In this document: positions 1 to 64,000 of the stretch, piece by piece | Position numbering within the stretch: the first letter of the stretch is position 1 | Layout: each line of letters begins with the position of its first letter | Made by a program: the position numbers and the translations under genes | Assembly (NCBI RefSeq): GCF_019649055.1 | Contig: NW_026570242.1 | Span: forward strand, 1-64,000 | DNA length: 64,000 nucleotides | DNA from: Paramacrobiotus metropolitanus | Lineage: Eukaryota > Tardigrada > Eutardigrada > Parachela > Macrobiotidae | Direction: 5' to 3' | Notes under the pieces: generated by a model | What the model was told of the DNA's origin: nothing | What the model saw: the letters and a program-made list of their open reading frames with translations, nothing else | Database searches by the model: none

Positions 1-365
1 TATGGCATAAAATCAGTTGAAAATAATAATGATTGTTTCAATTCTTCTTTCAGATTCTGAGACTTAAACGCCAACATGTTGTGGTGACCTTACTTATATA
101 CAACGCAAAACAATTCTTGAAGTGGCATGGGTCCTTCTGTACAGACATGGTTGCGATCCTGTATTTCGTGTTTAGGATTAGTAAACTGCATCCGTAAGTC
201 TTGCTGATATTGTTTGAACATTTTTCTGAACGTTGAGCTACTACACAGATTTTGATACAGTACAAGTACTTACTTAAAACCACGGTACTTATGCTTCCAT
301 TAATTCCATAATTCCATTGCCAAGAGTCCAGGACAGTTATTTTCTGACATAATCGTTTCTTGCAG

Positions 366-3300
366 TTGCACAACTCATTGGTGTTTTACCCCATGGGATC
401 AATGGTCTCCATGTGACGCAACATGCGGTCCAGGAATCCGCCAACGTTATCGTGCATGTTACCCTTTGCACGCTGTATGCAATGGGACAGTCACAGAAAC
501 CGAAAAATGTCAACTGAAAACCTGCCCCAGTATGTGACACCGTTCTGCAAAATGTTGAAAAATAGTTATGGGGACTACCGCCTACCGGTGCTTTTGGTCA
601 GACATACATCTAGTTGTACCAAATTTTAAAATTTTTTCAGTTTGTTGATTGTTAGATGTGGGAATTTGGAGCGTATGGAGCGAATGGGCTCCGTGCACTC
701 GGCGTTGCGGAATTGGAACCATGAGTCGCACTCGCTCTTGCTTGTCAACTCAAGGAGTTTGCAGTGGCGGCAATAAGGAAGTGAAACTCTGTAATACACA
801 CGCTTGTAAAGGTATGAATAGTATTGTACAAGCCCAGCACGGATGAATATTGGCCGATTGACTATTAAAAATAAGTACAGTGTTTTCAAGGATGTGTTGC
901 TTTGCGGTCGCTTACAAACTGTCATAATATTAATGAACCCGTACGTATGTTTAGTAATATCTACATTATGATGCATTTTGCATAAGTTAATCGAAACACG
1001 GACTGTCTACTTGGACATCCAGTACTGCATATAACTTGCAATGACGACTAACGTGTTAAGTTACAGTACAGTACATGAATTTTTTACTTTGTACGATATT
1101 GTACTCGTACAGTGAGTCGTACTCGTACTTATTGTTAAGTAGCAGCTCAGATACTAATTTTCTACTGTTCTGGGCCAAGTTGTGTTAGAACAGTGTGCAT
1201 TTCTTATCGCGTCCATGGTAACAAGCTTATGATTGACCACTGGACCTAGACAAATGATTTTTGCAAAAGTCAACAATCTTGGATCCACCGCTACACCTAG
1301 AGAATTTTGATGTACTTTAAAGCAACAAAATTGGTGAAGTAGAAGCCGAGATCCTTTGCCTCAAAGGACAGGGGCCGAAGTCCTGGCACAGATAATCAGT
1401 ATTCATATAACTATTTTTGTAACTATTCATATAACTATTTTTGTAACTTGTTACTACCATATTTATACATACGCCTTAAATCTTAAAAATATTGCGACTC
1501 TTGATCAGCGTAAGTAGCACGTTTGGTCAAGAACGGGATACAAGTTCATACAACGGTTACGTTATTGCTCTCACAGAACGAAAAAAAGCAAACACTTAGA
1601 TATCTGTACGCTAAAAAGTGCCTTATCGATAGCTACTGGCGGCTGGAGCGCTTGGGGTGAATGGAGTTCGTGTTCGTCAAACTGCGGTCCAGGAGTACGA
1701 TATCAGGACCGGACATGTGAGGATCCACCGCCTTCCAACGGTGGTCCGGCTTGTCATGGTGCCGGAACACGAGTGGCACACTGTTTTGAAAAGCCCTGTT
1801 TAGGTACATTAATTTGTAATTTCAGTATATTAGGAGTACAGACTGTACAGCAGATGCGTCTCATTATTAGCAGCACGTGCACATTCATATTTTTAGATGA
1901 GACAACATCGGTTGGCGTTTTTAATGGAAACTCCTTTCTGCTTTATCCGAAAACGATGGTGCTGAAACGCATGCTGACCATGTATGTGAAATTCCGTCCA
2001 GACCAGCAGGATGGAGTCATCATCTACCGACATCATGGGAACGATACGTCTAGAACACGCAACGACACCATTATTCTGCGACTGGAGAGCGGAATGGTGG
2101 ATTTGTTTATTCAGTTCGGAGGGATCTCCCAGTGGTTGACCGTTCCATTTCCGCTCACAATGAAACAATGGCATGATGTGTTCGTCACCTTTGCTGGCGC
2201 CAAGGTTGCCATGCGTGTAGACAACGGACACCCGATCGACTACTCATTTCCCAATCTGGAAGTGGAGAACGTTGATCTTGATCAGCACATGTTTGTCGGA
2301 GGACTCAGTCCGCCATTTGTTCTGAAGACGAAGATCTCCTATCCAGGTACGTCGTAAAGAAAAGCAAAATATCTAAAGGTCAACGTTGTGATATCGCTCA
2401 ATCGATAAAATTGTGAACTGTAATGCAAGTAATTTGATAACGCGTGCAGTTTTCGAAAATGCTTTTCATTTAGTATGCTTAATTTGTAGGTTTCATCGGC
2501 CATGTGGCAACAGTTCGAATTAATTATGAAGACTACTTTATTGAGCCTCATACAGGCCTTGCTGTCAGTGAGGAATCCAATCGCCCAAGTTTCTCTCATG
2601 ACGTAGAGTTGACCGAGATGGATTCCGATCAGTTGTATCCAATTTTCAACGGTGACGACTATATTACGTTTCTGTGCAAAGACTGCCATGGTAAACCGAA
2701 CTTGGAAGTGGAGATTGTGATTAAGCCTTTCCAGACGGACAATGGACTGATTTGGATCAGTTACGGAGAGGAGCCTGGTTCATTTGTCGCGCTGTATTTC
2801 AGGAAAGGTTCGATCTTTCTGTGTATGAATATGGGGCTCAAGAAAAGATGCACGTCGACCGAAGTCGTACCGGTATGTTTTGCTACTCATCTGTCTACAC
2901 TTTATTAGTTTCTACGTCTTGCTAGCCTAGGTAATTGATTAATTACTTAGGAATTAAATGTCCCACGCTTAAGAAAGTAATTTTTGTGCATATACTTCTT
3001 TTTTGCAGAAAAACGAATGGCTCGCCATTAGTTTTGCCCTTTCCGGTATCCAGATAAAACTCAGACTGAATCATGAGCGAGCCCAAATATTGGTGGCGGA
3101 TGGTCATCAGTTTGTTGCACGATCATTTTTACATTTTGCTGGGGGAGAACAGGAGTTGTGGTCAACAATTTACATGATGACTCGTCAAACACGAGGTTTC
3201 GAAGGCATTCTTTTTAGCTTGAAGATCAACAAAAAGGTCTACGATGTCAGGAATAATGTTGGGATGCGAGAAACTGGGCGCTTGGTTAGTTCTGAAACTA

Positions 3301-5780
3301 CAAGTGTGGCAGGTGTGTACCTAGTATGTGAATAAAACTCTCTACCTGTGTTTATACTGCTGTGCGAAGTTGCATGATACGTATGGTAACCTATTAATTT
3401 TTTAGCCAGGTACGACGAATACCATGAACCGCCTGTGACCGATTTGGAATTCATTTGTGACCTTTCCGATTACGTGGATCTTCTGGATGGCCAGCAAGCG
3501 TATTTGTTCTGGCTGAAAGAGTCAGAGATTATTCAGAATTTTACCGGGATCGAGATTCAAAAGGTATGTCATACAAATACTTTTCAAAACCGGCTCACAC
3601 TTGATTAATTAAATACCCGCAGTTTAGTCCCCTTCAGGCCTTACTAGTAATCCCGGGACACTAATTTGTAGAATGCAGAGAACCATTATTGTAAGTAGGT
3701 GCCTGGGATGAAACATTCTTCAAAAATGTCCGTCCGCAGCATAGAAGCCAATACGAAGGACGGATTTTATGGATGTTTACTTCGCACTGATCATCATGAA
3801 ATATTGACTCATGTCTTTGGTGTCAGTTTTGATGACGCAAATGGTGAGTATAGTAACGATGGCGAATTTGATTTCCTTTGTACTTTTTCAACGTTTTTAC
3901 GTTTCCAGAAACTGATATCGTGGAGGTTGCGGAGACTGCAGTTCTAGCCATTGTTCTAGGACTCTGCTTATTTGTTATAATAGCTCTCCTTGTTCTGCTG
4001 AAATTAGGATGTTTGAGAAGGTACCTAAAACTGTGTATTAATTTATTTATTCATAACGTTACACACAATATTATATTATTTTCCAGATTTCCACAAATAT
4101 TATATTATTTTCCAGATTTAACTTTATACATCAATAATATTATTTTCCAGATTTCCATCTTACAACGCCATTATTCGGCATTTACCTAGCTGGTTCACCG
4201 AAGGTCACCGAAAAGACTTTCTTCGCCGCCATTCAACCAGCCTGAAGAAAAGCGGAATATACAACCCGGAGGAAATTCACAGGGTTTTAACTATGCAACA
4301 GAAGTCCATTCAAGCGTCTTCCGAGTTTCCGCGCGGGTTTGGACGTCAGAGCGTTAATCCACCTTCAACGATGGCTGATGCTCCGCGGGGAAGTCGAACC
4401 TCTCGACCTAGCTTGCAGCAATCCGTTAACGAGTTTATACCGCCCCCGGTAACGGACGCACTGGCGGAGAATACGCCATTACAAGCGGAAGACAATAACC
4501 TGCTGGCGTATGATCCTGATTCCGACTACGAAACGCCGATTGCCAGACAGCAGTCAGAAGGAACATTTTTTCCGCCTCCGGTAACTGAACCGTACAGGCG
4601 CAGCACGAGGATATCGATGCGAGTGCCAGACCATGTGCGCAAAAATCCGGATGCGTTTTTGCCTGTAGGGTCACGGTAAGCTTGAGGGCGTTCAGTGCAA
4701 ATAGACGCAGTATTTATAATTAATATAACTACTGTAATTATTTTATGATGCTTATTACTTTAACACTGATTTATTTGATCTAAAAATTAAAAAAATTAAC
4801 TTAAGCTGTATGCTGCATTTACGGGCGTGGATCCTGCATTTGCGTATAAACACGATTTAAAATGCGAAAACAATATTTTAGGCAGCTTAAAATAATCACT
4901 AAATATTTGGCAGTCCGTAACAAAATCTATACTTTCACTTTGCTGTTTACAGATATCTCTGTTATGATAAGCAAACACATACTGTATTCGAGAAGGGAGC
5001 AATATAAAAAAACTGTATCGTATAAAAATTAACGCTGCTTTTGTCTAACGTAAAATTGTTGAACAGAAGCGGCAATCGCAATTCATGGCAGCGATCAAGC
5101 AAAAAATTATCCATAATACCGGATACTGGCGAATCGGAGTTGACTCAGTCGACCGAGCCTACCAGTGTTACTCCATCACTTGTGGTCAGCCAAAACGAGG
5201 AAAGCGGAACAGGCTCAGAGACCACGCGTACCATTGACAGCGCATCTTCCAAAAAAGATTCCTTACCTCCCACTAAACGCTCTGCCCAGCATCACCCGCC
5301 CAGAAACGAGGGTAATCATGCAGCATACTCAACCATAATCTTTCAACGGCAACTTCGTTCATTATAGAGTTTACTCATGATGCAGGTCCTAATCAGCTTC
5401 TCGGGGAAATACCGCCCGGGCCGGCTACAGCAGACCAACCGCAACCCTTCCAGTACACTAATCCACAGTGGCCGTACACTGCAGCTAATAACAATATTGG
5501 TGCTAACCATCTGGTCCAACCTCAACCTGGATATGCACCAGGCGGGACTGGCGGATACACACACAACGTGAACGTTCCAGTTGGTCAGATGCCCTATGCC
5601 GGTCAGACACACTTTCCACCCCCGGCACTGCAAAATCCAGTTTCGGCTCCCTACGCTCCTCAATGGAGAGCCCAGGAGCCGGCATTCATGGGTTATCCAA
5701 TGCAGCCGCAGTCATCTGCTTATCCTCAAACTCCTGGGTATCCAAATCAGCAGCCAACGCGGCCATTTTTTTACCAGTGA
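366..5780 (+). CDS. TSP1/laminin-G transmembrane protein, 3' portion (5' end outside or upstream of the visible exons)
   Basis: Spliced model, exons 366-529, 656-811, 1633-1803, 1897-2346, 2490-2872, 3009-3312, 3406-3563, 3699-3843, 3909-4020, 4151-4675, 5067-5311, 5386-5780; all phases agree and give about 1068 residues. Three consecutive exons each encode a thrombospondin type-1 repeat (WDQWSPC, WSVWSEWAPC, WSAWGEWSSC, each followed by a CG and a C-terminal Cys pattern), flanked by phase-1 introns as usual for shuffled modules. Then come roughly 480 residues of laminin-G-like beta-sandwich sequence, a hydrophobic helix in exon 3909-4020 followed by basic residues, and a cytoplasmic tail of about 390 residues. 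The tail holds the repeated motif FIPPPVT / FFPPPVT and ends in a Pro/Gln/Tyr-rich segment. It is probably a neuronal or adhesion receptor, which is inference. No family name is recognised. The first exon's acceptor (phase 2) and the 3699 acceptor are the least certain borders. Confidence 0.8.
1401..1448. repeat. 24-bp perfect tandem duplication
   Basis: The unit at 1401-1424 is repeated exactly at 1425-1448, inside the intron before the third TSP1 exon. Confidence 0.9.
4066..4156 (+). repeat. Triplicated 3' splice-site sequence
   Basis: A roughly 24-bp unit containing attattttccag|attt occurs three times, with AG dinucleotides at 4085-4086, 4114-4115 and 4149-4150. Only the third AG keeps the TSP1/LamG gene in frame. 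Use of the first leads to an in-frame stop just past 4180. Confidence 0.85.
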
Positions 5781-8208
5781 GATTATGATTTTCTGACACA
5801 AGCAGGGAGCAAGTTCCAAACTACACGTGAAAAGATATTCTTGTGTCACTAGTTCATCCTTAAATTATGTACTGCCGCTGTTATTCCTCTGATTCCGCGC
5901 AAAATTAATTCTATTCAAAATGCGCAAGTTAACGCTAAAATTTCATGTTTTAATTTTGTATACTTGTACTTACTTATAGTGAAATTCACAACTGCATAAT
6001 AATTAATTTTGATCTCTTATTTGCCGCAACGTGAGCGACACATGTACGTAAAAGCTGTAGAAATAAGTAAAATTAAATAAAACCCTGTTTTGCTTCTAAT
6101 GCCTAATGGTAATCCAAATAACAAGAGCATACGAAAAAAATCACTTCCACGATATGACAATACCATCCCAAAATCCAGCAACAATAACAGCTGATCTGCA
6201 GTTGAACAAATAACTGATGATGTGATGACATCGGAATGGCAGGGGAAAGGAGGTTCCATAAGAGAACATGAGCCGAATTCGCCGGCCCAGGCCAAGAGGA
6301 GAAAAATTCGAATTACTGGCCAACACCATCCGACGTCAATTCGAAGTACAAGGCAAGTGCTCTCCAATAAAGATGATGTGATCAAGGTGTTGCGAATTGG
6401 AAACGCCATTCCAGACACCGGTTAAGCGTTTCCGGTTTCTGTATCCTCTGCCGTGACGTCGTATTCGCTGAGCGCAGGCAATCATGCATTATCCAGTTTG
6501 GGATCATGTGTGTAAGCAGCCAACCGCACTTACTATGGGGTCCTGGAGAAGCGAAACAGCGAAGCGAAATCCCAGATCCCACTTATATCATGGAGTCATC
6601 CATGCTTACTTCGGCGCTCCGATGAGATCCTAGTCTGTTCCTGGCCGGGCTGACGCGGCATATCTTCAGTTTGTTAAAAAATATTATTATAAAAGTTTGA
6701 AGTTAAACCAAACAAAAGTGCACTCCATTTACCTACTATGACGCAATTACAAGATTAAAAATTGCTTCTACGGTAAAACAATCAATACTCCCACAATCCC
6801 CCAATCATCATTTATTACATTTTTAATAAAAAACTCATTCAGAAGCTGGTGGCTACTCGTAACTAGTGTACTCGTAGTACAAACTACAAAGTAGAGTACC
6901 GTACCGTGTACCGTTAAACGACAACTACTGACCACACGGTAAATTAGTAAATATTTTGCAAGACATAAATCATGGTTTTGACAGTGCGTTTGATAAATAG
7001 TTTCGGTTAATAGAATTTGATAAAACCATAAACCAAAAGTGTTTGTGTTTTTTGCGCCAAGAGTACATCGTAAGTTACGCCGACGACCGGAAACTGGACG
7101 GAAGTTCTGGAAACTTTAGAGTTCGCGGAAACCGTTCGGCAGAACTATGCGGCGTGAAGAAGCTCATTAAACTCTGCCCCGGCCTGCCAACTGCCCTGGT
7201 CGGGTGCCCACGAGATCGCTTCTTCGCTCAAACGTGTCGACACATTGTCACCCGGAGCTCCGAGACATGTTGTCGATATCGTGCCGGGATTTTGAACTGG
7301 GTAATACGTTTTTAGAGGACGACCTCTTTGCATTTTTCGGAGCTCCGACATATGCTGCTGAATCGCTGATATGGTTATGTGGCTCATCATGATATTTTGA
7401 GGTCGACCTCTCTCGCATCATGATGGACGATTCTAGTACTGTACTTGGAAGTCGACTTCCATCGCATCGGTCTGTGGATTCGGAAGGCCCTAAAACGGCC
7501 ATAACAAATCAAAGAAAGGGGTGTTTGGGGTGGGGTGGAACTCAGAAGTGACCAAAACAGTTCAATATTTTTTAAGTCTGCTACAAGTACTTCTATATAC
7601 AAGTCATTTCTGTTTTTATGCACCTTTTCACCAAGTACTGTACGCAGTTGCAGGTCGCGTATGTGAATCGTGAACAGTGAGCTGAATGGGCTCATACAAC
7701 GTACTGTACGTCCGCCGGCACTGCAAAATAAAATTTAAATGGACACTGAAGTGCAGGGTAGCAGAACACTGAGTGCAGTACAGTACTGTACACTTTTAAT
7801 AGAGCAATCACTTTTATTAAAATTTTTTAATTATTGATTTCATCAGCGAGAATCAAAATGTTAGTTGTACAGTGAATCTTGACAGACTGCGGAACTGAGA
7901 AATCATTTGGCGAATTCGGCATCTTTGAGTGCTGCTGTCCAATTTAATTTCGAAACGAGCGACGGTTCTCCAAGCCGCCGATTTAAGTGCAAGCGTACTT
8001 CTATGGGAAATGATCCACAGTCGGCAGTTATCTGAGATTTCGGGCCAGCAAGAATGCGGTATTTCTGTTTTACTTCCAGGATTGGTATTATAACAGCCAC
8101 ATGTTTCTGTAAGGATGGCAAAACCTTGAAAAGTTTCTTATAAGTTATTTTAGCATTTAGTCTTTGTTATAGAAAACTGTGCGACCGTTTTACCAGTTTA
8201 GGACGCAT
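5781..8208. other. Intergenic, no supported gene
   Basis: An AATAAA-type signal near 6074 could serve the upstream gene. Short ORFs on both strands between 6020 and 7700 have no recognisable domain or convincing splice context. Near 7778-7791 lies a perfect GTAC-based palindrome. Confidence 0.5.
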
Positions 8209-8424
8209 GTAGCCGGCAGATATATTGGCCTGTTTCCTGTTGGCGAGCCCGGCAGGAAAGTGGTTTTGCTCCCATAAATCTGCCGAAATGCGCCCACAAT
8301 TCTGCCGACCCGACCCTATGCATTGCCTATGGGAACTCCAATATATCAGCCGAACCGGCGCAACAGTGAAATTTGATACTTTTGTTGAGTGCGAATCGGT
8401 AACAGCACGGCCGGGCTGCATCAT
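8209..8424 (+). repeat. Interspersed repeat, copy 1 (left arm of inverted pair)
   Basis: About 216 bp, beginning near gtagccggcaga and ending near ggccgggctgcatca. The reverse complement, with scattered substitutions and small indels, is at 9621-9836. The core gacccgaccctatgcattgc is also shared with a partial copy at 8982-9104. No coding potential is seen. Confidence 0.8.
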
Positions 8425-8981
8425 GTCCACCATACAGCCGCCTAAGCATATTGTACCGGCGCTAAACAGATAGATGCGCGCGCTATCCCTTGCGCCGTGT
8501 CTAATTCTTACAGAGAAGCCTTCTGCTTTGTGGGTTCATGCACACTGCACAGTGCACAGATACCATCGCAAAAAATAGTAAATTTATTAGATTTAATAGA
8601 TCGATGTTTTTCCAAACAACTATTCTGCTTACACCTACAAACTGTGGATGATGTACGTTACCCTTAGACAGCCTTACATAAAAATTCCCACATCCCTTAT
8701 TCGGCAATATCCCCTACATAACAAAAAATGCCTGCGCGCTGGACAATAGTTAAAATAACTGATTTAAACATTGAAAAAACCAAAATCGTTAATGTTACCC
8801 ACTCCATAAACTAATTCTATTTGCCTGCGCTTGATGTAACTGTAAACGAAAACAAAAAGTCTAATAAAACGTATTACTGAAATATTGTCAACATATGGCA
8901 ACATACTGTCAGTTTAACTGGTGATGTCATGCAAAAATGCACCCAAAATTGAAAAGTAATTTTCAAACAACGGCCCTAGAT

Positions 8982-9104
8982 CTGCCGAGCTGCGCCAATA
9001 TTCCTGCCGACCCGACCCTATGCATTGCTTATGGGAACTCCAATATATCTGCCGAACGGGCACAACAGTGCAACTCGATATCCTTGATGAGTGCATGCCG
9101 GCTT
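8982..9104 (+). repeat. Interspersed repeat, partial copy 2
   Basis: Direct-orientation partial copy of the 8209-8424 repeat, covering the core ctgccgacccgaccctatg through to the tgagtgc segment. It lies between the two inverted arms. Confidence 0.75.
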
Positions 9105-9620
9105 CCACTGTCCGGAAGTGCTGCAGCTTAACATACTGATGATAGGGATATTGTACCAGCGGGGATATTGTTGCACCTCAACAGGTTTCACATTTATGAA
9201 TGTTGCACATTCAAAAAGTTGATTATACACAGAACACATTTACTGAAATTCGGTTGTTATTTCCTAGGGGATAAAAAGAGGTTTGAAAAAGTGGGGATTT
9301 AAACGTTTTGTGTAGTGCCTGATGTATGCAGCTGAACACTCGTGGCAAAAGGTCTGATGCCCAATTCGCTTTGATGTAAAGAAACAGCGACTAGATTCTT
9401 TATTTCAGCATTACAAAGCCGTTTTTTTCGAAAAAAGTTTTTGTACAAGTTTTTTGTAATTCTCAGAAAATGGCCGGTAATATGCATAGTCTGTGAGATT
9501 ATGCAGGAGAAAAAGTTGCAGATTATAATAGGTAACTGATTGAACTTACATTTAAAGTAAATCTACATTTAACACTATTTTCTGATTAGCACCGGGTCAA
9601 TATGCCTAGGTAGCTATATC

Positions 9621-9836
9621 TGATGCTGCAGCCCGGCCGTGCTATTGGCGGCTCGCGCTTAGCAAAAGTTACAAATTTCACCTGCGCCGGTTCGACTGAT
9701 ATATTGGAGTTCCTATAGACAATGCATAGCGTTGGGTCGGCAGAAATGTGGGCGCATTTCGGCAGATTTATGGGAGCAAAACCACTTTCCTGCCGGGCTC
9801 GCCAACAGGAAACAGGCCAATTTATCTGCCGGCTAC
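9621..9836 (-). repeat. Interspersed repeat, copy 3 (right arm of inverted pair)
   Basis: Reverse-complement copy of 8209-8424, the same 216-bp extent. The arms are about 1.2 kb apart. Confidence 0.8.
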
Positions 9837-10352
9837 AGCTGCATGCCTAATAGCCTACAATATTACTGTAATGATATGGGGTTTTCAGGCCATGCACCGT
9901 GCTACCCCGGCCCAAAATTACTAAACGATTCAATAATATAAAAATATGCACCTATTAAAATCTGATACCACGCCAATTTGACGAAAAAAACCGGTTTTGG
10001 GAAACCCTGCAAAAATACGGATACGTATTATAAATTACGAAGTCCGTACGTTTTCAATTATCAGCAATTTTCTGCTATCAATATGCAAGATAGCCGGTGA
10101 CCAAGTATGAAATCTTCCAAGCAGTAGCACATCTGCTCTCCACATCCATTCACCATTTGGAAGTCGCTTTAACTGTCGTAATCTTCTTCTGTAGGCTAAT
10201 AGGTAAAAACTATCAGCTTTGGAAATCCGAATAAATTAAACTAGAAAAGTAAAATTACGACGCCTACAAGGACCACCTCCCGAGATAGTATCTGTTTTGA
10301 GTCTTAATTGACTATTTCTGGAAGAAATTTATCGAGATAATCAGTATTGGTG
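9837..10352. other. Intergenic, nothing recognised
   Basis: AT-rich sequence without a supported ORF, repeat or RNA gene. Confidence 0.4.
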
Positions 10353-10649
10353 TTAATAACTAGTAATTTTAACGATTACTTTATTCATACTTGAAAACAA
10401 AATGCCGTACCAGTGATCATCAGAATCTAAATCATCGAAAACTACACATCCGGTTTTATCCCGGTATTCTGTAATGGCCGGATATATCGTCGTCCACGAC
10501 AAAATGGACTTCCGTGCTTGTGACTGCGCTCCCTTTGGGGGTGGCACGGATGGTGAAGTCTCTTCTGCATCTTTGTGCACTGCAGACTTGCGCGAAGATT
10601 TCCTTGGAAATAAAGTGCGAGCCCAAAACTTCCATATAAGATTTGGCAT
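10353..10649 (-). CDS. Possible small hypothetical protein, 98 aa
   Basis: An ATG-initiated ORF with a Lys/Arg/Ser/Pro-rich first half and an acidic-aromatic end (DDLDSDDHWYG). Its codon choice looks less random than the surrounding ORFs, and a plausible donor (aaa|gtaatc) lies near its 3' end. No family is recognised and no partner exon was secured. It may be a chance ORF. Confidence 0.25.
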   Translation of the reverse strand: MPNLIWKFWARTLFPRKSSRKSAVHKDAEETSPSVPPPKGAQSQARKSILSWTTIYPAITEYRDKTGCVVFDDLDSDDHWYGILFSSMNKVIVKITSY

Positions 10650-10915
10650 AGACTAACTGACAAAGAAGGAATATGGGCCTGTAAAATCTATTAATTTATG
10701 TTTAGATACAATTTTCGACGTCAAACGGAGGAAGAGTGTTAAAACCATGCTTTTTTAAGGTCGCCGGGATGCCGTCCCAGGCAGCTAAACCCTGCGCTGC
10801 TGGCTCGCATCGCGTTTCCATAGAAAATCGCCGCCGGATGTGAGTTACATGGCAGCTTTGGAAATGGAATTCGTGTAACCAACACGTACAGTACTGTACA
10901 TGCAGTTTATGGATT

Positions 10916-11148
10916 TGGGGGGATCCATAAATTACGTACGCAGCGAACCAGGGAGGGACGGGTCCGAAAAACGTGACAAGCTGTGACGGCCCCGGCGAAC
11001 CCAGGGGGGAGGGGGTGGTCAGCTCCATGTGTTATGATTGAGCGAACCAGGGGGGAGGGGTCAAGCAAACGTGACGGACCGCTACGAAGGGGGAGGGAGG
11101 GGTGAAGAAACCATGGTTTTCTGCGTACGTAATTTATGGATGCCCCCT
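10916..11148. mobile_element. MITE-like non-autonomous DNA element
   Basis: Near-perfect terminal inverted repeats of about 26 bp: atccataaattacgtacgca after a G-run at the left end, and its reverse complement before a C-run at the right end (11121-11147). The 233-bp body has no ORF. It carries three degenerate direct copies of gcgaaccagggg..gaggggtc, two of them followed by an aacgtgac motif. Target-site duplication is unclear (possibly ttt). From memory, similar G-rich elements with catccataaattacgt ends occur in many arthropods; the superfamily is not assigned here. Confidence 0.75.
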
Positions 11149-11374
11149 TTCCATTTTTGTGACGAACTTTTTTTTCGGCCACGTCAAGCAGTTTTAACAT
11201 TGGAACTTATAAAAAATTCGGATCATGTTATTTTCACCCGTATTGAACTAATAGTACAGTATTTTTTTATAAGAAATTAAATCTCTCCAAAATCCTGCAG
11301 TAGTTTACCGTTTACGGAAGCTGTAAGGTGTATCTCTGGCTGTTGGCGCATCTTGTTTAATTTTCAAGCTGAAA

Positions 11375-12742
11375 ATGGGTAAGTGCATTCCGATTTATCG
11401 TTTGTGTGACGGGATGAGTTTCTTCATGAGATTGTTTTCGGTGTGACAGCCGTTTCTGCGGGTACCTCCGGTTTAATCGCAGTAGCATCCAGCATTCTGC
11501 TCATTGGAGCGATGCAGCTCTTCAAAGCGCCTCTGAGCAACTCGCAGCCTGGCACCGTTCTCGGAGGATTCCTGGGCTCGCAGTTATTCGTCCTTTTATT
11601 AACCGTAAGTGATAACTGCATCTGCGCGCATAAAGGTATATGTATGTATGCCGATGTGATGGTGTTGCTTTGCAGGCTGTGTCTAATTTTGAGATGAGCG
11701 CTTTCGGACCTGGCTTCCAGGCCAGAGTGTTCCCGGAAAGTAAGCAGCTGGTGTTGTTCGATCTTTGGAGAATTGCGAATAAATGATGGGTTTTGCAGTT
11801 GTGTCTACATTGCTGATCGCTCTCTTTGTTGCGGGATCGGTGCATCGTGTCTGCGTAACGACCTGGTAAGCATTTTTCTTACAGTGGTGTGAAATTACAT
11901 GGGTCGTTATCCTTACTTAATTCACCCTGTAACATTCGCTAGGAGGTCCATAATTTTAACGGATATTAGAATAGCTGAATATTACGATTAGCAAAACTGT
12001 TTTCCGTATGTTATTCGAGATGGAAGAAAATCAATAAGGCAGCTAGCCGCTTTTTTGACTATGTTTTTGCATCCTGGCTCGCCTGTACTGGATGCGTACA
12101 GCAGACTCAGAGCATGTTACAGTACTTTAATTTTCTGGCTGCATCTTTACACAACATCGACAATTGTTTATTTTTCTGCAGTTTTTAATACGCGACAGCG
12201 GCGCAGCGTCATACAAGCTATTTTTCCATTATGAAAATTAATAAGCGAGCTAATGGCTGGTCTCTCTCTGACGGGATTTGCCGAATCACATCTGTAGTCG
12301 CTATTTTCGCATATTTTTATTTTGAGCTACTATCAGTACAGCTCCACAAAAGTTTTGATGATAATAGATTTCACGAAAAGACAGTCTATTTAACAATAAT
12401 ATATGACTATTTTACAATTCAGGGTACAAACTGCGAGTACTTCGGTGGATTAAATTAATATGAAACTACTGTAACTTCGACTCATAAAAACTTTTATTAA
12501 TGGTGTGTTATATAATTCTATACCTACTCTAGGTAGTCAATTAAGTATTGAATACTCAAATAGTTATAGCTTATGGACTGTATCTGAAAAAGAAATGAAT
12601 ACATTAATTAATGCCTAGCTTTTTCTTACTTTGCAGTTTGCTGTTTTCATTCGTTTCGCTGTACTACCTAAACAAAATGTCCGGTACGGCATATGGAAAC
12701 GTCACCTCGGCCCAGGCGCAAGTGAAAAGCAAGCGGAAATAA
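11375..12742 (+). CDS. KRTCAP2: Keratinocyte-associated protein 2 homologue (oligosaccharyltransferase subunit)
   Basis: Exons 11375-11378 (only ATGG), 11450-11604, 11676-11739, 11799-11865, 12637-12742; 131 aa against about 136 in human. The product is a small ER membrane protein of the STT3A-type oligosaccharyltransferase complex, which N-glycosylates nascent proteins at the translocon (family knowledge). It has three hydrophobic helices. Family signatures are visible in FGPGFQARVFPE, in HRVCVTTC (split across the last intron) and in a YYLNK motif before a basic C-terminus (KSKRK). The 4-base first coding exon is unusual but gives the right phase and the expected N-terminus. A 771-bp last intron separates the final exon. 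Confidence 0.93.
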
Positions 12743-15536
12743 GCTGCGGGTGTTTGCGCGTTATGGCCTCGCTGCACCGTCTTTTATACATAATTCATTG
12801 TTTTATTCTAATTTTATTTTGCACGTGTTTTGTTACCAGACTATTGTCTGGCTTCTTCCAGTGAAAAATCCACCAGTTTCGATGTTCTGATTTTCGATCC
12901 CTGTGATTCCCACGGGGACATTGTTTAAACTTCCTGCAGTGACTTGATGAATCACGTTCCAACCGCGCTGGCAGTGTTAATTTTAATGGGGATTTCGGCG
13001 TCTCATGCGTAGGTTTCAATTGGATTCTTTGTTAATAATGGCTTACTTCCATCCCACACTATGACCTTGCATGAGATTGAGAGGTCACGCATTACTGGAC
13101 CAGTATTATACCGCACGTCTAGCGTGAGAGCGGTGCGTTTCGGGGCGCCCCTTTCCAGCAGCTGTGATTAAATAGAAAGAATGGGAACAGCCAACTTAAA
13201 AATGCCCTAATGCCTAATTGAAAGGATCTGCTAGTTGAAGCCCATCTTACGTTCAGATTATTGGACTAATTTGTGATTGAGTACTGCAGATTAATTTACT
13301 TTAGGGCATTCCCAACTGGGCAAAACTGTCCCGAATGCGTGCTTGAGTAACTTTCGGTGCGGTCTGTGTACTCGATAGAAAGGCTATAATTAATTAAATC
13401 TGTGTAATCTGAGCGAGGCAGAAATTTCAGTTACTTACTGTCTCACAAAGGGAGAATTATGGTCCAGATACTTTTTGCTGCATCACATTTGTACAGATAT
13501 GAACAACAATCACCATCTCATGGAATGAAATAAAAAAACACGGTGGAAAAAAACGTTTTGGGTGCAACACAATCAAAGAAACACGGTATAACAGGGTGTG
13601 TGTCAATAATTTCCGCCTACAATTGTGGAAATATTTTTGTCAAGTCGCCATGGACCTGGAAGTTAGTCGGCAAGAAACAGTACCGCTAAGGCGTAAACTT
13701 ACAGTATTTAAATAGTATTTCCACCTACTTGCATCAGTTACATGTACTGATTTCATTGTTTTGAAACGTTGAAATGCTATTTCACACTGATATCTCTACG
13801 CCTTACAGATTGTGTGGTACCCTGCATCGAACCGGGACGCTTCAAATCGTAAAATTCTGCTCGCTTGATGTCACTCGTATCAGTTCAGTTCCGATTGGAA
13901 TGCGAAAATACTATGTATTATGTTAAGATTGAAAGAATCATGTACAAGTACTTTGGGTCCTATCATAAAGGATTAGTATAAAGTAGCATTAACTATAGAT
14001 ATGTGGTACTTAATCAAATTTTGTACTGCATATGCGGTACAATTTAAAATTATCGGTATATTAACCTTAACAACAAGTGCCCCGCTCCAATCCACTGTAA
14101 CTGGCAGAGTAATTATATAAGTACCTAAAGTATCTAGTTGATCGGTACGTAGCGCTTGATTGAGAACGTTCACTTGATTTGGGAGAGGTTAGCAACGCAG
14201 ATAACCTGCTATCTTCAAATTAAAAAATGTCACCGCTACTTGAGAACGGGTGATATGCGTGGAGCGCTTAATCTTCCATATAATAGGCAGTGTTCGCACC
14301 TAACGGAAGTCAGTTCGGAGGTGTCAGATAAACATGCCAGGCTCACTTAATGACAACCATTGAACGCTCCTCTTTAATCTGACGGCAGTGGGCAACATCC
14401 CTGATGGAGATTAGGTGAATCGCACATGTCAAGTAGGAGCGACGACAAAAGCGGATCCTCATGCAAGCGGGGTGCGCAGCCCCGATTTCCAGCCGGAAGT
14501 GCGTCATTGTGCAGCTTTGAGGAAAACAACACACATTCCAGAATACTTAAAAGCACGGTTTTGGAAAATTCTGCGCTATTCATAAGTGTGACTGCACGAA
14601 CAGGATATTGAACTCGAATTGACATAAATTTTGTAAAACTGACATACAAAACCCACGCGAATTCTCCGAGATTCGACCGGATGAACGACGGGAAGTCTGT
14701 GGGCAACGATACATTATCAAGTATTATTATTGATATTTATTTAACATTTAATCCAAATGTAGTCTTCGAGAGCAGTTTATGTTCAGCTGCTGTAGCAGCT
14801 GCTAATTGTGTTTTGTTCGCGTGAGCAAATCCATCTTGCGTCGCATTACGTGGATTAGCCACGCATGTCTGATTACTAATCTGGTTAAACTACAACAATC
14901 ATAATGATTTGAGTAAGTGCAATAAACTAGTGACATTTTAAAATAATAATAAGAAAATTAGAATTGCCTATTTATTTTAATAATAGGAAGGCCCGGCTAG
15001 ACACGTACGGCATACACCGAAATCTGTAATTATGCACAAAGGTCCCCAGTCATTACTATAAATTTGCCGTGGTTTACGTCACGGTTACGCGGCGGACGAC
15101 AGGCGCGCCCTGATCGATGTGTTTGGCCAATGGGAATCGATATGTATGTGCTCACAATGCCGGCTACTTGAGTCAGAACCGCTGCAACCAAAGTGATAGA
15201 CAGCTTGAGCCCGGCATTCTTTCATGCAAAAAGTAAACCTTGTCCCGACGTCTTTTTTTGCCTGCAGTATCCCGGTTCGATGCAGTAGTTAAGCTAACAG
15301 AACGCGGTATTAATCACATGTCCACTGGGCCGTTGCGCGAGTGCCACCAGTGCCGCTCCACCGTCTCATCCATTTGCTCATCTCCATATGAAAATGTTTG
15401 TTTTTTGTATTAGCCGGCCGGGAGCGGCGCGGAGTAAACCCTCCATGAAGAGACCGGCGCCGGTGATCGCAGCAGGCAACACTTGTCCATCTGTTAGTGT
15501 GTGCGGATATTTGTGTATTGTGCGGTAATAACGGTA
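12743..15536. other. Intergenic region upstream of the receptor gene
   Basis: No convincing exon was found. Minus-strand ORFs around 14343-14706 lack domains. The last 500 bp before 15537 are more GC-rich and probably contain the receptor's promoter and 5' UTR. Confidence 0.45.
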
Positions 15537-18500
15537 ATGGATCATGATGGGCTGATAAACTGGCCCAATTATTCGCTGGTAATCAATAAGACAACCAGTG
15601 CTACGGCGGCTACCGTCGTCGCCGCTGCAAACAATAATGCCACCGCTATCAACTTTACATTGAACGATTTCAAGGAATTGACGCGCTCACAGCCCTCATC
15701 GATTCTCACCATATCCGTCTACTCAGTGCTACTGTTTTTTGGTTTAATCGGCAACTTAGTGGTCTTCTCGACACTGCTGAAAAGTCGCTACCGGAAGTCC
15801 TCTCGCGTGAACAAACTAATTTTGCATCTGGCCATCGCCGATCTGATTGTATGCTGCTTCACCATTCCCATCGAGATTGGCTCGAGGATAACGGTCACAT
15901 GGGAGGCCGGGGATGTGGGATGCCGGATCTTTCAGTTCTTTCGTCCCTTCGGACTGTATCTCTCCTCCAATACCATTATCTGCATCTCTCTCGATCGCTA
16001 CTTTGCCATTGTCCAGCCGCTGAAATTGGCCGATGCCCGCCGGCGCGGACGGATCATGCTCGCTGCGGCGTGGATATTCGCCGTGATCTGCAGTGCGCCG
16101 CAAGTGAGTGCATGTCCTTTCTGCCGCCGCAGACTAGAAATCGATAATTCAATCAATCGCGCCATGAAAACAATCACAAACGTTAATTACCATTAACTAG
16201 CTGCAACAAACCAGTAAATAATATCACTTCGAAACAGAACTACATAGTTCATATAGATGCGCAGCGCCGTTAATACTTACAGTAATTCAGAAAATTCGAA
16301 ATTTTTTAGAAAAAGTAAATAAAACTTGAGTATTGCGCAGTATTAATCTGTACATATTTTTGTGCGCCGGCGACTTGTATATAATGTATTTATGGAAGCA
16401 TACATTCATTTACAAGTTTTTGTGTGTGCGGAAAATCTATAGATCCGAGAATTCAAATGAACACTTCCGGTAGATCGAATATATACAAAGTATTGTGTAT
16501 TCGCCGGGAGAGTTGTAACACTGCATATCCGTATGGATAAGCTTTCCAGTGATCGCAAAAGTTCATGACTTCCTGATATCGCTTGTGTTTATCGTTCTCA
16601 GGTGATTTCCTAGCAAAATGGATTTTCGTTGCCGTTAGATGTGCAGTAAAGCATCAGGTGGCGCTGCGTGTAATCTAACTTACGACAGTCTGTTTGCCAA
16701 CATTAAATTTTAAGTGGCTAGATAATTAAATGAAATTGTAGGCAGCGCTCTCCTCTTACTGGTGTTCCAATCGGCTTGACGAGATTCGTTACGCCTGCAG
16801 CCGGTCTTACGAACCCAATTTAGGGAAGTTTCTTCCAAATGTTGCCACATGATGCTTGCAGTGACACACGTTTTCCCGTAATATATGGGTCAAGGAAGTT
16901 AGTCAGGACATGCCGAGAAATTAATTCATATTAACAGAACAGGGATTCTACTGTATCGCATGAGCGAACGTTTGCAATTTCGCAATATTTAGCATTTAGC
17001 GCAATCAAACTAGTAATTTACTCGCTGAAGAATCAATCAGAAAATGAGCCGGCATGCGCTCAGTAAAGGGCTCGATAACCTACGTCATGCAACCAAAATC
17101 CATAATATCACCCAGTAATGCTTACAATTAGCATGTATAACACTATTGTGTAATAAATATCATGATCTCCCGGCCTTGTTTATAATCATTCGTATTATTT
17201 GATGGCGTCACTATCAAGTTGTACAAAGTGATCCGCCAAACGGTTCTGTAAACTGCATCGATATCACGAACAACTTGTAAATAATAATTGGCTTAATTGT
17301 TACTGAAAATTCTATAATCTTTACATGGACGTACTTTGCATCTATGTAATGCCATGGCCAGGCCATACAGGGCTTTGTTGTTCTCAGTTAGTCCATGATA
17401 ACTGATTTCCAGTTTTCATAATAGCAGCGGCATTTATTCTTGGATATTTCCAGGGCGAAGCAGTGGACCATTTGCACACTTTGTATGATAATAATGACAC
17501 AAGCTTATTGCTAAATGATCCCGAGTAAGGGTTAAATTTGGTTATGTAAACATCTGCGTTCCGCTAAATCAGTACCATCCATGCATGTATGCTGTTAGGA
17601 TTTACGAGGATGACTTCCGCTCTTCACATTTACTGGTTGTCTTATATGAAGGGAAGCCGGGATAGCAATCTAGATACCAAAATTTGTAATCCGCTTTTGA
17701 ATGTTTGAACACCTAGTATTTTGCGACTGGTTTATAATTATGCTTTACTTTGTTTTTGAGTTTATAATTTTTACGCTTTTTCCCGTGATATTAGCTACAT
17801 TAAATACAGATTCTTATGTGTACAATACTCCATTTTCTATCGTTACAATACACACTGGCTGATCAAATGCCGGTATGTATTGTACACCGCTGGTTTTTTG
17901 CAAATGTTTTTTGTTTCACGATTGTTCGCTTTTTCCAACAAATTTAAAAAGATTACAGTACATAGGGATACAATACTAATACGGTACGGTACGTACTAAC
18001 ATACGGTAGTAACATACGTAATACGGTACGGTACGTAGTAACACTGCACATGTGTGACCGGCGATAAACAGGCTACAACTAATGCTTGCAACTCCTAACT
18101 TGCAAGAAATCTCGTGCATATTCTTCGCTGAGTTTCGTCGGGGGAACGCCAAACGTGGATAATATACCATTCGCTGTAAAAATTAAACATGGTGCAGTAG
18201 ACTTTAATTATGCAGTCCGAACCGACAATTACTTACCTCTGTAAATTTGGTTTTTCTCGTGACAGTCCTGATTCACTGTTCTGACAAGTAATTAAAAGCG
18301 AGTATACACGTGTTTAGGTGAGGGTACCGGATCTGTACCTTTAATATTTTTTTATGTAAAAAACTGCCCTGAAATCGTTTATACCGCAAGCGAAGCGTAG
18401 CGCGATGGTCCAGCCAAGCCGGTTGCGCCAGAGGCGCTTATTTATAATGCTAATTGGGTCCAAGTGGATAGAGATGGCATGAGCCGGCACAGCGCCCAAC

Positions 18501-21500
18501 AGTGCATCAAGGGAAAATCTTTCCATTTCCGTTCGGTTAATAGATAGAGCGAAAAGGAATCCCTACCCTTATGCAATGTCCGCAGCGTTAACAGGGCCTT
18601 AATTTAGAAGAGAGGCTAAAATAATGCCGGAAGTGAAAGGTTTCGCTTTTTTTGCAGCCAACTGTCGATTGACAGGGATCATAATTAATGACAAGTTTAA
18701 CTTTGGACTGCATGTATTCATACAGTACATGAGTGGTCGCGTTTGTTTCATCATGTCGCGAAGAAATCGATTCAGATTCTTTTAAATGTCTAATGTCTAC
18801 TCGGCTCAAATAGCTGTCACCAAAAGAACTGTCTTCCACAAAACCGAGATATAAATAGCTTTCTTTAAATATCTTAATTTTATAGATATAAGAAAGTAGT
18901 GCGTGTCAGCACTGGTTTACTGTTGCATGTTTGCAGTTACTTATCAAAAACAGCGAATCAAAGAAACGCATACACGCGTTCTCAGATCACTATAGAGTAA
19001 TTTTATGCAAAATTTGAATTAGAGTTAAATTAAACCATGTTGCTTTCGTAAACAAATAGATCAGGAATTGTATTGCCGTTAATTTCAGATCATGCGCGTA
19101 TTATTAACAGACACTGAAACTGCACCACTTAAAAAGGTCACCGTACACATGTACACCAATAATTAACTACATAGATCTTGAGAAGTGTGCATTCAGTTAA
19201 ATCTGAATTTTGGTGTCACTATGCTGCAATGCAAGTGATCGCAAACACGCTCAAATGTATGTGTATTTTTTTGAATCTGTCAGTGAATGAGCGGTTGGAT
19301 TTTTTTGGTTGGCTGCAACTCTTCGACAGGAAGTGTTCCTGTGCTAACCGGAAGTTATCCTGCCGTCAGCAGGATTGCCCATTGCTAGGATGCACATTAT
19401 CCCCATCATTTTCTCTGCCAATGTGTTTGTGCTTAGATCGCATGTTTCGCGCATTTTTGTCGGCATACTCGTAACTCTTGATGCACTTCGTTATCGCTTG
19501 ACTGATTACAGCGGGGATAACATTTCCGCAGAACCCCATCATGCCCACTATACAGATAGAAATGCCGAACGTCCGCAGAGGGAGCAACAAAATCGATAGA
19601 TTGGAAATATATTTCTTTATGAGCAAGAGGTTCGGCAATTGCTTGTGACAGTTATGGTGGCCAGTCAAAAAACTCTAACCGATCTCGTTTAATCGATTGC
19701 GGCTTTTGTCGAGCGCCAAAAAAGATACGCACACAGACTGTATCGATGGCACGCATCATTGTGATGGATTAATGTACTTGTAAGCCATAGTTGACTGTAC
19801 CCATCACCTCGAACCCGCAAATTCGTCTAATCGTTAAAATCCAAACAAATTAGTAAACCGCCAGACAATATAGTTAGCTTGTGTAACCTCTGTTTACAGC
19901 ATAACGCAGATACTGGAAAGTGTTTCCTGCAGAACCACAGTGCTCAGATTAATAGTATTTATGTATCTCGCAAAAATTCTAGGTTGTTAAATTTGTTTTG
20001 TGATGCTATTTTGTTCACCACTCAAGTATTTGTATCTTATTATGCTGAAATTGCGTATGTACCGTACCTACTGCATTTTCCGTTCCGAGTCGATCATGTG
20101 CAAACTGCAGTGGCGTGTAAGCCCACGTGTATGGAATATCTATATAATATGTGCGCTCCCATTTCGTGTACGAGCACACGTGAAAAAAGACATAGATGCG
20201 CAGCACTTTGTATACGTACTATGCCGCAAAAATGGGATCGGTGCAGTCTCATAAATAAAAGGCGACAAAAACCTCTCAGTTCTTATTAAAACTATATTTT
20301 TAGCGCTATCGTGCTCCTTAAGCCAAGAGCCTTTCTCGAGGGCTTCTAATGTCATCTACAGCTAAATAAATAACTGTAATAAACGGTATACCTGTAGATC
20401 AGACAAAAGGCAGATCGTCTCTTGTGCTTGTGAAAAAGTGTATTTTTCCGCGACAAATATACAATATGCATAGTGCATAAAAATACTATTGTCGAAGTCT
20501 GTAGTTTTATTTTACTGAAAACTGATCCTCTTTTCTAGAGAAATTTTCTTAGAACTGAGTGATTATATCAGCAGCAGCATTCACTTCCAGAGAGGGGGGT
20601 TGTGATCAACGTCAAACATCACTAAAAAATAAAATATTGCTCTGGCGCTTAATTGCCGTTTCGTTCATGAACAATACAAAAAATATACAGATACTAATCA
20701 TTGTTTTATGAGAATACCAAGAACTTTTGAATTAATAAAAACTAAATGAAATCTGTGCAAACACTGTTGAAAGCAAATTAATTTGTTTGCACGCTATTTT
20801 GTTGCATTTATAACATAACACTAAACCGGAAAACGCTAACACAATGTACTGTAATAACATTACTTCAAATGTTTGCTTTTGTTTAATTGCAGGTGATCGT
20901 TTTCCGGGGCGAATTAGTTCGATTGCAGGACTGGCCGGATATCGCATTTACCGACTGCCTTTCAACAGGTTATTATTACTGCCATCATGATGTAATGAAA
21001 GTACTTGCTGAGTGTGTTTATTGCAATTTTACACCGTGGTACTACTTAATGTTATATGAAATGAGCTTCGAAATAGCTGCAGTCATCGACTGCCGATGCA
21101 AAAAAACACTGAACATACCCCTTGCTGATTGATATTATCCTTAATGCGTATTTCAATAAATAAAACTGTTATTAGATATGGTGCTTTCAGTGTTATGATG
21201 CGTCTTTGGTTATATTTAGGTATTTTCGAATACGAAGGATATGATTTGTACAGTATTTTTTCCGTGTGTGTCATGTACGTGCTCCCGTTGGCTGTGACTG
21301 TGGCCGCTTACACCAGGATATTATGGGAAATCTCCATAACCCGGCGACTGAAGGCGACAAGTCAGACTGAAGGTAAACAACTAATTAAACCACCTGCGCC
21401 GCCAACGTGTAGGAAATTAACTTAGTCACGCGCGTCCCCCACACCGGTGACTAGAGAGGAGATACATGTATCCGTTTAGAGCTCTACTACATACAGTAAA

Positions 21501-24500
21501 CACTGTTTCCGCTGGGCGATCAAAAAGGTTAATTTTTCGGGTCGGCTCTTATTGCGGCTGTTGTTGTTTGTTAACCAGAATTAAATTATTTCCCATGAAT
21601 TCCAAAGACATATACGAGTACGGTATACGAAATTAAATAGAAAAATTACTAAATTAATATAATAGGAATCTGAGCGCGTATATATGGAGTTACACTAGAA
21701 AATCGTTTGGTTTAACTGCACCCTGGACTTGGAATCGGAACGAGATACGCGTACAGTGCTATGCTCTGCAGCAATACGTGCGAACCAATTTTCCAAGGTT
21801 TTATATCGTGTAGTTTTTAAACACGGAGAACTGAAATACTGAAATAAGCAGCCAGCGTCAGGAAAAGCAGGAAATACATAAAAGTAAAAGACTCTTATAT
21901 TCACTAATTGTGAGTAAGAAACTGTTGGTAACTGGTATATATAGTACGTAGTAGACACGACTGCAGTAATCTGCGCTTGCTGATCTGTTTCTGTCACGGT
22001 AATTAAGCATTATACATATTATTCTTTACAATTAATCAAATCTGACATGTGACGTAGCTGCTATTTTTAACAATCGTGGTGTTTTTTAGCGCTATTATAC
22101 ATGGGGCAACACAGCAGTCTGCAAGGTATGCTTGTACATAGTCATCTCTGGTTCCCACTGCACCCCACAAAACGCCCCACGTGTAATATTCGCACCAGCA
22201 CATGTTTCACAAATTATTCACCATCAGTTGCACCCTTTTAATGAAAACTACTTGACCGGCGTTTTCATCATAAATATATGTAGAGTCGTAGACCTTGATT
22301 GTACAGCATCATGCATTTTTATGCATAACAGACGCACACTCGTTTAGTAAACGTATTCGCAAGGATTGTTGGGTACAGCCGTTGTTTAAGTTTAACTAAA
22401 TGTTTTGATGTGCTCGTACGCTTGTGAGCACAGGAATCTGATTACAAAAATCTGCTGTTATAGAAGAGTAGTATTGCAAAGGTTATTTCAAAGCATTTCG
22501 TGGATCAATAATTGCGCTATCGTCGCTTGTATATTTTATTATTGTCAATCATAACAAATGAAATCTCAAGTGGTCGGCGCGTGGTTTATTGTTCGGCTTG
22601 TTGAAAGGCGAGATTTATAAGCGCCTTTGTACGGTTTATAAACAGAAGACCCATTCTAGTGTGGAGAAGGAGCCCAGTGATTCGCAGTTCGCCTATTCTC
22701 ATGAATCAGAAGGTTTCCGGTCCGCTGATAGAATGCAGCAATAAATTGCTCATTAAAGTCGTACGCGCCCACCGCACAACCGGCTACGCAGTCTTTCATG
22801 CAAATGCCCACTTTGGAGAAGTGTCAAAATAAATCTGCTCACTGCTCATTTAATCCCCTTGACAAAGTGTAAACTGATCCCAAGTAGTCAGCGGAAAACA
22901 CATTTCACTTGCCGCATGCACTGTGCAACTGCAGCCGCATCGTTGACGCGCGGAGATGCCGCCGCACTCGCGGTCCGTAAATCGGGCTGAGCTACCGTAA
23001 TCTGCCCATTAAACGCAACTTCTCAGCTTTCCTCTATGGACAATATTATTATTGATTACGGCCCGAATAATGAGAACAGCGTTTAGCACAATTTTTCAAT
23101 TACGGGTAATATAATACACCTTCCTGATGCTGACTGACGTTGCCGGCTGATCGACTTATGAAAACTGTAAACAGCACGCGCTGCTACCGCATTTGCCTAA
23201 GTAACCGTTACTTATGTTACCGTTGGATCGATAATCGCATGTACTTACAGGGTGAAATACCATACGGGATATTGTTCAGGCATACATTTTCCTAGTTAAA
23301 CAGCTGTGAAGCAATTTTGTAGGATTCCAGGAAAATATTAAGTAGATAAGTATTTCCTCTGATTAACGACGCTATCCACAGGCTACCAAAATATTCGGAA
23401 TAATGGAAACAGCTTAAATAAGATAAGGCAGCACCTAAATATTTTACTCGCATGCAAGGAATTTTTAGCTGATTATTAATTCACCATAGGCTAGGCGAAT
23501 TTCTTCGAAACGTTTAGTTATGCTTTGATTGGTATAAAAATGCACAGTGCGAAGTTTCTTGCGCTAGTGACAGTACAGTGACCTTTGTTCCGGCTGCACG
23601 CCTCACCGCTTCGATAGACTCAAATTGAATAGTGCTTAATTTATTTTTGGTTAATTCGGTTGGGATTGCGACGTAATGCCTAGCTAATGCGCTGTCATGT
23701 CCCAAATTCCCATTTTTGGCACTGTCAACTTGATCCGCACCCAATTCGCACGGCTGGTCTTGTGACGGATGCTCTGTGGGTCCCTCAATGAAAGATGTTG
23801 TTTGTCTTTGAAGGTTCCGGCGTGGGCGAATCATCATTCCTAACGCAGGCCCTACAAACGCCGCAACAGCAGCCCGGAATGACATGTACGGCCGATGAGA
23901 ATTCCGGCTTAACCAGCAATTGCAACGGGCTCAACAACGCGGCCACCCCCGCCGCCCGCCACGTGCAACTGCACACCAGCGTTAACCGCAGTGCCAGCGC
24001 TAATGTAATCCGCAATTACAGCCAACGGCTGCCCGGCACGGGATCAACAACAACGGCCAACGCGGCAAATCGCATGGCCGATTTATCCAAAATTGAACGC
24101 GCTCGCAGCCGCACACTCAAACTCACCATCCTCATCGTACTGTGCTTCGTAACATTCAATACTCCCTACACCGTCATGTTCTTCTGGTACCAGATCGATA
24201 AGGCATCCGCCGAATTGGTGGCGGTGATCATTCAGGAGATTCTCTTCTTGTTCGCTGTCAGCAACTCCATCATCAACCCCTATCTTTATGGCATCTACTC
24301 CAAGAGTCTCCGTAACGAGATCAGCAACAGTCTTCTGTGTCGGGCAGTGCGTAATTGTTTCATGCAAAAAAACGATTATGGCGGCAGTTCCTCGGACATG
24401 TACAGGGACGTCAAGGAGCAGCCACAGCCGGAACCTATGTACGTTCCCTTGGTCAAGTCACCCGTCCACAATATCCACAATATGCCCTATCACCCTTACC

Positions 24501-24928
24501 AGCAGCAGCAGCACGCGTTCTCCAATGCGACGACCAATCAGCAGCACGCTCTTCCGAATGGCCACAAAGCCCACCCCCTCTACTGCAGTATTGGCCAGTG
24601 CACCAGCAACACCAGCAACAGTCGCGCGGACAAGTCACGCGCCTTCGCATGCGGCTATCCTGGTCTGTCTAGATCCGTTGACCACATTGATGCGAAGCAG
24701 CGGAAGCTGTCCAAACGCCGCAACAAGTCCGAAAAGGCCCACAGTCATGTGCAGCAGTATTCGTTTTCGGCCAATTCCACGTCGTCGGAGAAGTCTCTGG
24801 TGTCGGAGAAAGCCCGCAGCTGTCACGGTGTAGGACGCAACACTGCTTACCAGCGAGTAACTGCCGCCTATAAAATTAGCCTCTGTCCGAAAAGCAACAG
24901 CGATCTCCACTCATCGTCATTTGATTAG
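15537..24928 (+). CDS. GnRH/AKH/corazonin-type G protein-coupled receptor
   Basis: Exons 15537-16103, 20893-20968, 21220-21372, 23814-24928; 636 aa. It is a class A receptor for a small amidated neuropeptide (inferred). The N-terminus has four N-glycosylation sequons (N11, N17, N34, N39). TM1 carries N73, TM2 D102, and C129 sits before TM3, which ends in DRY (153-155). TM5 is followed by YTRILWEIS, a signature seen in AKH, ACP and corazonin receptors. TM7 ends with NPYLY. Two features differ from the usual form: intracellular loop 3 is enlarged by about 90 Ala/Asn/Gln-rich residues, and TM6 reads FNTP where class A receptors normally have CWxP. The C-tail of about 200 residues is His/Gln/Ser-rich. 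Introns of 4.8, 0.25 and 2.4 kb make this the largest locus in the window. The donor after exon 2 (gttatt) is weak. Which ligand subgroup it belongs to cannot be told by eye. Confidence 0.88.
16104..20892 (+). other. Receptor intron 1, 4.8 kb
   Basis: It contains a direct repeat built on aatacggtacggtacgta (17977-18043). Two longer ORFs near 19370-20290, on opposite strands, have no recognisable domain or splice support. Confidence 0.6.
17976..18043. repeat. Short GTAC-rich direct repeat
   Basis: The segment aatacggtacggtacgta occurs at about 17978 and again at about 18020, with related cggta units between. Confidence 0.8.
21373..23813 (+). other. Receptor intron 3, 2.4 kb
   Basis: No exon, RNA gene or repeat was identified. 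Confidence 0.5.
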
Positions 24929-26619
24929 CACAAAACCCAGTTGATTACAACTTGTGGTATTATATAATAAGTAATTTTCTATTTGTAAAAAAATTCCGAA
25001 TTACCTTGTTCATATTTTTTTGGTGAGTCTATAGCGTGGCGAGGATAATCACAAGCGAATGAAATTGAAACCATCTTCTGTTTTAAATTTCATCCTATTC
25101 ATGCAATGTGATAGTAGCACCTGAAGTACTTGCGCTGGTTTCTGTGAGTTGTCCTAAAGGTCACGCCTGTCTATCTAATGATCGAGTAAAAAACTGTTAA
25201 GCGGTCTTTAAACCTGTGAAATGATGGTATGCAAAACAACACGGACTGAATTACGGGTTTCTCTGGGAGGAAGTCCGTGAGTCTGCACACACCGTATATA
25301 AACTGTTAGATCAGAGCACGGCCATGAAAATTAGAGGCAAATGTCACTGACAATTTGGTTAGATTTACTGTAATAGTCCATACTCTCCCATGTATTCCAG
25401 CGTGCTCAATGACTCCTCAACATCCATAACACGCCGCATAGTAAATGGGATAAACAGGCCGAAAGCTGCGTGATACGGAGCAAAAGACCGGTTCGAGATG
25501 CATGTTCCATTATGGCAATTGTGTAAAATCATTTCTTTGGCTCACTATTGGGACACTACAGTTATGGGAGTGCAATTCAGTGCCATGAGCGGCAAGCGCC
25601 GGCAACTATTGACGATATGAAAAATGCTCTCTTTCTCCGTCTATGTCAATCTGACTAAATTATAGCCATTACGAATAACGATTTTTCCCAGCAATCAATT
25701 GATCGGCACAGGCCAACAAAGGCATCAATTCATCTTGTATGCTAAAATCTAATGTTCTCCTAGAATCCAGTGATCCCCAATTATTACCCCACATCTGCAT
25801 ATGTAATGTGGCAATGCACCAGAACTCTTATCACGAGACACGATTATTCCTCTGAGTCCAGAATACCAGCACACCCATTCTGATGAGGAGGTGTGGCCAC
25901 TTCGAGGACAACGTCAGCGGTATCATACATATAAAGTACGCATTAGGCAGCAAGAAAACACTACTTTCATGTTTTAAAATTTTTACATCAAGTTAAACTC
26001 TATCTGAAAAAAATGGGGCTTGCGCAAAAAGCAGAAGCTACCGTAGATTGTGGATGGCAGTACAGTAGTAGAATGACGAGCTTCGTCAAATTATTTACAC
26101 AGTTCAAAAACGTACTCATTATTTTTTGCCATACTGAACTGTCGAAAGAAAAACCTGTGCTACAATCAGCGAGCTAGTTTTGTTGATGTTCATAGTGACG
26201 AACTGCAATGTACAGCTTTACATTTACTGTAAACGAAGATTTTATTAACCGGTCGAACCGTTAAATAAAAGGCACATTTCAACGTACTCGTAGCCTAAGA
26301 CATACAGCATTAAATTAACAGCATCACTGCGACATGCAAGAAGTTCAAATCGCTCCAGAAAACACACATCACTCAAAATCCCCTCTAACCGCTAAACCCC
26401 ACCTTTCAACCTCCATGCGCATCAGACTCACCATTAAAAGCAATGAAACACACCCAAAAATCACACAGACAGAAGCACACTGCCAATGATCCTGTCGGCA
26501 AGCTCAAAGGTGCTCGAAGGCGGATTACGCATACGCGCCCGTTTCCGTCCGCCTGTCATGAACAAACCCAATTTAGTGGCAGATAAAGGACCTCTGCTAC
26601 CAAGCCATCTGTAACGCAC
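24929..26619. other. Intergenic between convergent receptor and FKBP8 genes
   Basis: Should hold both 3' UTRs. No other gene is supported. Confidence 0.5.
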
Positions 26620-29600
26620 CTAATGATGCTGGTAATATCGATACCAGATGGCCACTCCCAGCACGGCAACGGCGGTGGCACCGGCTACAATCATCCACGT
26701 CCGGGGTGACGCGGAGTTCACTGGTGGAGGTGAGCTGGAAGCTGCCCGCGATGAACGATTTGAGCCGTTCGACTGCTTTGCCGCCCCACCCAGCATCCGC
26801 TGGTACATGGCTTTCTGGTCAGCGTCGGACTTTTGCTTCTTCTTTCTTAGAGTAGCGTATTCTTCGCGCGCTTTCTGCAGAAGTAATCCTGCTTTGAACG
26901 CTATCATACCACTAGAGGACATCGTACTGTAGAGGTCACCAACACGATTCTACACCGCACTTAAAATCTAACGCTATTCACGAGAAGGCATAAGTTATTT
27001 TCTGTAATTCATGGATCAATTGGCATTTATTTGCGGTCACGCTTGATTTTTGAGCACTGATTAGCGAGTACAACCTGCAGCAACACGACTAATCTAGTGG
27101 AATAATCAATAAACACATATTCCTAAATATATGTTCGTACCTTGGAGAAAGACTCGCCCACTAAAGCACCCTTCTGGAACACATCTTCACAAGCTTCACA
27201 GGCCAGGTCGTAATCGCCTTTCTCCCGGTAAATCCGGATTTTGCGACATAAAATCTTACCATTATTGGGATCGTATTTAAGGGCATTATTGACCGACTGC
27301 AAGCTCTGATCCCAGATTTTTTCCTGCAAAAGAAAAACTTCAGCACCTACGCCAAAGGAATAGCCGCCAGACATAATTAATTATGCGTAAACAGAAACAA
27401 TTCCCACTACTACTAGATCTATCGCGTGCTAGCATAAAGCTTACTTCAACTTGTGCCGACGATAAGTTCCCGTACGCTCTCGCCTTCGCCGAACCCATCT
27501 GAGCCACATCTTCCGGTGTCATGTAAGTGCCGACAGGTGCTTCCAGTAGATGCACAGCTTTCTGGTAAAGCCCCAGAGCCGATGTAGTTTCCTTCCGTAA
27601 ATACCAGAAGTTGCCGCGATCGACCTTGTTGTTTCTGAAAATTAGCACCACAATGTATCGATTGCAGAAGAGACGATTCTTCGATGCTTCTTATAGAACT
27701 GCTTAAATGTAAAGCTGTATACACATGCGATCATAACTGAAATATGTCATATCGCTTCTTATTACGCAAAAGGAACATTATCCACTTCCGAAAATCGATC
27801 ACTGTGATTGATACGGACGACGATGCCGCACACTTAGGCTCTCGTCGACAAATATAAATGCATTAAATAAGTAATTAGCTCTGGTAAACATCCACATACG
27901 CCATTCGAAGTCGATCAGCTAGAGGAAGATGCTCCGCATCAGGAAGCCGTTTGGCACTTAGCAGTTCCACCGTGTACAATAAGGTTGCATCAGAGGGAAT
28001 CCCGCTTTCCGGACTGCGAAAACAAACAGCACGTTCAGGTTCAGAATGCAGATACGTTTTTAATGATACAAAATATTTCAAACTTCGAAAATTTGAAAAT
28101 GATTTTGACCACTTAAAAAAAACCACTTAACAAGTTTCCATTTATTTTTCAATATACAGTATTAATGTATGCACATTTACACGAAGCCGCTGAAGAACTG
28201 TTAAAAACGAAGAAAATTTTACACTAAATTAAGATTCCTAGAGTAGATGTTCCGTGTGACCCTTAGATACCATGACAGTTATAAACGGTATTATCTGCGT
28301 GATAATATCCAGTTGCGCCGTTCACGGGGTTAATTAAACATTTCAAAGACGTTAATGTTAATGGCAACACAGCCCTACAATTCACGTACTATCCCATTTC
28401 GCCATATCCAAAGCGCGGTTGCATCTTTACTTCAGCAACTTCTCCAATGTTCATCAGCTGTACAGCCAAATCGAGACCGGGAATCACCTCCTGATCGCCC
28501 ACGACAAAATCCAACTTGTCATATTTATCCACAATTGTTGCGACAATTGACGTATCGAAGGCGTTATCCACAACCCTGGCACTGCATTGCACGGATGCCT
28601 CATCGCCGCGCTCTGGCCGACTGTCTGGCTTTCCTTGGCGAAGTATCTGCATAACAAACAACAGATTCTCAACCGATGAAAGTACTGCTTAACTGCTATC
28701 CCCATACTGACCTTTTTCATTAGCTGTCCATTGCCGACAAGATCCTGCCACTCACTTTCGGCTTCAGCTAGTTTCTCCTCAGCCTTAGCGGTGGCCAGTG
28801 CAACATCCGTATCCCTGATCACGGTTGTGGTTTCGCGGGCCACTTCAGCGGGTTTCAAGTCAGGCACGTACGGGACGGGACACGATTCCGAGACGCCTTC
28901 CACATTTTCTGTATGCGCATCGCCACCGGAAATTGTGCGTAAAAGTTCCGCGTCTGCAATCATCACAAAGTGCGTTTTGCGGTTGACTGATGGCTGATTG
29001 TTACCCATCACCAAAAACACCAACTTCAATGATGTAAAATGATTTAAAATAATATAAAAAACGGTAACGTACAAGTTCCTACTTCCTCGTAAATGGTATA
29101 AAAAATGCAACAGCATAATAACACTTACTTATCAACCTTCGTAATTTAATCGCAACATCAAGACAAAAAAGCAGGGGCGTAACTATCGTCGTATTCGAAA
29201 AATCTACTCAAAGCTTCAAAATATTCTTCAGTAACAGAATTCCTCGTGCCTTATATCTAGGATGGGCATTCATACAAAACTGAGATCATAAACATCTTTA
29301 AAGCTTTAAAGTTTGAAGTATTTCCATTATCTAGCGTCTAGCGAGAAAGTTTGTAATAATGTTGAAACCTCTACACGCACTAATCGCTACTGCAAGAATA
29401 TTAAAAAACTCTTTGCGTATTCATATACCTAGTTGTATTCCTCAAAAGTAAAATTCTTATGTTACTCCAAAAATAGTTCAAGAAGAAACTAAAAAGTTTT
29501 TACTGTTTACACAATGACAATACTGGAATACAGAACACGCGATAGGCGAAGTAAAAGCTGCTATACTCGAAAAGCTGACGCAATGCAAGAGCCAGCTTAC

Positions 29601-30112
29601 TTACTTCCATAATTATCGGTTACGCGATATCCGTCCCCGTGCACCTCAGCTTCCTCCAACTCGTCCTTCATCACGGGCGAAAAGAAATCCTCAGTGCGAC
29701 CGCTATCAGCCAAGGATTCATCGGAGACTGGCGAAGTGAACGCCGAATCGTCAAAACTGGGATCATCACGCACCGTGGTGCCAGTGTGATATTCCGGAGA
29801 CTGCGGGGTTTCATCGGCTTCAGTGCATTCCGGATGCTGCTCGCCCTTAGCAGGCGTCTGAAAGCGGGGAGAACCGGGAGAACGTGAGCGAGGATTATCG
29901 TTGCGGATGACGGTGTCGCCTGATTCGCCACTGCTAGGCTCCTGCAGGTCCTGCAGCACCGGATCATCTTCGATTCTCTCCTCTGCGTCGCCTGTACCCT
30001 GCTTGGACACATCGCCTTGCTCGTGATCCCCAACAGAGGTATCCTGATCATGATCATCACGCACATGAGTCGCCGTTGCGTCGTTCTCGTGGGTAGTGTT
30101 TTCCTGGTCCAT
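26620..30112 (-). CDS. FKBP8: FKBP8 (FKBP38) homologue, tail-anchored immunophilin
   Basis: Exons in order of transcription: 30112-29605, 28953-28712, 28646-28390, 28013-27900, 27634-27445, 27323-27141, 26874-26620; phases agree; 582 aa against about 412 in human. Order of parts: an acidic low-complexity N-terminus of about 170 residues; WQDLVGNGQLMKK leading into one FKBP-type fold (DFVVGDQEVIPGLDLAV, FGYGEMG); a TPR region (RLRMANNKVDRGN, NALKYDPNNGKILCRK); a basic helix ending MYQRMLGG; and a C-terminal hydrophobic anchor with a short RYYQHH tail. Leu replaces the FKBP12 active-site Trp, as in human FKBP8. The family acts at mitochondrial and ER membranes as a BCL2/HSP90 co-chaperone and a mitophagy receptor (family knowledge). 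The long acidic N-terminus is the unusual part. Confidence 0.92.
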
Positions 30113-31722
30113 TGACAGCACACTTCTGATTACCGTGTGGGAAATAACTCCAAGTTCAGGCTGACAAATGCCAATGGTAGACTGTTCAAGTTCGTCGCCA
30201 AAATACGGCAGAACAAGGTCGAAGGAACCAAGCAACAACTATTATCTGCGTTTCAGTTTACGAAATCGAAAACCTGTTCCGAAAATAACAGGCTATTACA
30301 ATTTTTTATACTTTCTAATTCTACCATGGCCCATGGGTGTGTTATTTATGTGACACTCCTCCCTTGTGAACGAAACACGGATCGGCAAAAGCGGGCCAGC
30401 TGGAGCCTGGTAGGTAGCCGAGAAATGAAGCCCGGAAAATTGCTACAAATCACTTGCATCACTTTCAACCATTTGCTGCAGGTCACTTTCACGATGTTTG
30501 GCTGATATTGTTTTTTTTTAGAATTTTTTGTTGTTTCTACAATAATCTACAGTTCTAGCTGCAGCCTGGAGGGTCATTTCCGGTCAAATCTTTGGTGCTG
30601 ATAATGCAACCGCCCCCAGATTCTGTAATTTTGTCTTACTAACCACTACCGACATTTCTATGATCCTGGTACGTCATATTGCTCGCCTCAACCGTAAAGT
30701 GTTACTGTTTTACCAAACCAGAGATGTCGGAGAACAATTCTGGAATCTCGATGCAAATTTTTTAGGTCCGTTAGGGCTTGATTTACTATAATAATTTTTT
30801 TATTGGTCCAATGATTGATCGTGCATGGGTAGAGCCGGCGCCGGCGTGATTCCACGAGACGACGGCTACGGCTGTGAATCGTGCCGTAAGTACTCTAGTC
30901 TATATGAATGGTCTGTGACGTCACCGTACACACGTTTAGTTAGTAGGTCGACGACACGACAACTTGCATCCGATCGGATCATCAGCATTTCAATTTTTCA
31001 TAGCGATTGAGATTATCATCATCCAGTACTGTGATAGAGTTTCTCCCCCTGTTCCCTTCCCCTTCAAGTTGAAACGGTATCGATGATCGTCCGGGGTCAA
31101 TTGGTAAGTGTAGACGAAACGCTCTTCAAGCAGTTCAGCCTGTTTACCGTGTTGTAAATGTTTTCTCTTTCGAAGTCCCGCTGCGTAAATCGGGCACGAT
31201 TTTTCGCTCTGCGTTTTATAAATGGCAGAGATTGATTGTTTAATGTGTTGACATGATATTGATCTCGAGCATGGTATGTTTTATCAGGAGTACTCTGTTT
31301 TATCTGATGGGAGGTAGTAGCCATAGCGATGCGTGATGACTTGCTTTCGCTGCAGTCGCAGGCAGAAAACTGATTTTTTTGAACTGAAACGCGAGTTATT
31401 CTTGTTAGTTTTGGATCGGATTTGACAATCGAAACCTGGAATTATTTTCCTGATTTTTGTTTGAAATCCCATGTTTGATTTGGGTGAATTAACTGTGGTT
31501 ATTGAGCTTTGCTTAGGAGTCGCATTCCAGACTGACTGATTTCATATTGCGTTCATATCGTAATAACACGGTTTATTCTTTTGGCATCCAGAAGATCCAA
31601 TTTCTTGATGATTTTTGAATTTAGCACATTTTTTGTAGTAAATTTATCTTTTAGACTTGCTGATCTGAAGATCTTGACCGACGAAAGTCAAGGCTAGTTG
31701 GATAAGCGTGCACATCGTCATC
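30113..31722. promoter_or_regulatory. Divergent intergenic region, FKBP8 / CK2 beta
   Basis: Head-to-head genes share this 1.6 kb. A GC-rich stretch at about 30825-30886 ends in a good donor (gtgcc|gtaagtac) and could be a 5' UTR exon of CK2 beta. Otherwise no gene is seen. Confidence 0.4.
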
Positions 31723-34149
31723 ATGAGCAGCTCAGAAGAAGTGTCATGGATATCGTGGTTTTGTGGTCTCCGAGGCAATGAGTTCTTTTGCGAGGTATGG
31801 TCCCTCGCAGAAGTGATTGTTCTGCCTTGAAGCAGCTAAATTAACTGCTTTGATTCTTCAGGTTGATGAAGATTACATTCAGGATAAGTTTAATCTAACG
31901 GGACTGAACGAACAGATCCCGCATTATCGACAGGCGTTGGATATGATTCTGGACTTGGAACCAGGTTAGTTTGAATATCTTTCTGGATTTCTGACCATGC
32001 ATGGATGTTGTTGTCGATAGCCGTTTCATGCGTTGTATGCTTGCATCCACTGCTGCATATTTGGCACGGTCTGTTTGTTCGTTCATAGAAGAAGAACTGG
32101 AAGATAATCCCAATCAAAGCGATTTGATAGAACAAGCTGCTGAAATGGTAAGTGTTTTGCCTAATGTTTCGATCGAATATTCTGATGTATTCATCTGTCG
32201 TCGATAGCTTTATGGACTGATTCACTCTCGATACATCCTCACTAACCGCGGCATCGCACAAATGGTATGCATCTCTCATCGCGCGCTGCTCGAGTGGGAA
32301 AAGTCATGGGTTGTTTTTTTCCGCTGCTGTTTGTAGGTTGACAAGTATCAAAACGGAGATTTCGGGTATTGTCCGCGTGTTTATTGCGAGAACCAACCAG
32401 TTCTCCCGATCGGACTGTCAGATGTTCCAGGTGCGAATGCAGGGATGATCGGTTTTGCGAATGCTTCTGCATGGAAATTCAGATGCAATAAATTGTCGTT
32501 TTTTGCGCATCAGGCGAAAGCATGGTGAAGCTGTACTGTCCGCGCTGTATGGATGTTTACACACCAAAGTCTTCGCGTCATCACCATACGGACGGAGCGT
32601 ATTTCGGCACGGGGTTTCCGCATATGGTGTATATGGTGCATCCGGAGCTGCGACCGAAGCGTCCGCAAAATCAATTTGTTGCTCGGTAAGCAGTGAAAGT
32701 ATTTGTTCTTGATTGCGTTATGAATCTTTCTTGCATACTTTCGATCGTTGGGCTGGTTCTGTCGATGCACAATATTTTGCCTCGTGCAAATCTGGTTTTA
32801 TAGAGGGTTGTGATTCTTTCGAAAACTCACAAGTGTTACATAAGTTTGAGCGATGCTTTCGTGATCATTTTGCTTCGTTTTGCGATTCATCCGTCAATCA
32901 TATCGGGATTCAAGAATCCGAGAATTTGGAAACTACTTGGAATGTTTTGCTTTGGAAGTTTTTTGAATTGACTTTAGTCTTTAGTTGCTAACTCCACTTT
33001 CGTCAGTGACTTGTTTAACTTGTTCGATTCAAAGACAAATACGCTTCTTCGTCAAGTTTTGATAAATGTTTTCGGCACTTTCCAGCTGTTTGTATGGGAC
33101 ATTGTTGTGGATCTTGTAGCCTTGAACTGACGTGAAGCAGACTGTACTCGTAGGGATTGCACAGTACAGTATTGTAGTACAGTTATGGTAATCTGTACAG
33201 CGCTTTCAGTGGCTAACGGTTTCTGGTTGTTTTGCTTTGTTCATTGAAACAATAACCGAGCATGCCCTACTGTTTCCGGCTTTTGTTTTATTTTGCATAG
33301 GCTGTACGGCTTCAAGATCCACGAAAAGGCATACGAACAGCAATGGAGAGCGGCTTCATCCGCTCCCCGCTCAAATAATGGCCAACCTGTGACATTGCAT
33401 GGCCGTAATGACGCCTGGTAGTCGCGTCCCTGACCGTCCTTTGTGATTATTTTCATTCCCTCTTTTAAGGCATGCTTTCTCCTTTTTTGGTTGCTGGTTG
33501 TGGTTGATTATTTGATTACGGTGCATTGACGTAACATGCCATGTTCCTTAAACCGTGTATGATTTGTTCTTTCCAGTTTATTTGGGTTCAAGATTCATCC
33601 CTTGGCTTATCAGCTGCAGTACCAGGTACGAATCCTCAGATAATCTGAAATTGTTGGTACAAGCCATAAAATCAAAGTAAAACCGCTGCTTAAATGCATT
33701 TAGCTTCGGGAAAATTAGCAAATAATGCATTATTCGGCTTGAGTCGAGACTTATTAGGTAATGTTTGTGTGTTTTTGTTACCATGAATATCTATCTGCGT
33801 ACAATGAGTAGCAGTGTAAAGTCAGACAATCCTTTCGTGGCGCGGGCGCGAAACAAGTATCGATGCTTTATAAAATAAATTTCCGCTTCTCTTCGCGGCG
33901 TATGCTTCGATTGCATCGTTATTCTATATCTGGCGATTGTATCTATAGCGAAAACAACTTGACAACATTAACCTGTGAATCTTTCAGGCAGCAACGCAAA
34001 ATCAAGCGCCTCAACCGGCCCACAAGCCGCAAATGCCCCGTCAAGAACCTTCTCGTACACGTGCTCGTAGCCTTTCGAAATCGCCCAATAACAGCGACAC
34101 GGGGTTTCCTGTTTCGCAAGGTCGTCTTCCGTGGAACCACGATAAATAA
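31723..34149 (+). CDS. CSNK2B: Casein kinase 2 regulatory (beta) subunit, two alternative 3' ends
   Basis: Common exons 31723-31794, 31862-31964, 32089-32147, 32208-32264, 32337-32430, 32514-32685. Form A ends with exon 33301-33421 (225 aa); form B with 33577-33625 plus 33988-34149 (255 aa). It is the dimeric regulatory subunit of the CK2 holoenzyme. The near-invariant N-terminus ([18 protein letters not shown]), the acidic loop ([13 protein letters not shown]) and the zinc-binding pairs CPRVYC and CPRC are all visible. After VAR the two ends read [15 protein letters not shown] (A) or [16 protein letters not shown] (B); B matches the vertebrate C-terminal segment better and continues into a Pro/Arg/Ser-rich tail. 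Both acceptors accept the same phase-2 donor at 32685, so the ends are mutually exclusive. Confidence 0.95.
33301..33421 (+). other. CSNK2B: CK2 beta alternative last exon A
   Basis: Acceptor gcatag|gctg, phase 2, stop TAG. It encodes a divergent copy of the C-terminal alpha-subunit-contact segment, then a short polar tail ending NDAW. Confidence 0.8.
33577..34149 (+). other. CSNK2B: CK2 beta alternative last exons B
   Basis: Acceptor ttccag|ttta, phase 2. A 49-bp exon encodes [16 protein letters not shown], then exon 33988-34149 adds about 53 residues with Arg-Ser-Pro phosphosite-like motifs (RARSLSKSP). Confidence 0.8.
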
Positions 34150-35652
34150 CAAATAACTTTTGATGGTTACTTAATTAATTTGCCAGTCGTGTTAAGTTTA
34201 CCATTCTTCTTGTATGTCGGTTTGTGCACTTTACATTGCTGACTCGGTATTTTGTCGCCGCTTCTTTTTGTGTTTTACATTCTGCCACTGTATCATTGCT
34301 TGTTTCTGTTGTTCACAATTGACAGGGTTGCCCGTGTTTCGAAATACTTATTTAATGGTACCAATCGTTGGTTTTCGTCTGGTCGTTTGTGCAAAAATAT
34401 AACTGTATAAGTTATGCAGTTTCATATTCTCATGCCGTATTTTTTATAAAACCGCTTGCAACATAATGCAGATAAGAATGCAAAGGATTTTTAATCGCAA
34501 GCCTGTATTCATCACTTTTGGCGCGTTTTCTTTACTGGCCGGAACCATGTCCCTTGTTGTAATTATTATGGCAAACCCCTTGCATTACTAATAATTATTA
34601 TTTGTAAGAAATATTAGATGCTTTGTGACCACATGTCACTCTATATTGCAGGATTAACCTTTGTGCACTCGCCACACCACCTCTTTAATTTAATCAATCT
34701 ACTGTTCAGCTGCCGCACAAAATTTGTACTTGCAATGCTGGTAAGTTTGCTTTATATAATACAATTGACAAATTCCAATAATACGAATTAAATAAAGATC
34801 CTATTAACTTTCAGATTTTGTTTTGACACTATAATGGTACAACATCTGGTAATTCATTTCATTATTATCATTTTAGACATATTGCGAAAGCGACATTTTG
34901 GACGCACTGCACATTGCAAAAGCGTTGCACTTGAGTAATGAGTGCAGCATATTCTTTAGGCGAAGATGGCACTAGCAAAGCTTGTCGATTATGGCCGACG
35001 TTCCACGAAATTACGAATGAGGTCTCCTTTGGAGAAGAATGATACAAAGTTCTTATCACACCTCTCAAGTGCTTTTTGGTAACATGATGGCGCTGGTCAC
35101 AACCGAGTGTCGGCGAAATCTGATCGACCATACTGGCCAGACTGGCCTACTACATGTATTTACTTACGAAGAAGGGATGGACACCGGGAGATAAGGGTAG
35201 CAAGGGGGCATGGTTTTGTTAACGTGCAAAGTTACAACAGCAGTCGTAATACCACTGGTCAAACAGCCGCTACATATAGACCTTGGACAGTGGCACCACT
35301 ACAAAACATTGTGCTCGATTTTACCTCGTTGAAAGTGGTTTTATCAATGGTTTGTTATCAGTAGTGCAACGCTCAAGTACGCAATTGCATTTGTAATTTT
35401 ACACTATCTTTCGTAATTTCATATCTCTTATTAGTTTTAAGTACGGAAGTACCACCGTAACGGCGACGTAACATGAGGCCGATATTTGGACTGCTTCTCT
35501 GGTTTCCTCTTTTGGGTGTTAGCTACTTGCTGCTGATGTTATTTAATGTATTAGCGCAATTCTTTCTGACGTTGCTGGAATTTTGACAGTTTTATCCGGG
35601 ATATATAAACGGCTAAAACTTTGAGTCTACCAGACTTCGAGCAGTTGCAAAT
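34150..35652. other. Intergenic, nothing recognised
   Basis: Contains the CK2 beta 3' region and the promoter of the next gene. ORFs near 34870-35360 on both strands have no support. Confidence 0.45.
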
Positions 35653-37384
35653 ATGGAAAAAGCGCCGCTGTTACCAAAGCGTTATAACGGATGTCATCCA
35701 ATTAATTACGATGCTACGGTAACGTCGGTAAGTTATGCAGTAATATTACTTACTGTATTGATAAGGTAAACAGAGCGCGTACTGTACATGCTTTTACATA
35801 AAAAAGTTCTAGCCGGAAAAAATTGACTTATATAATTACGAGTATGCTTTATGCCTTGGAAAGCTTATTCACGAAATGATGTATTGGCGTTGCAACCTTT
35901 ACTGTGAGTGTTTTCCTTTTTGATAGGCCTTCATTAAACCGGATTATGTACAAGGAAACCGGAAAAGTGGGAATCAAAGGTCATGTGCAACATCTGAAAA
36001 AACGAATAGCCGAGTCAACAACCGAATCAAGAATCTTTTGGCACATCCATTTGGAAAACTAGCTGAGCTGACAAAACGCGAACATAAGTATGTTCACTGG
36101 TTCTGGGCCTTAATTCTTGGCCTGCCACTTGTTAGTGTAACAGTACATTTAGTCATATATAATAATATTATCTTCCGGATCCGCTGCAGTGGAAATTTAA
36201 TAACGCTGTTATCTAAATAACTATTATTATTATACGTACAGAACCGGTGTCCGGATACATGTAATATGTATCCGTAGGAGCGCGACCGAGGTGGCGGGGC
36301 ATTCATTTACGTCTGACGAGTCTCCCCAGGCTTATGTTGCTTCATGGCGGAAATGTAGCGTGAGTCCAGAAGCCGTCCAGTTCGACAAGCCAACAGCGAT
36401 GTTAACGCCATGCGACCTTTCGCGGAATGTCTGCGGACATTATGACAATCCCCTATACAACCCGCCATTGTCGGAATCTGCATCGGGTAACCCATTTTGT
36501 CGAAATTACACTACGGGTTTAATACTGTGTTAATATTTTTCGATATCTTATCATAAATTTACCGGCGGTTAAAAACAAGGTACCCCTACTTCGGTAATAA
36601 CGTACTAGTGTGATTATGATCAGTAATGCAACACAATCTACGAGTACTGTACTTATTTGTTACAGTAACTTTGTACTTAAAGGCTACTGTATTTGCTCCT
36701 GTGTTGTAACACAGTGTTACAACACAGGAGCAAATACAGTAGCCCCCCCCCCCCTAAAAAAAGCCCCCCTAGAGTAAATATCCCTCTTTATTTCTTGATC
36801 ATCCATAGAACCTGTAGAACTAACGAGCTTGGCCTGGTTGACCTTTCCTGTTCGCACCGGCATCGCCCACCAGACCATTGCGGCCTTCGCTGTACAAGCA
36901 AATCCACAGTGCACCGGCTGCTTGGAACTTGTTGTCCATCAATTGTCCAGTGCCAACTGTGTCGGTGACATCACCACCCGGATCGTCGCCGCTCGCCACT
37001 TTGACGGAGCACGCTTCGTTAGACTCCGATCCCAAGGCTGCGAGAAGCCGTCCGTCGCGGTATTCGCCGACATTGCCTTGCACATTCCCGGTCAATACGC
37101 GATTGAAATCCGCTCCGTACGACATCCAGATCGGTTCTCATTGATTTACGACATTCCCGTTACCATAGGTAAAGAAGAGATTATTCAAAAACTGCCTTTT
37201 TTAAGTACTTGATGGTCGGAATTTTGCAGAAACTCACAAGGAATGGACGCGAAGGATGTCCGGTAGTGACGACGCTGACTATACCAGTTCGACCACATCC
37301 AGCGCGTCCATTGATGCAGCGATGACTCCAAGTATTTCATTCAGCAAGTGGTACTGCGGCATTTTGGGAACTCAAGGATTATGA
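35653..37384 (+). CDS. Unrecognised protein, tandem paralogue A, 319 aa
   Basis: Exons 35653-35727, 35927-36087, 36278-36486, 36809-37168, 37230-37384; intron phases 0, 2, 1, 1, identical to the downstream paralogue. It begins MEKAPLLPKR, has a basic helical segment (RVNNRIKNLLAHPFGKL), a Ser/Pro-rich linker with NPLYNPP, then a beta-rich domain of about 120 residues. That domain includes IAHQTIAAFAVQ, NPQCTGCLELVV and VFADIALHIPGQYAIEIRS. A Ser/Thr-rich tail follows. No signal peptide is seen. The hydrophobic ORF at 36088-36220 is intron sequence, because the paralogue splices at the equivalent point. No family is recognised; a transcription-factor-like or adaptor role is only a guess. Confidence 0.75.
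36682..36744. repeat. 63-bp perfect palindrome
   Basis: Two 31-bp arms are exact reverse complements around a single A at 36713. A run of about 12 C follows directly. It lies in intron 3 of paralogue A. Confidence 0.95.
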
Positions 37385-38812
37385 GTGCAACAGTTTACTC
37401 ATTTGTTTATGCTGTACGAATTTAAAAGTATTTATTGGAACTATTATATTTCAAGTTTTATACTCTTTGTTTAATTTCCAAATTAGTCGGTTTATTGTTC
37501 GTTGCGCATGGCACTGGGGATATCACACTCACACATATGTTGCAGTACTACAAGTAGTAATTAATGCTGCAATTCCCACCACGGTGGTCCACTGTAGATT
37601 GTGGTCCACATTATGATTATGACCACTGTAGACTGTGCCAGTTTTTGCAGTTTTAATAAAATTAAAACAAAGCGTACAATAATATTGTATCGTCGCACAA
37701 AGCAAAAGCACCCAAACAGGTGTATAATTGACTATATTCTCTAACAATATGATACAGCGTTAACAGCGGATTAATAACATTTTAACCATAGATCCGATGA
37801 TTCCGATCATTCAGTGGCACTTGCACCACGATACTGTGTTTGCAGTACTTATATATCGCAATACCGGTATGTTTTGGATTACGTTTACCTGTTCAAACAA
37901 ACTCCGGCTGTATACCGAGCAGTAACCCGAGCAGTAAAACCGAGAAAAAATGAAGAAGGTCGAAAATTAAAAAACCCAGCAAAACTCAATCATTACCTAT
38001 AAACTTTACCAATGATTTCCAAAACCCAAAGACAAAAAAGATGAATAGGAAGGGTACTAATGATATTAGTCGGCTACTAGCACTCAAAGGTGTTCGGTTT
38101 CAGCACATACAACTTTCGTCGGCTATATTTTGTTTTCGGCAAGCTAGAACAGCTCATCTTCCCCGAAAAACCTTTCGAGTGCCTGCAGACTTTATTGTTA
38201 AAGATCAGCGAGACAGCGACAATAAAGAGATGGCGGTGCAGTGACAAGAAAGTGTCGGCGCGGCAAACGGCAAAAGCTTATCGGTTCATATACAGTTGTT
38301 AATAGCTTCCATTGGCGCACCCCAATCACCGCACGGTGGGGGACATGTTTATGCATTAAGCAAATGATGTATCAATAAGCACCACCAGGCAGCCGTCATC
38401 GGGAACACCAAGATCGAAAAACAGTTTAGGTTTGACCGTTGTCCCTTCCTACGTTTGCCCAAATGGACTGGGATTGGACTAACTAACTACTTGAGCATGC
38501 AGCGAGCGGTATGTGCAGTTTGATTGGACGACGTCGCGTCAAATGCAACCTGTAGAAAAGACCAGAAAACCGCCAGAAAAATGCTTCATCTCAAAGCAAA
38601 GAAATTTATTATAAAAGAAGAAATACGAGCATCAGCATATAGTTTCATCTAAATAGCTACATCTAAATGGTTACATCGAAATAGATAGTTGCATCCTGCT
38701 TGTAGCGACTTCTTCTTGACGATATCGGTGCGGAGACATTTCTTTGCTGGAATAATTGTATTTTTTACCATTTATTATATTTTCAAACCTGGCCATGTAC
38801 AGAATAGGGGGT
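37385..38812. other. Intergenic between paralogues A and B
   Basis: A small inverted/direct repeat around ccaccacggtggtccactgt occurs near 37577. Another short repeat (acatctaaatagc-like) lies at 38645-38690. No gene is supported; the ORF at 38041-38244 is not spliced to anything convincing. Confidence 0.45.
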
Positions 38813-40390
38813 ATGGAGAGGCAAGTTCTCTTGCCAAAACGCGGTAGCGTTAACGGCTCCTTGCACTCATTGTCCAGTGACTCGACTGATTGTGCTGATG
38901 GGGTAAGCGAAGTTTAATTAGGCTGTTGCCGAAAAGGCTGTCGTTGCTGATAACTGCCCACAAGCTGTGGAGTTTTAGCAATTTGTTGTGGGCGTTATCG
39001 CCAGTTAATTTTTGCGGTTTTGTAATCAGTCTTAGCGAATCCCATTTTTTTATTTTAAAAAGGGCGGCCACCAAGAACGCAACCAAAGGTCATACGCAAA
39101 ACTTGGGCGTAACGGTGGTCGAATCAGCAGCAAACTGAAAAGGCTTTTTGGGCAGCCGTTTGCCAAATTGTCCAAGCTGGTCAACCGAGAAAAACGGTAA
39201 GAAACATCTGCACTTGCGTTTCGGTATAATTTAGCATGATTTTTCGAAACGGAATGGAAAAATGAGCAACTATTACACATTCCTGTTGCATCTAAATGTT
39301 TTATCCCACGACACAGATAAACTGACTTGCTGTAATGCTTCTGTTGTGATAGATCATATTACTTTAATATTATTATATAAATCCGTACGTACAGTACATG
39401 TACTGTTATACAGGACCGTAATTCTGCTTGCATTACGCTGAAAGCTTTCGGTCCATAACGCGTTTTAAAATTAGTGACCCACGTACAGTCTTGGAAGGAC
39501 CACACGCGCCTCAGGACGACTATTTTGCTTCACTGTCGGCGTGGCAGGAAGGCGGCCAAGAGAACTGCCACTACAACAGCTATGCCGGTGCACCGGTACC
39601 GCCGCTGCCACCAAAACGCCGGCAACGCCTTCCTGTCGATTACTACAATCATCCAGTCTGGAAAAAGCCACCCGGTACTAAAATTTTGCGGTTTGCGAAA
39701 TAGGGAGACCTTAATTATTATTAAGTATAGAACATGTAATTATAACATTAAATATATAACATGTACTGAGTGACAGTAAGACTATATCCTGTTTCGCTGG
39801 ATCAATCATTCCGTAAGGTTGCGAAAACAAGCGTTTTTGCTGTAGCTCCCATGACCGAGCTGACCGGCCTGCAGTGGTGGATGGCTCCAGTGCAGACCGC
39901 CTATGCGCATGAGACTCTTCCCGCATTCGCCGTCCACGCGTTTAATCCGCAGTGTACCGCCTTCTTAGAACTGGCTTTATATGGCATTCCGGAGGTGGAT
40001 GACGAATCCTGCGATGTTGACAAGTGGATTATAATCGACCGACAGCGGTACGATGGTCCCCACTTGATCCGGCTTCAGTCTTGCGGCCATACGATGCCGT
40101 CCATAGCGATCTTCAAGGACATCGTAATCCACATTCCGGGTCGCTACGCGATTGTCATCCGCTCGTTTCAATATCCAGATGAGTTTTTCGTGATGGCGGA
40201 GATTTTCATTACCAGAGGTAGCTATTAATTCCAAGTACAAATCGTAGATGTAATGAAGGTTCGAATTTTGCGTTTGCCGTGGTTAATGAATTGTAATATT
40301 ATCTTTTCAGTGACCCGTGGAGACTGGCAGCGCAGTATTCTAGATGACCCAGATATGTACTATATGTACTACGCGAACTCCACCCTGTAA
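38813..40390 (+). CDS. Unrecognised protein, tandem paralogue B, 291 aa
   Basis: Exons 38813-38902, 39063-39196, 39475-39674, 39846-40217, 40311-40390; phases 0, 2, 1, 1. It begins MERQVLLPKR; an in-frame upstream ATG at 38795 would add six residues. It shares with paralogue A the basic segment (KLKRLFGQPFAKLSKLVNRE) and the beta-rich domain (AHETLPAFAVHAFNPQC, ELALYG, IFKDIVIHIPGRYAIVIRS). Unlike A it has an SH3-ligand-like stretch (PVPPLPPKRRQR) and a short Tyr-rich end (DMYYMYY). The exon-3 acceptor is ambiguous: 39445 is also in phase. Function is unknown; a cytosolic signalling or adaptor protein is possible. Confidence 0.75.
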
Positions 40391-41073
40391 TTCATTCACA
40401 ACATTCAATGGCGAGTATTTGTCTTGTTATAGCCTTGTTTTTTTGTAATTTTGTTCAACAACTTCAGAAGTTTATAAAGCGCTTCTGAAACTTTTTCACG
40501 TAAAGGTAATCCTCGTTTACTTGCATGATGCATCGTATATATACCTATGCACTTATTACAGCATTTCTGCATAAGTGTTCAGTTTTACGAATCTGTCGGG
40601 TTGACTGTACCAAGTGTTCTGTACTAACGAATAAGGACTGTAAAAAGTACTCCTGGTGGTCCTATATTATCATTATGCACTTGATGCTTGTAAGAATTAA
40701 TGTCGTGTTAGTAATGCAGTTAGTAATGCAAGTATGCAAGTCTGCACATTGCATAGTGAAGTGTAACCCAGCGTATAGAATTTGCACTATCGTTTTGGTT
40801 TCAATAATCACAATCAAATCAACGGTCTACACCGAAACACCGAATAAAGATCTTCTTATGTCTTTACACAAAGTTCTCAATATGAGAATCACCGACACCG
40901 GCCAATTTATCTGTACCATGCATAAAAAGATACAGTCTGGCAGGCATAAACCCTACCGTAGGTTACGTAGTTTCTCAAAGAGTACGTCCTTTGATTTACG
41001 TAATTTTCTGTTCACACTTTGCAGCATAACTGTGCTGATCACGGACTTGTGAGCTGCACTGACATTTTCTCGA
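40391..41073. other. Intergenic between convergent genes
   Basis: An ORF at 40525-41052 has no domain and atypical composition. It is treated as chance. Confidence 0.45.
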
Positions 41074-43224
41074 TCATTTCCAGCAAATCCTGATTGAGGC
41101 ATCGGCATCGAGTTTGTCATCCAGATCTTTCTGATCGGCTAAACTTTCAGGTTTCGTTCTTATTTCGTCGGTGTGCGTGGTGCCATTAAAAAAGCGCTGA
41201 ATGGTTCTTGACCGGGAACTGATATGATTGAATCGAATGTTGACCGGATACTTGTACATTCGTCGTATAAATCCTTGCAGAATCCCGAAATCACAAAGTT
41301 TCCTGTACGAACAAAAGGAAACGTAATTTTTCACTGCCCTCGCGAAGCAATCATGTGAGTCAACAATGAGACGAAAAGAATGATCAAGCATAACCGATTT
41401 ACTTACTTTTGGTCCAGTTTCTGAATGATGTTACTGTGCCTGGCTGACCAGTCAGCAACCGCAACACCATGTTGCATGTCCCCCAAAATAGTCATAATAT
41501 CACGAATTCCAGGCGGATCATTCTCTATAAATTTAGTTTATTTATTGGTAAATAAATATAGATATTTTTTCATCCAAATTACTACCCTTTATAGTTTGCT
41601 TTCTTTCCAACAGTTAAAAACTTACTATCGCGTGCAACAAACTGGATACATTTTTCACATAATTCAGCATCACAGAGAAATTTCCGAATGGCAGGAGTAA
41701 CGCGATACACATTGGATAAATTAAACGCCGGCACAACCCTCGCCACACCGTAGAACCTGGAATAACGCTGCAATTCATTTTAGCGAATGTCCAATTCTCT
41801 GCTCACAGTAAATGAGAATCTTATACGGCGCACAGTTCATTACACGTCAACAGCATGAAAGCATCCACAGGAGGACATATTTCGCTTTAATAAAAACCAA
41901 AATGTTTTGCTTGTCTTATGTGCTTTAATATATGCCTAGTGTGCACTGTGTATCAAATACCAAATCAAAAAAACTCACATCATATTCTGGACGCAAGATT
42001 TCACCAGATCTCCATCGGCATCCACCTCGTCCGAAATCTGATGGACACTCCGCGTTCCATCAATCAGTGGTACAATCTGCTTTGTGGTTAAATCCTTCTC
42101 CAGAGCAATCAGTCCTTTCATATCCGACACCAGCACCGGGACGTCATAGTCATGCACGACAATGTCTGAATTCCGGTCGGGCGGGACAACTTTCAGGAAC
42201 AACGTGTTAGACTTATCTGGAAAACACAGGAATAAACTACTACAGTACCATGCAATATTAACAAAGTACTGTAAGCCAGGAATATAGGCCGTTGACCGTA
42301 CTTATCGCAATCGAACACCGCCCAAGTGAATTCAGTTCATGCAAGAGTTTTTCCATCAGCTGCGGGAGGGTTCGTTTTGATTCCGGTTTTGATAAAAAAT
42401 TCGTTTCGACCTGGAACGGCAATAATGCAAAGTAAATTTGAAACAGCGGGACAGAAAAGCTCTAAGCCATGAAACGCTACCGCTTACTTACTTCGACAGT
42501 GCGGAGATATTCGCCAAGCTTCTTGACGATCGATTCGTATGGCCGGATATCGTCCTCACAGTCATAGACAAAGCACAAATTAAATATCAGGGCATTACGC
42601 TGATATTTCGTATTTTCAATCAGAACAGGATAGCCAAGGATTTTGTAGTCGCCGGCAGTTCTGTAACGATAAAAAATACGAATGCAATTCAGTAATGACA
42701 GATTTCACAAGAGAGTTCTTTATTTCATGTACCAACTAATGCAGTGAAATGTTTCACGCCAGGAAAACTTCTTCCAATAGCTAGAGTACAGTACAACATA
42801 CAGATACAGTACATGTCATAGTATGTTACTGCATGTCGTTTACATTGTCAGCACGCTCGACGTTAGTTCCGGTTTGGTAATTATAAAAGAAGAAATCTGA
42901 TCGTCGAAAATCCCCGTGGTGGTAAATTTATTTTCAGGAACCTACAAAAGTCAGAAATAAGATGAAAGCCATGCAATTTTAACGTTATGTAGCCTTGCTC
43001 TTACAATTAATCATACTTCTACGCTTATCAATAATTAACGTAATTTAGGTGCGTAATCTACAGAGCATGCTTGTGCTATGCGTCTCAACACTACAGAATA
43101 CAGAAAGTATTCTCTAGGAAATCATTTGCAGGAAATCCATGCTTACTTCGAATACTATCTTTGGTCCAGCAACGTTATCAAATTCACTGAAGAAGATGTG
43201 GTTGATTTTGGACACGCTTCGCAT
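41074..43224 (-). CDS. NPRL2: NPRL2 homologue (GATOR1 complex subunit)
   Basis: Exons in order: 43224-43147, 42941-42844, 42660-42492, 42410-42302, 42216-41979, 41756-41626, 41524-41407, 41302-41074; phases agree; 389 aa against 380 in human. The product is a subunit of GATOR1, the GAP for Rag GTPases that restrains TORC1 when amino acids are scarce (family knowledge). Matching segments: INHIFFSEFDNVAGPKIVFE at the N-terminus (longin domain), YQRNALIFNL, VVHDYDVPVL, LIDGTRSVHQIS, SNVYRVTP, QGFIRRMYKYPVNIRF, and the terminal IRICWK, which matches human IIICWK. The frame stays open upstream to an ATG at 43503 that would add 93 residues with a hydrophobic stretch. The start at 43224 was chosen because the family begins there. 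Confidence 0.93.
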
Positions 43225-43999
43225 TAAGGAGCACTGGTTGGGCAGCGCCAGAGGTGGAAATATCAGATCGTCCCTCTGGACGTCAGGCAGCAGAGGCCCC
43301 ATCGTACTGACGTAGCGTTTTACAGCCGAATTTGGTTTTGCAACCGAAACAGCGCAGCAAAACAGATGCAACGCTCCAAAGATCCAAAAAACGAAACCCA
43401 ATAGCTCGACCCAATGGGATACAAAATCGGGATAATCCGCGCTGATTTCACAAAGGCGATAAAGTGGCGATGTTACTGCAAGTGCGAGCGCACACCGAAA
43501 CATGTGATTCCCGTTGCATCAGCCCACGAATAATGAGCCAGAGTTTTTCAGGAAAGAGATGTATACAGCCGGTCTCTATATCCCTCGAGGAACATGTTTT
43601 TGTAATGTTATGAATTAACATATAATTCTCATATTCGAGTAATAATTCGACACTCCAAAAGACAGGCGGAAAAGAAAATGTGAGTTGTTGTTGTGTGACA
43701 TTTCCAACTTTCGATCAGCTGTTTGCCTGTTTCTACGTTAAAATTCCACCTACCCTAGACAAGGACGCTCGCTGCGCTACGCTACCCATCCAGCGCAGTG
43801 GCGCCTCGGAAGACGTAAACACGACACACTAATAACACTGCTGACATAATTTTGCATAAAATTTTTCAAATGAACATTTAGCGCATTAATTTTGATATCG
43901 CCAATTATTACTCGATAGTCATTTGGTAGTACACGCGCTGACTGTGTTATTATTGATTCTGTTTTAATTTGTGTTGGCTTCGCTTACTCAGGACCAAAA
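43225..43999. promoter_or_regulatory. Divergent NPRL2 / EDF1 promoter region
   Basis: Head-to-head starts about 775 bp apart. The minus-strand frame is open to 43503 but is judged 5' UTR. No distinct core element was identified. Confidence 0.4.
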
Positions 44000-45499
44000 A
44001 TGTCAGTGAACCCGCAATCTGACACCGACTGGGACACCGTGACAGTTCTCCGTAAGAAAGCACCCAAGCCAAGCGAACTGCGGACCGCGCAGGTACGAGA
44101 TCAGACGGCCGCCGGAATTGTCTATTTTTTTCTAGTTTCCTGCTGCCCCTATGTAGCGGATTTTATCCTTCACAGGCGGTGAACCAGGCTATGCGATCAG
44201 GTGGACAAGTTGATACCACGAAGAAGTGTGAGTTACAGCATGATTGAAAAAATGAAGATAAACGAGAAGCAAGAACGTACCTCGACAGTTACGTCTGACA
44301 ATTGCCACATTCCTCTTGGTTTGCAGTCGCAGCGGGCTCAAACAGACAGCACCAGACCGCTAAAAACACCGCAAAACTGGATGCAGAAACCGAGGATCTC
44401 CATCACGACACGATTGGGATCGACGTATGTGCAAGATAAACACGTTACTCACTGATGCTACAATATAGTTTCTAGTAAACAAAGTTGTTGTTCTATGAAA
44501 ACAATAAAGTGCTTTTTGCTGATCAGGTTGGTCGAATCATCCAACAAGCGCGCAACGCCAAGGGCTGGACGCAGAAGGATCTCGCCACCCGGGCCAACGA
44601 AAAACAGCAAGTTATCAACGAGTATGTGCAGGTTTCTAATATGACATAATATGCACCCAAAACAAATATGCGTATGGCTCCGTAGTTAGAATTAACAAGA
44701 ACCATGTATAATCTACTTATGTAGCTGGTTTACTGGCTCATTATTGTTGCCTGCTAATTGGTTCATTAACTTCATTTTGCTTTTGGTGCTTTATAACTTT
44801 TTTTGATTTGTTGACATCGAGGTTTTGGTTTTTTAATTAACACTCGATTTTCTTTAATGAACCACACAAGCAGAAATTTGCGAGCCGTCGCTGAAGATGG
44901 TTTATCTTCTCAAAGTTAGTTGCAGTACAAATGTGTGGTACGAGACTAAAGACCGAACTACCTGGCCTATTAAAGCGCTTACTACTGCGCTACATCTTAT
45001 TTAATGCTGGCGTACTGCGCTTTAATTGATTTTGAGAACTGATGTCATGACCGACTGACTATTAAATTTAAAATTCTTACATAGGTATGAAGCGGGTAAA
45101 GCCATTCCAAACAACCAGGTTATGAACAAACTGGAAAGACTTCTGGAAGTTAAGCTGCGTGGAAAGGTATGAAGTGTTGTTGAGCCTTGTTGCGGGGTGT
45201 GGTGCTGGAATGACAGTAGGGCCTGAGAAGGCTTTCATTTTGTTACGCTCATTTGAAATTAACCATAAAATAAAATGCTTATGAACGGTAGAAATAAACT
45301 GCAAATACGTACGCATTAAATGAATTGTGACTCTTCGCAAGCGTGTACAACATTATCGTTGGTCCGAGCGGTTTGCTCCTAAATTGCCCTTGAACGTATC
45401 CGTTCTCCAAGTGATACGTTGTGCATTTTGCAGGATAAAGGGTCACCTTTGGAACCGAAAGTTCCGAAGAAGCCTGCCGCAGCCGCCGGAGCGAAGTAG
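44000..45499 (+). CDS. EDF1: EDF1 / multiprotein bridging factor 1
   Basis: Exons 44000-44092, 44176-44227, 44327-44424, 44527-44621, 45085-45166, 45434-45499; phases agree; 161 aa. A small basic protein that bridges transcription factors to TBP and binds collided ribosomes (family knowledge). The N-terminal MBF1 domain shows [11 protein letters not shown] and [15 protein letters not shown]. The helix-turn-helix of Cro/C1 type shows [18 protein letters not shown] and [12 protein letters not shown]. The C-terminal tail is Pro/Lys/Ala-rich. The start has good context (aaaaatgtc). Confidence 0.95.
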
Positions 45500-45897
45500 T
45501 TAATGCAAAGAAGTATGTCTGATTGTCGAAATCACCGTTAACGTTCCGAATTTCATTTTACTTTACTGTTGACCTCTTAAAACTGTTCGTTTTTACAAAA
45601 CGCTGCACAAAGTTTCGTGCGTAATATACGCTGGTAAAGCTACTGTTGATGTGGACAGCAGGCAGTTGCTAGTTATAACATGCAGTTTTTAGCTGTTATT
45701 CTCATCCGGTTTTTGTTTTACACACACCGATCGCGCCTTTCAAATTTGCGAATAACAAATGTTTTTTACTTCTTTGATGTTAGACTGATTAAAGTTACTT
45801 CAGCGTGTATAGTCACCTTCGGTGCATGCTTACGGTTTCGATTCTTAGGTTTCTAAGCAGGGCGCAATCCGAGGGAAACCGAGAAACGGCTGAAAAA

Positions 45898-45969
45898 GGC
45901 GCCGATGGGGGAATCGAACCCCGGCTACGTCGTTAGATCCGCGTAGGCAGTACCACTGCACCACGGCGC
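45898..45969 (-). pseudogene. tRNA-like sequence, probably degenerate tRNA
   Basis: A 72-nt minus-strand segment with a good B box (GGTTCGATTCC) and an A-box-like TGGTGCAGTGG. By eye it folds as a cloverleaf: 6-bp end stem GCGCCG/CGGCGC, stem GCAG/CTGC, stem CTACG/CGTAG, and GGGG/CCCC closing a TTCGATT loop. The anticodon loop is 12 nt instead of 7, the D loop is short and the acceptor/T-stem junction carries mismatches, so no anticodon is assigned. It may be a tRNA pseudogene or a diverged or intron-bearing tRNA. Confidence 0.5.
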
Positions 45970-46296
45970 AAATACGTTGAAATCCTTTGAAAGACTTTAT
46001 CGCTGTACGTGAGCCGCTTCTCCGCTCACAGGTTCTTAGGAAGTACATTAATTGAGAAACCCGAATTTAGATATTACTGTACCTTTTTACGTAAATCGTG
46101 TGGGGTGTTCGCTGCCACATCACTCCACCACACGTGTCTACCCTCACTCCAGATTTACTCCACCCTCTCATTAGTAATCTGGGATGTGAAGACCATTGAG
46201 GAAGAATGCAAAATTTAGCGACTGTGTCGGCATAATATTGGTTAATCTTCTAGCATGCTAAACTAAAACGAAAATTCTAAAACGAATTCTAAAACT

Positions 46297-46332
46297 AAAA
46301 TTAGAATTACCGTTAAAATTAGAATTACCGTT
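46297..46332. repeat. 18-bp tandem duplication
   Basis: The unit aaaattagaattaccgtt is repeated twice without a gap, beside related inverted aattctaaaac units. Confidence 0.85.
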
Positions 46333-47036
46333 AATGCTAAATTGCGGCGAATTTAGTGTTGCAGTGACGAAGCAGTGTGTAAGGTTTTTTAGTAGCATGT
46401 CAGACAGAAAATACTTGCTACCTACTGTAAATCCATTCAAAACATTAATGAACTGGACGGACGTTGGTCACTGTAAAATGTTGAAGTTGCTATTATTTAC
46501 TACTGCAGGACCTTCGTATTCATATGAGGGATCCTAGAGCAAAACTAGCTAATGAGTGCATGTGCCATGCACTGCATGGTAAGTAATAGAATTACTGACA
46601 CTCCGAGTAGCACTTGGTTAGAAATCGGGATCGATTTCTCTCACGTGTAGGAGCGTAGCCGCGAAGGGATAAGCAAATTAAGCATGCAATCGGTACAGGT
46701 AAACGGAGTTCGATAGAGACCGTACAGCATCCGGCCGATCATATTCGATATCAGGTGCAGGACAGAAACACGGGAATACCAACTTACGGTACTGCTTGAC
46801 TTGCACCTTTGCGACTTTATGTTGTAAAATTGTTAAAGTAGGTTTATCATTCATGTGCTTCATTAAAAAAGAACTAACACGAGTTGAATGTAATTTTTTG
46901 TCAGCAACCTTGCTTATACGTGGGTTGTAAAGCACTATCCAAAACTGAACAAAGTTTAAACAGAGACAGTAGTTAAATATTCGTTCTTTTGGGACCTTTT
47001 TTGAGCCTTGTGGGTCTGCCGCTTGCGTAAAGAGGA

Positions 47037-50000
47037 ATGGCTCAAGATTTCCAAATATTGGCCTCTCGATTGGCCAAGGAGCCTTTCAACAGGAAGGTGT
47101 CAATTCTGGATTTGGATTCCCTCGACGGAGCGACAGCCGTTAATTTTCTCAATGATATTTTCGCCGAACTGGACGCCAGTGTAAGTAGTTAACAGTTTTA
47201 ATATGACTGCTGCATTATATTACAATACTTTACAGTATGTGCATAAAATACTTTACCTATTAGTGACCTTTCTGGCATGTAAGTTTTCTTAAAGGCAACA
47301 TTTCTCGGCAGTACCTCTAACCCTATAGGCTACATAAGGTGAATAAAATTAGATCGTAGTCAGACTAATCACCTGTATGAGAATGTAAGCAATTTCTTTT
47401 AAAAGTAATTAAATTTTCGAAAGCTTACGAATTTACAATTTTCCGTTTTAGTTTAAATTCTTTAGCTTTCTAGAAAATTCAGAGATTGCACTACTGCCCC
47501 CGTTCACGAAACTTTTTGCGCCAGAGAAATAGTATTCTAGATATGAATATACTTTACATTAATTTAAAATTATGTCGAATTGGCAGGGAAGTCCATTTTA
47601 TGGCGGGTTGATTGTTTATAGCAAAAAAGATCCATTGAGGATGAGTCACCACAGGAAAGTGCAATTCGGATCTTCACCTTTCTGCGGATGATTCGTTACC
47701 CTTCACCTGAAACTGCTGAGGAAAGGTAAGGGACCATGAGAATATCAAGAGTTTTTAGTATTTTCCTGCCTGTGGATATCATCTTGTGATAATATGTTTC
47801 AGGTCAGTTTGGAGACAGGAAGTGATAGAAGGCCGTCGTCGCACAGTTTTGCCTATTCTCTTGTGGATTGTTCAAAACGTTCCCACAATACAGCAGCGCT
47901 TGTACTTGGCAAAATTCCTGACGCGGGTGGATGTTCCAAATGAAATTCGCACTGATTCAGAAATCAACGCATTGTACGAAGAGGTGTGAAATTAACTATG
48001 GATCGCAATTTGTAATTACGAAAGTTGCACGGCTTTATTGTCCATAATCGCTCAGTAATTACATAAGTGCGTCTAGGTAAAGTTTGCATTAAAGTAGTAA
48101 TGAGTTTACTGTCTACAGTGACCATGAGAGTTGACACTGAACACCTGCTTAGGGTCACTTTTAAGTTGTTACCAATTACTGTTTAGAAGGAATATTTAGT
48201 ATCTACGTTTTGCATATTTACAGCAAGAGAATGCCATCACCCAGTTTGCCGCTGTTCATAAGCAGTACGCTCATTTGAAAGCTAACGCCGACGAGGTGGA
48301 GCGTATACGCAAGGAGATCCGTGACCTTCGCGCACAGAAGGAGCAAGCGGAGAAGCGCGTAGCCGAACTGCTCGTGCGAGTGCGCGAAATGCCGGGGAAA
48401 GTGGATGAAAAGGAGACTCGAATGTCTCTGGCTCGAACTCTCCGGGAAGAACGGGATATTGCCGTCCAGTTGGCCAATAAGCGAACCGAACTGATACATC
48501 TGGCGCCGATTCAAACGGAACAGATCAGTCGGTTGCAAGAGTATACGAACAAGATCACGGATGATTGGCTGGACATGACACCGGAAAGTACGTACTTGTA
48601 CATTCAAATGACGCTTGCGCAACCGGAAAAATCAAGCAATGTGAATAAATATTTTTGCAGAATTATTCAAACGACTGGAAGATAGGCTAGCGATTCAGCG
48701 CAGAGCTGTGCACGATGTGTTGCCTAAAGCTATTGAGCAGGAGAAAACCATCGTTACCGAGTTAGCAGAGCTGCTGGACCAAACGGATTTTACCGACAGA
48801 AATCTCAACGAATTACGGGTAATTATTCTACAGTCGCTGATTGCAAATACCGTATATGAGGATATTAACTAAAATGGTCTGCTCTGCTTTAGATAAAAGC
48901 GCAAATGCTCCAGACGGAAGTGTTCAACCTTTCCGACAAGTTACGCAGTGTCAACCAGAATTCAGCCCTGCAGGCCCAATTAAATCTTTACCGTAGCCAA
49001 TCGGAAGCGGCCGAGCACAAAAAACACGATCTGGCTAAACGGAATGATACTTTGTATAAAGAGGTGCGCGAGCTGGAGAAGCGAGCCAAACAGCATCGGA
49101 TGGGAGAAGGCGACGATGTGGATGTGACTGCCTTGTCGCTTAGTATCGCGCGCAGCATGGACGACTATGACCGGAAGACGCAAACTATCCAGGCGCTTCA
49201 AGCGGAAATTGGCATCATGGCGCGAACGAAGGCGATTCTTAATGCAGAAAATGATCGCATCGAAGCTGTTCTGGTAAGCTGATTATCTGATGTTGAAGCT
49301 ACGAGTATTATCAAATGCCGTGCTTTGTGTCTGAATTTCGGATACCTAATGTTGTACTTATGTGATCCTAAGCTTCGTTTAACATTTAAATAGGCACTTG
49401 CGATCGATAAACGTTTAAATAAGCAGTCAATAAATATTTAAATCAGCACTTGCGGTTTCGTAGGGAGAATGGGAAAAACGCACTGGACAATCTCCTTTTA
49501 AAGAGACATCAGTCGAAAGTAAGACCACTATTAAACTAGATGCTGGATCGCTAACAAACAACATACGGGAACTGGAACGACGGATCGCCAGTAAAAAGAA
49601 CGACATATCGGCACTGCTGACGGAATTGCAGCCAATACGAGAAGCCAGTAAAGCGCAGCAAGAGCAGGCGAACGCACAGCGAGATAAATTCCGAGCTGAG
49701 ATGAAACGATATTCTGGACCGTTGGAGAAGCTAGAAAAAGTAATAAACTGGCTCTTACATTGCATTTTCAAGTAAAGGATTTATTTTTTGACCTTTGTTT
49801 TTAGGACAGCACGCAGCTTCACACTGAAGTCGGTGATCTGGAAGACAAGCTATTTAAAAAGCAGTACGAGTTACAGTACAGCGATATTCTGCTGAAACGA
49901 GCAGAAGAAAATAAAAAGACGGAAAAAACCAGGTACTATCACTATGTATTTGCGTATGTCCTTACTGAGTGTTGGAAGTATCACGTACCAACAGTTTTAT

Positions 50001-50401
50001 GGTGTAATTGCAGCAAAATGCTACAAGCAAGCATTGATTCGGAAACATCAAAATTAGCTGAATTACAGCAGCAACAAGAGAATCTGAAGATATCTCGTGC
50101 TGAGAATAATCATCAGGTAACACTTACTTGTCCTAAATGCGAATACGGTGACCATGGAGTATTTGAGGGGATACTCCTTCTTTCCTGTTTTACGGGGATG
50201 CCAATGTTCTCTTATTTGCCTTATTTACAGTATTTAATGATGTAATTAAACTTTTTTCTGTAGTATTCTGCCTGGAGAGACCTGAACCAGCTTTTCGATA
50301 TGAAGATGGAAAATATTCAACGAGATCTGGAGAAGGTGGAAAGCAATTCACGGAGGCGTGATAGTACTGGGCGGGAACGTGATCGTATTGTTATGTCTTG
50401 A
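47037..50401 (+). CDS. IFT81: Intraflagellar transport protein 81 homologue
   Basis: Exons 47037-47180, 47622-47725, 47803-47983, 48224-48587, 48661-48818, 48893-49273, 49464-49739, 49805-49932, 50014-50116, 50264-50401; 658 aa against 676 in human. An IFT-B core subunit; with IFT74 it carries tubulin into growing cilia (family knowledge). The N-terminal calponin-homology-like tubulin-binding region (about 1-120) matches in LAKEPFNRK, ILLWIVQNVPTIQQR and YLAKFLTRVDVP. The rest is long coiled coil rich in Glu/Lys/Arg. The C-terminal AWRDLNQLFDMKM corresponds to the human MWRDLEQLMECKK segment. The donor after exon 3 (gtgtga) is weak. An AATAAA at 50531 is a likely poly(A) signal. The gene is convergent with the lyase gene, whose stop lies 284 bp away. 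Confidence 0.95.
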
Positions 50402-50684
50402 GAGCTGGAACTTCTGGTTGATCTCGCCGCTTTCGCTGGCGGTTTTATTTTGTCAATGATTTACCTATTGTCTCTTTAATATTGCAACAAGGTACCCATG
50501 TCTGCCAGGACTAGCCAGCTCTATAACTGCAATAAATGTAAAACATTTTGTCGAAGATTGTTGATTACCAAATTGCAAGCCGTTTAACTGAGATCGTTTT
50601 ATCTCTTTTTATTAGTTGAAAATGCGAAGTACATTGTGGGAAAGAATACGCTGTATCAATAGCAAGCATGTTTTGTCACTTTTT

Positions 50685-52724
50685 TTAACGACAACTGTGG
50701 AGAAGACCCATATCTCTCAGTTCCTGCTCCAGTTCTTTGTGTTCACTCGCATCCAGCATTTGCACCGGAAGTCGGGTCGGACCCATAGGCAGACCAATCA
50801 TACTGACGGCCGCCTTTGTTCTTTGTAGCCAGTTTCCGTTCTTCTCCAGCAGATCGACAATCTGCTTCATTTTGATCTGGCTGATATCGGCGGATTTCCC
50901 ATCATTCTTCTCGTACGCTTCGATAATCTTGTGCGCATAGGGTGCCGTAATGCTGTAGGAACTCCCGTTGAAGGAACTAATTCCCATACTTAATGCTCCA
51001 AGAATAGTCTGAAGAACGGAAAAAATAGCAGTTAAAATTATCAATACGAAGTACACGCTGGTAGAAAATTACAGTACGTAAAAAATTATAATTCGTATAC
51101 TATATAAATTATACTTGATTTACAGACTGTAGCCTACAGTCTGTAGGTAGCCAATATGTACTGATATCAGTCGGCTTGCAGTATGCATGTACAGTATGCA
51201 GTATGCATAAGATATGCATGTATGGCACATTTGGTGCAATATGGAAATAAATTTGTTTTCTTACGTCATCTTCTGCCCACATCACAGTAACATCATCGTT
51301 ATTAATTTTTGTCACACATTTATATGCGTCAGCAGCATTGGACGTCGCCCACTTGATACCGGCAAAGTTTGGAATCTTTTCTTTTGCCAACAGCATAAAC
51401 GATGCAATGTCCACTGCAACATAATCATTGTATTACAGCTTATTAGATGCAGTTATGTTGCTTTCGTTAAACCATGTTTTCTTTTTAAATTATCATAAAC
51501 AGTTTTTAAAAATTGTCAGTTTGTACGAGTAGGTATTGGAAATATAGTGCAACCGATGTAACGCTTTAGAAGGGACAACAGCAAAAGTATTATACAGCGA
51601 AAATTGTGACTTGCATCTCCATTGTCTTAAACACAAGGGGTCGGTTGCAAGTTATTTGTAATAATTATGCTACAAATTTGTTGCACATACAATCGACATG
51701 GGTGCGAGGCGAATGATAATAAATAAAAGGAATATCTGGAGCCGAAGACGCGATTTCGGCGACCGACCGAACTAGTTCTTCTGCAAAACAAGTTTGTAAG
51801 TTGTAAGGTCTATTTAGGCAAACCAAAATTAAAGCTCTGATCTTACGGACAGTACGGGGTGGGAAATAAAAGGAAGGGATTGAAGCAATCGCATCCGCAC
51901 CGCATTTTTCTGCGTGCTTTGCCTAATCACAAAACAATATAAATTTAACGAAATGCTGTTCTACTACGCTAGAGAATAACCAGATCCAAAAAGAGCATTT
52001 AAATTTCTCTACCGGATTCGCCGGTCATATTGTCCGGCACGGAAAGATATACAATATCAATACAATCTTGCAGATTTCTGCGCAATGTGACTTACCAGTT
52101 CTTGCGCATCTCGCAGTGCGACAGCGCCGCAATGGACGATGACCTTCAATTTTCCTTTGGCGGTTTGTATCCACTTTTCGGCCAGCTGTTTACGCTCTTC
52201 ATTGGAAAGTGATAGACCTTCGCTGGTTGTCCCATTCACTACGGGTAGAAATAATGGAAGCTCCAAAAACAGCATTTTTTAAGTGAATATAATTGTATTG
52301 GCTAGCTCGTGATTGTAGGCTCATGACAGTAACTACGAGTACTTTAGCAGAGTCGGTATGCATGTTCAGTTCATACTGTGAGCTCACCGAAAACAGCATT
52401 AACTTTTGCATTGATGAGATATTCCGCATACTGCGGAATTACATCCAAATTTATGTCTCTGGAAATTCATCAAGAAGATCAGGATCCAAAATGCATGCTA
52501 ACGTAAAAGGATTCACAAAAAATGCAGAAGCATATATGTCTCCACGTCCAAGTTTTATTAGTTTTTTTGACGGCATAATCTCAAGGATGGCGATCGTCCG
52601 AGATGTACTGTAACTTGCTATGTACTAGCTTTTGCTTAAGAAGAAACAGTAAGACGTACCCATTTTCCTTCATAGGAGTAAGCGTCCCCACACAAATTCC
52701 CGAATGTTTGAATTGCACGGGCAT
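50685..52724 (-). CDS. NPL: N-acetylneuraminate lyase
   Basis: Exons in order: 52724-52660, 52458-52388, 52238-52096, 51922-51847, 51780-51691, 51413-51265, 51008-50685; phases agree; 305 aa against 320 in human. It cleaves sialic acid to N-acetylmannosamine and pyruvate through a Schiff base, using the DHDPS-type TIM barrel. Visible residues: the substrate loop NGTTSEG (47-53; human has GTTGEG), catalytic Tyr140 in FIYYHSP, and Schiff-base Lys169 in GIKWA. The C-terminal part (GLPMGPTRLPVQ) closely matches human. Active-site residues are intact, so it is predicted to be catalytically competent. Confidence 0.93.
51121..51145. repeat. 25-bp perfect palindrome
   Basis: 12-bp arms tacagactgtag and its reverse complement around a single C, in the last intron of the lyase gene. 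Confidence 0.9.
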
Positions 52725-54889
52725 TTTCCAGTTGATTGGTCAGACGAAACAACTAAAAATGAACTGAATTTCCCGCAGCTATGCAAAGTTTACGATAAGA
52801 GAATGTTGAACATGTTGACGGAAAGACTACCTGTGTTTGTACATAACTTTTGCACCTTCAACAAAATGATTAATCAGTTATAAGCTTACTTGCTTACCCA
52901 AACTCGCCAATAACATCTGCAATTTTAAGCACTGTACTACTGTATTTCTATTCCTTAAGGAATGGAAAGTATCAGTAATGAGCGATGCTTTGGTTTGCAC
53001 TTTGCAGACAATGCTGCAGCTCATGACTTGGAGTTTTGTAAGTGCTTACAGTAACCACCAACATGCAATCGGTTGCACTATAATTCCAGTACACAGCTGC
53101 TGCCCAGGCATGAGAGCCACCTTAACCTTTGCTTATCAGATTTCTTATCACACGTTATACGTGTTTATGTACGTATTAACACGTATGATCAGCTGATAGA
53201 TGCCTCCGCACGTTTTACAGGGTAATAAAAAATTTAATCGTTTCGAAACAGATGCTTGCACCTTTGCTTGTAATTATGGCTGGTTTATGCTGCTGCAGAT
53301 AAAGGTACGAGCGAAAACAGCTACGTAGAAGCTTTACTGTGCAGTTCATTACAACAGTCGTCGAGTGTACCGACGCAACGAGAGATTTACGTATACTTCT
53401 ACCTCTAAAATCATCAGAAAAGTACTGGTAACAAATGGGGAGTCAGAATTGCATTAACTAATTATAATGAGAATACTACATTCGCTGATTCACCTGTACA
53501 AAGAAATAACGCGCAAATCACAAAAAACTAAAAGTTATCTTCGCAAGATATATAGATATATGCTGCCAGCAGCGCCAACATAAACAAGCTTAAGCCGGCA
53601 TTGTCCATAAGATAATTTTACCTACGCTTATGAACCACTGGGAAAATTCAATATTGTAGCATTCATTTGCTCGCATTGTGTCACTGAGCGGGCAGATACA
53701 GTTGTACCCGGTAAAGTTATCTATAGATAAAGTACGCACATACCATCTATATACAACTTTACAGTATTTATTGTACAACAGAAAAGTGCCAAATCACAGA
53801 ATACTCAATTATTTTAACATTGCCGCTTCTGTGCAAAGTTGAAATTGCATTTTCTAAACAACAGCAATGGTTTAATTAATTAGCTAACCAGTAAGCAAAT
53901 TTGACTAATTAAAACAAATGTTCCAAACGCCGCAAGAATAATTGCGCAAATGGTGAAGCATGGGAAGCTGAGATTAATTCTCCATCCTTGACCATTCCCT
54001 TCGTATTGAGCTATGTGGTATCTGGTAGAATTTTTGTTAATGTACAGGGATCTGTTTTGCGCTCGCATGTCATAATTACAAAGCTTTGGTGCATTAAACT
54101 GAACATTTTTATTCATTTATGTTAATTTCTATTTAACATATAACCAACAGACAGTTGTAGAGTTTGAACGTTCCTGGGTTGATGTTGCCGAGGTTGTGAC
54201 GAAAATGGAAACCGTCAAACCGGCAACTGTTGCTCAGCTTGTCGCTGACTAACCACTGACGTTTAGAAGGTCACTGCCAGGCAAACAGCGCAGCAGTAGT
54301 TCTTACACTTCTAACCATTTTTTTAAGGTAACACAAATACTGTCACACACTTAATAATATCTGACTTTACCTAGACTGTAACGTACAATACGTGCTAAGC
54401 GCACAACAGATCGTTTACAAGATTTCTTTGGGCAACACACTTGTATACTTATCGTTAGTTAGCGATTCAAGACGGTTGACATACCACCGGCAAGTGCAGC
54501 TGGCGCTTACTGTCAGGTACAGTACATTGGAACTTACAGTTAGAAGCTTTAAGTATAGGACAATAGTCTTTCACGTTTAAGGAAAAGTGCGCAAAAGTTA
54601 CGAAATTACAAGTGGATCTCGCATGCAGCCATTCACTGCTCCGAGTCATGAACTTGAACAACATAGTCGAGGGTTTTTGAGAAAAAACTTTCGAGGTGTG
54701 CTGGCATTCCGTGTTAATAGAGATATGCGTTGTGATAATCGGAAGTTGCTCATCTGTACATTATAGATTTCTTCATTGAAAGCAAATGTTCTGATAATTC
54801 TTAGAATATTTATAATATGCTGGCTGGCTTTCCTTTATGTAATTATAAATTACGATATTTCTGATATAAAGTGTGAAGCATTCGCTTTT
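52725..54889. other. Intergenic between lyase and first G alpha gene
   Basis: No supported gene. A minus-strand ORF at 53880-54116 (78 aa) ends in a hydrophobic stretch but has nothing else to support it. Promoters of two divergent genes are expected here. Confidence 0.45.
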
Positions 54890-56125
54890 ATGGATCCAGT
54901 AGCCAAATGCTGTCCGTGTCTGCTGAGCGAAGAGTCGCGTATGCGCAATGCAGTTAGCCGTGGAATCGACCGTGAAATGGATGTCCATAAAAAGTTTTCC
55001 CGCAAAGAACTGAAAATGCTTCTACTGGGAACTGGTGAAGCGGGTAAATCCACCGTACTAAAGCAGATGCAGATCATCCACGGTCAAGAATTCGCGGACG
55101 AGAGAAAACGCATTGAATTCGTCCAATCCATTCGGGAGAATATCTTTGAGGCCATGATTATCATGCTCAACGCCATGGACCAGTTTGATATTCCCTTGGA
55201 GCACGAGGGCAACCAGAAACATGCCCAACTGGTTAGAAAGCAAGGCAAAACATACTGCCGAACAGATAAGGGCGTGGAAGATCAAGAAGCGCTGAATTCC
55301 CTCATGCAAGCCACCAAGAAATTATGGGAAGATTCCGGTGTTCAAGAAGCCTACCACAGACGCAACGAATACACTTTCGTGTACCTGAGCGATTCAACCA
55401 AGTACTTTTTGCAACGGTTGGATGCGATCGCTAAGCCGAACTACGTTCCCACACAAGACGATATTCTCCGGGTGAGAAAGAGTTCAACGGGCGTCAAAGA
55501 GTACAGCTTCAAAGTGCGACAGGTGTACTTCCGTGTGGTGGACGTGGGTGGACAGCGGACGGAACGGCGCAAATGGATCCACTGCTTTGAGAAAGTGACC
55601 TCCATCATCTTCGTCTCCGCACTGTCGGATTACGATCAAATGGTACTGGAAGTGGATGCCCAGGGACAGGAGGGCGTCAATCGGTTGCAAGAGAGTTTAG
55701 CTCTGTTCAATGTGATCATCCATGAGCGGTTCCTACAAGAAGCGGCCATAATATTATTCTTGAATAAAACCGATATTTTTGATGACAAGATCAAAGTCCG
55801 CGATATGGGCAAATACATACCGGAGTATAACGAATACAAATCCAAGCATAGATCGGCCAAATCGAAGAGCGAGGGGGATATGGCAAAGGAGTTTGTGTTG
55901 CAGATGTTCTTGGCCTATGTCAAATCATACCTGTTGCATAACGCGGAAATTGCCGAAAAAGAGGCGGGCGAAAGAAAGAAGCGGGATTATGAGGCGGACG
56001 ATCCGGATAAGTTGTTGTACTCGCATTTGACGTGTGCGACAGATACCGAAGGGATGCGATTTGTTACTACCGCCGTGGAGGATTATAACTTACGGATATC
56101 CCTGATGGATTTCCATCTGCAGTGA
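54890..56125 (+). CDS. Divergent heterotrimeric G protein alpha subunit 1, intronless
   Basis: A single exon of 411 aa, ATG at 54890. The frame is open upstream but has no other ATG. N-terminal Cys7, Cys8 and Cys10 are probable palmitoylation sites. The P-loop at 47-55 reads GTGEAGKST, with Ala where canonical subunits have Ser. The Arg-finger region is DILRVRKSSTG, switch II is VDVGGQRTERRKWIHCF, the guanine motif is LNKTDIF, and TCATD is present. It is longer than the usual 350-360 residues because of a charged, Lys/Ser/Glu-rich insertion before TCATD. The C-terminus (MDFHLQ) matches no standard class, so receptor coupling cannot be predicted. Switch II resembles Gq/G12, but class is not assigned. 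Confidence 0.92.
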   Translation: MDPVAKCCPCLLSEESRMRNAVSRGIDREMDVHKKFSRKELKMLLLGTGEAGKSTVLKQMQIIHGQEFADERKRIEFVQSIRENIFEAMIIMLNAMDQFDIPLEHEGNQKHAQLVRKQGKTYCRTDKGVEDQEALNSLMQATKKLWEDSGVQEAYHRRNEYTFVYLSDSTKYFLQRLDAIAKPNYVPTQDDILRVRKSSTGVKEYSFKVRQVYFRVVDVGGQRTERRKWIHCFEKVTSIIFVSALSDYDQMVLEVDAQGQEGVNRLQESLALFNVIIHERFLQEAAIILFLNKTDIFDDKIKVRDMGKYIPEYNEYKSKHRSAKSKSEGDMAKEFVLQMFLAYVKSYLLHNAEIAEKEAGERKKRDYEADDPDKLLYSHLTCATDTEGMRFVTTAVEDYNLRISLMDFHLQ

Positions 56126-56744
56126 TCCATATATTATATAGTCAGTTAATAATGCTCGGACAAGTAACTTTGTTTTGTGTCATATGAAACACAGTTCATC
56201 CTTGTAATATTAACTAGTGTTCTGCGCTGTCACCGGTGTGTGGCCGAGTCAGGCTGTTGCATAAATTCTACTCTTACTGCATTCGGTATGAAACTGTATG
56301 GCATTGTTGGTTAGCGGCATTAACAAAACCAAATAAAATTTCACATCGAAAAAATATTATGACACCCCTAAGCGAAAAAAATGGCACCAGCAAAATCGCA
56401 ATATTTAAGGAAAATATGGCTATTCAAAATTTTGAAAGATGTAAGATCAGTTTTTTAACTACATATGGATAGCGGGTTTAAGGTTGCTGATTACTGTGTG
56501 TAATTTCGTATTTAATTTGGTCAAATTGTACAGCTTTATCTCGTGAGCGCGTGGTTGTACTGTATCTGTTTTGGATGAAGCCCTTACAAATGCCACTTTT
56601 AGGCATAGATAAGACGATGTAGATTTTGGAGCCAACGAAAATATAAATGTCAGTACACTAAAGAAATCAGACACTATTAATGATATTGCAGTGTTCGATT
56701 TCGACTCTTCTTGCACGGTTTACCAGTCTAACACCGGCTCCACA
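56126..56744. other. Intergenic between G alpha 1 and the cathepsin-like gene
   Basis: An AATAAA near 56332 may end the G alpha transcript. Nothing else is seen. Confidence 0.5.
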
Positions 56745-58824
56745 ATGACAACATCCTGGACCATTTTTACAGCGTTGTGCGTAGGAATTGTGGTGATTAT
56801 GACCGCTTCAGGAAGTGCGGATGCTCTACGTCGCCTCAAGCATCGGAAGCATAAAGGTATGACAATGGCAAAAACATGCATGTTGTTGGGTTACCATTAG
56901 TATCACGGGTGTGATAATAAAATTTAATGTTTTCATCCTACCAAATAATTAGTATAAATAAAACGGAGTACGTACAAATGGTGTATAAATAAAACGAAGT
57001 TTGTACAAACGGTGACACTAATTGTAAGTTTTGTACCTTCACTAATTGTAAGTCTTGTGCGCGTATAAATCGGGCTGATCGCATTCATCTTAGAAATCAC
57101 ACTCTCGGTAAAAAATTTTGATAAATAAGGCGCATGCAATGCTAAAGCAAAAAAATAAAGTACTTGTACTACTACATATGTCTGTAACAGCTGTAAACGC
57201 AACAAAATAATTATTGTGTTCTCAAAAAGAAAAGAACATCCGTGCTGAATACTAACTTGCGACTTGTTTATTACGAAATGACATGGACTCATAACACAAC
57301 ACGGAGTTTTATTTTTAATTTACAGTTGGAACGGTATCCGATCCCATACCCGATGCGTGGGACTGGCGCGACAAGGGAGCAGTACTTCCGGTCATTGACC
57401 AAGGAGAGTCCGGGAACAGCTTGGCTATCGTTGTCGCCGAGGCGGTTTCTGCATACGGATTTATCAAAAGCGGCAAGCTGGTTAAGGCCAGTACGCAGGA
57501 ATTGTTGGACTGCTGTTTTAATGGCACAACTCCCCAGCTGACTCACAAATCGGCGCAGGCGGACGACGTTTACGACTGCATTGTGGGACTGCATGGTCTC
57601 TGTTGGGGCGCTGATTATCCACCGGTCATCAACCCAGAAGCCTGCATGGCCGATAAGTGTGCGCCGGAAATTGTGGTGCGTAATTTGCTTCCCACAGTTG
57701 TTAATTATAATTTTATAAATATAATATTATTCAGATGTAATGAGAAGAAAATACCGAAGCATGAGCAGAACATACCATAGTTTGACTATTTCTTACTTCT
57801 TTTCTGTGCGCATGTTCGAACAATCGACAGAACAGGATATAAGTGCCTACAATAATGCTTGTCCGCACTGTGGAAGGGAAACGGTGACGTCCGGATGACT
57901 TACACAGCAATGCAAATACATAAGGTTTTTAAGCCTGGATTTTTTTTCAATTCATTTCAACCATTACTAATAAGTTTTAATTATCGATCACCGATTAAAG
58001 TCGTTTGATGACGAATACTGCAATTTATTTTACCAATCAATTGTCACTATATAATGCGAAAATTAGTGCGCAATGCTCGTGTTATAAGCCGAACGGGATG
58101 GACGTACTAATTGTGAACATAAAATACAATAATTATATTAATTTGGGAGTGCTACGTACCGTACTGATCACACGAGCAGTTATCACATCACGCCGGAACA
58201 TCACAAGATGCGTGTGGGAGAATCTGACGGGATCAACCATTTATCGTAATGTATTGTGATAAGGCTTTTCATTAGATATCGCTTGTTTTTGTGCAGATCA
58301 AAGGTGGATACTCCGTGAAACCAATGAACGAAACTGATCTGAAAGCAGCGGTGTATGCCAATCCGGCTGCCGTGATTCTCAACGCGGCCTCCATATCGTT
58401 CCAGACGTATCAGTCTGGCGTATATGACGATACCAGCTGTGACCCCACCATGCTGGATCATGCGCTCTTGGTCGTGGGATATGGCCAGCTGGAAGGACAG
58501 GATGTCTGGATCTGCAAAAACAGCTGGGGTGAGATGGCTGAATCATGTTGAAATGCGTTAATGGCAACTACACATTAATGGCAACTACCCAGCGTATGTA
58601 CAGTTGCACAGCGGCAAGAACAGAACTACCGTACCTACAGCGCATCTCTTTTCAAAAGCAGCGCACTCTTTTCAAAATGCCTTTTCCTCGCAGTCTTTTC
58701 AAATGCCTTATGGTTAATACTTTTCAACTTTTCAGGAGCCGACTGGGGGGAGAAAGGATACATCTACATAGCCCGTGGTAAAAATATTTGCGGCATTGCC
58801 AGTGATGCATCCATCCCTATTTAA
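56745..58824 (+). CDS. Papain-family (cathepsin L-like) homologue with Ser in place of the catalytic Cys
   Basis: Exons 56745-56856, 57326-57675, 58297-58528, 58736-58824; phases agree; 260 aa. An N-terminal signal peptide of about 27 residues is followed by a short basic stretch (RRLKHRKHK) and then directly by the mature-like domain (PDAWDWRDKGAV). The usual I29 inhibitor propeptide is missing. The active-site segment reads DQGESGNSLA where the family has QGxCGSCWA: Ser69 replaces the nucleophile, Ser66 replaces the disulfide Cys, and Leu70 the Trp. The oxyanion Gln63, His209 (LDHALLVVGYG) and Asn229 (KNSWG) are kept. It is probably secreted and not a normal cysteine protease. A Cys-to-Ser change is also known in silicateins and TINAG-like proteins (family knowledge). 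Confidence 0.88.
56952..57060. repeat. Two short tandem duplications
   Basis: A 31-bp unit beginning gtataaataaaacg is present twice with a few substitutions, followed by two copies of cactaattgtaagt. Both lie in intron 1 of the cathepsin-like gene. Confidence 0.85.
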
Positions 58825-59470
58825 AAGCATTGTGTGACTCAATGTATGTAGTCAATACTCGACGAACGCGACAGCGTTTTTGATGCTTACGTTGTTACGT
58901 AATATTGCCGATTGCGGGATTTCCAGTGACCGTTGAGTTGATCCTCACGGGAAAAATTCGCACTCTACATATTTTATTAATACATTTGGCTGTTTCTGCA
59001 GTTCAGCTTTTCTTTCACTGACGCAGTACAATGCGCTTGAACTTTTTTTATGAAATGCAAAACATGCCACAACCAGCGAATCACGAAATAAAATTCAACA
59101 ATTTAAAATCGAATTCAGGGTCATCATTGTCACGTAGATTACACTGCTGCAATATTTACCGCATTTTGGGAATACACACCAAATTAGGAATGGGGTATAT
59201 CGCAGTCCATAAAAGTAAAAATTTATTATCGATAATATCTGGTATATTGTACAGCAGCAGCCCAAATAACTAACACTCATTTCCACACTTTCGCCAAAAG
59301 CATAAATAGTGTCCAGGAAAATGCTACTCAACCTTAATTTGCGAAATATTAGTTAATGACAAATGAACGGACGCGTATCAGTAATTAAGCATATCAGCTA
59401 TCGTCAGCTGTGATCTTTCCCCAGTACAGTACCGTTACGGCGTTACCTTTGTGCTTGTAATAAACATTAA
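58825..59470. other. Intergenic between convergent genes
   Basis: Nothing recognised beyond expected 3' UTRs. Confidence 0.5.
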
Positions 59471-61169
59471 TCAAAAGGGGTTGAAATCTGTGAGCGCTCT
59501 CTGCAAGATACTGTGGCGCCCGACATTGAAAAGAAACTCCATTTGTCTTGTATCGGTTGCCGTTGTAAAATGTGTAAAAATGTCTCTCCTTGGATCAGTT
59601 CTAGTGTCGATGTATTGTGTTAGAATGTATTCCCTTCCTTCTTCCACATTCCCAGATGGCCCGGTGTACTCGGGAAAATGAGCAGATAAATCGCTATTTG
59701 CAATTTTTCGGTCGAAAATGTCAGCTTTATTGAGAAACAACACAACCGGCACATCCAGGAACCAGATGCCATAAGAATCCTTTCCCAAGTATTCTCGATA
59801 ATTCAGTATGACGTCAAACAGGGCCAAACTTTCCCGCATGCGGTTGACACCCGGTCTTTCGAACATGGTCTGGTCATACTCCGACAAACTGGCAATGAAC
59901 ATAATTAGGGTCACATTTTCGAAACAGTGGATCCACTTCCGGCGCTCTGTGCTCTGACCGCCAACGTCCACCAAGAGAAACTCGGCTCTACCAATCCTAA
60001 AGGAGTACTCCTCGATTTTGCGTGTGCGTACACGAACGCGAACAATGTCGCTGTTTCGTGGAATATAGTTAGGGTCGACAATTGGAAGCCTTTCTCGTGT
60101 GTCTTGACGCGGTGTAGCAGTACCTGGTATTTGGTCATCTACAGATAGGTACAAGACTACAAGCCAGTTAGATTCGAGCAATCATACTCGTACTCTAAAG
60201 CCTTTACGTACACCAGTATGTAGAGAAGTACGAGTACTTCAGCTACGAGTGTTTTTCCATATTATTATGTAAATACAACTATGACATTTTATGAGTAGTG
60301 TGTAAACTGTATTATACACCGAAGTCTTTAGAGTACGAAATTGACTCGTCGTAACTGTTGCAGTTTTCTGGAACTTTGGTACGTGTAGTAAGTACAATAA
60401 TTACAGCGATGGCATAAAAGCGAAGCAATGTGACCAATGACCACTGGCGGTAAATACTTAAGTAGTGTTACCGGCACAAGTCTGTGATACATCAATACAT
60501 TGTAAGATTAGTAAATTAAGCATACGAGTACATAATATTATGATTGAAAGATTTTTAACAGGCCGTGTTATGGAGTTTTAAGGGTACACTATTACTGTTG
60601 TTTTGTAGTTTTACATAGTGAGAATTATTAGAAGGGTCAATAATTTTACCGAGGTCAAGAGGCGGCGGTGTTGGTGGCCGGTTTGTAATTCGCTCCATAA
60701 AATATTCCGTGGAATCGCTTAGGTGAAACTCTCTGCGGAGTTGGAAGGCTTGTTGCACGCCGTCATCTAGCCAGAGTGTGCGTATTGCCAGGAGTATTTC
60801 GGCACGGAGATCTTGTTGCAGATGGTTGAAGTCGAGATCTCGCAAGAACGTGTTGTACAGGTGTTCGTTACTCGGATCTTGGAAAGCGATTTCCTTGACG
60901 CGCATCGCTCCAACCAGAAGCTGGATGGATTCCAGTAGATTGGAATGAATGTGCCGCACGTAACTCATCCGCTCCTGATTGGCATAGCCGTCGCCATGAA
61001 TGATTTTCATCTGCTTGACAATGGTCGACTTTCCGGCTTCTCCGGTCCCCAGAAACAGTACTTTGATCTGACGGCGCATCTTTTTGCGTTCCCGCTCGAT
61101 GGCTCTATTGATTTCCCGCTCCAACCTGTCGATTTCATTGTCGCACGAATGGCAACATAAATTACTCAT
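59471..61169 (-). CDS. Divergent heterotrimeric G protein alpha subunit 2
   Basis: Exons 61169-60650 and 60138-59471 (phase 1 junction); 395 aa. Cys5, Cys6 and Cys9 are likely acylation sites. The P-loop at 41-49 is GTGEAGKST. The helical domain is complete and ends in a Pro-rich insert (RPPTPPPLDL) that leads over the intron into DDQIPG. Several normally fixed positions differ: switch II reads VDVGGQSTERRKW with Ser for Arg after the catalytic Gln; the Arg-finger region is RVRVRTRKIEEY, lacking the TTG; and TCAT is TTAT. LNKADIF is intact. The C-terminus TDFNPF is non-canonical. It probably binds guanine nucleotide with altered kinetics (inference). An alternative read-through past 60650 would truncate the protein without the GTPase core. 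Confidence 0.87.
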
Positions 61170-61963
61170 TTTGACTGTTTATGGAGATCGTAACGTTTTC
61201 AAGTTACAACACGAAAAGCTGCAATCCATAGCACAATACCGAATATTCCAATATTGTCTCAGCCATAAGCTCACGCTGTTTCGGTAAAGAACGATACAGA
61301 CGCTTCGTGATGAGCTCTCGCACTGCATTAGCCATTGCTACTGTGTTATCAGTGTTATCATCACGTTATCGATAGAAAAGTGCAATGTGCATATTTGCTT
61401 CAAATTTGAAAACAATTAGTACGTTCAAACCGTTGTTTATTCTTGCAAAGAATTTGCTTTCGCGGTTCATTAAAAACTGCAGAGCACTGAGAACAGGAAA
61501 ACGTTTTTTCACAACACCTTCTGAAGCTGCACCGGGTCGTATTATAGTAAACAGCACCAACATTTGCTGTTTTCCCTGGTTCTATTGATGCACGAAAGTT
61601 CCCAGGTAAAAAAGCTAACTGTGCTTATGTACCAGCGGAGATCCCTGAATTTTTGACCAACCTAATTCAGTGAAAATATCTACGAGTATTTTTGTACGGG
61701 TATAATACACAAACATATAATATGCAAGTACTGGAAGTGTGTTGTGAAACCGTTATTTACCGCTTACAAAGATTTAGCCTGCACAAATTTCCTTATTCTC
61801 TTTATGTACCAATCAGGTCCGTAATTGCTGTTAATCAAAAGCATCACATAATCACTGTTGGTTGTTATACAGATAAGCAAGGATATGCGATACATATACA
61901 AACATCAAGAAACTAAAGAAAGGAAGGAAATTTTACAGAAAAACTGCGAAAGGCACGTTGTTA
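61170..61963. other. Intergenic between G alpha 2 and G alpha 3
   Basis: No supported gene. It should contain the promoter of G alpha 2 and the 3' end of G alpha 3. Confidence 0.5.
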
Positions 61964-63082
61964 CTAGCCTACAGCATAATCGCCTAGCGCCCTGTTTAAA
62001 ATGTCATCACGAATATTGTAATAGACGCGTTCGACACAACTGCGATCCGTAGCACACGTAAAGTGTGAATACAAGCTCGAATCCTCATCCCTTCCCGCTA
62101 ATCGGGCGCCGGCGAAAACGTCGGTATAGAGACTTTTAATAAACTTCCTAGCGCGTTCGTAGTCGCTTTCGCCAGAGCCCGGTAAATTAGGCTTGTACTC
62201 CGGAAAGTGCTCCTCCAAACGACTGTGGGGAATTTTCTCTTCCAAAAGATCCATTTTGTTCAGGAACAGGATGATAGTCGACGAACGAAAGTACGGTGTG
62301 CGAAGCACCGTATCGAATAAATTCACGCTTTCCTCCATACGATTCTTGCCCGCTGCTTCCACCACCATCTGGTCGTAGTCCGATAACGAGGCCACAAAGA
62401 ACAGAGAGCTGACGTTGTCAAACGCATGAATCCATTTGCGTCGCTCCGTCCGTTGTCCGCCCACGTCGACAAAGAGCAAATCCATGCCTCTGTAATGCGC
62501 CGGATATTCCACGATCCCCGTTGTGGCCACGCGCATCCGCATGATGCAGTGATCATCGGGAAGGAAATCATCCGTCCCGATGGCGGCCGCTTGGTCAAGG
62601 AAGAATTTCGCCGAGTCACTCAGAACGAACTCCCGACGGCGGTCGTACGCTTGCTGGATGCCCTCGTCGCGCCACAGTTGTTCTGTTTTGTTGGCTGTGT
62701 CCTGATCGAACACGCTGTCAGTGGGAGACAGCGACCGGATTTTTTGGGCAAGGGAAGCATTGGCGTCGTCTTGATACTGGATGTTCAGCTGGTCCATGGC
62801 ATGTATCAGCGTTTGGATGGCATCCAGCAGGTTGCGACGGATGAGTACGACAAACTGTCTCCGCTCGCCGTCCGAGTACTGTCTGCCGTGAATCATCTGG
62901 ATTTGCTTGAGAATGGTGGATTTCCCTGCTTCGCCGGCGCCCAGCAAAAGAATTTTCATTTTATTGCGGTAGATTTCTCTGTCCCGGGTTAGCTGTTTTT
63001 TAACGGCATCGTGGATCCTTTGTGCTTCCGGGTCGAGCTTTGATCCCCAACATTTGCGACAGGGACAGAATGTAAATCCCAT
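61964..63082 (-). CDS. Divergent heterotrimeric G protein alpha subunit 3, Gq-like, intronless
   Basis: A single exon of 372 aa. The start is the ATG at 63082; the frame is open further but lacks an upstream ATG. The N-terminus MGFTFCPCRKC offers Gly2 and three Cys for lipidation. The P-loop at 48-56 is GAGEAGKST. The Arg-finger region MRVATTGIVEYP and switch II VDVGGQRTERRKWIHAF are intact, as are LFLNKMDLLEEKI (Gq-like) and FTCATD. The C-terminus (RALGDYAVG) does not match the Gq EYNLV end. Of the three paralogues it is closest to a canonical subunit. Confidence 0.92.
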   Translation of the reverse strand: MGFTFCPCRKCWGSKLDPEAQRIHDAVKKQLTRDREIYRNKMKILLLGAGEAGKSTILKQIQMIHGRQYSDGERRQFVVLIRRNLLDAIQTLIHAMDQLNIQYQDDANASLAQKIRSLSPTDSVFDQDTANKTEQLWRDEGIQQAYDRRREFVLSDSAKFFLDQAAAIGTDDFLPDDHCIMRMRVATTGIVEYPAHYRGMDLLFVDVGGQRTERRKWIHAFDNVSSLFFVASLSDYDQMVVEAAGKNRMEESVNLFDTVLRTPYFRSSTIILFLNKMDLLEEKIPHSRLEEHFPEYKPNLPGSGESDYERARKFIKSLYTDVFAGARLAGRDEDSSLYSHFTCATDRSCVERVYYNIRDDILNRALGDYAVG

Positions 63083-64000
63083 GGTCGATAAGCTCTTGCG
63101 CAACTTCAACGATAATTGTCCCAAAAAGATTCAGTGAGTCGTTTCACGGATATTTCGGGATCGATTTGCACCACCAGATGTGAAATTTAAGATCTTCAAC
63201 TTTTATCGCATCCACAAAAACAAATACAGGAGAATGCAATTTGCTTAATTTTTCCGAAAAAGCAGACGAGAAGCAGCCACACACTATGCATACAGCAAAT
63301 TAAAGTTACAGGGAAAAACAGCGGCAAATTGCAGTATCCGTCAAAGGCACTCACTACGTACGCTACCTGTATTTTCTACACGCAACAAGTGCTATCTGCT
63401 GTCAGTATTAATCTCAAGTTCCCGTATGGGCCGTATCTGAAAGAAAATTTGTTATCTTATCTTGTCTTGTCTTATCGGCGAACTTCGGTTTCGCCGTTTA
63501 CATAACCGTCTTGATTCCATACGAACTTGTACTCGTACAAACACGAGTACGTAGTGTAATTATTAAATACAGAGAAGGCAACCTTTTGTTGCAACTTACC
63601 CGAACGAATACGTACCAAAGTAAATCTTTAATTATTGTATAGAATCGAATTATTTGTATTATCATTTCTATAGAATAGTTATTGTTCTATATGAGGTTGT
63701 AGGCACTGGTGATGCACTGCACTATCTCCCTGTTATCGGTTTTGTATAATAATGATGCGAGATTCAAAGTACTCGTCCAGTATTTAGCTTGGGAATATAA
63801 TTTAAACAGAATTAAGGCAGATAATACGCCAAACACGGCAATGCAAAAGGAGAGGCAATTTAACGCAGCCGATAACTCAATCATAATCTTACAAATCTGA
63901 TAGACTATGCCACAGAAATACTTTATATTAAAGAAATAAAACAGTCCAGCACCAAATATAAATAAAACCAGACAATCGAAAGCGGTAAAAACTGAAAGCC
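63083..64000. other. Sequence upstream of G alpha 3, no gene supported
   Basis: Contains several GTAC/CTCGTAC-rich patches near 63525-63560. A 65-aa minus-strand ORF at 63687-63884 with one hydrophobic stretch is not otherwise supported. Confidence 0.45.

Follow-up and report, generated by a model that had tools for sequence, protein, structure and literature searches.

A candidate tandem duplication of the CK2 beta last exon in the tardigrade Paramacrobiotus metropolitanus

The regulatory subunit CK2 beta is highly conserved, and a locus of Paramacrobiotus metropolitanus raises the question of whether one gene for this protein carries two alternative ends and, if so, how they arose and what they would change. 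We analysed a window of 64,000 nucleotides (contig NW_026570242.1, positions 1 to 64,000, assembly GCF_019649055.1) with a G+C content of 42.0%, in which no Rfam family was matched at gathering scores. A first-pass annotation of the same DNA had described a pair of mutually exclusive last exons derived from a duplicated C-terminal exon. We consider it likely that the last exon of this CK2 beta gene was duplicated in tandem, and that exon A or exon B is chosen at the donor after codon 185 to give two different protein ends.

The CK2 beta gene and its two candidate ends

The window contains one full CK2 beta gene on the + strand (31723-34149), which is intron-bearing and intact. The common part is made of six exons that together hold 557 nt and is followed either by exon A or by exons B1 and B2. 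The features of the gene are as follows.

31723..31794, + strand: exon 1, with the start codon, aligned to human CK2 beta
31862..31964, + strand: exon 2, ending at c.175 as in human
32089..32147, + strand: exon 3, with the acidic loop
32208..32264, + strand: exon 4, ending at c.291 (human acceptor at c.292)
32337..32430, + strand: exon 5, with the first two zinc cysteines, ending at c.385, unlike human c.367
32514..32685, + strand: exon 6, reaching c.557 and the donor CG|gtaagc that both forms share
33301..33421, + strand: alternative last exon A, 121 nt, with its stop TAG at 33419-33421 and a tail that ends NDAW
33415..33423, + strand: candidate donor CTG|GTAGTC overlapping the exon A stop (exon end 33417), proposed from sequence, with an average score and a poor intron side
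33577..33625, + strand: alternative exon B1, 49 nt, followed by the strong donor CAG|gtacga
33874..33879, + strand: AATAAA motif in the intron between B1 and B2, and the first canonical poly(A) hexamer past the exon A stop
33949..33987, + strand: candidate 5' extension of B2, in frame, starting at an acceptor (33949) that outscores the one at 33988; proposed from sequence
33988..34149, + strand: exon B2, encoding a 53-residue tail (AATQNQ...WNHDK) with its stop TAA at 34147-34149
34791..34796, + strand: AATAAA motif after B2, the next canonical poly(A) hexamer (scanned up to 35000)

The donor at 32685 (c.557) is compatible with the acceptor at 33301, which gives form A of 225 aa, or with the acceptor at 33577, which gives form B of 255 aa. 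Both exon A and exon B1 are entered in phase 2 and both spliced frames are open, so the earlier description of two exons with phase-2 acceptors, a common donor and separate stops is borne out by the coordinates, phases and open frames. Form B has one more intron than form A, between B1 and B2. Residues 8-191 of both forms cover positions 1-182 of the 182 in the PF01214 CK_II_beta profile, scoring 257.5 and 258.1 bits against a cut-off of 27, and residues 1-210 of form B align to human CK2 beta at 457.9 bits. The zinc-binding cysteines of CK2 beta lie at positions 109, 114, 137 and 140 (PMC9608649), and all four are present here in CPRVYC and CPRC segments aligned to human.

The resemblance of exon A to the CK2 beta tail was evaluated with a 19-residue human tail probe, run ungapped against the window in all six frames. 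B1 scored 71 and exon A 65; the third-best score was 32, and 60 windows simulated with a Markov-1 model yielded nothing above 39. These scores, together with the codon pattern described below, uphold the homology of the two exons that had been proposed. Chance resemblance arising in intron DNA was rejected for exon A, as its score far exceeds those of the simulated windows and it sits at a strong acceptor in the correct phase; we give this explanation practically no credence. The openness of the 24-codon tail of exon A is weak evidence, with about one third of random stretches expected to be open by arithmetic.

Splice sites were scored with a matrix trained on 10 acceptors, five from this gene and five from a paralogue whose model was drawn by eye, making the ranks rough; scores of left-out training sites span -6.3 to 13.9 for acceptors and 0.0 to 9.7 for donors. 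Among the 63 AGs in approximately 32690-34150 the exon A acceptor ranked first, with a score reached by 0.2% of all 3372 + strand AGs in the window, and the B1 acceptor ranked third, with a score reached by 1.5% of them. The AG ranked second (score 9.7) would let an exon begin at 33949, which is 39 nt 5' of B2. An exon starting there is in frame with B1 and stops after RKQLDNINL, resulting in a 211-aa form. The B2 acceptor at 33988 scored 1.6 and ranked eleventh, a score reached by 8.9% of the 3372 AGs. We kept the B2 start at 33988 because the human alignment continues there, with AAT for human AAS at residues 203-205. The end of form B is thus predicted with less certainty than its start, and form B may have two ends.

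A genome-wide search for the CK2 beta family, in which single exons may escape, returned five matches to exons. Three of them belong to this gene and the other two to another intron-bearing CK2 beta gene at L006:2687-3873 (G000:C71:511186-512372), modelled by eye with an uncertain start. This paralogue keeps the four zinc cysteines, and its exons 4 and 5, at 57 and 94 nt, are as long as their counterparts in the main gene. Beyond the c.557 boundary the last exon of the paralogue continues with unrelated sequence, and the Pfam match ends at position 168 of 182. Using a 15-residue probe across the 7 kb locus we found no CK2 alpha docking hairpin (best score 19, as compared to 69 for B1 and 52 for exon A). 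The paralogue seems to be a natural tail-less CK2 beta that is without the docking hairpin.

Other genes were also observed in the window. Three G-protein alpha genes lie within about 8.3 kb (54776-63124), two of them as single long frames.

54776-56125, + strand: G-protein alpha gene
59471-61169, - strand: G-protein alpha gene, in two reading frames
61964-63124, - strand: G-protein alpha gene

A fragment of a papain-family cysteine protease, with a weak Pfam match (E 1.1e-4), is located between the G-alpha genes at 57421-57780. A rhodopsin-like receptor matches its profile at positions 1-121 (15501-16196) and 192-260 (23795-24928), implying a very long intron if this is one gene, and an exon with a laminin G domain is found at 1773-2357. 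Across the assembly, no COX1 family member was detected; a lipocalin search aimed at tardigrade heat-soluble proteins returned 3 matches, the best of which proved to be a fatty-acid-binding protein judging by PDB matches.

Age, selection and origin of the duplicated exon

A comparison of 20 codons gave 28 nucleotide differences between exons A and B, of which 16 are at third positions. Codons 186-193, which encode the docking hairpin, hold 8 of these differences and 7 of the 8 are silent, leaving one replacement. We compared this pattern to a neutral simulation that placed the same number of random changes on B as the starting sequence and ignored repeated hits, a design that indicates direction and not an exact probability. 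Equally few amino-acid changes were seen in 1 of 20,000 simulations for codons 186-193 and in 0 of 20,000 for the first 17 or 20 codons. The helix codons 194-202 were much freer than the hairpin codons, with 10 replacement and 6 silent differences. Silent sites between A and B are saturated.

At the DNA level none of 300 shuffles reached the similarity of the first 49 nt of A and B, while no similarity was left in the flanking intron DNA, where the score was reached by 40 of 300 shuffles upstream and 144 of 300 downstream. The saturated silent sites and the lack of residual similarity in the flanking introns indicate that the duplication is old; the same lack of an intron trace makes exon homology the sole support for a tandem event. 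Similarity between the A and B tails was weak and does not clearly indicate homology, with the protein local score reached in 65 of 2000 shuffles and the DNA score in 230 of 300. To judge from the codons, the exon was duplicated long ago and the copies have been maintained by selection at the protein level.

The much changed helix would also fit an exon A that has dropped out of splicing and survives as a decaying remnant of the duplication. However, the acceptor of exon A is the best in the interval and its hairpin protein is intact, matching human at 8 of 8 residues despite the saturated silent sites, and we consider decay very unlikely.

Tandem duplication of the last exon, as put forward in the first-pass annotation, is the simplest reading of how the pair would have originated. 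The human CSNK2B gene has a splice boundary at c.557/558, listed as c.557+1 and c.558-2 (PMC9608649), and human splice variants place further boundaries at c.175, c.292 and c.367/368 (PMC9237577). Three of the four boundaries compared (c.175, c.292 and c.557/558) are common to both genes and the human c.367/368 boundary lies at c.385/386 here. Both exons therefore start at the ancient last-exon boundary. The human and tardigrade proteins are closely alike over residues 1-210. The available portions of these sources list no human splice variant beyond c.558, in keeping with a single last exon, whereas here there are two and one of them is split by an intron.

The position of that intron bears on the order of events. 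Form A reads AAS at residues 203-205 as in human, without an intron, and form B reads AAT beyond the intron that follows codon 202. The homology between A and B thus extends past the position of the form B intron. We infer either that the last exon was still uninterrupted when it was duplicated, with B gaining its intron later, or that A lost the intron. Genome searches for more copies using the A and B ends gave the window only, plus one match with an E value of 2.78 on contig C61.

Exon choice, transcript ends and other uses of exon A

The intron before exon A measures 615 nt as compared to 60-124 nt for the five preceding introns, and regulated exons are commonly preceded by longer introns. 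The exon A acceptor is both nearer and stronger than the B1 acceptor, and form B requires that exon A be skipped. Joining of the near acceptor at 33301 would produce form A, in which a canonical hairpin is followed by an altered helix and a short tail, and whose transcript probably has a poly(A) site of its own. If exon A is skipped and the far acceptor at 33577 is joined, form B would result, with a Phe188 hairpin, a canonical helix and a 53-residue tail from the extra exon. We infer the use of both junctions and the positions of the transcript ends.

Exons A and B have their own stops, and separate poly(A) sites are hinted at only by the AATAAA motifs at 33874 and 34791. The stretch between exon A and B1 is free of canonical poly(A) hexamers, and about 450 nt separate the exon A stop from the first AATAAA. 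With the two motifs placed in this way, form A probably ends inside the B1-B2 intron, with B1 carried in its 3' UTR.

The term mutually exclusive, used in the first-pass annotation, is imprecise. The two exons are homologous and share a donor and a phase, but they have no common downstream frame and an in-frame product that joins both is possible. The best-scoring donor of exon A leaves phase 2, whereas B2 is entered in phase 0, and a classical mutually exclusive pair with a common downstream exon was ruled out by frame. Known tandem duplicated mutually exclusive exons (PMC3228551) resemble this pair in being homologous neighbours with the same acceptor phase and a common upstream donor, with one exon presumably used per transcript here. 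In contrast to that system, A and B1 are terminal exons of unequal length (121 and 49 nt) with no common downstream exon in frame. Steric hindrance between the exons is unlikely, as 155 nt separate A from B1. RNA pairing around exon A was also assessed and did not exceed chance: of nine inverted repeats in 32686-34000, even the strongest was equalled in 8 of 40 simulated sequences. On this layout, alternative last exons fits better as a term than mutually exclusive exons.

The possible joint product would arise if exon A were a 117-nt in-frame cassette inserted into form B, using a GTAG donor after 33417 that overlaps the stop TAG. Such a cassette would run from phase 2 to phase 2, the stop would be removed and translation of the joined exons could run through to the normal stop of B. 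The donor at 33417 scores 5.2, as compared to 5.0 for the shared donor at 32685, and is second only to the B1 donor (10.2) among 43 GTs in 33301-33990. However, GTAGTC resembles the usual donor consensus GTAAGT poorly, and a fitting frame is expected by chance in about one third of cases. We regard the cassette as very unlikely. If true, it would result in a CK2 beta with two tandem docking hairpins that could hold extra catalytic subunits or chain holoenzymes together.

Exon A could also act as a poison exon, in which a donor past its stop joins B1 and nonsense-mediated decay tunes CK2 beta dosage. Candidate donors do lie past the stop (33520, score 4.5) and such a junction would fall more than 50 nt after it, but this score is only average against the left-out training donors and the arrangement does not require the protein-level selection on the hairpin codons. 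This reading appears unlikely.

CK2 alpha docking and comparison with other CK2 beta genes

CK2 beta contacts CK2 alpha through a beta-hairpin, R186-H193, in which Tyr188 and Phe190 dominate affinity (PMC5374420, PMC9608649). It had been proposed that form A diverged in exactly the CK2 alpha contact stretch. This was not supported. The form A hairpin, RLYGFKIH, is identical to human at 8 of 8 residues over 186-193, and its changes (P194E, M195K, Q198E, L199Q, L201W and Q202R) all fall within the helix at 194-202, which reads EKAYEQQWR. The form B hairpin is identical to human at 7 of 8 residues with the change Y188F, and its helix, PLAYQLQYQ, is canonical. If anything it is form B that would bear a hot-spot change, and Phe188 is a conservative one.

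A difference in stability between the holoenzymes of the two forms had also been suggested. The sources differ on the part played by the helix. The interface table in PMC9608649 takes in residues 186-198, in which case three of the form A changes (P194E, M195K and Q198E) may touch the CK2 alpha contact. In PMC5374408 the terminal helix projects away and adds nothing to the CK2 alpha interface, and the C-terminus is discussed as acting on ring or filament assembly. The hot spots Tyr188 and Phe190 are both kept in form A. A change in holoenzyme stability is thus possible given the disagreement between these papers, but it is not suggested by the conserved residues.

The partner protein was evaluated with an exact search for an 8-residue motif, from which changed or intron-split copies would escape, and one CK2 alpha gene was found in this genome. 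It keeps QLVRKLGRGKYSEVFEA, with a hot-spot stretch like that of human. We take QLVRKLGRGKYSEVFEA to hold Leu41 and Phe54 by human CK2 alpha numbering. These two residues are the CK2 beta-binding hot spots on CK2 alpha (PMC9608649). Judged by the conserved residues on both sides, both forms should bind CK2 alpha. By analogy with the fly isoforms (PMC5374408), the two forms would differ mainly in functions of the helix and tail, such as holoenzyme self-assembly, localisation and choice of partners.

Among the closest known systems is the fly, in which one CK2 beta gene likewise encodes a conserved core with alternative C-termini (PMC5374408). Three of the five fly isoforms rescue the null, so that the C-termini matter in vivo (PMC5374408). 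The fly isoforms vary over about 15-20 C-terminal residues without an effect on CK2 alpha binding (PMC5374408), whereas here the whole last exon including the hairpin is doubled. A literature search, made on titles and abstract openings with subscription papers largely outside it, did not find a duplicated CK2 beta last exon, and PMC9957394, when searched, contained no last-exon terms.

As of 2016, C-terminal CK2 beta isoforms were termed unreported outside the fly among animals (PMC5374408). If both forms are made in P. metropolitanus, such isoforms would extend to another animal group and would have been reached by a different route. Peptides based on the hairpin have been used to block CK2 assembly (PMC5374420), and a gene that carries the hairpin exon twice, once with Tyr188 and once with Phe188 and each time with a different helix, would offer a natural comparison of the roles of the hairpin and the helix.
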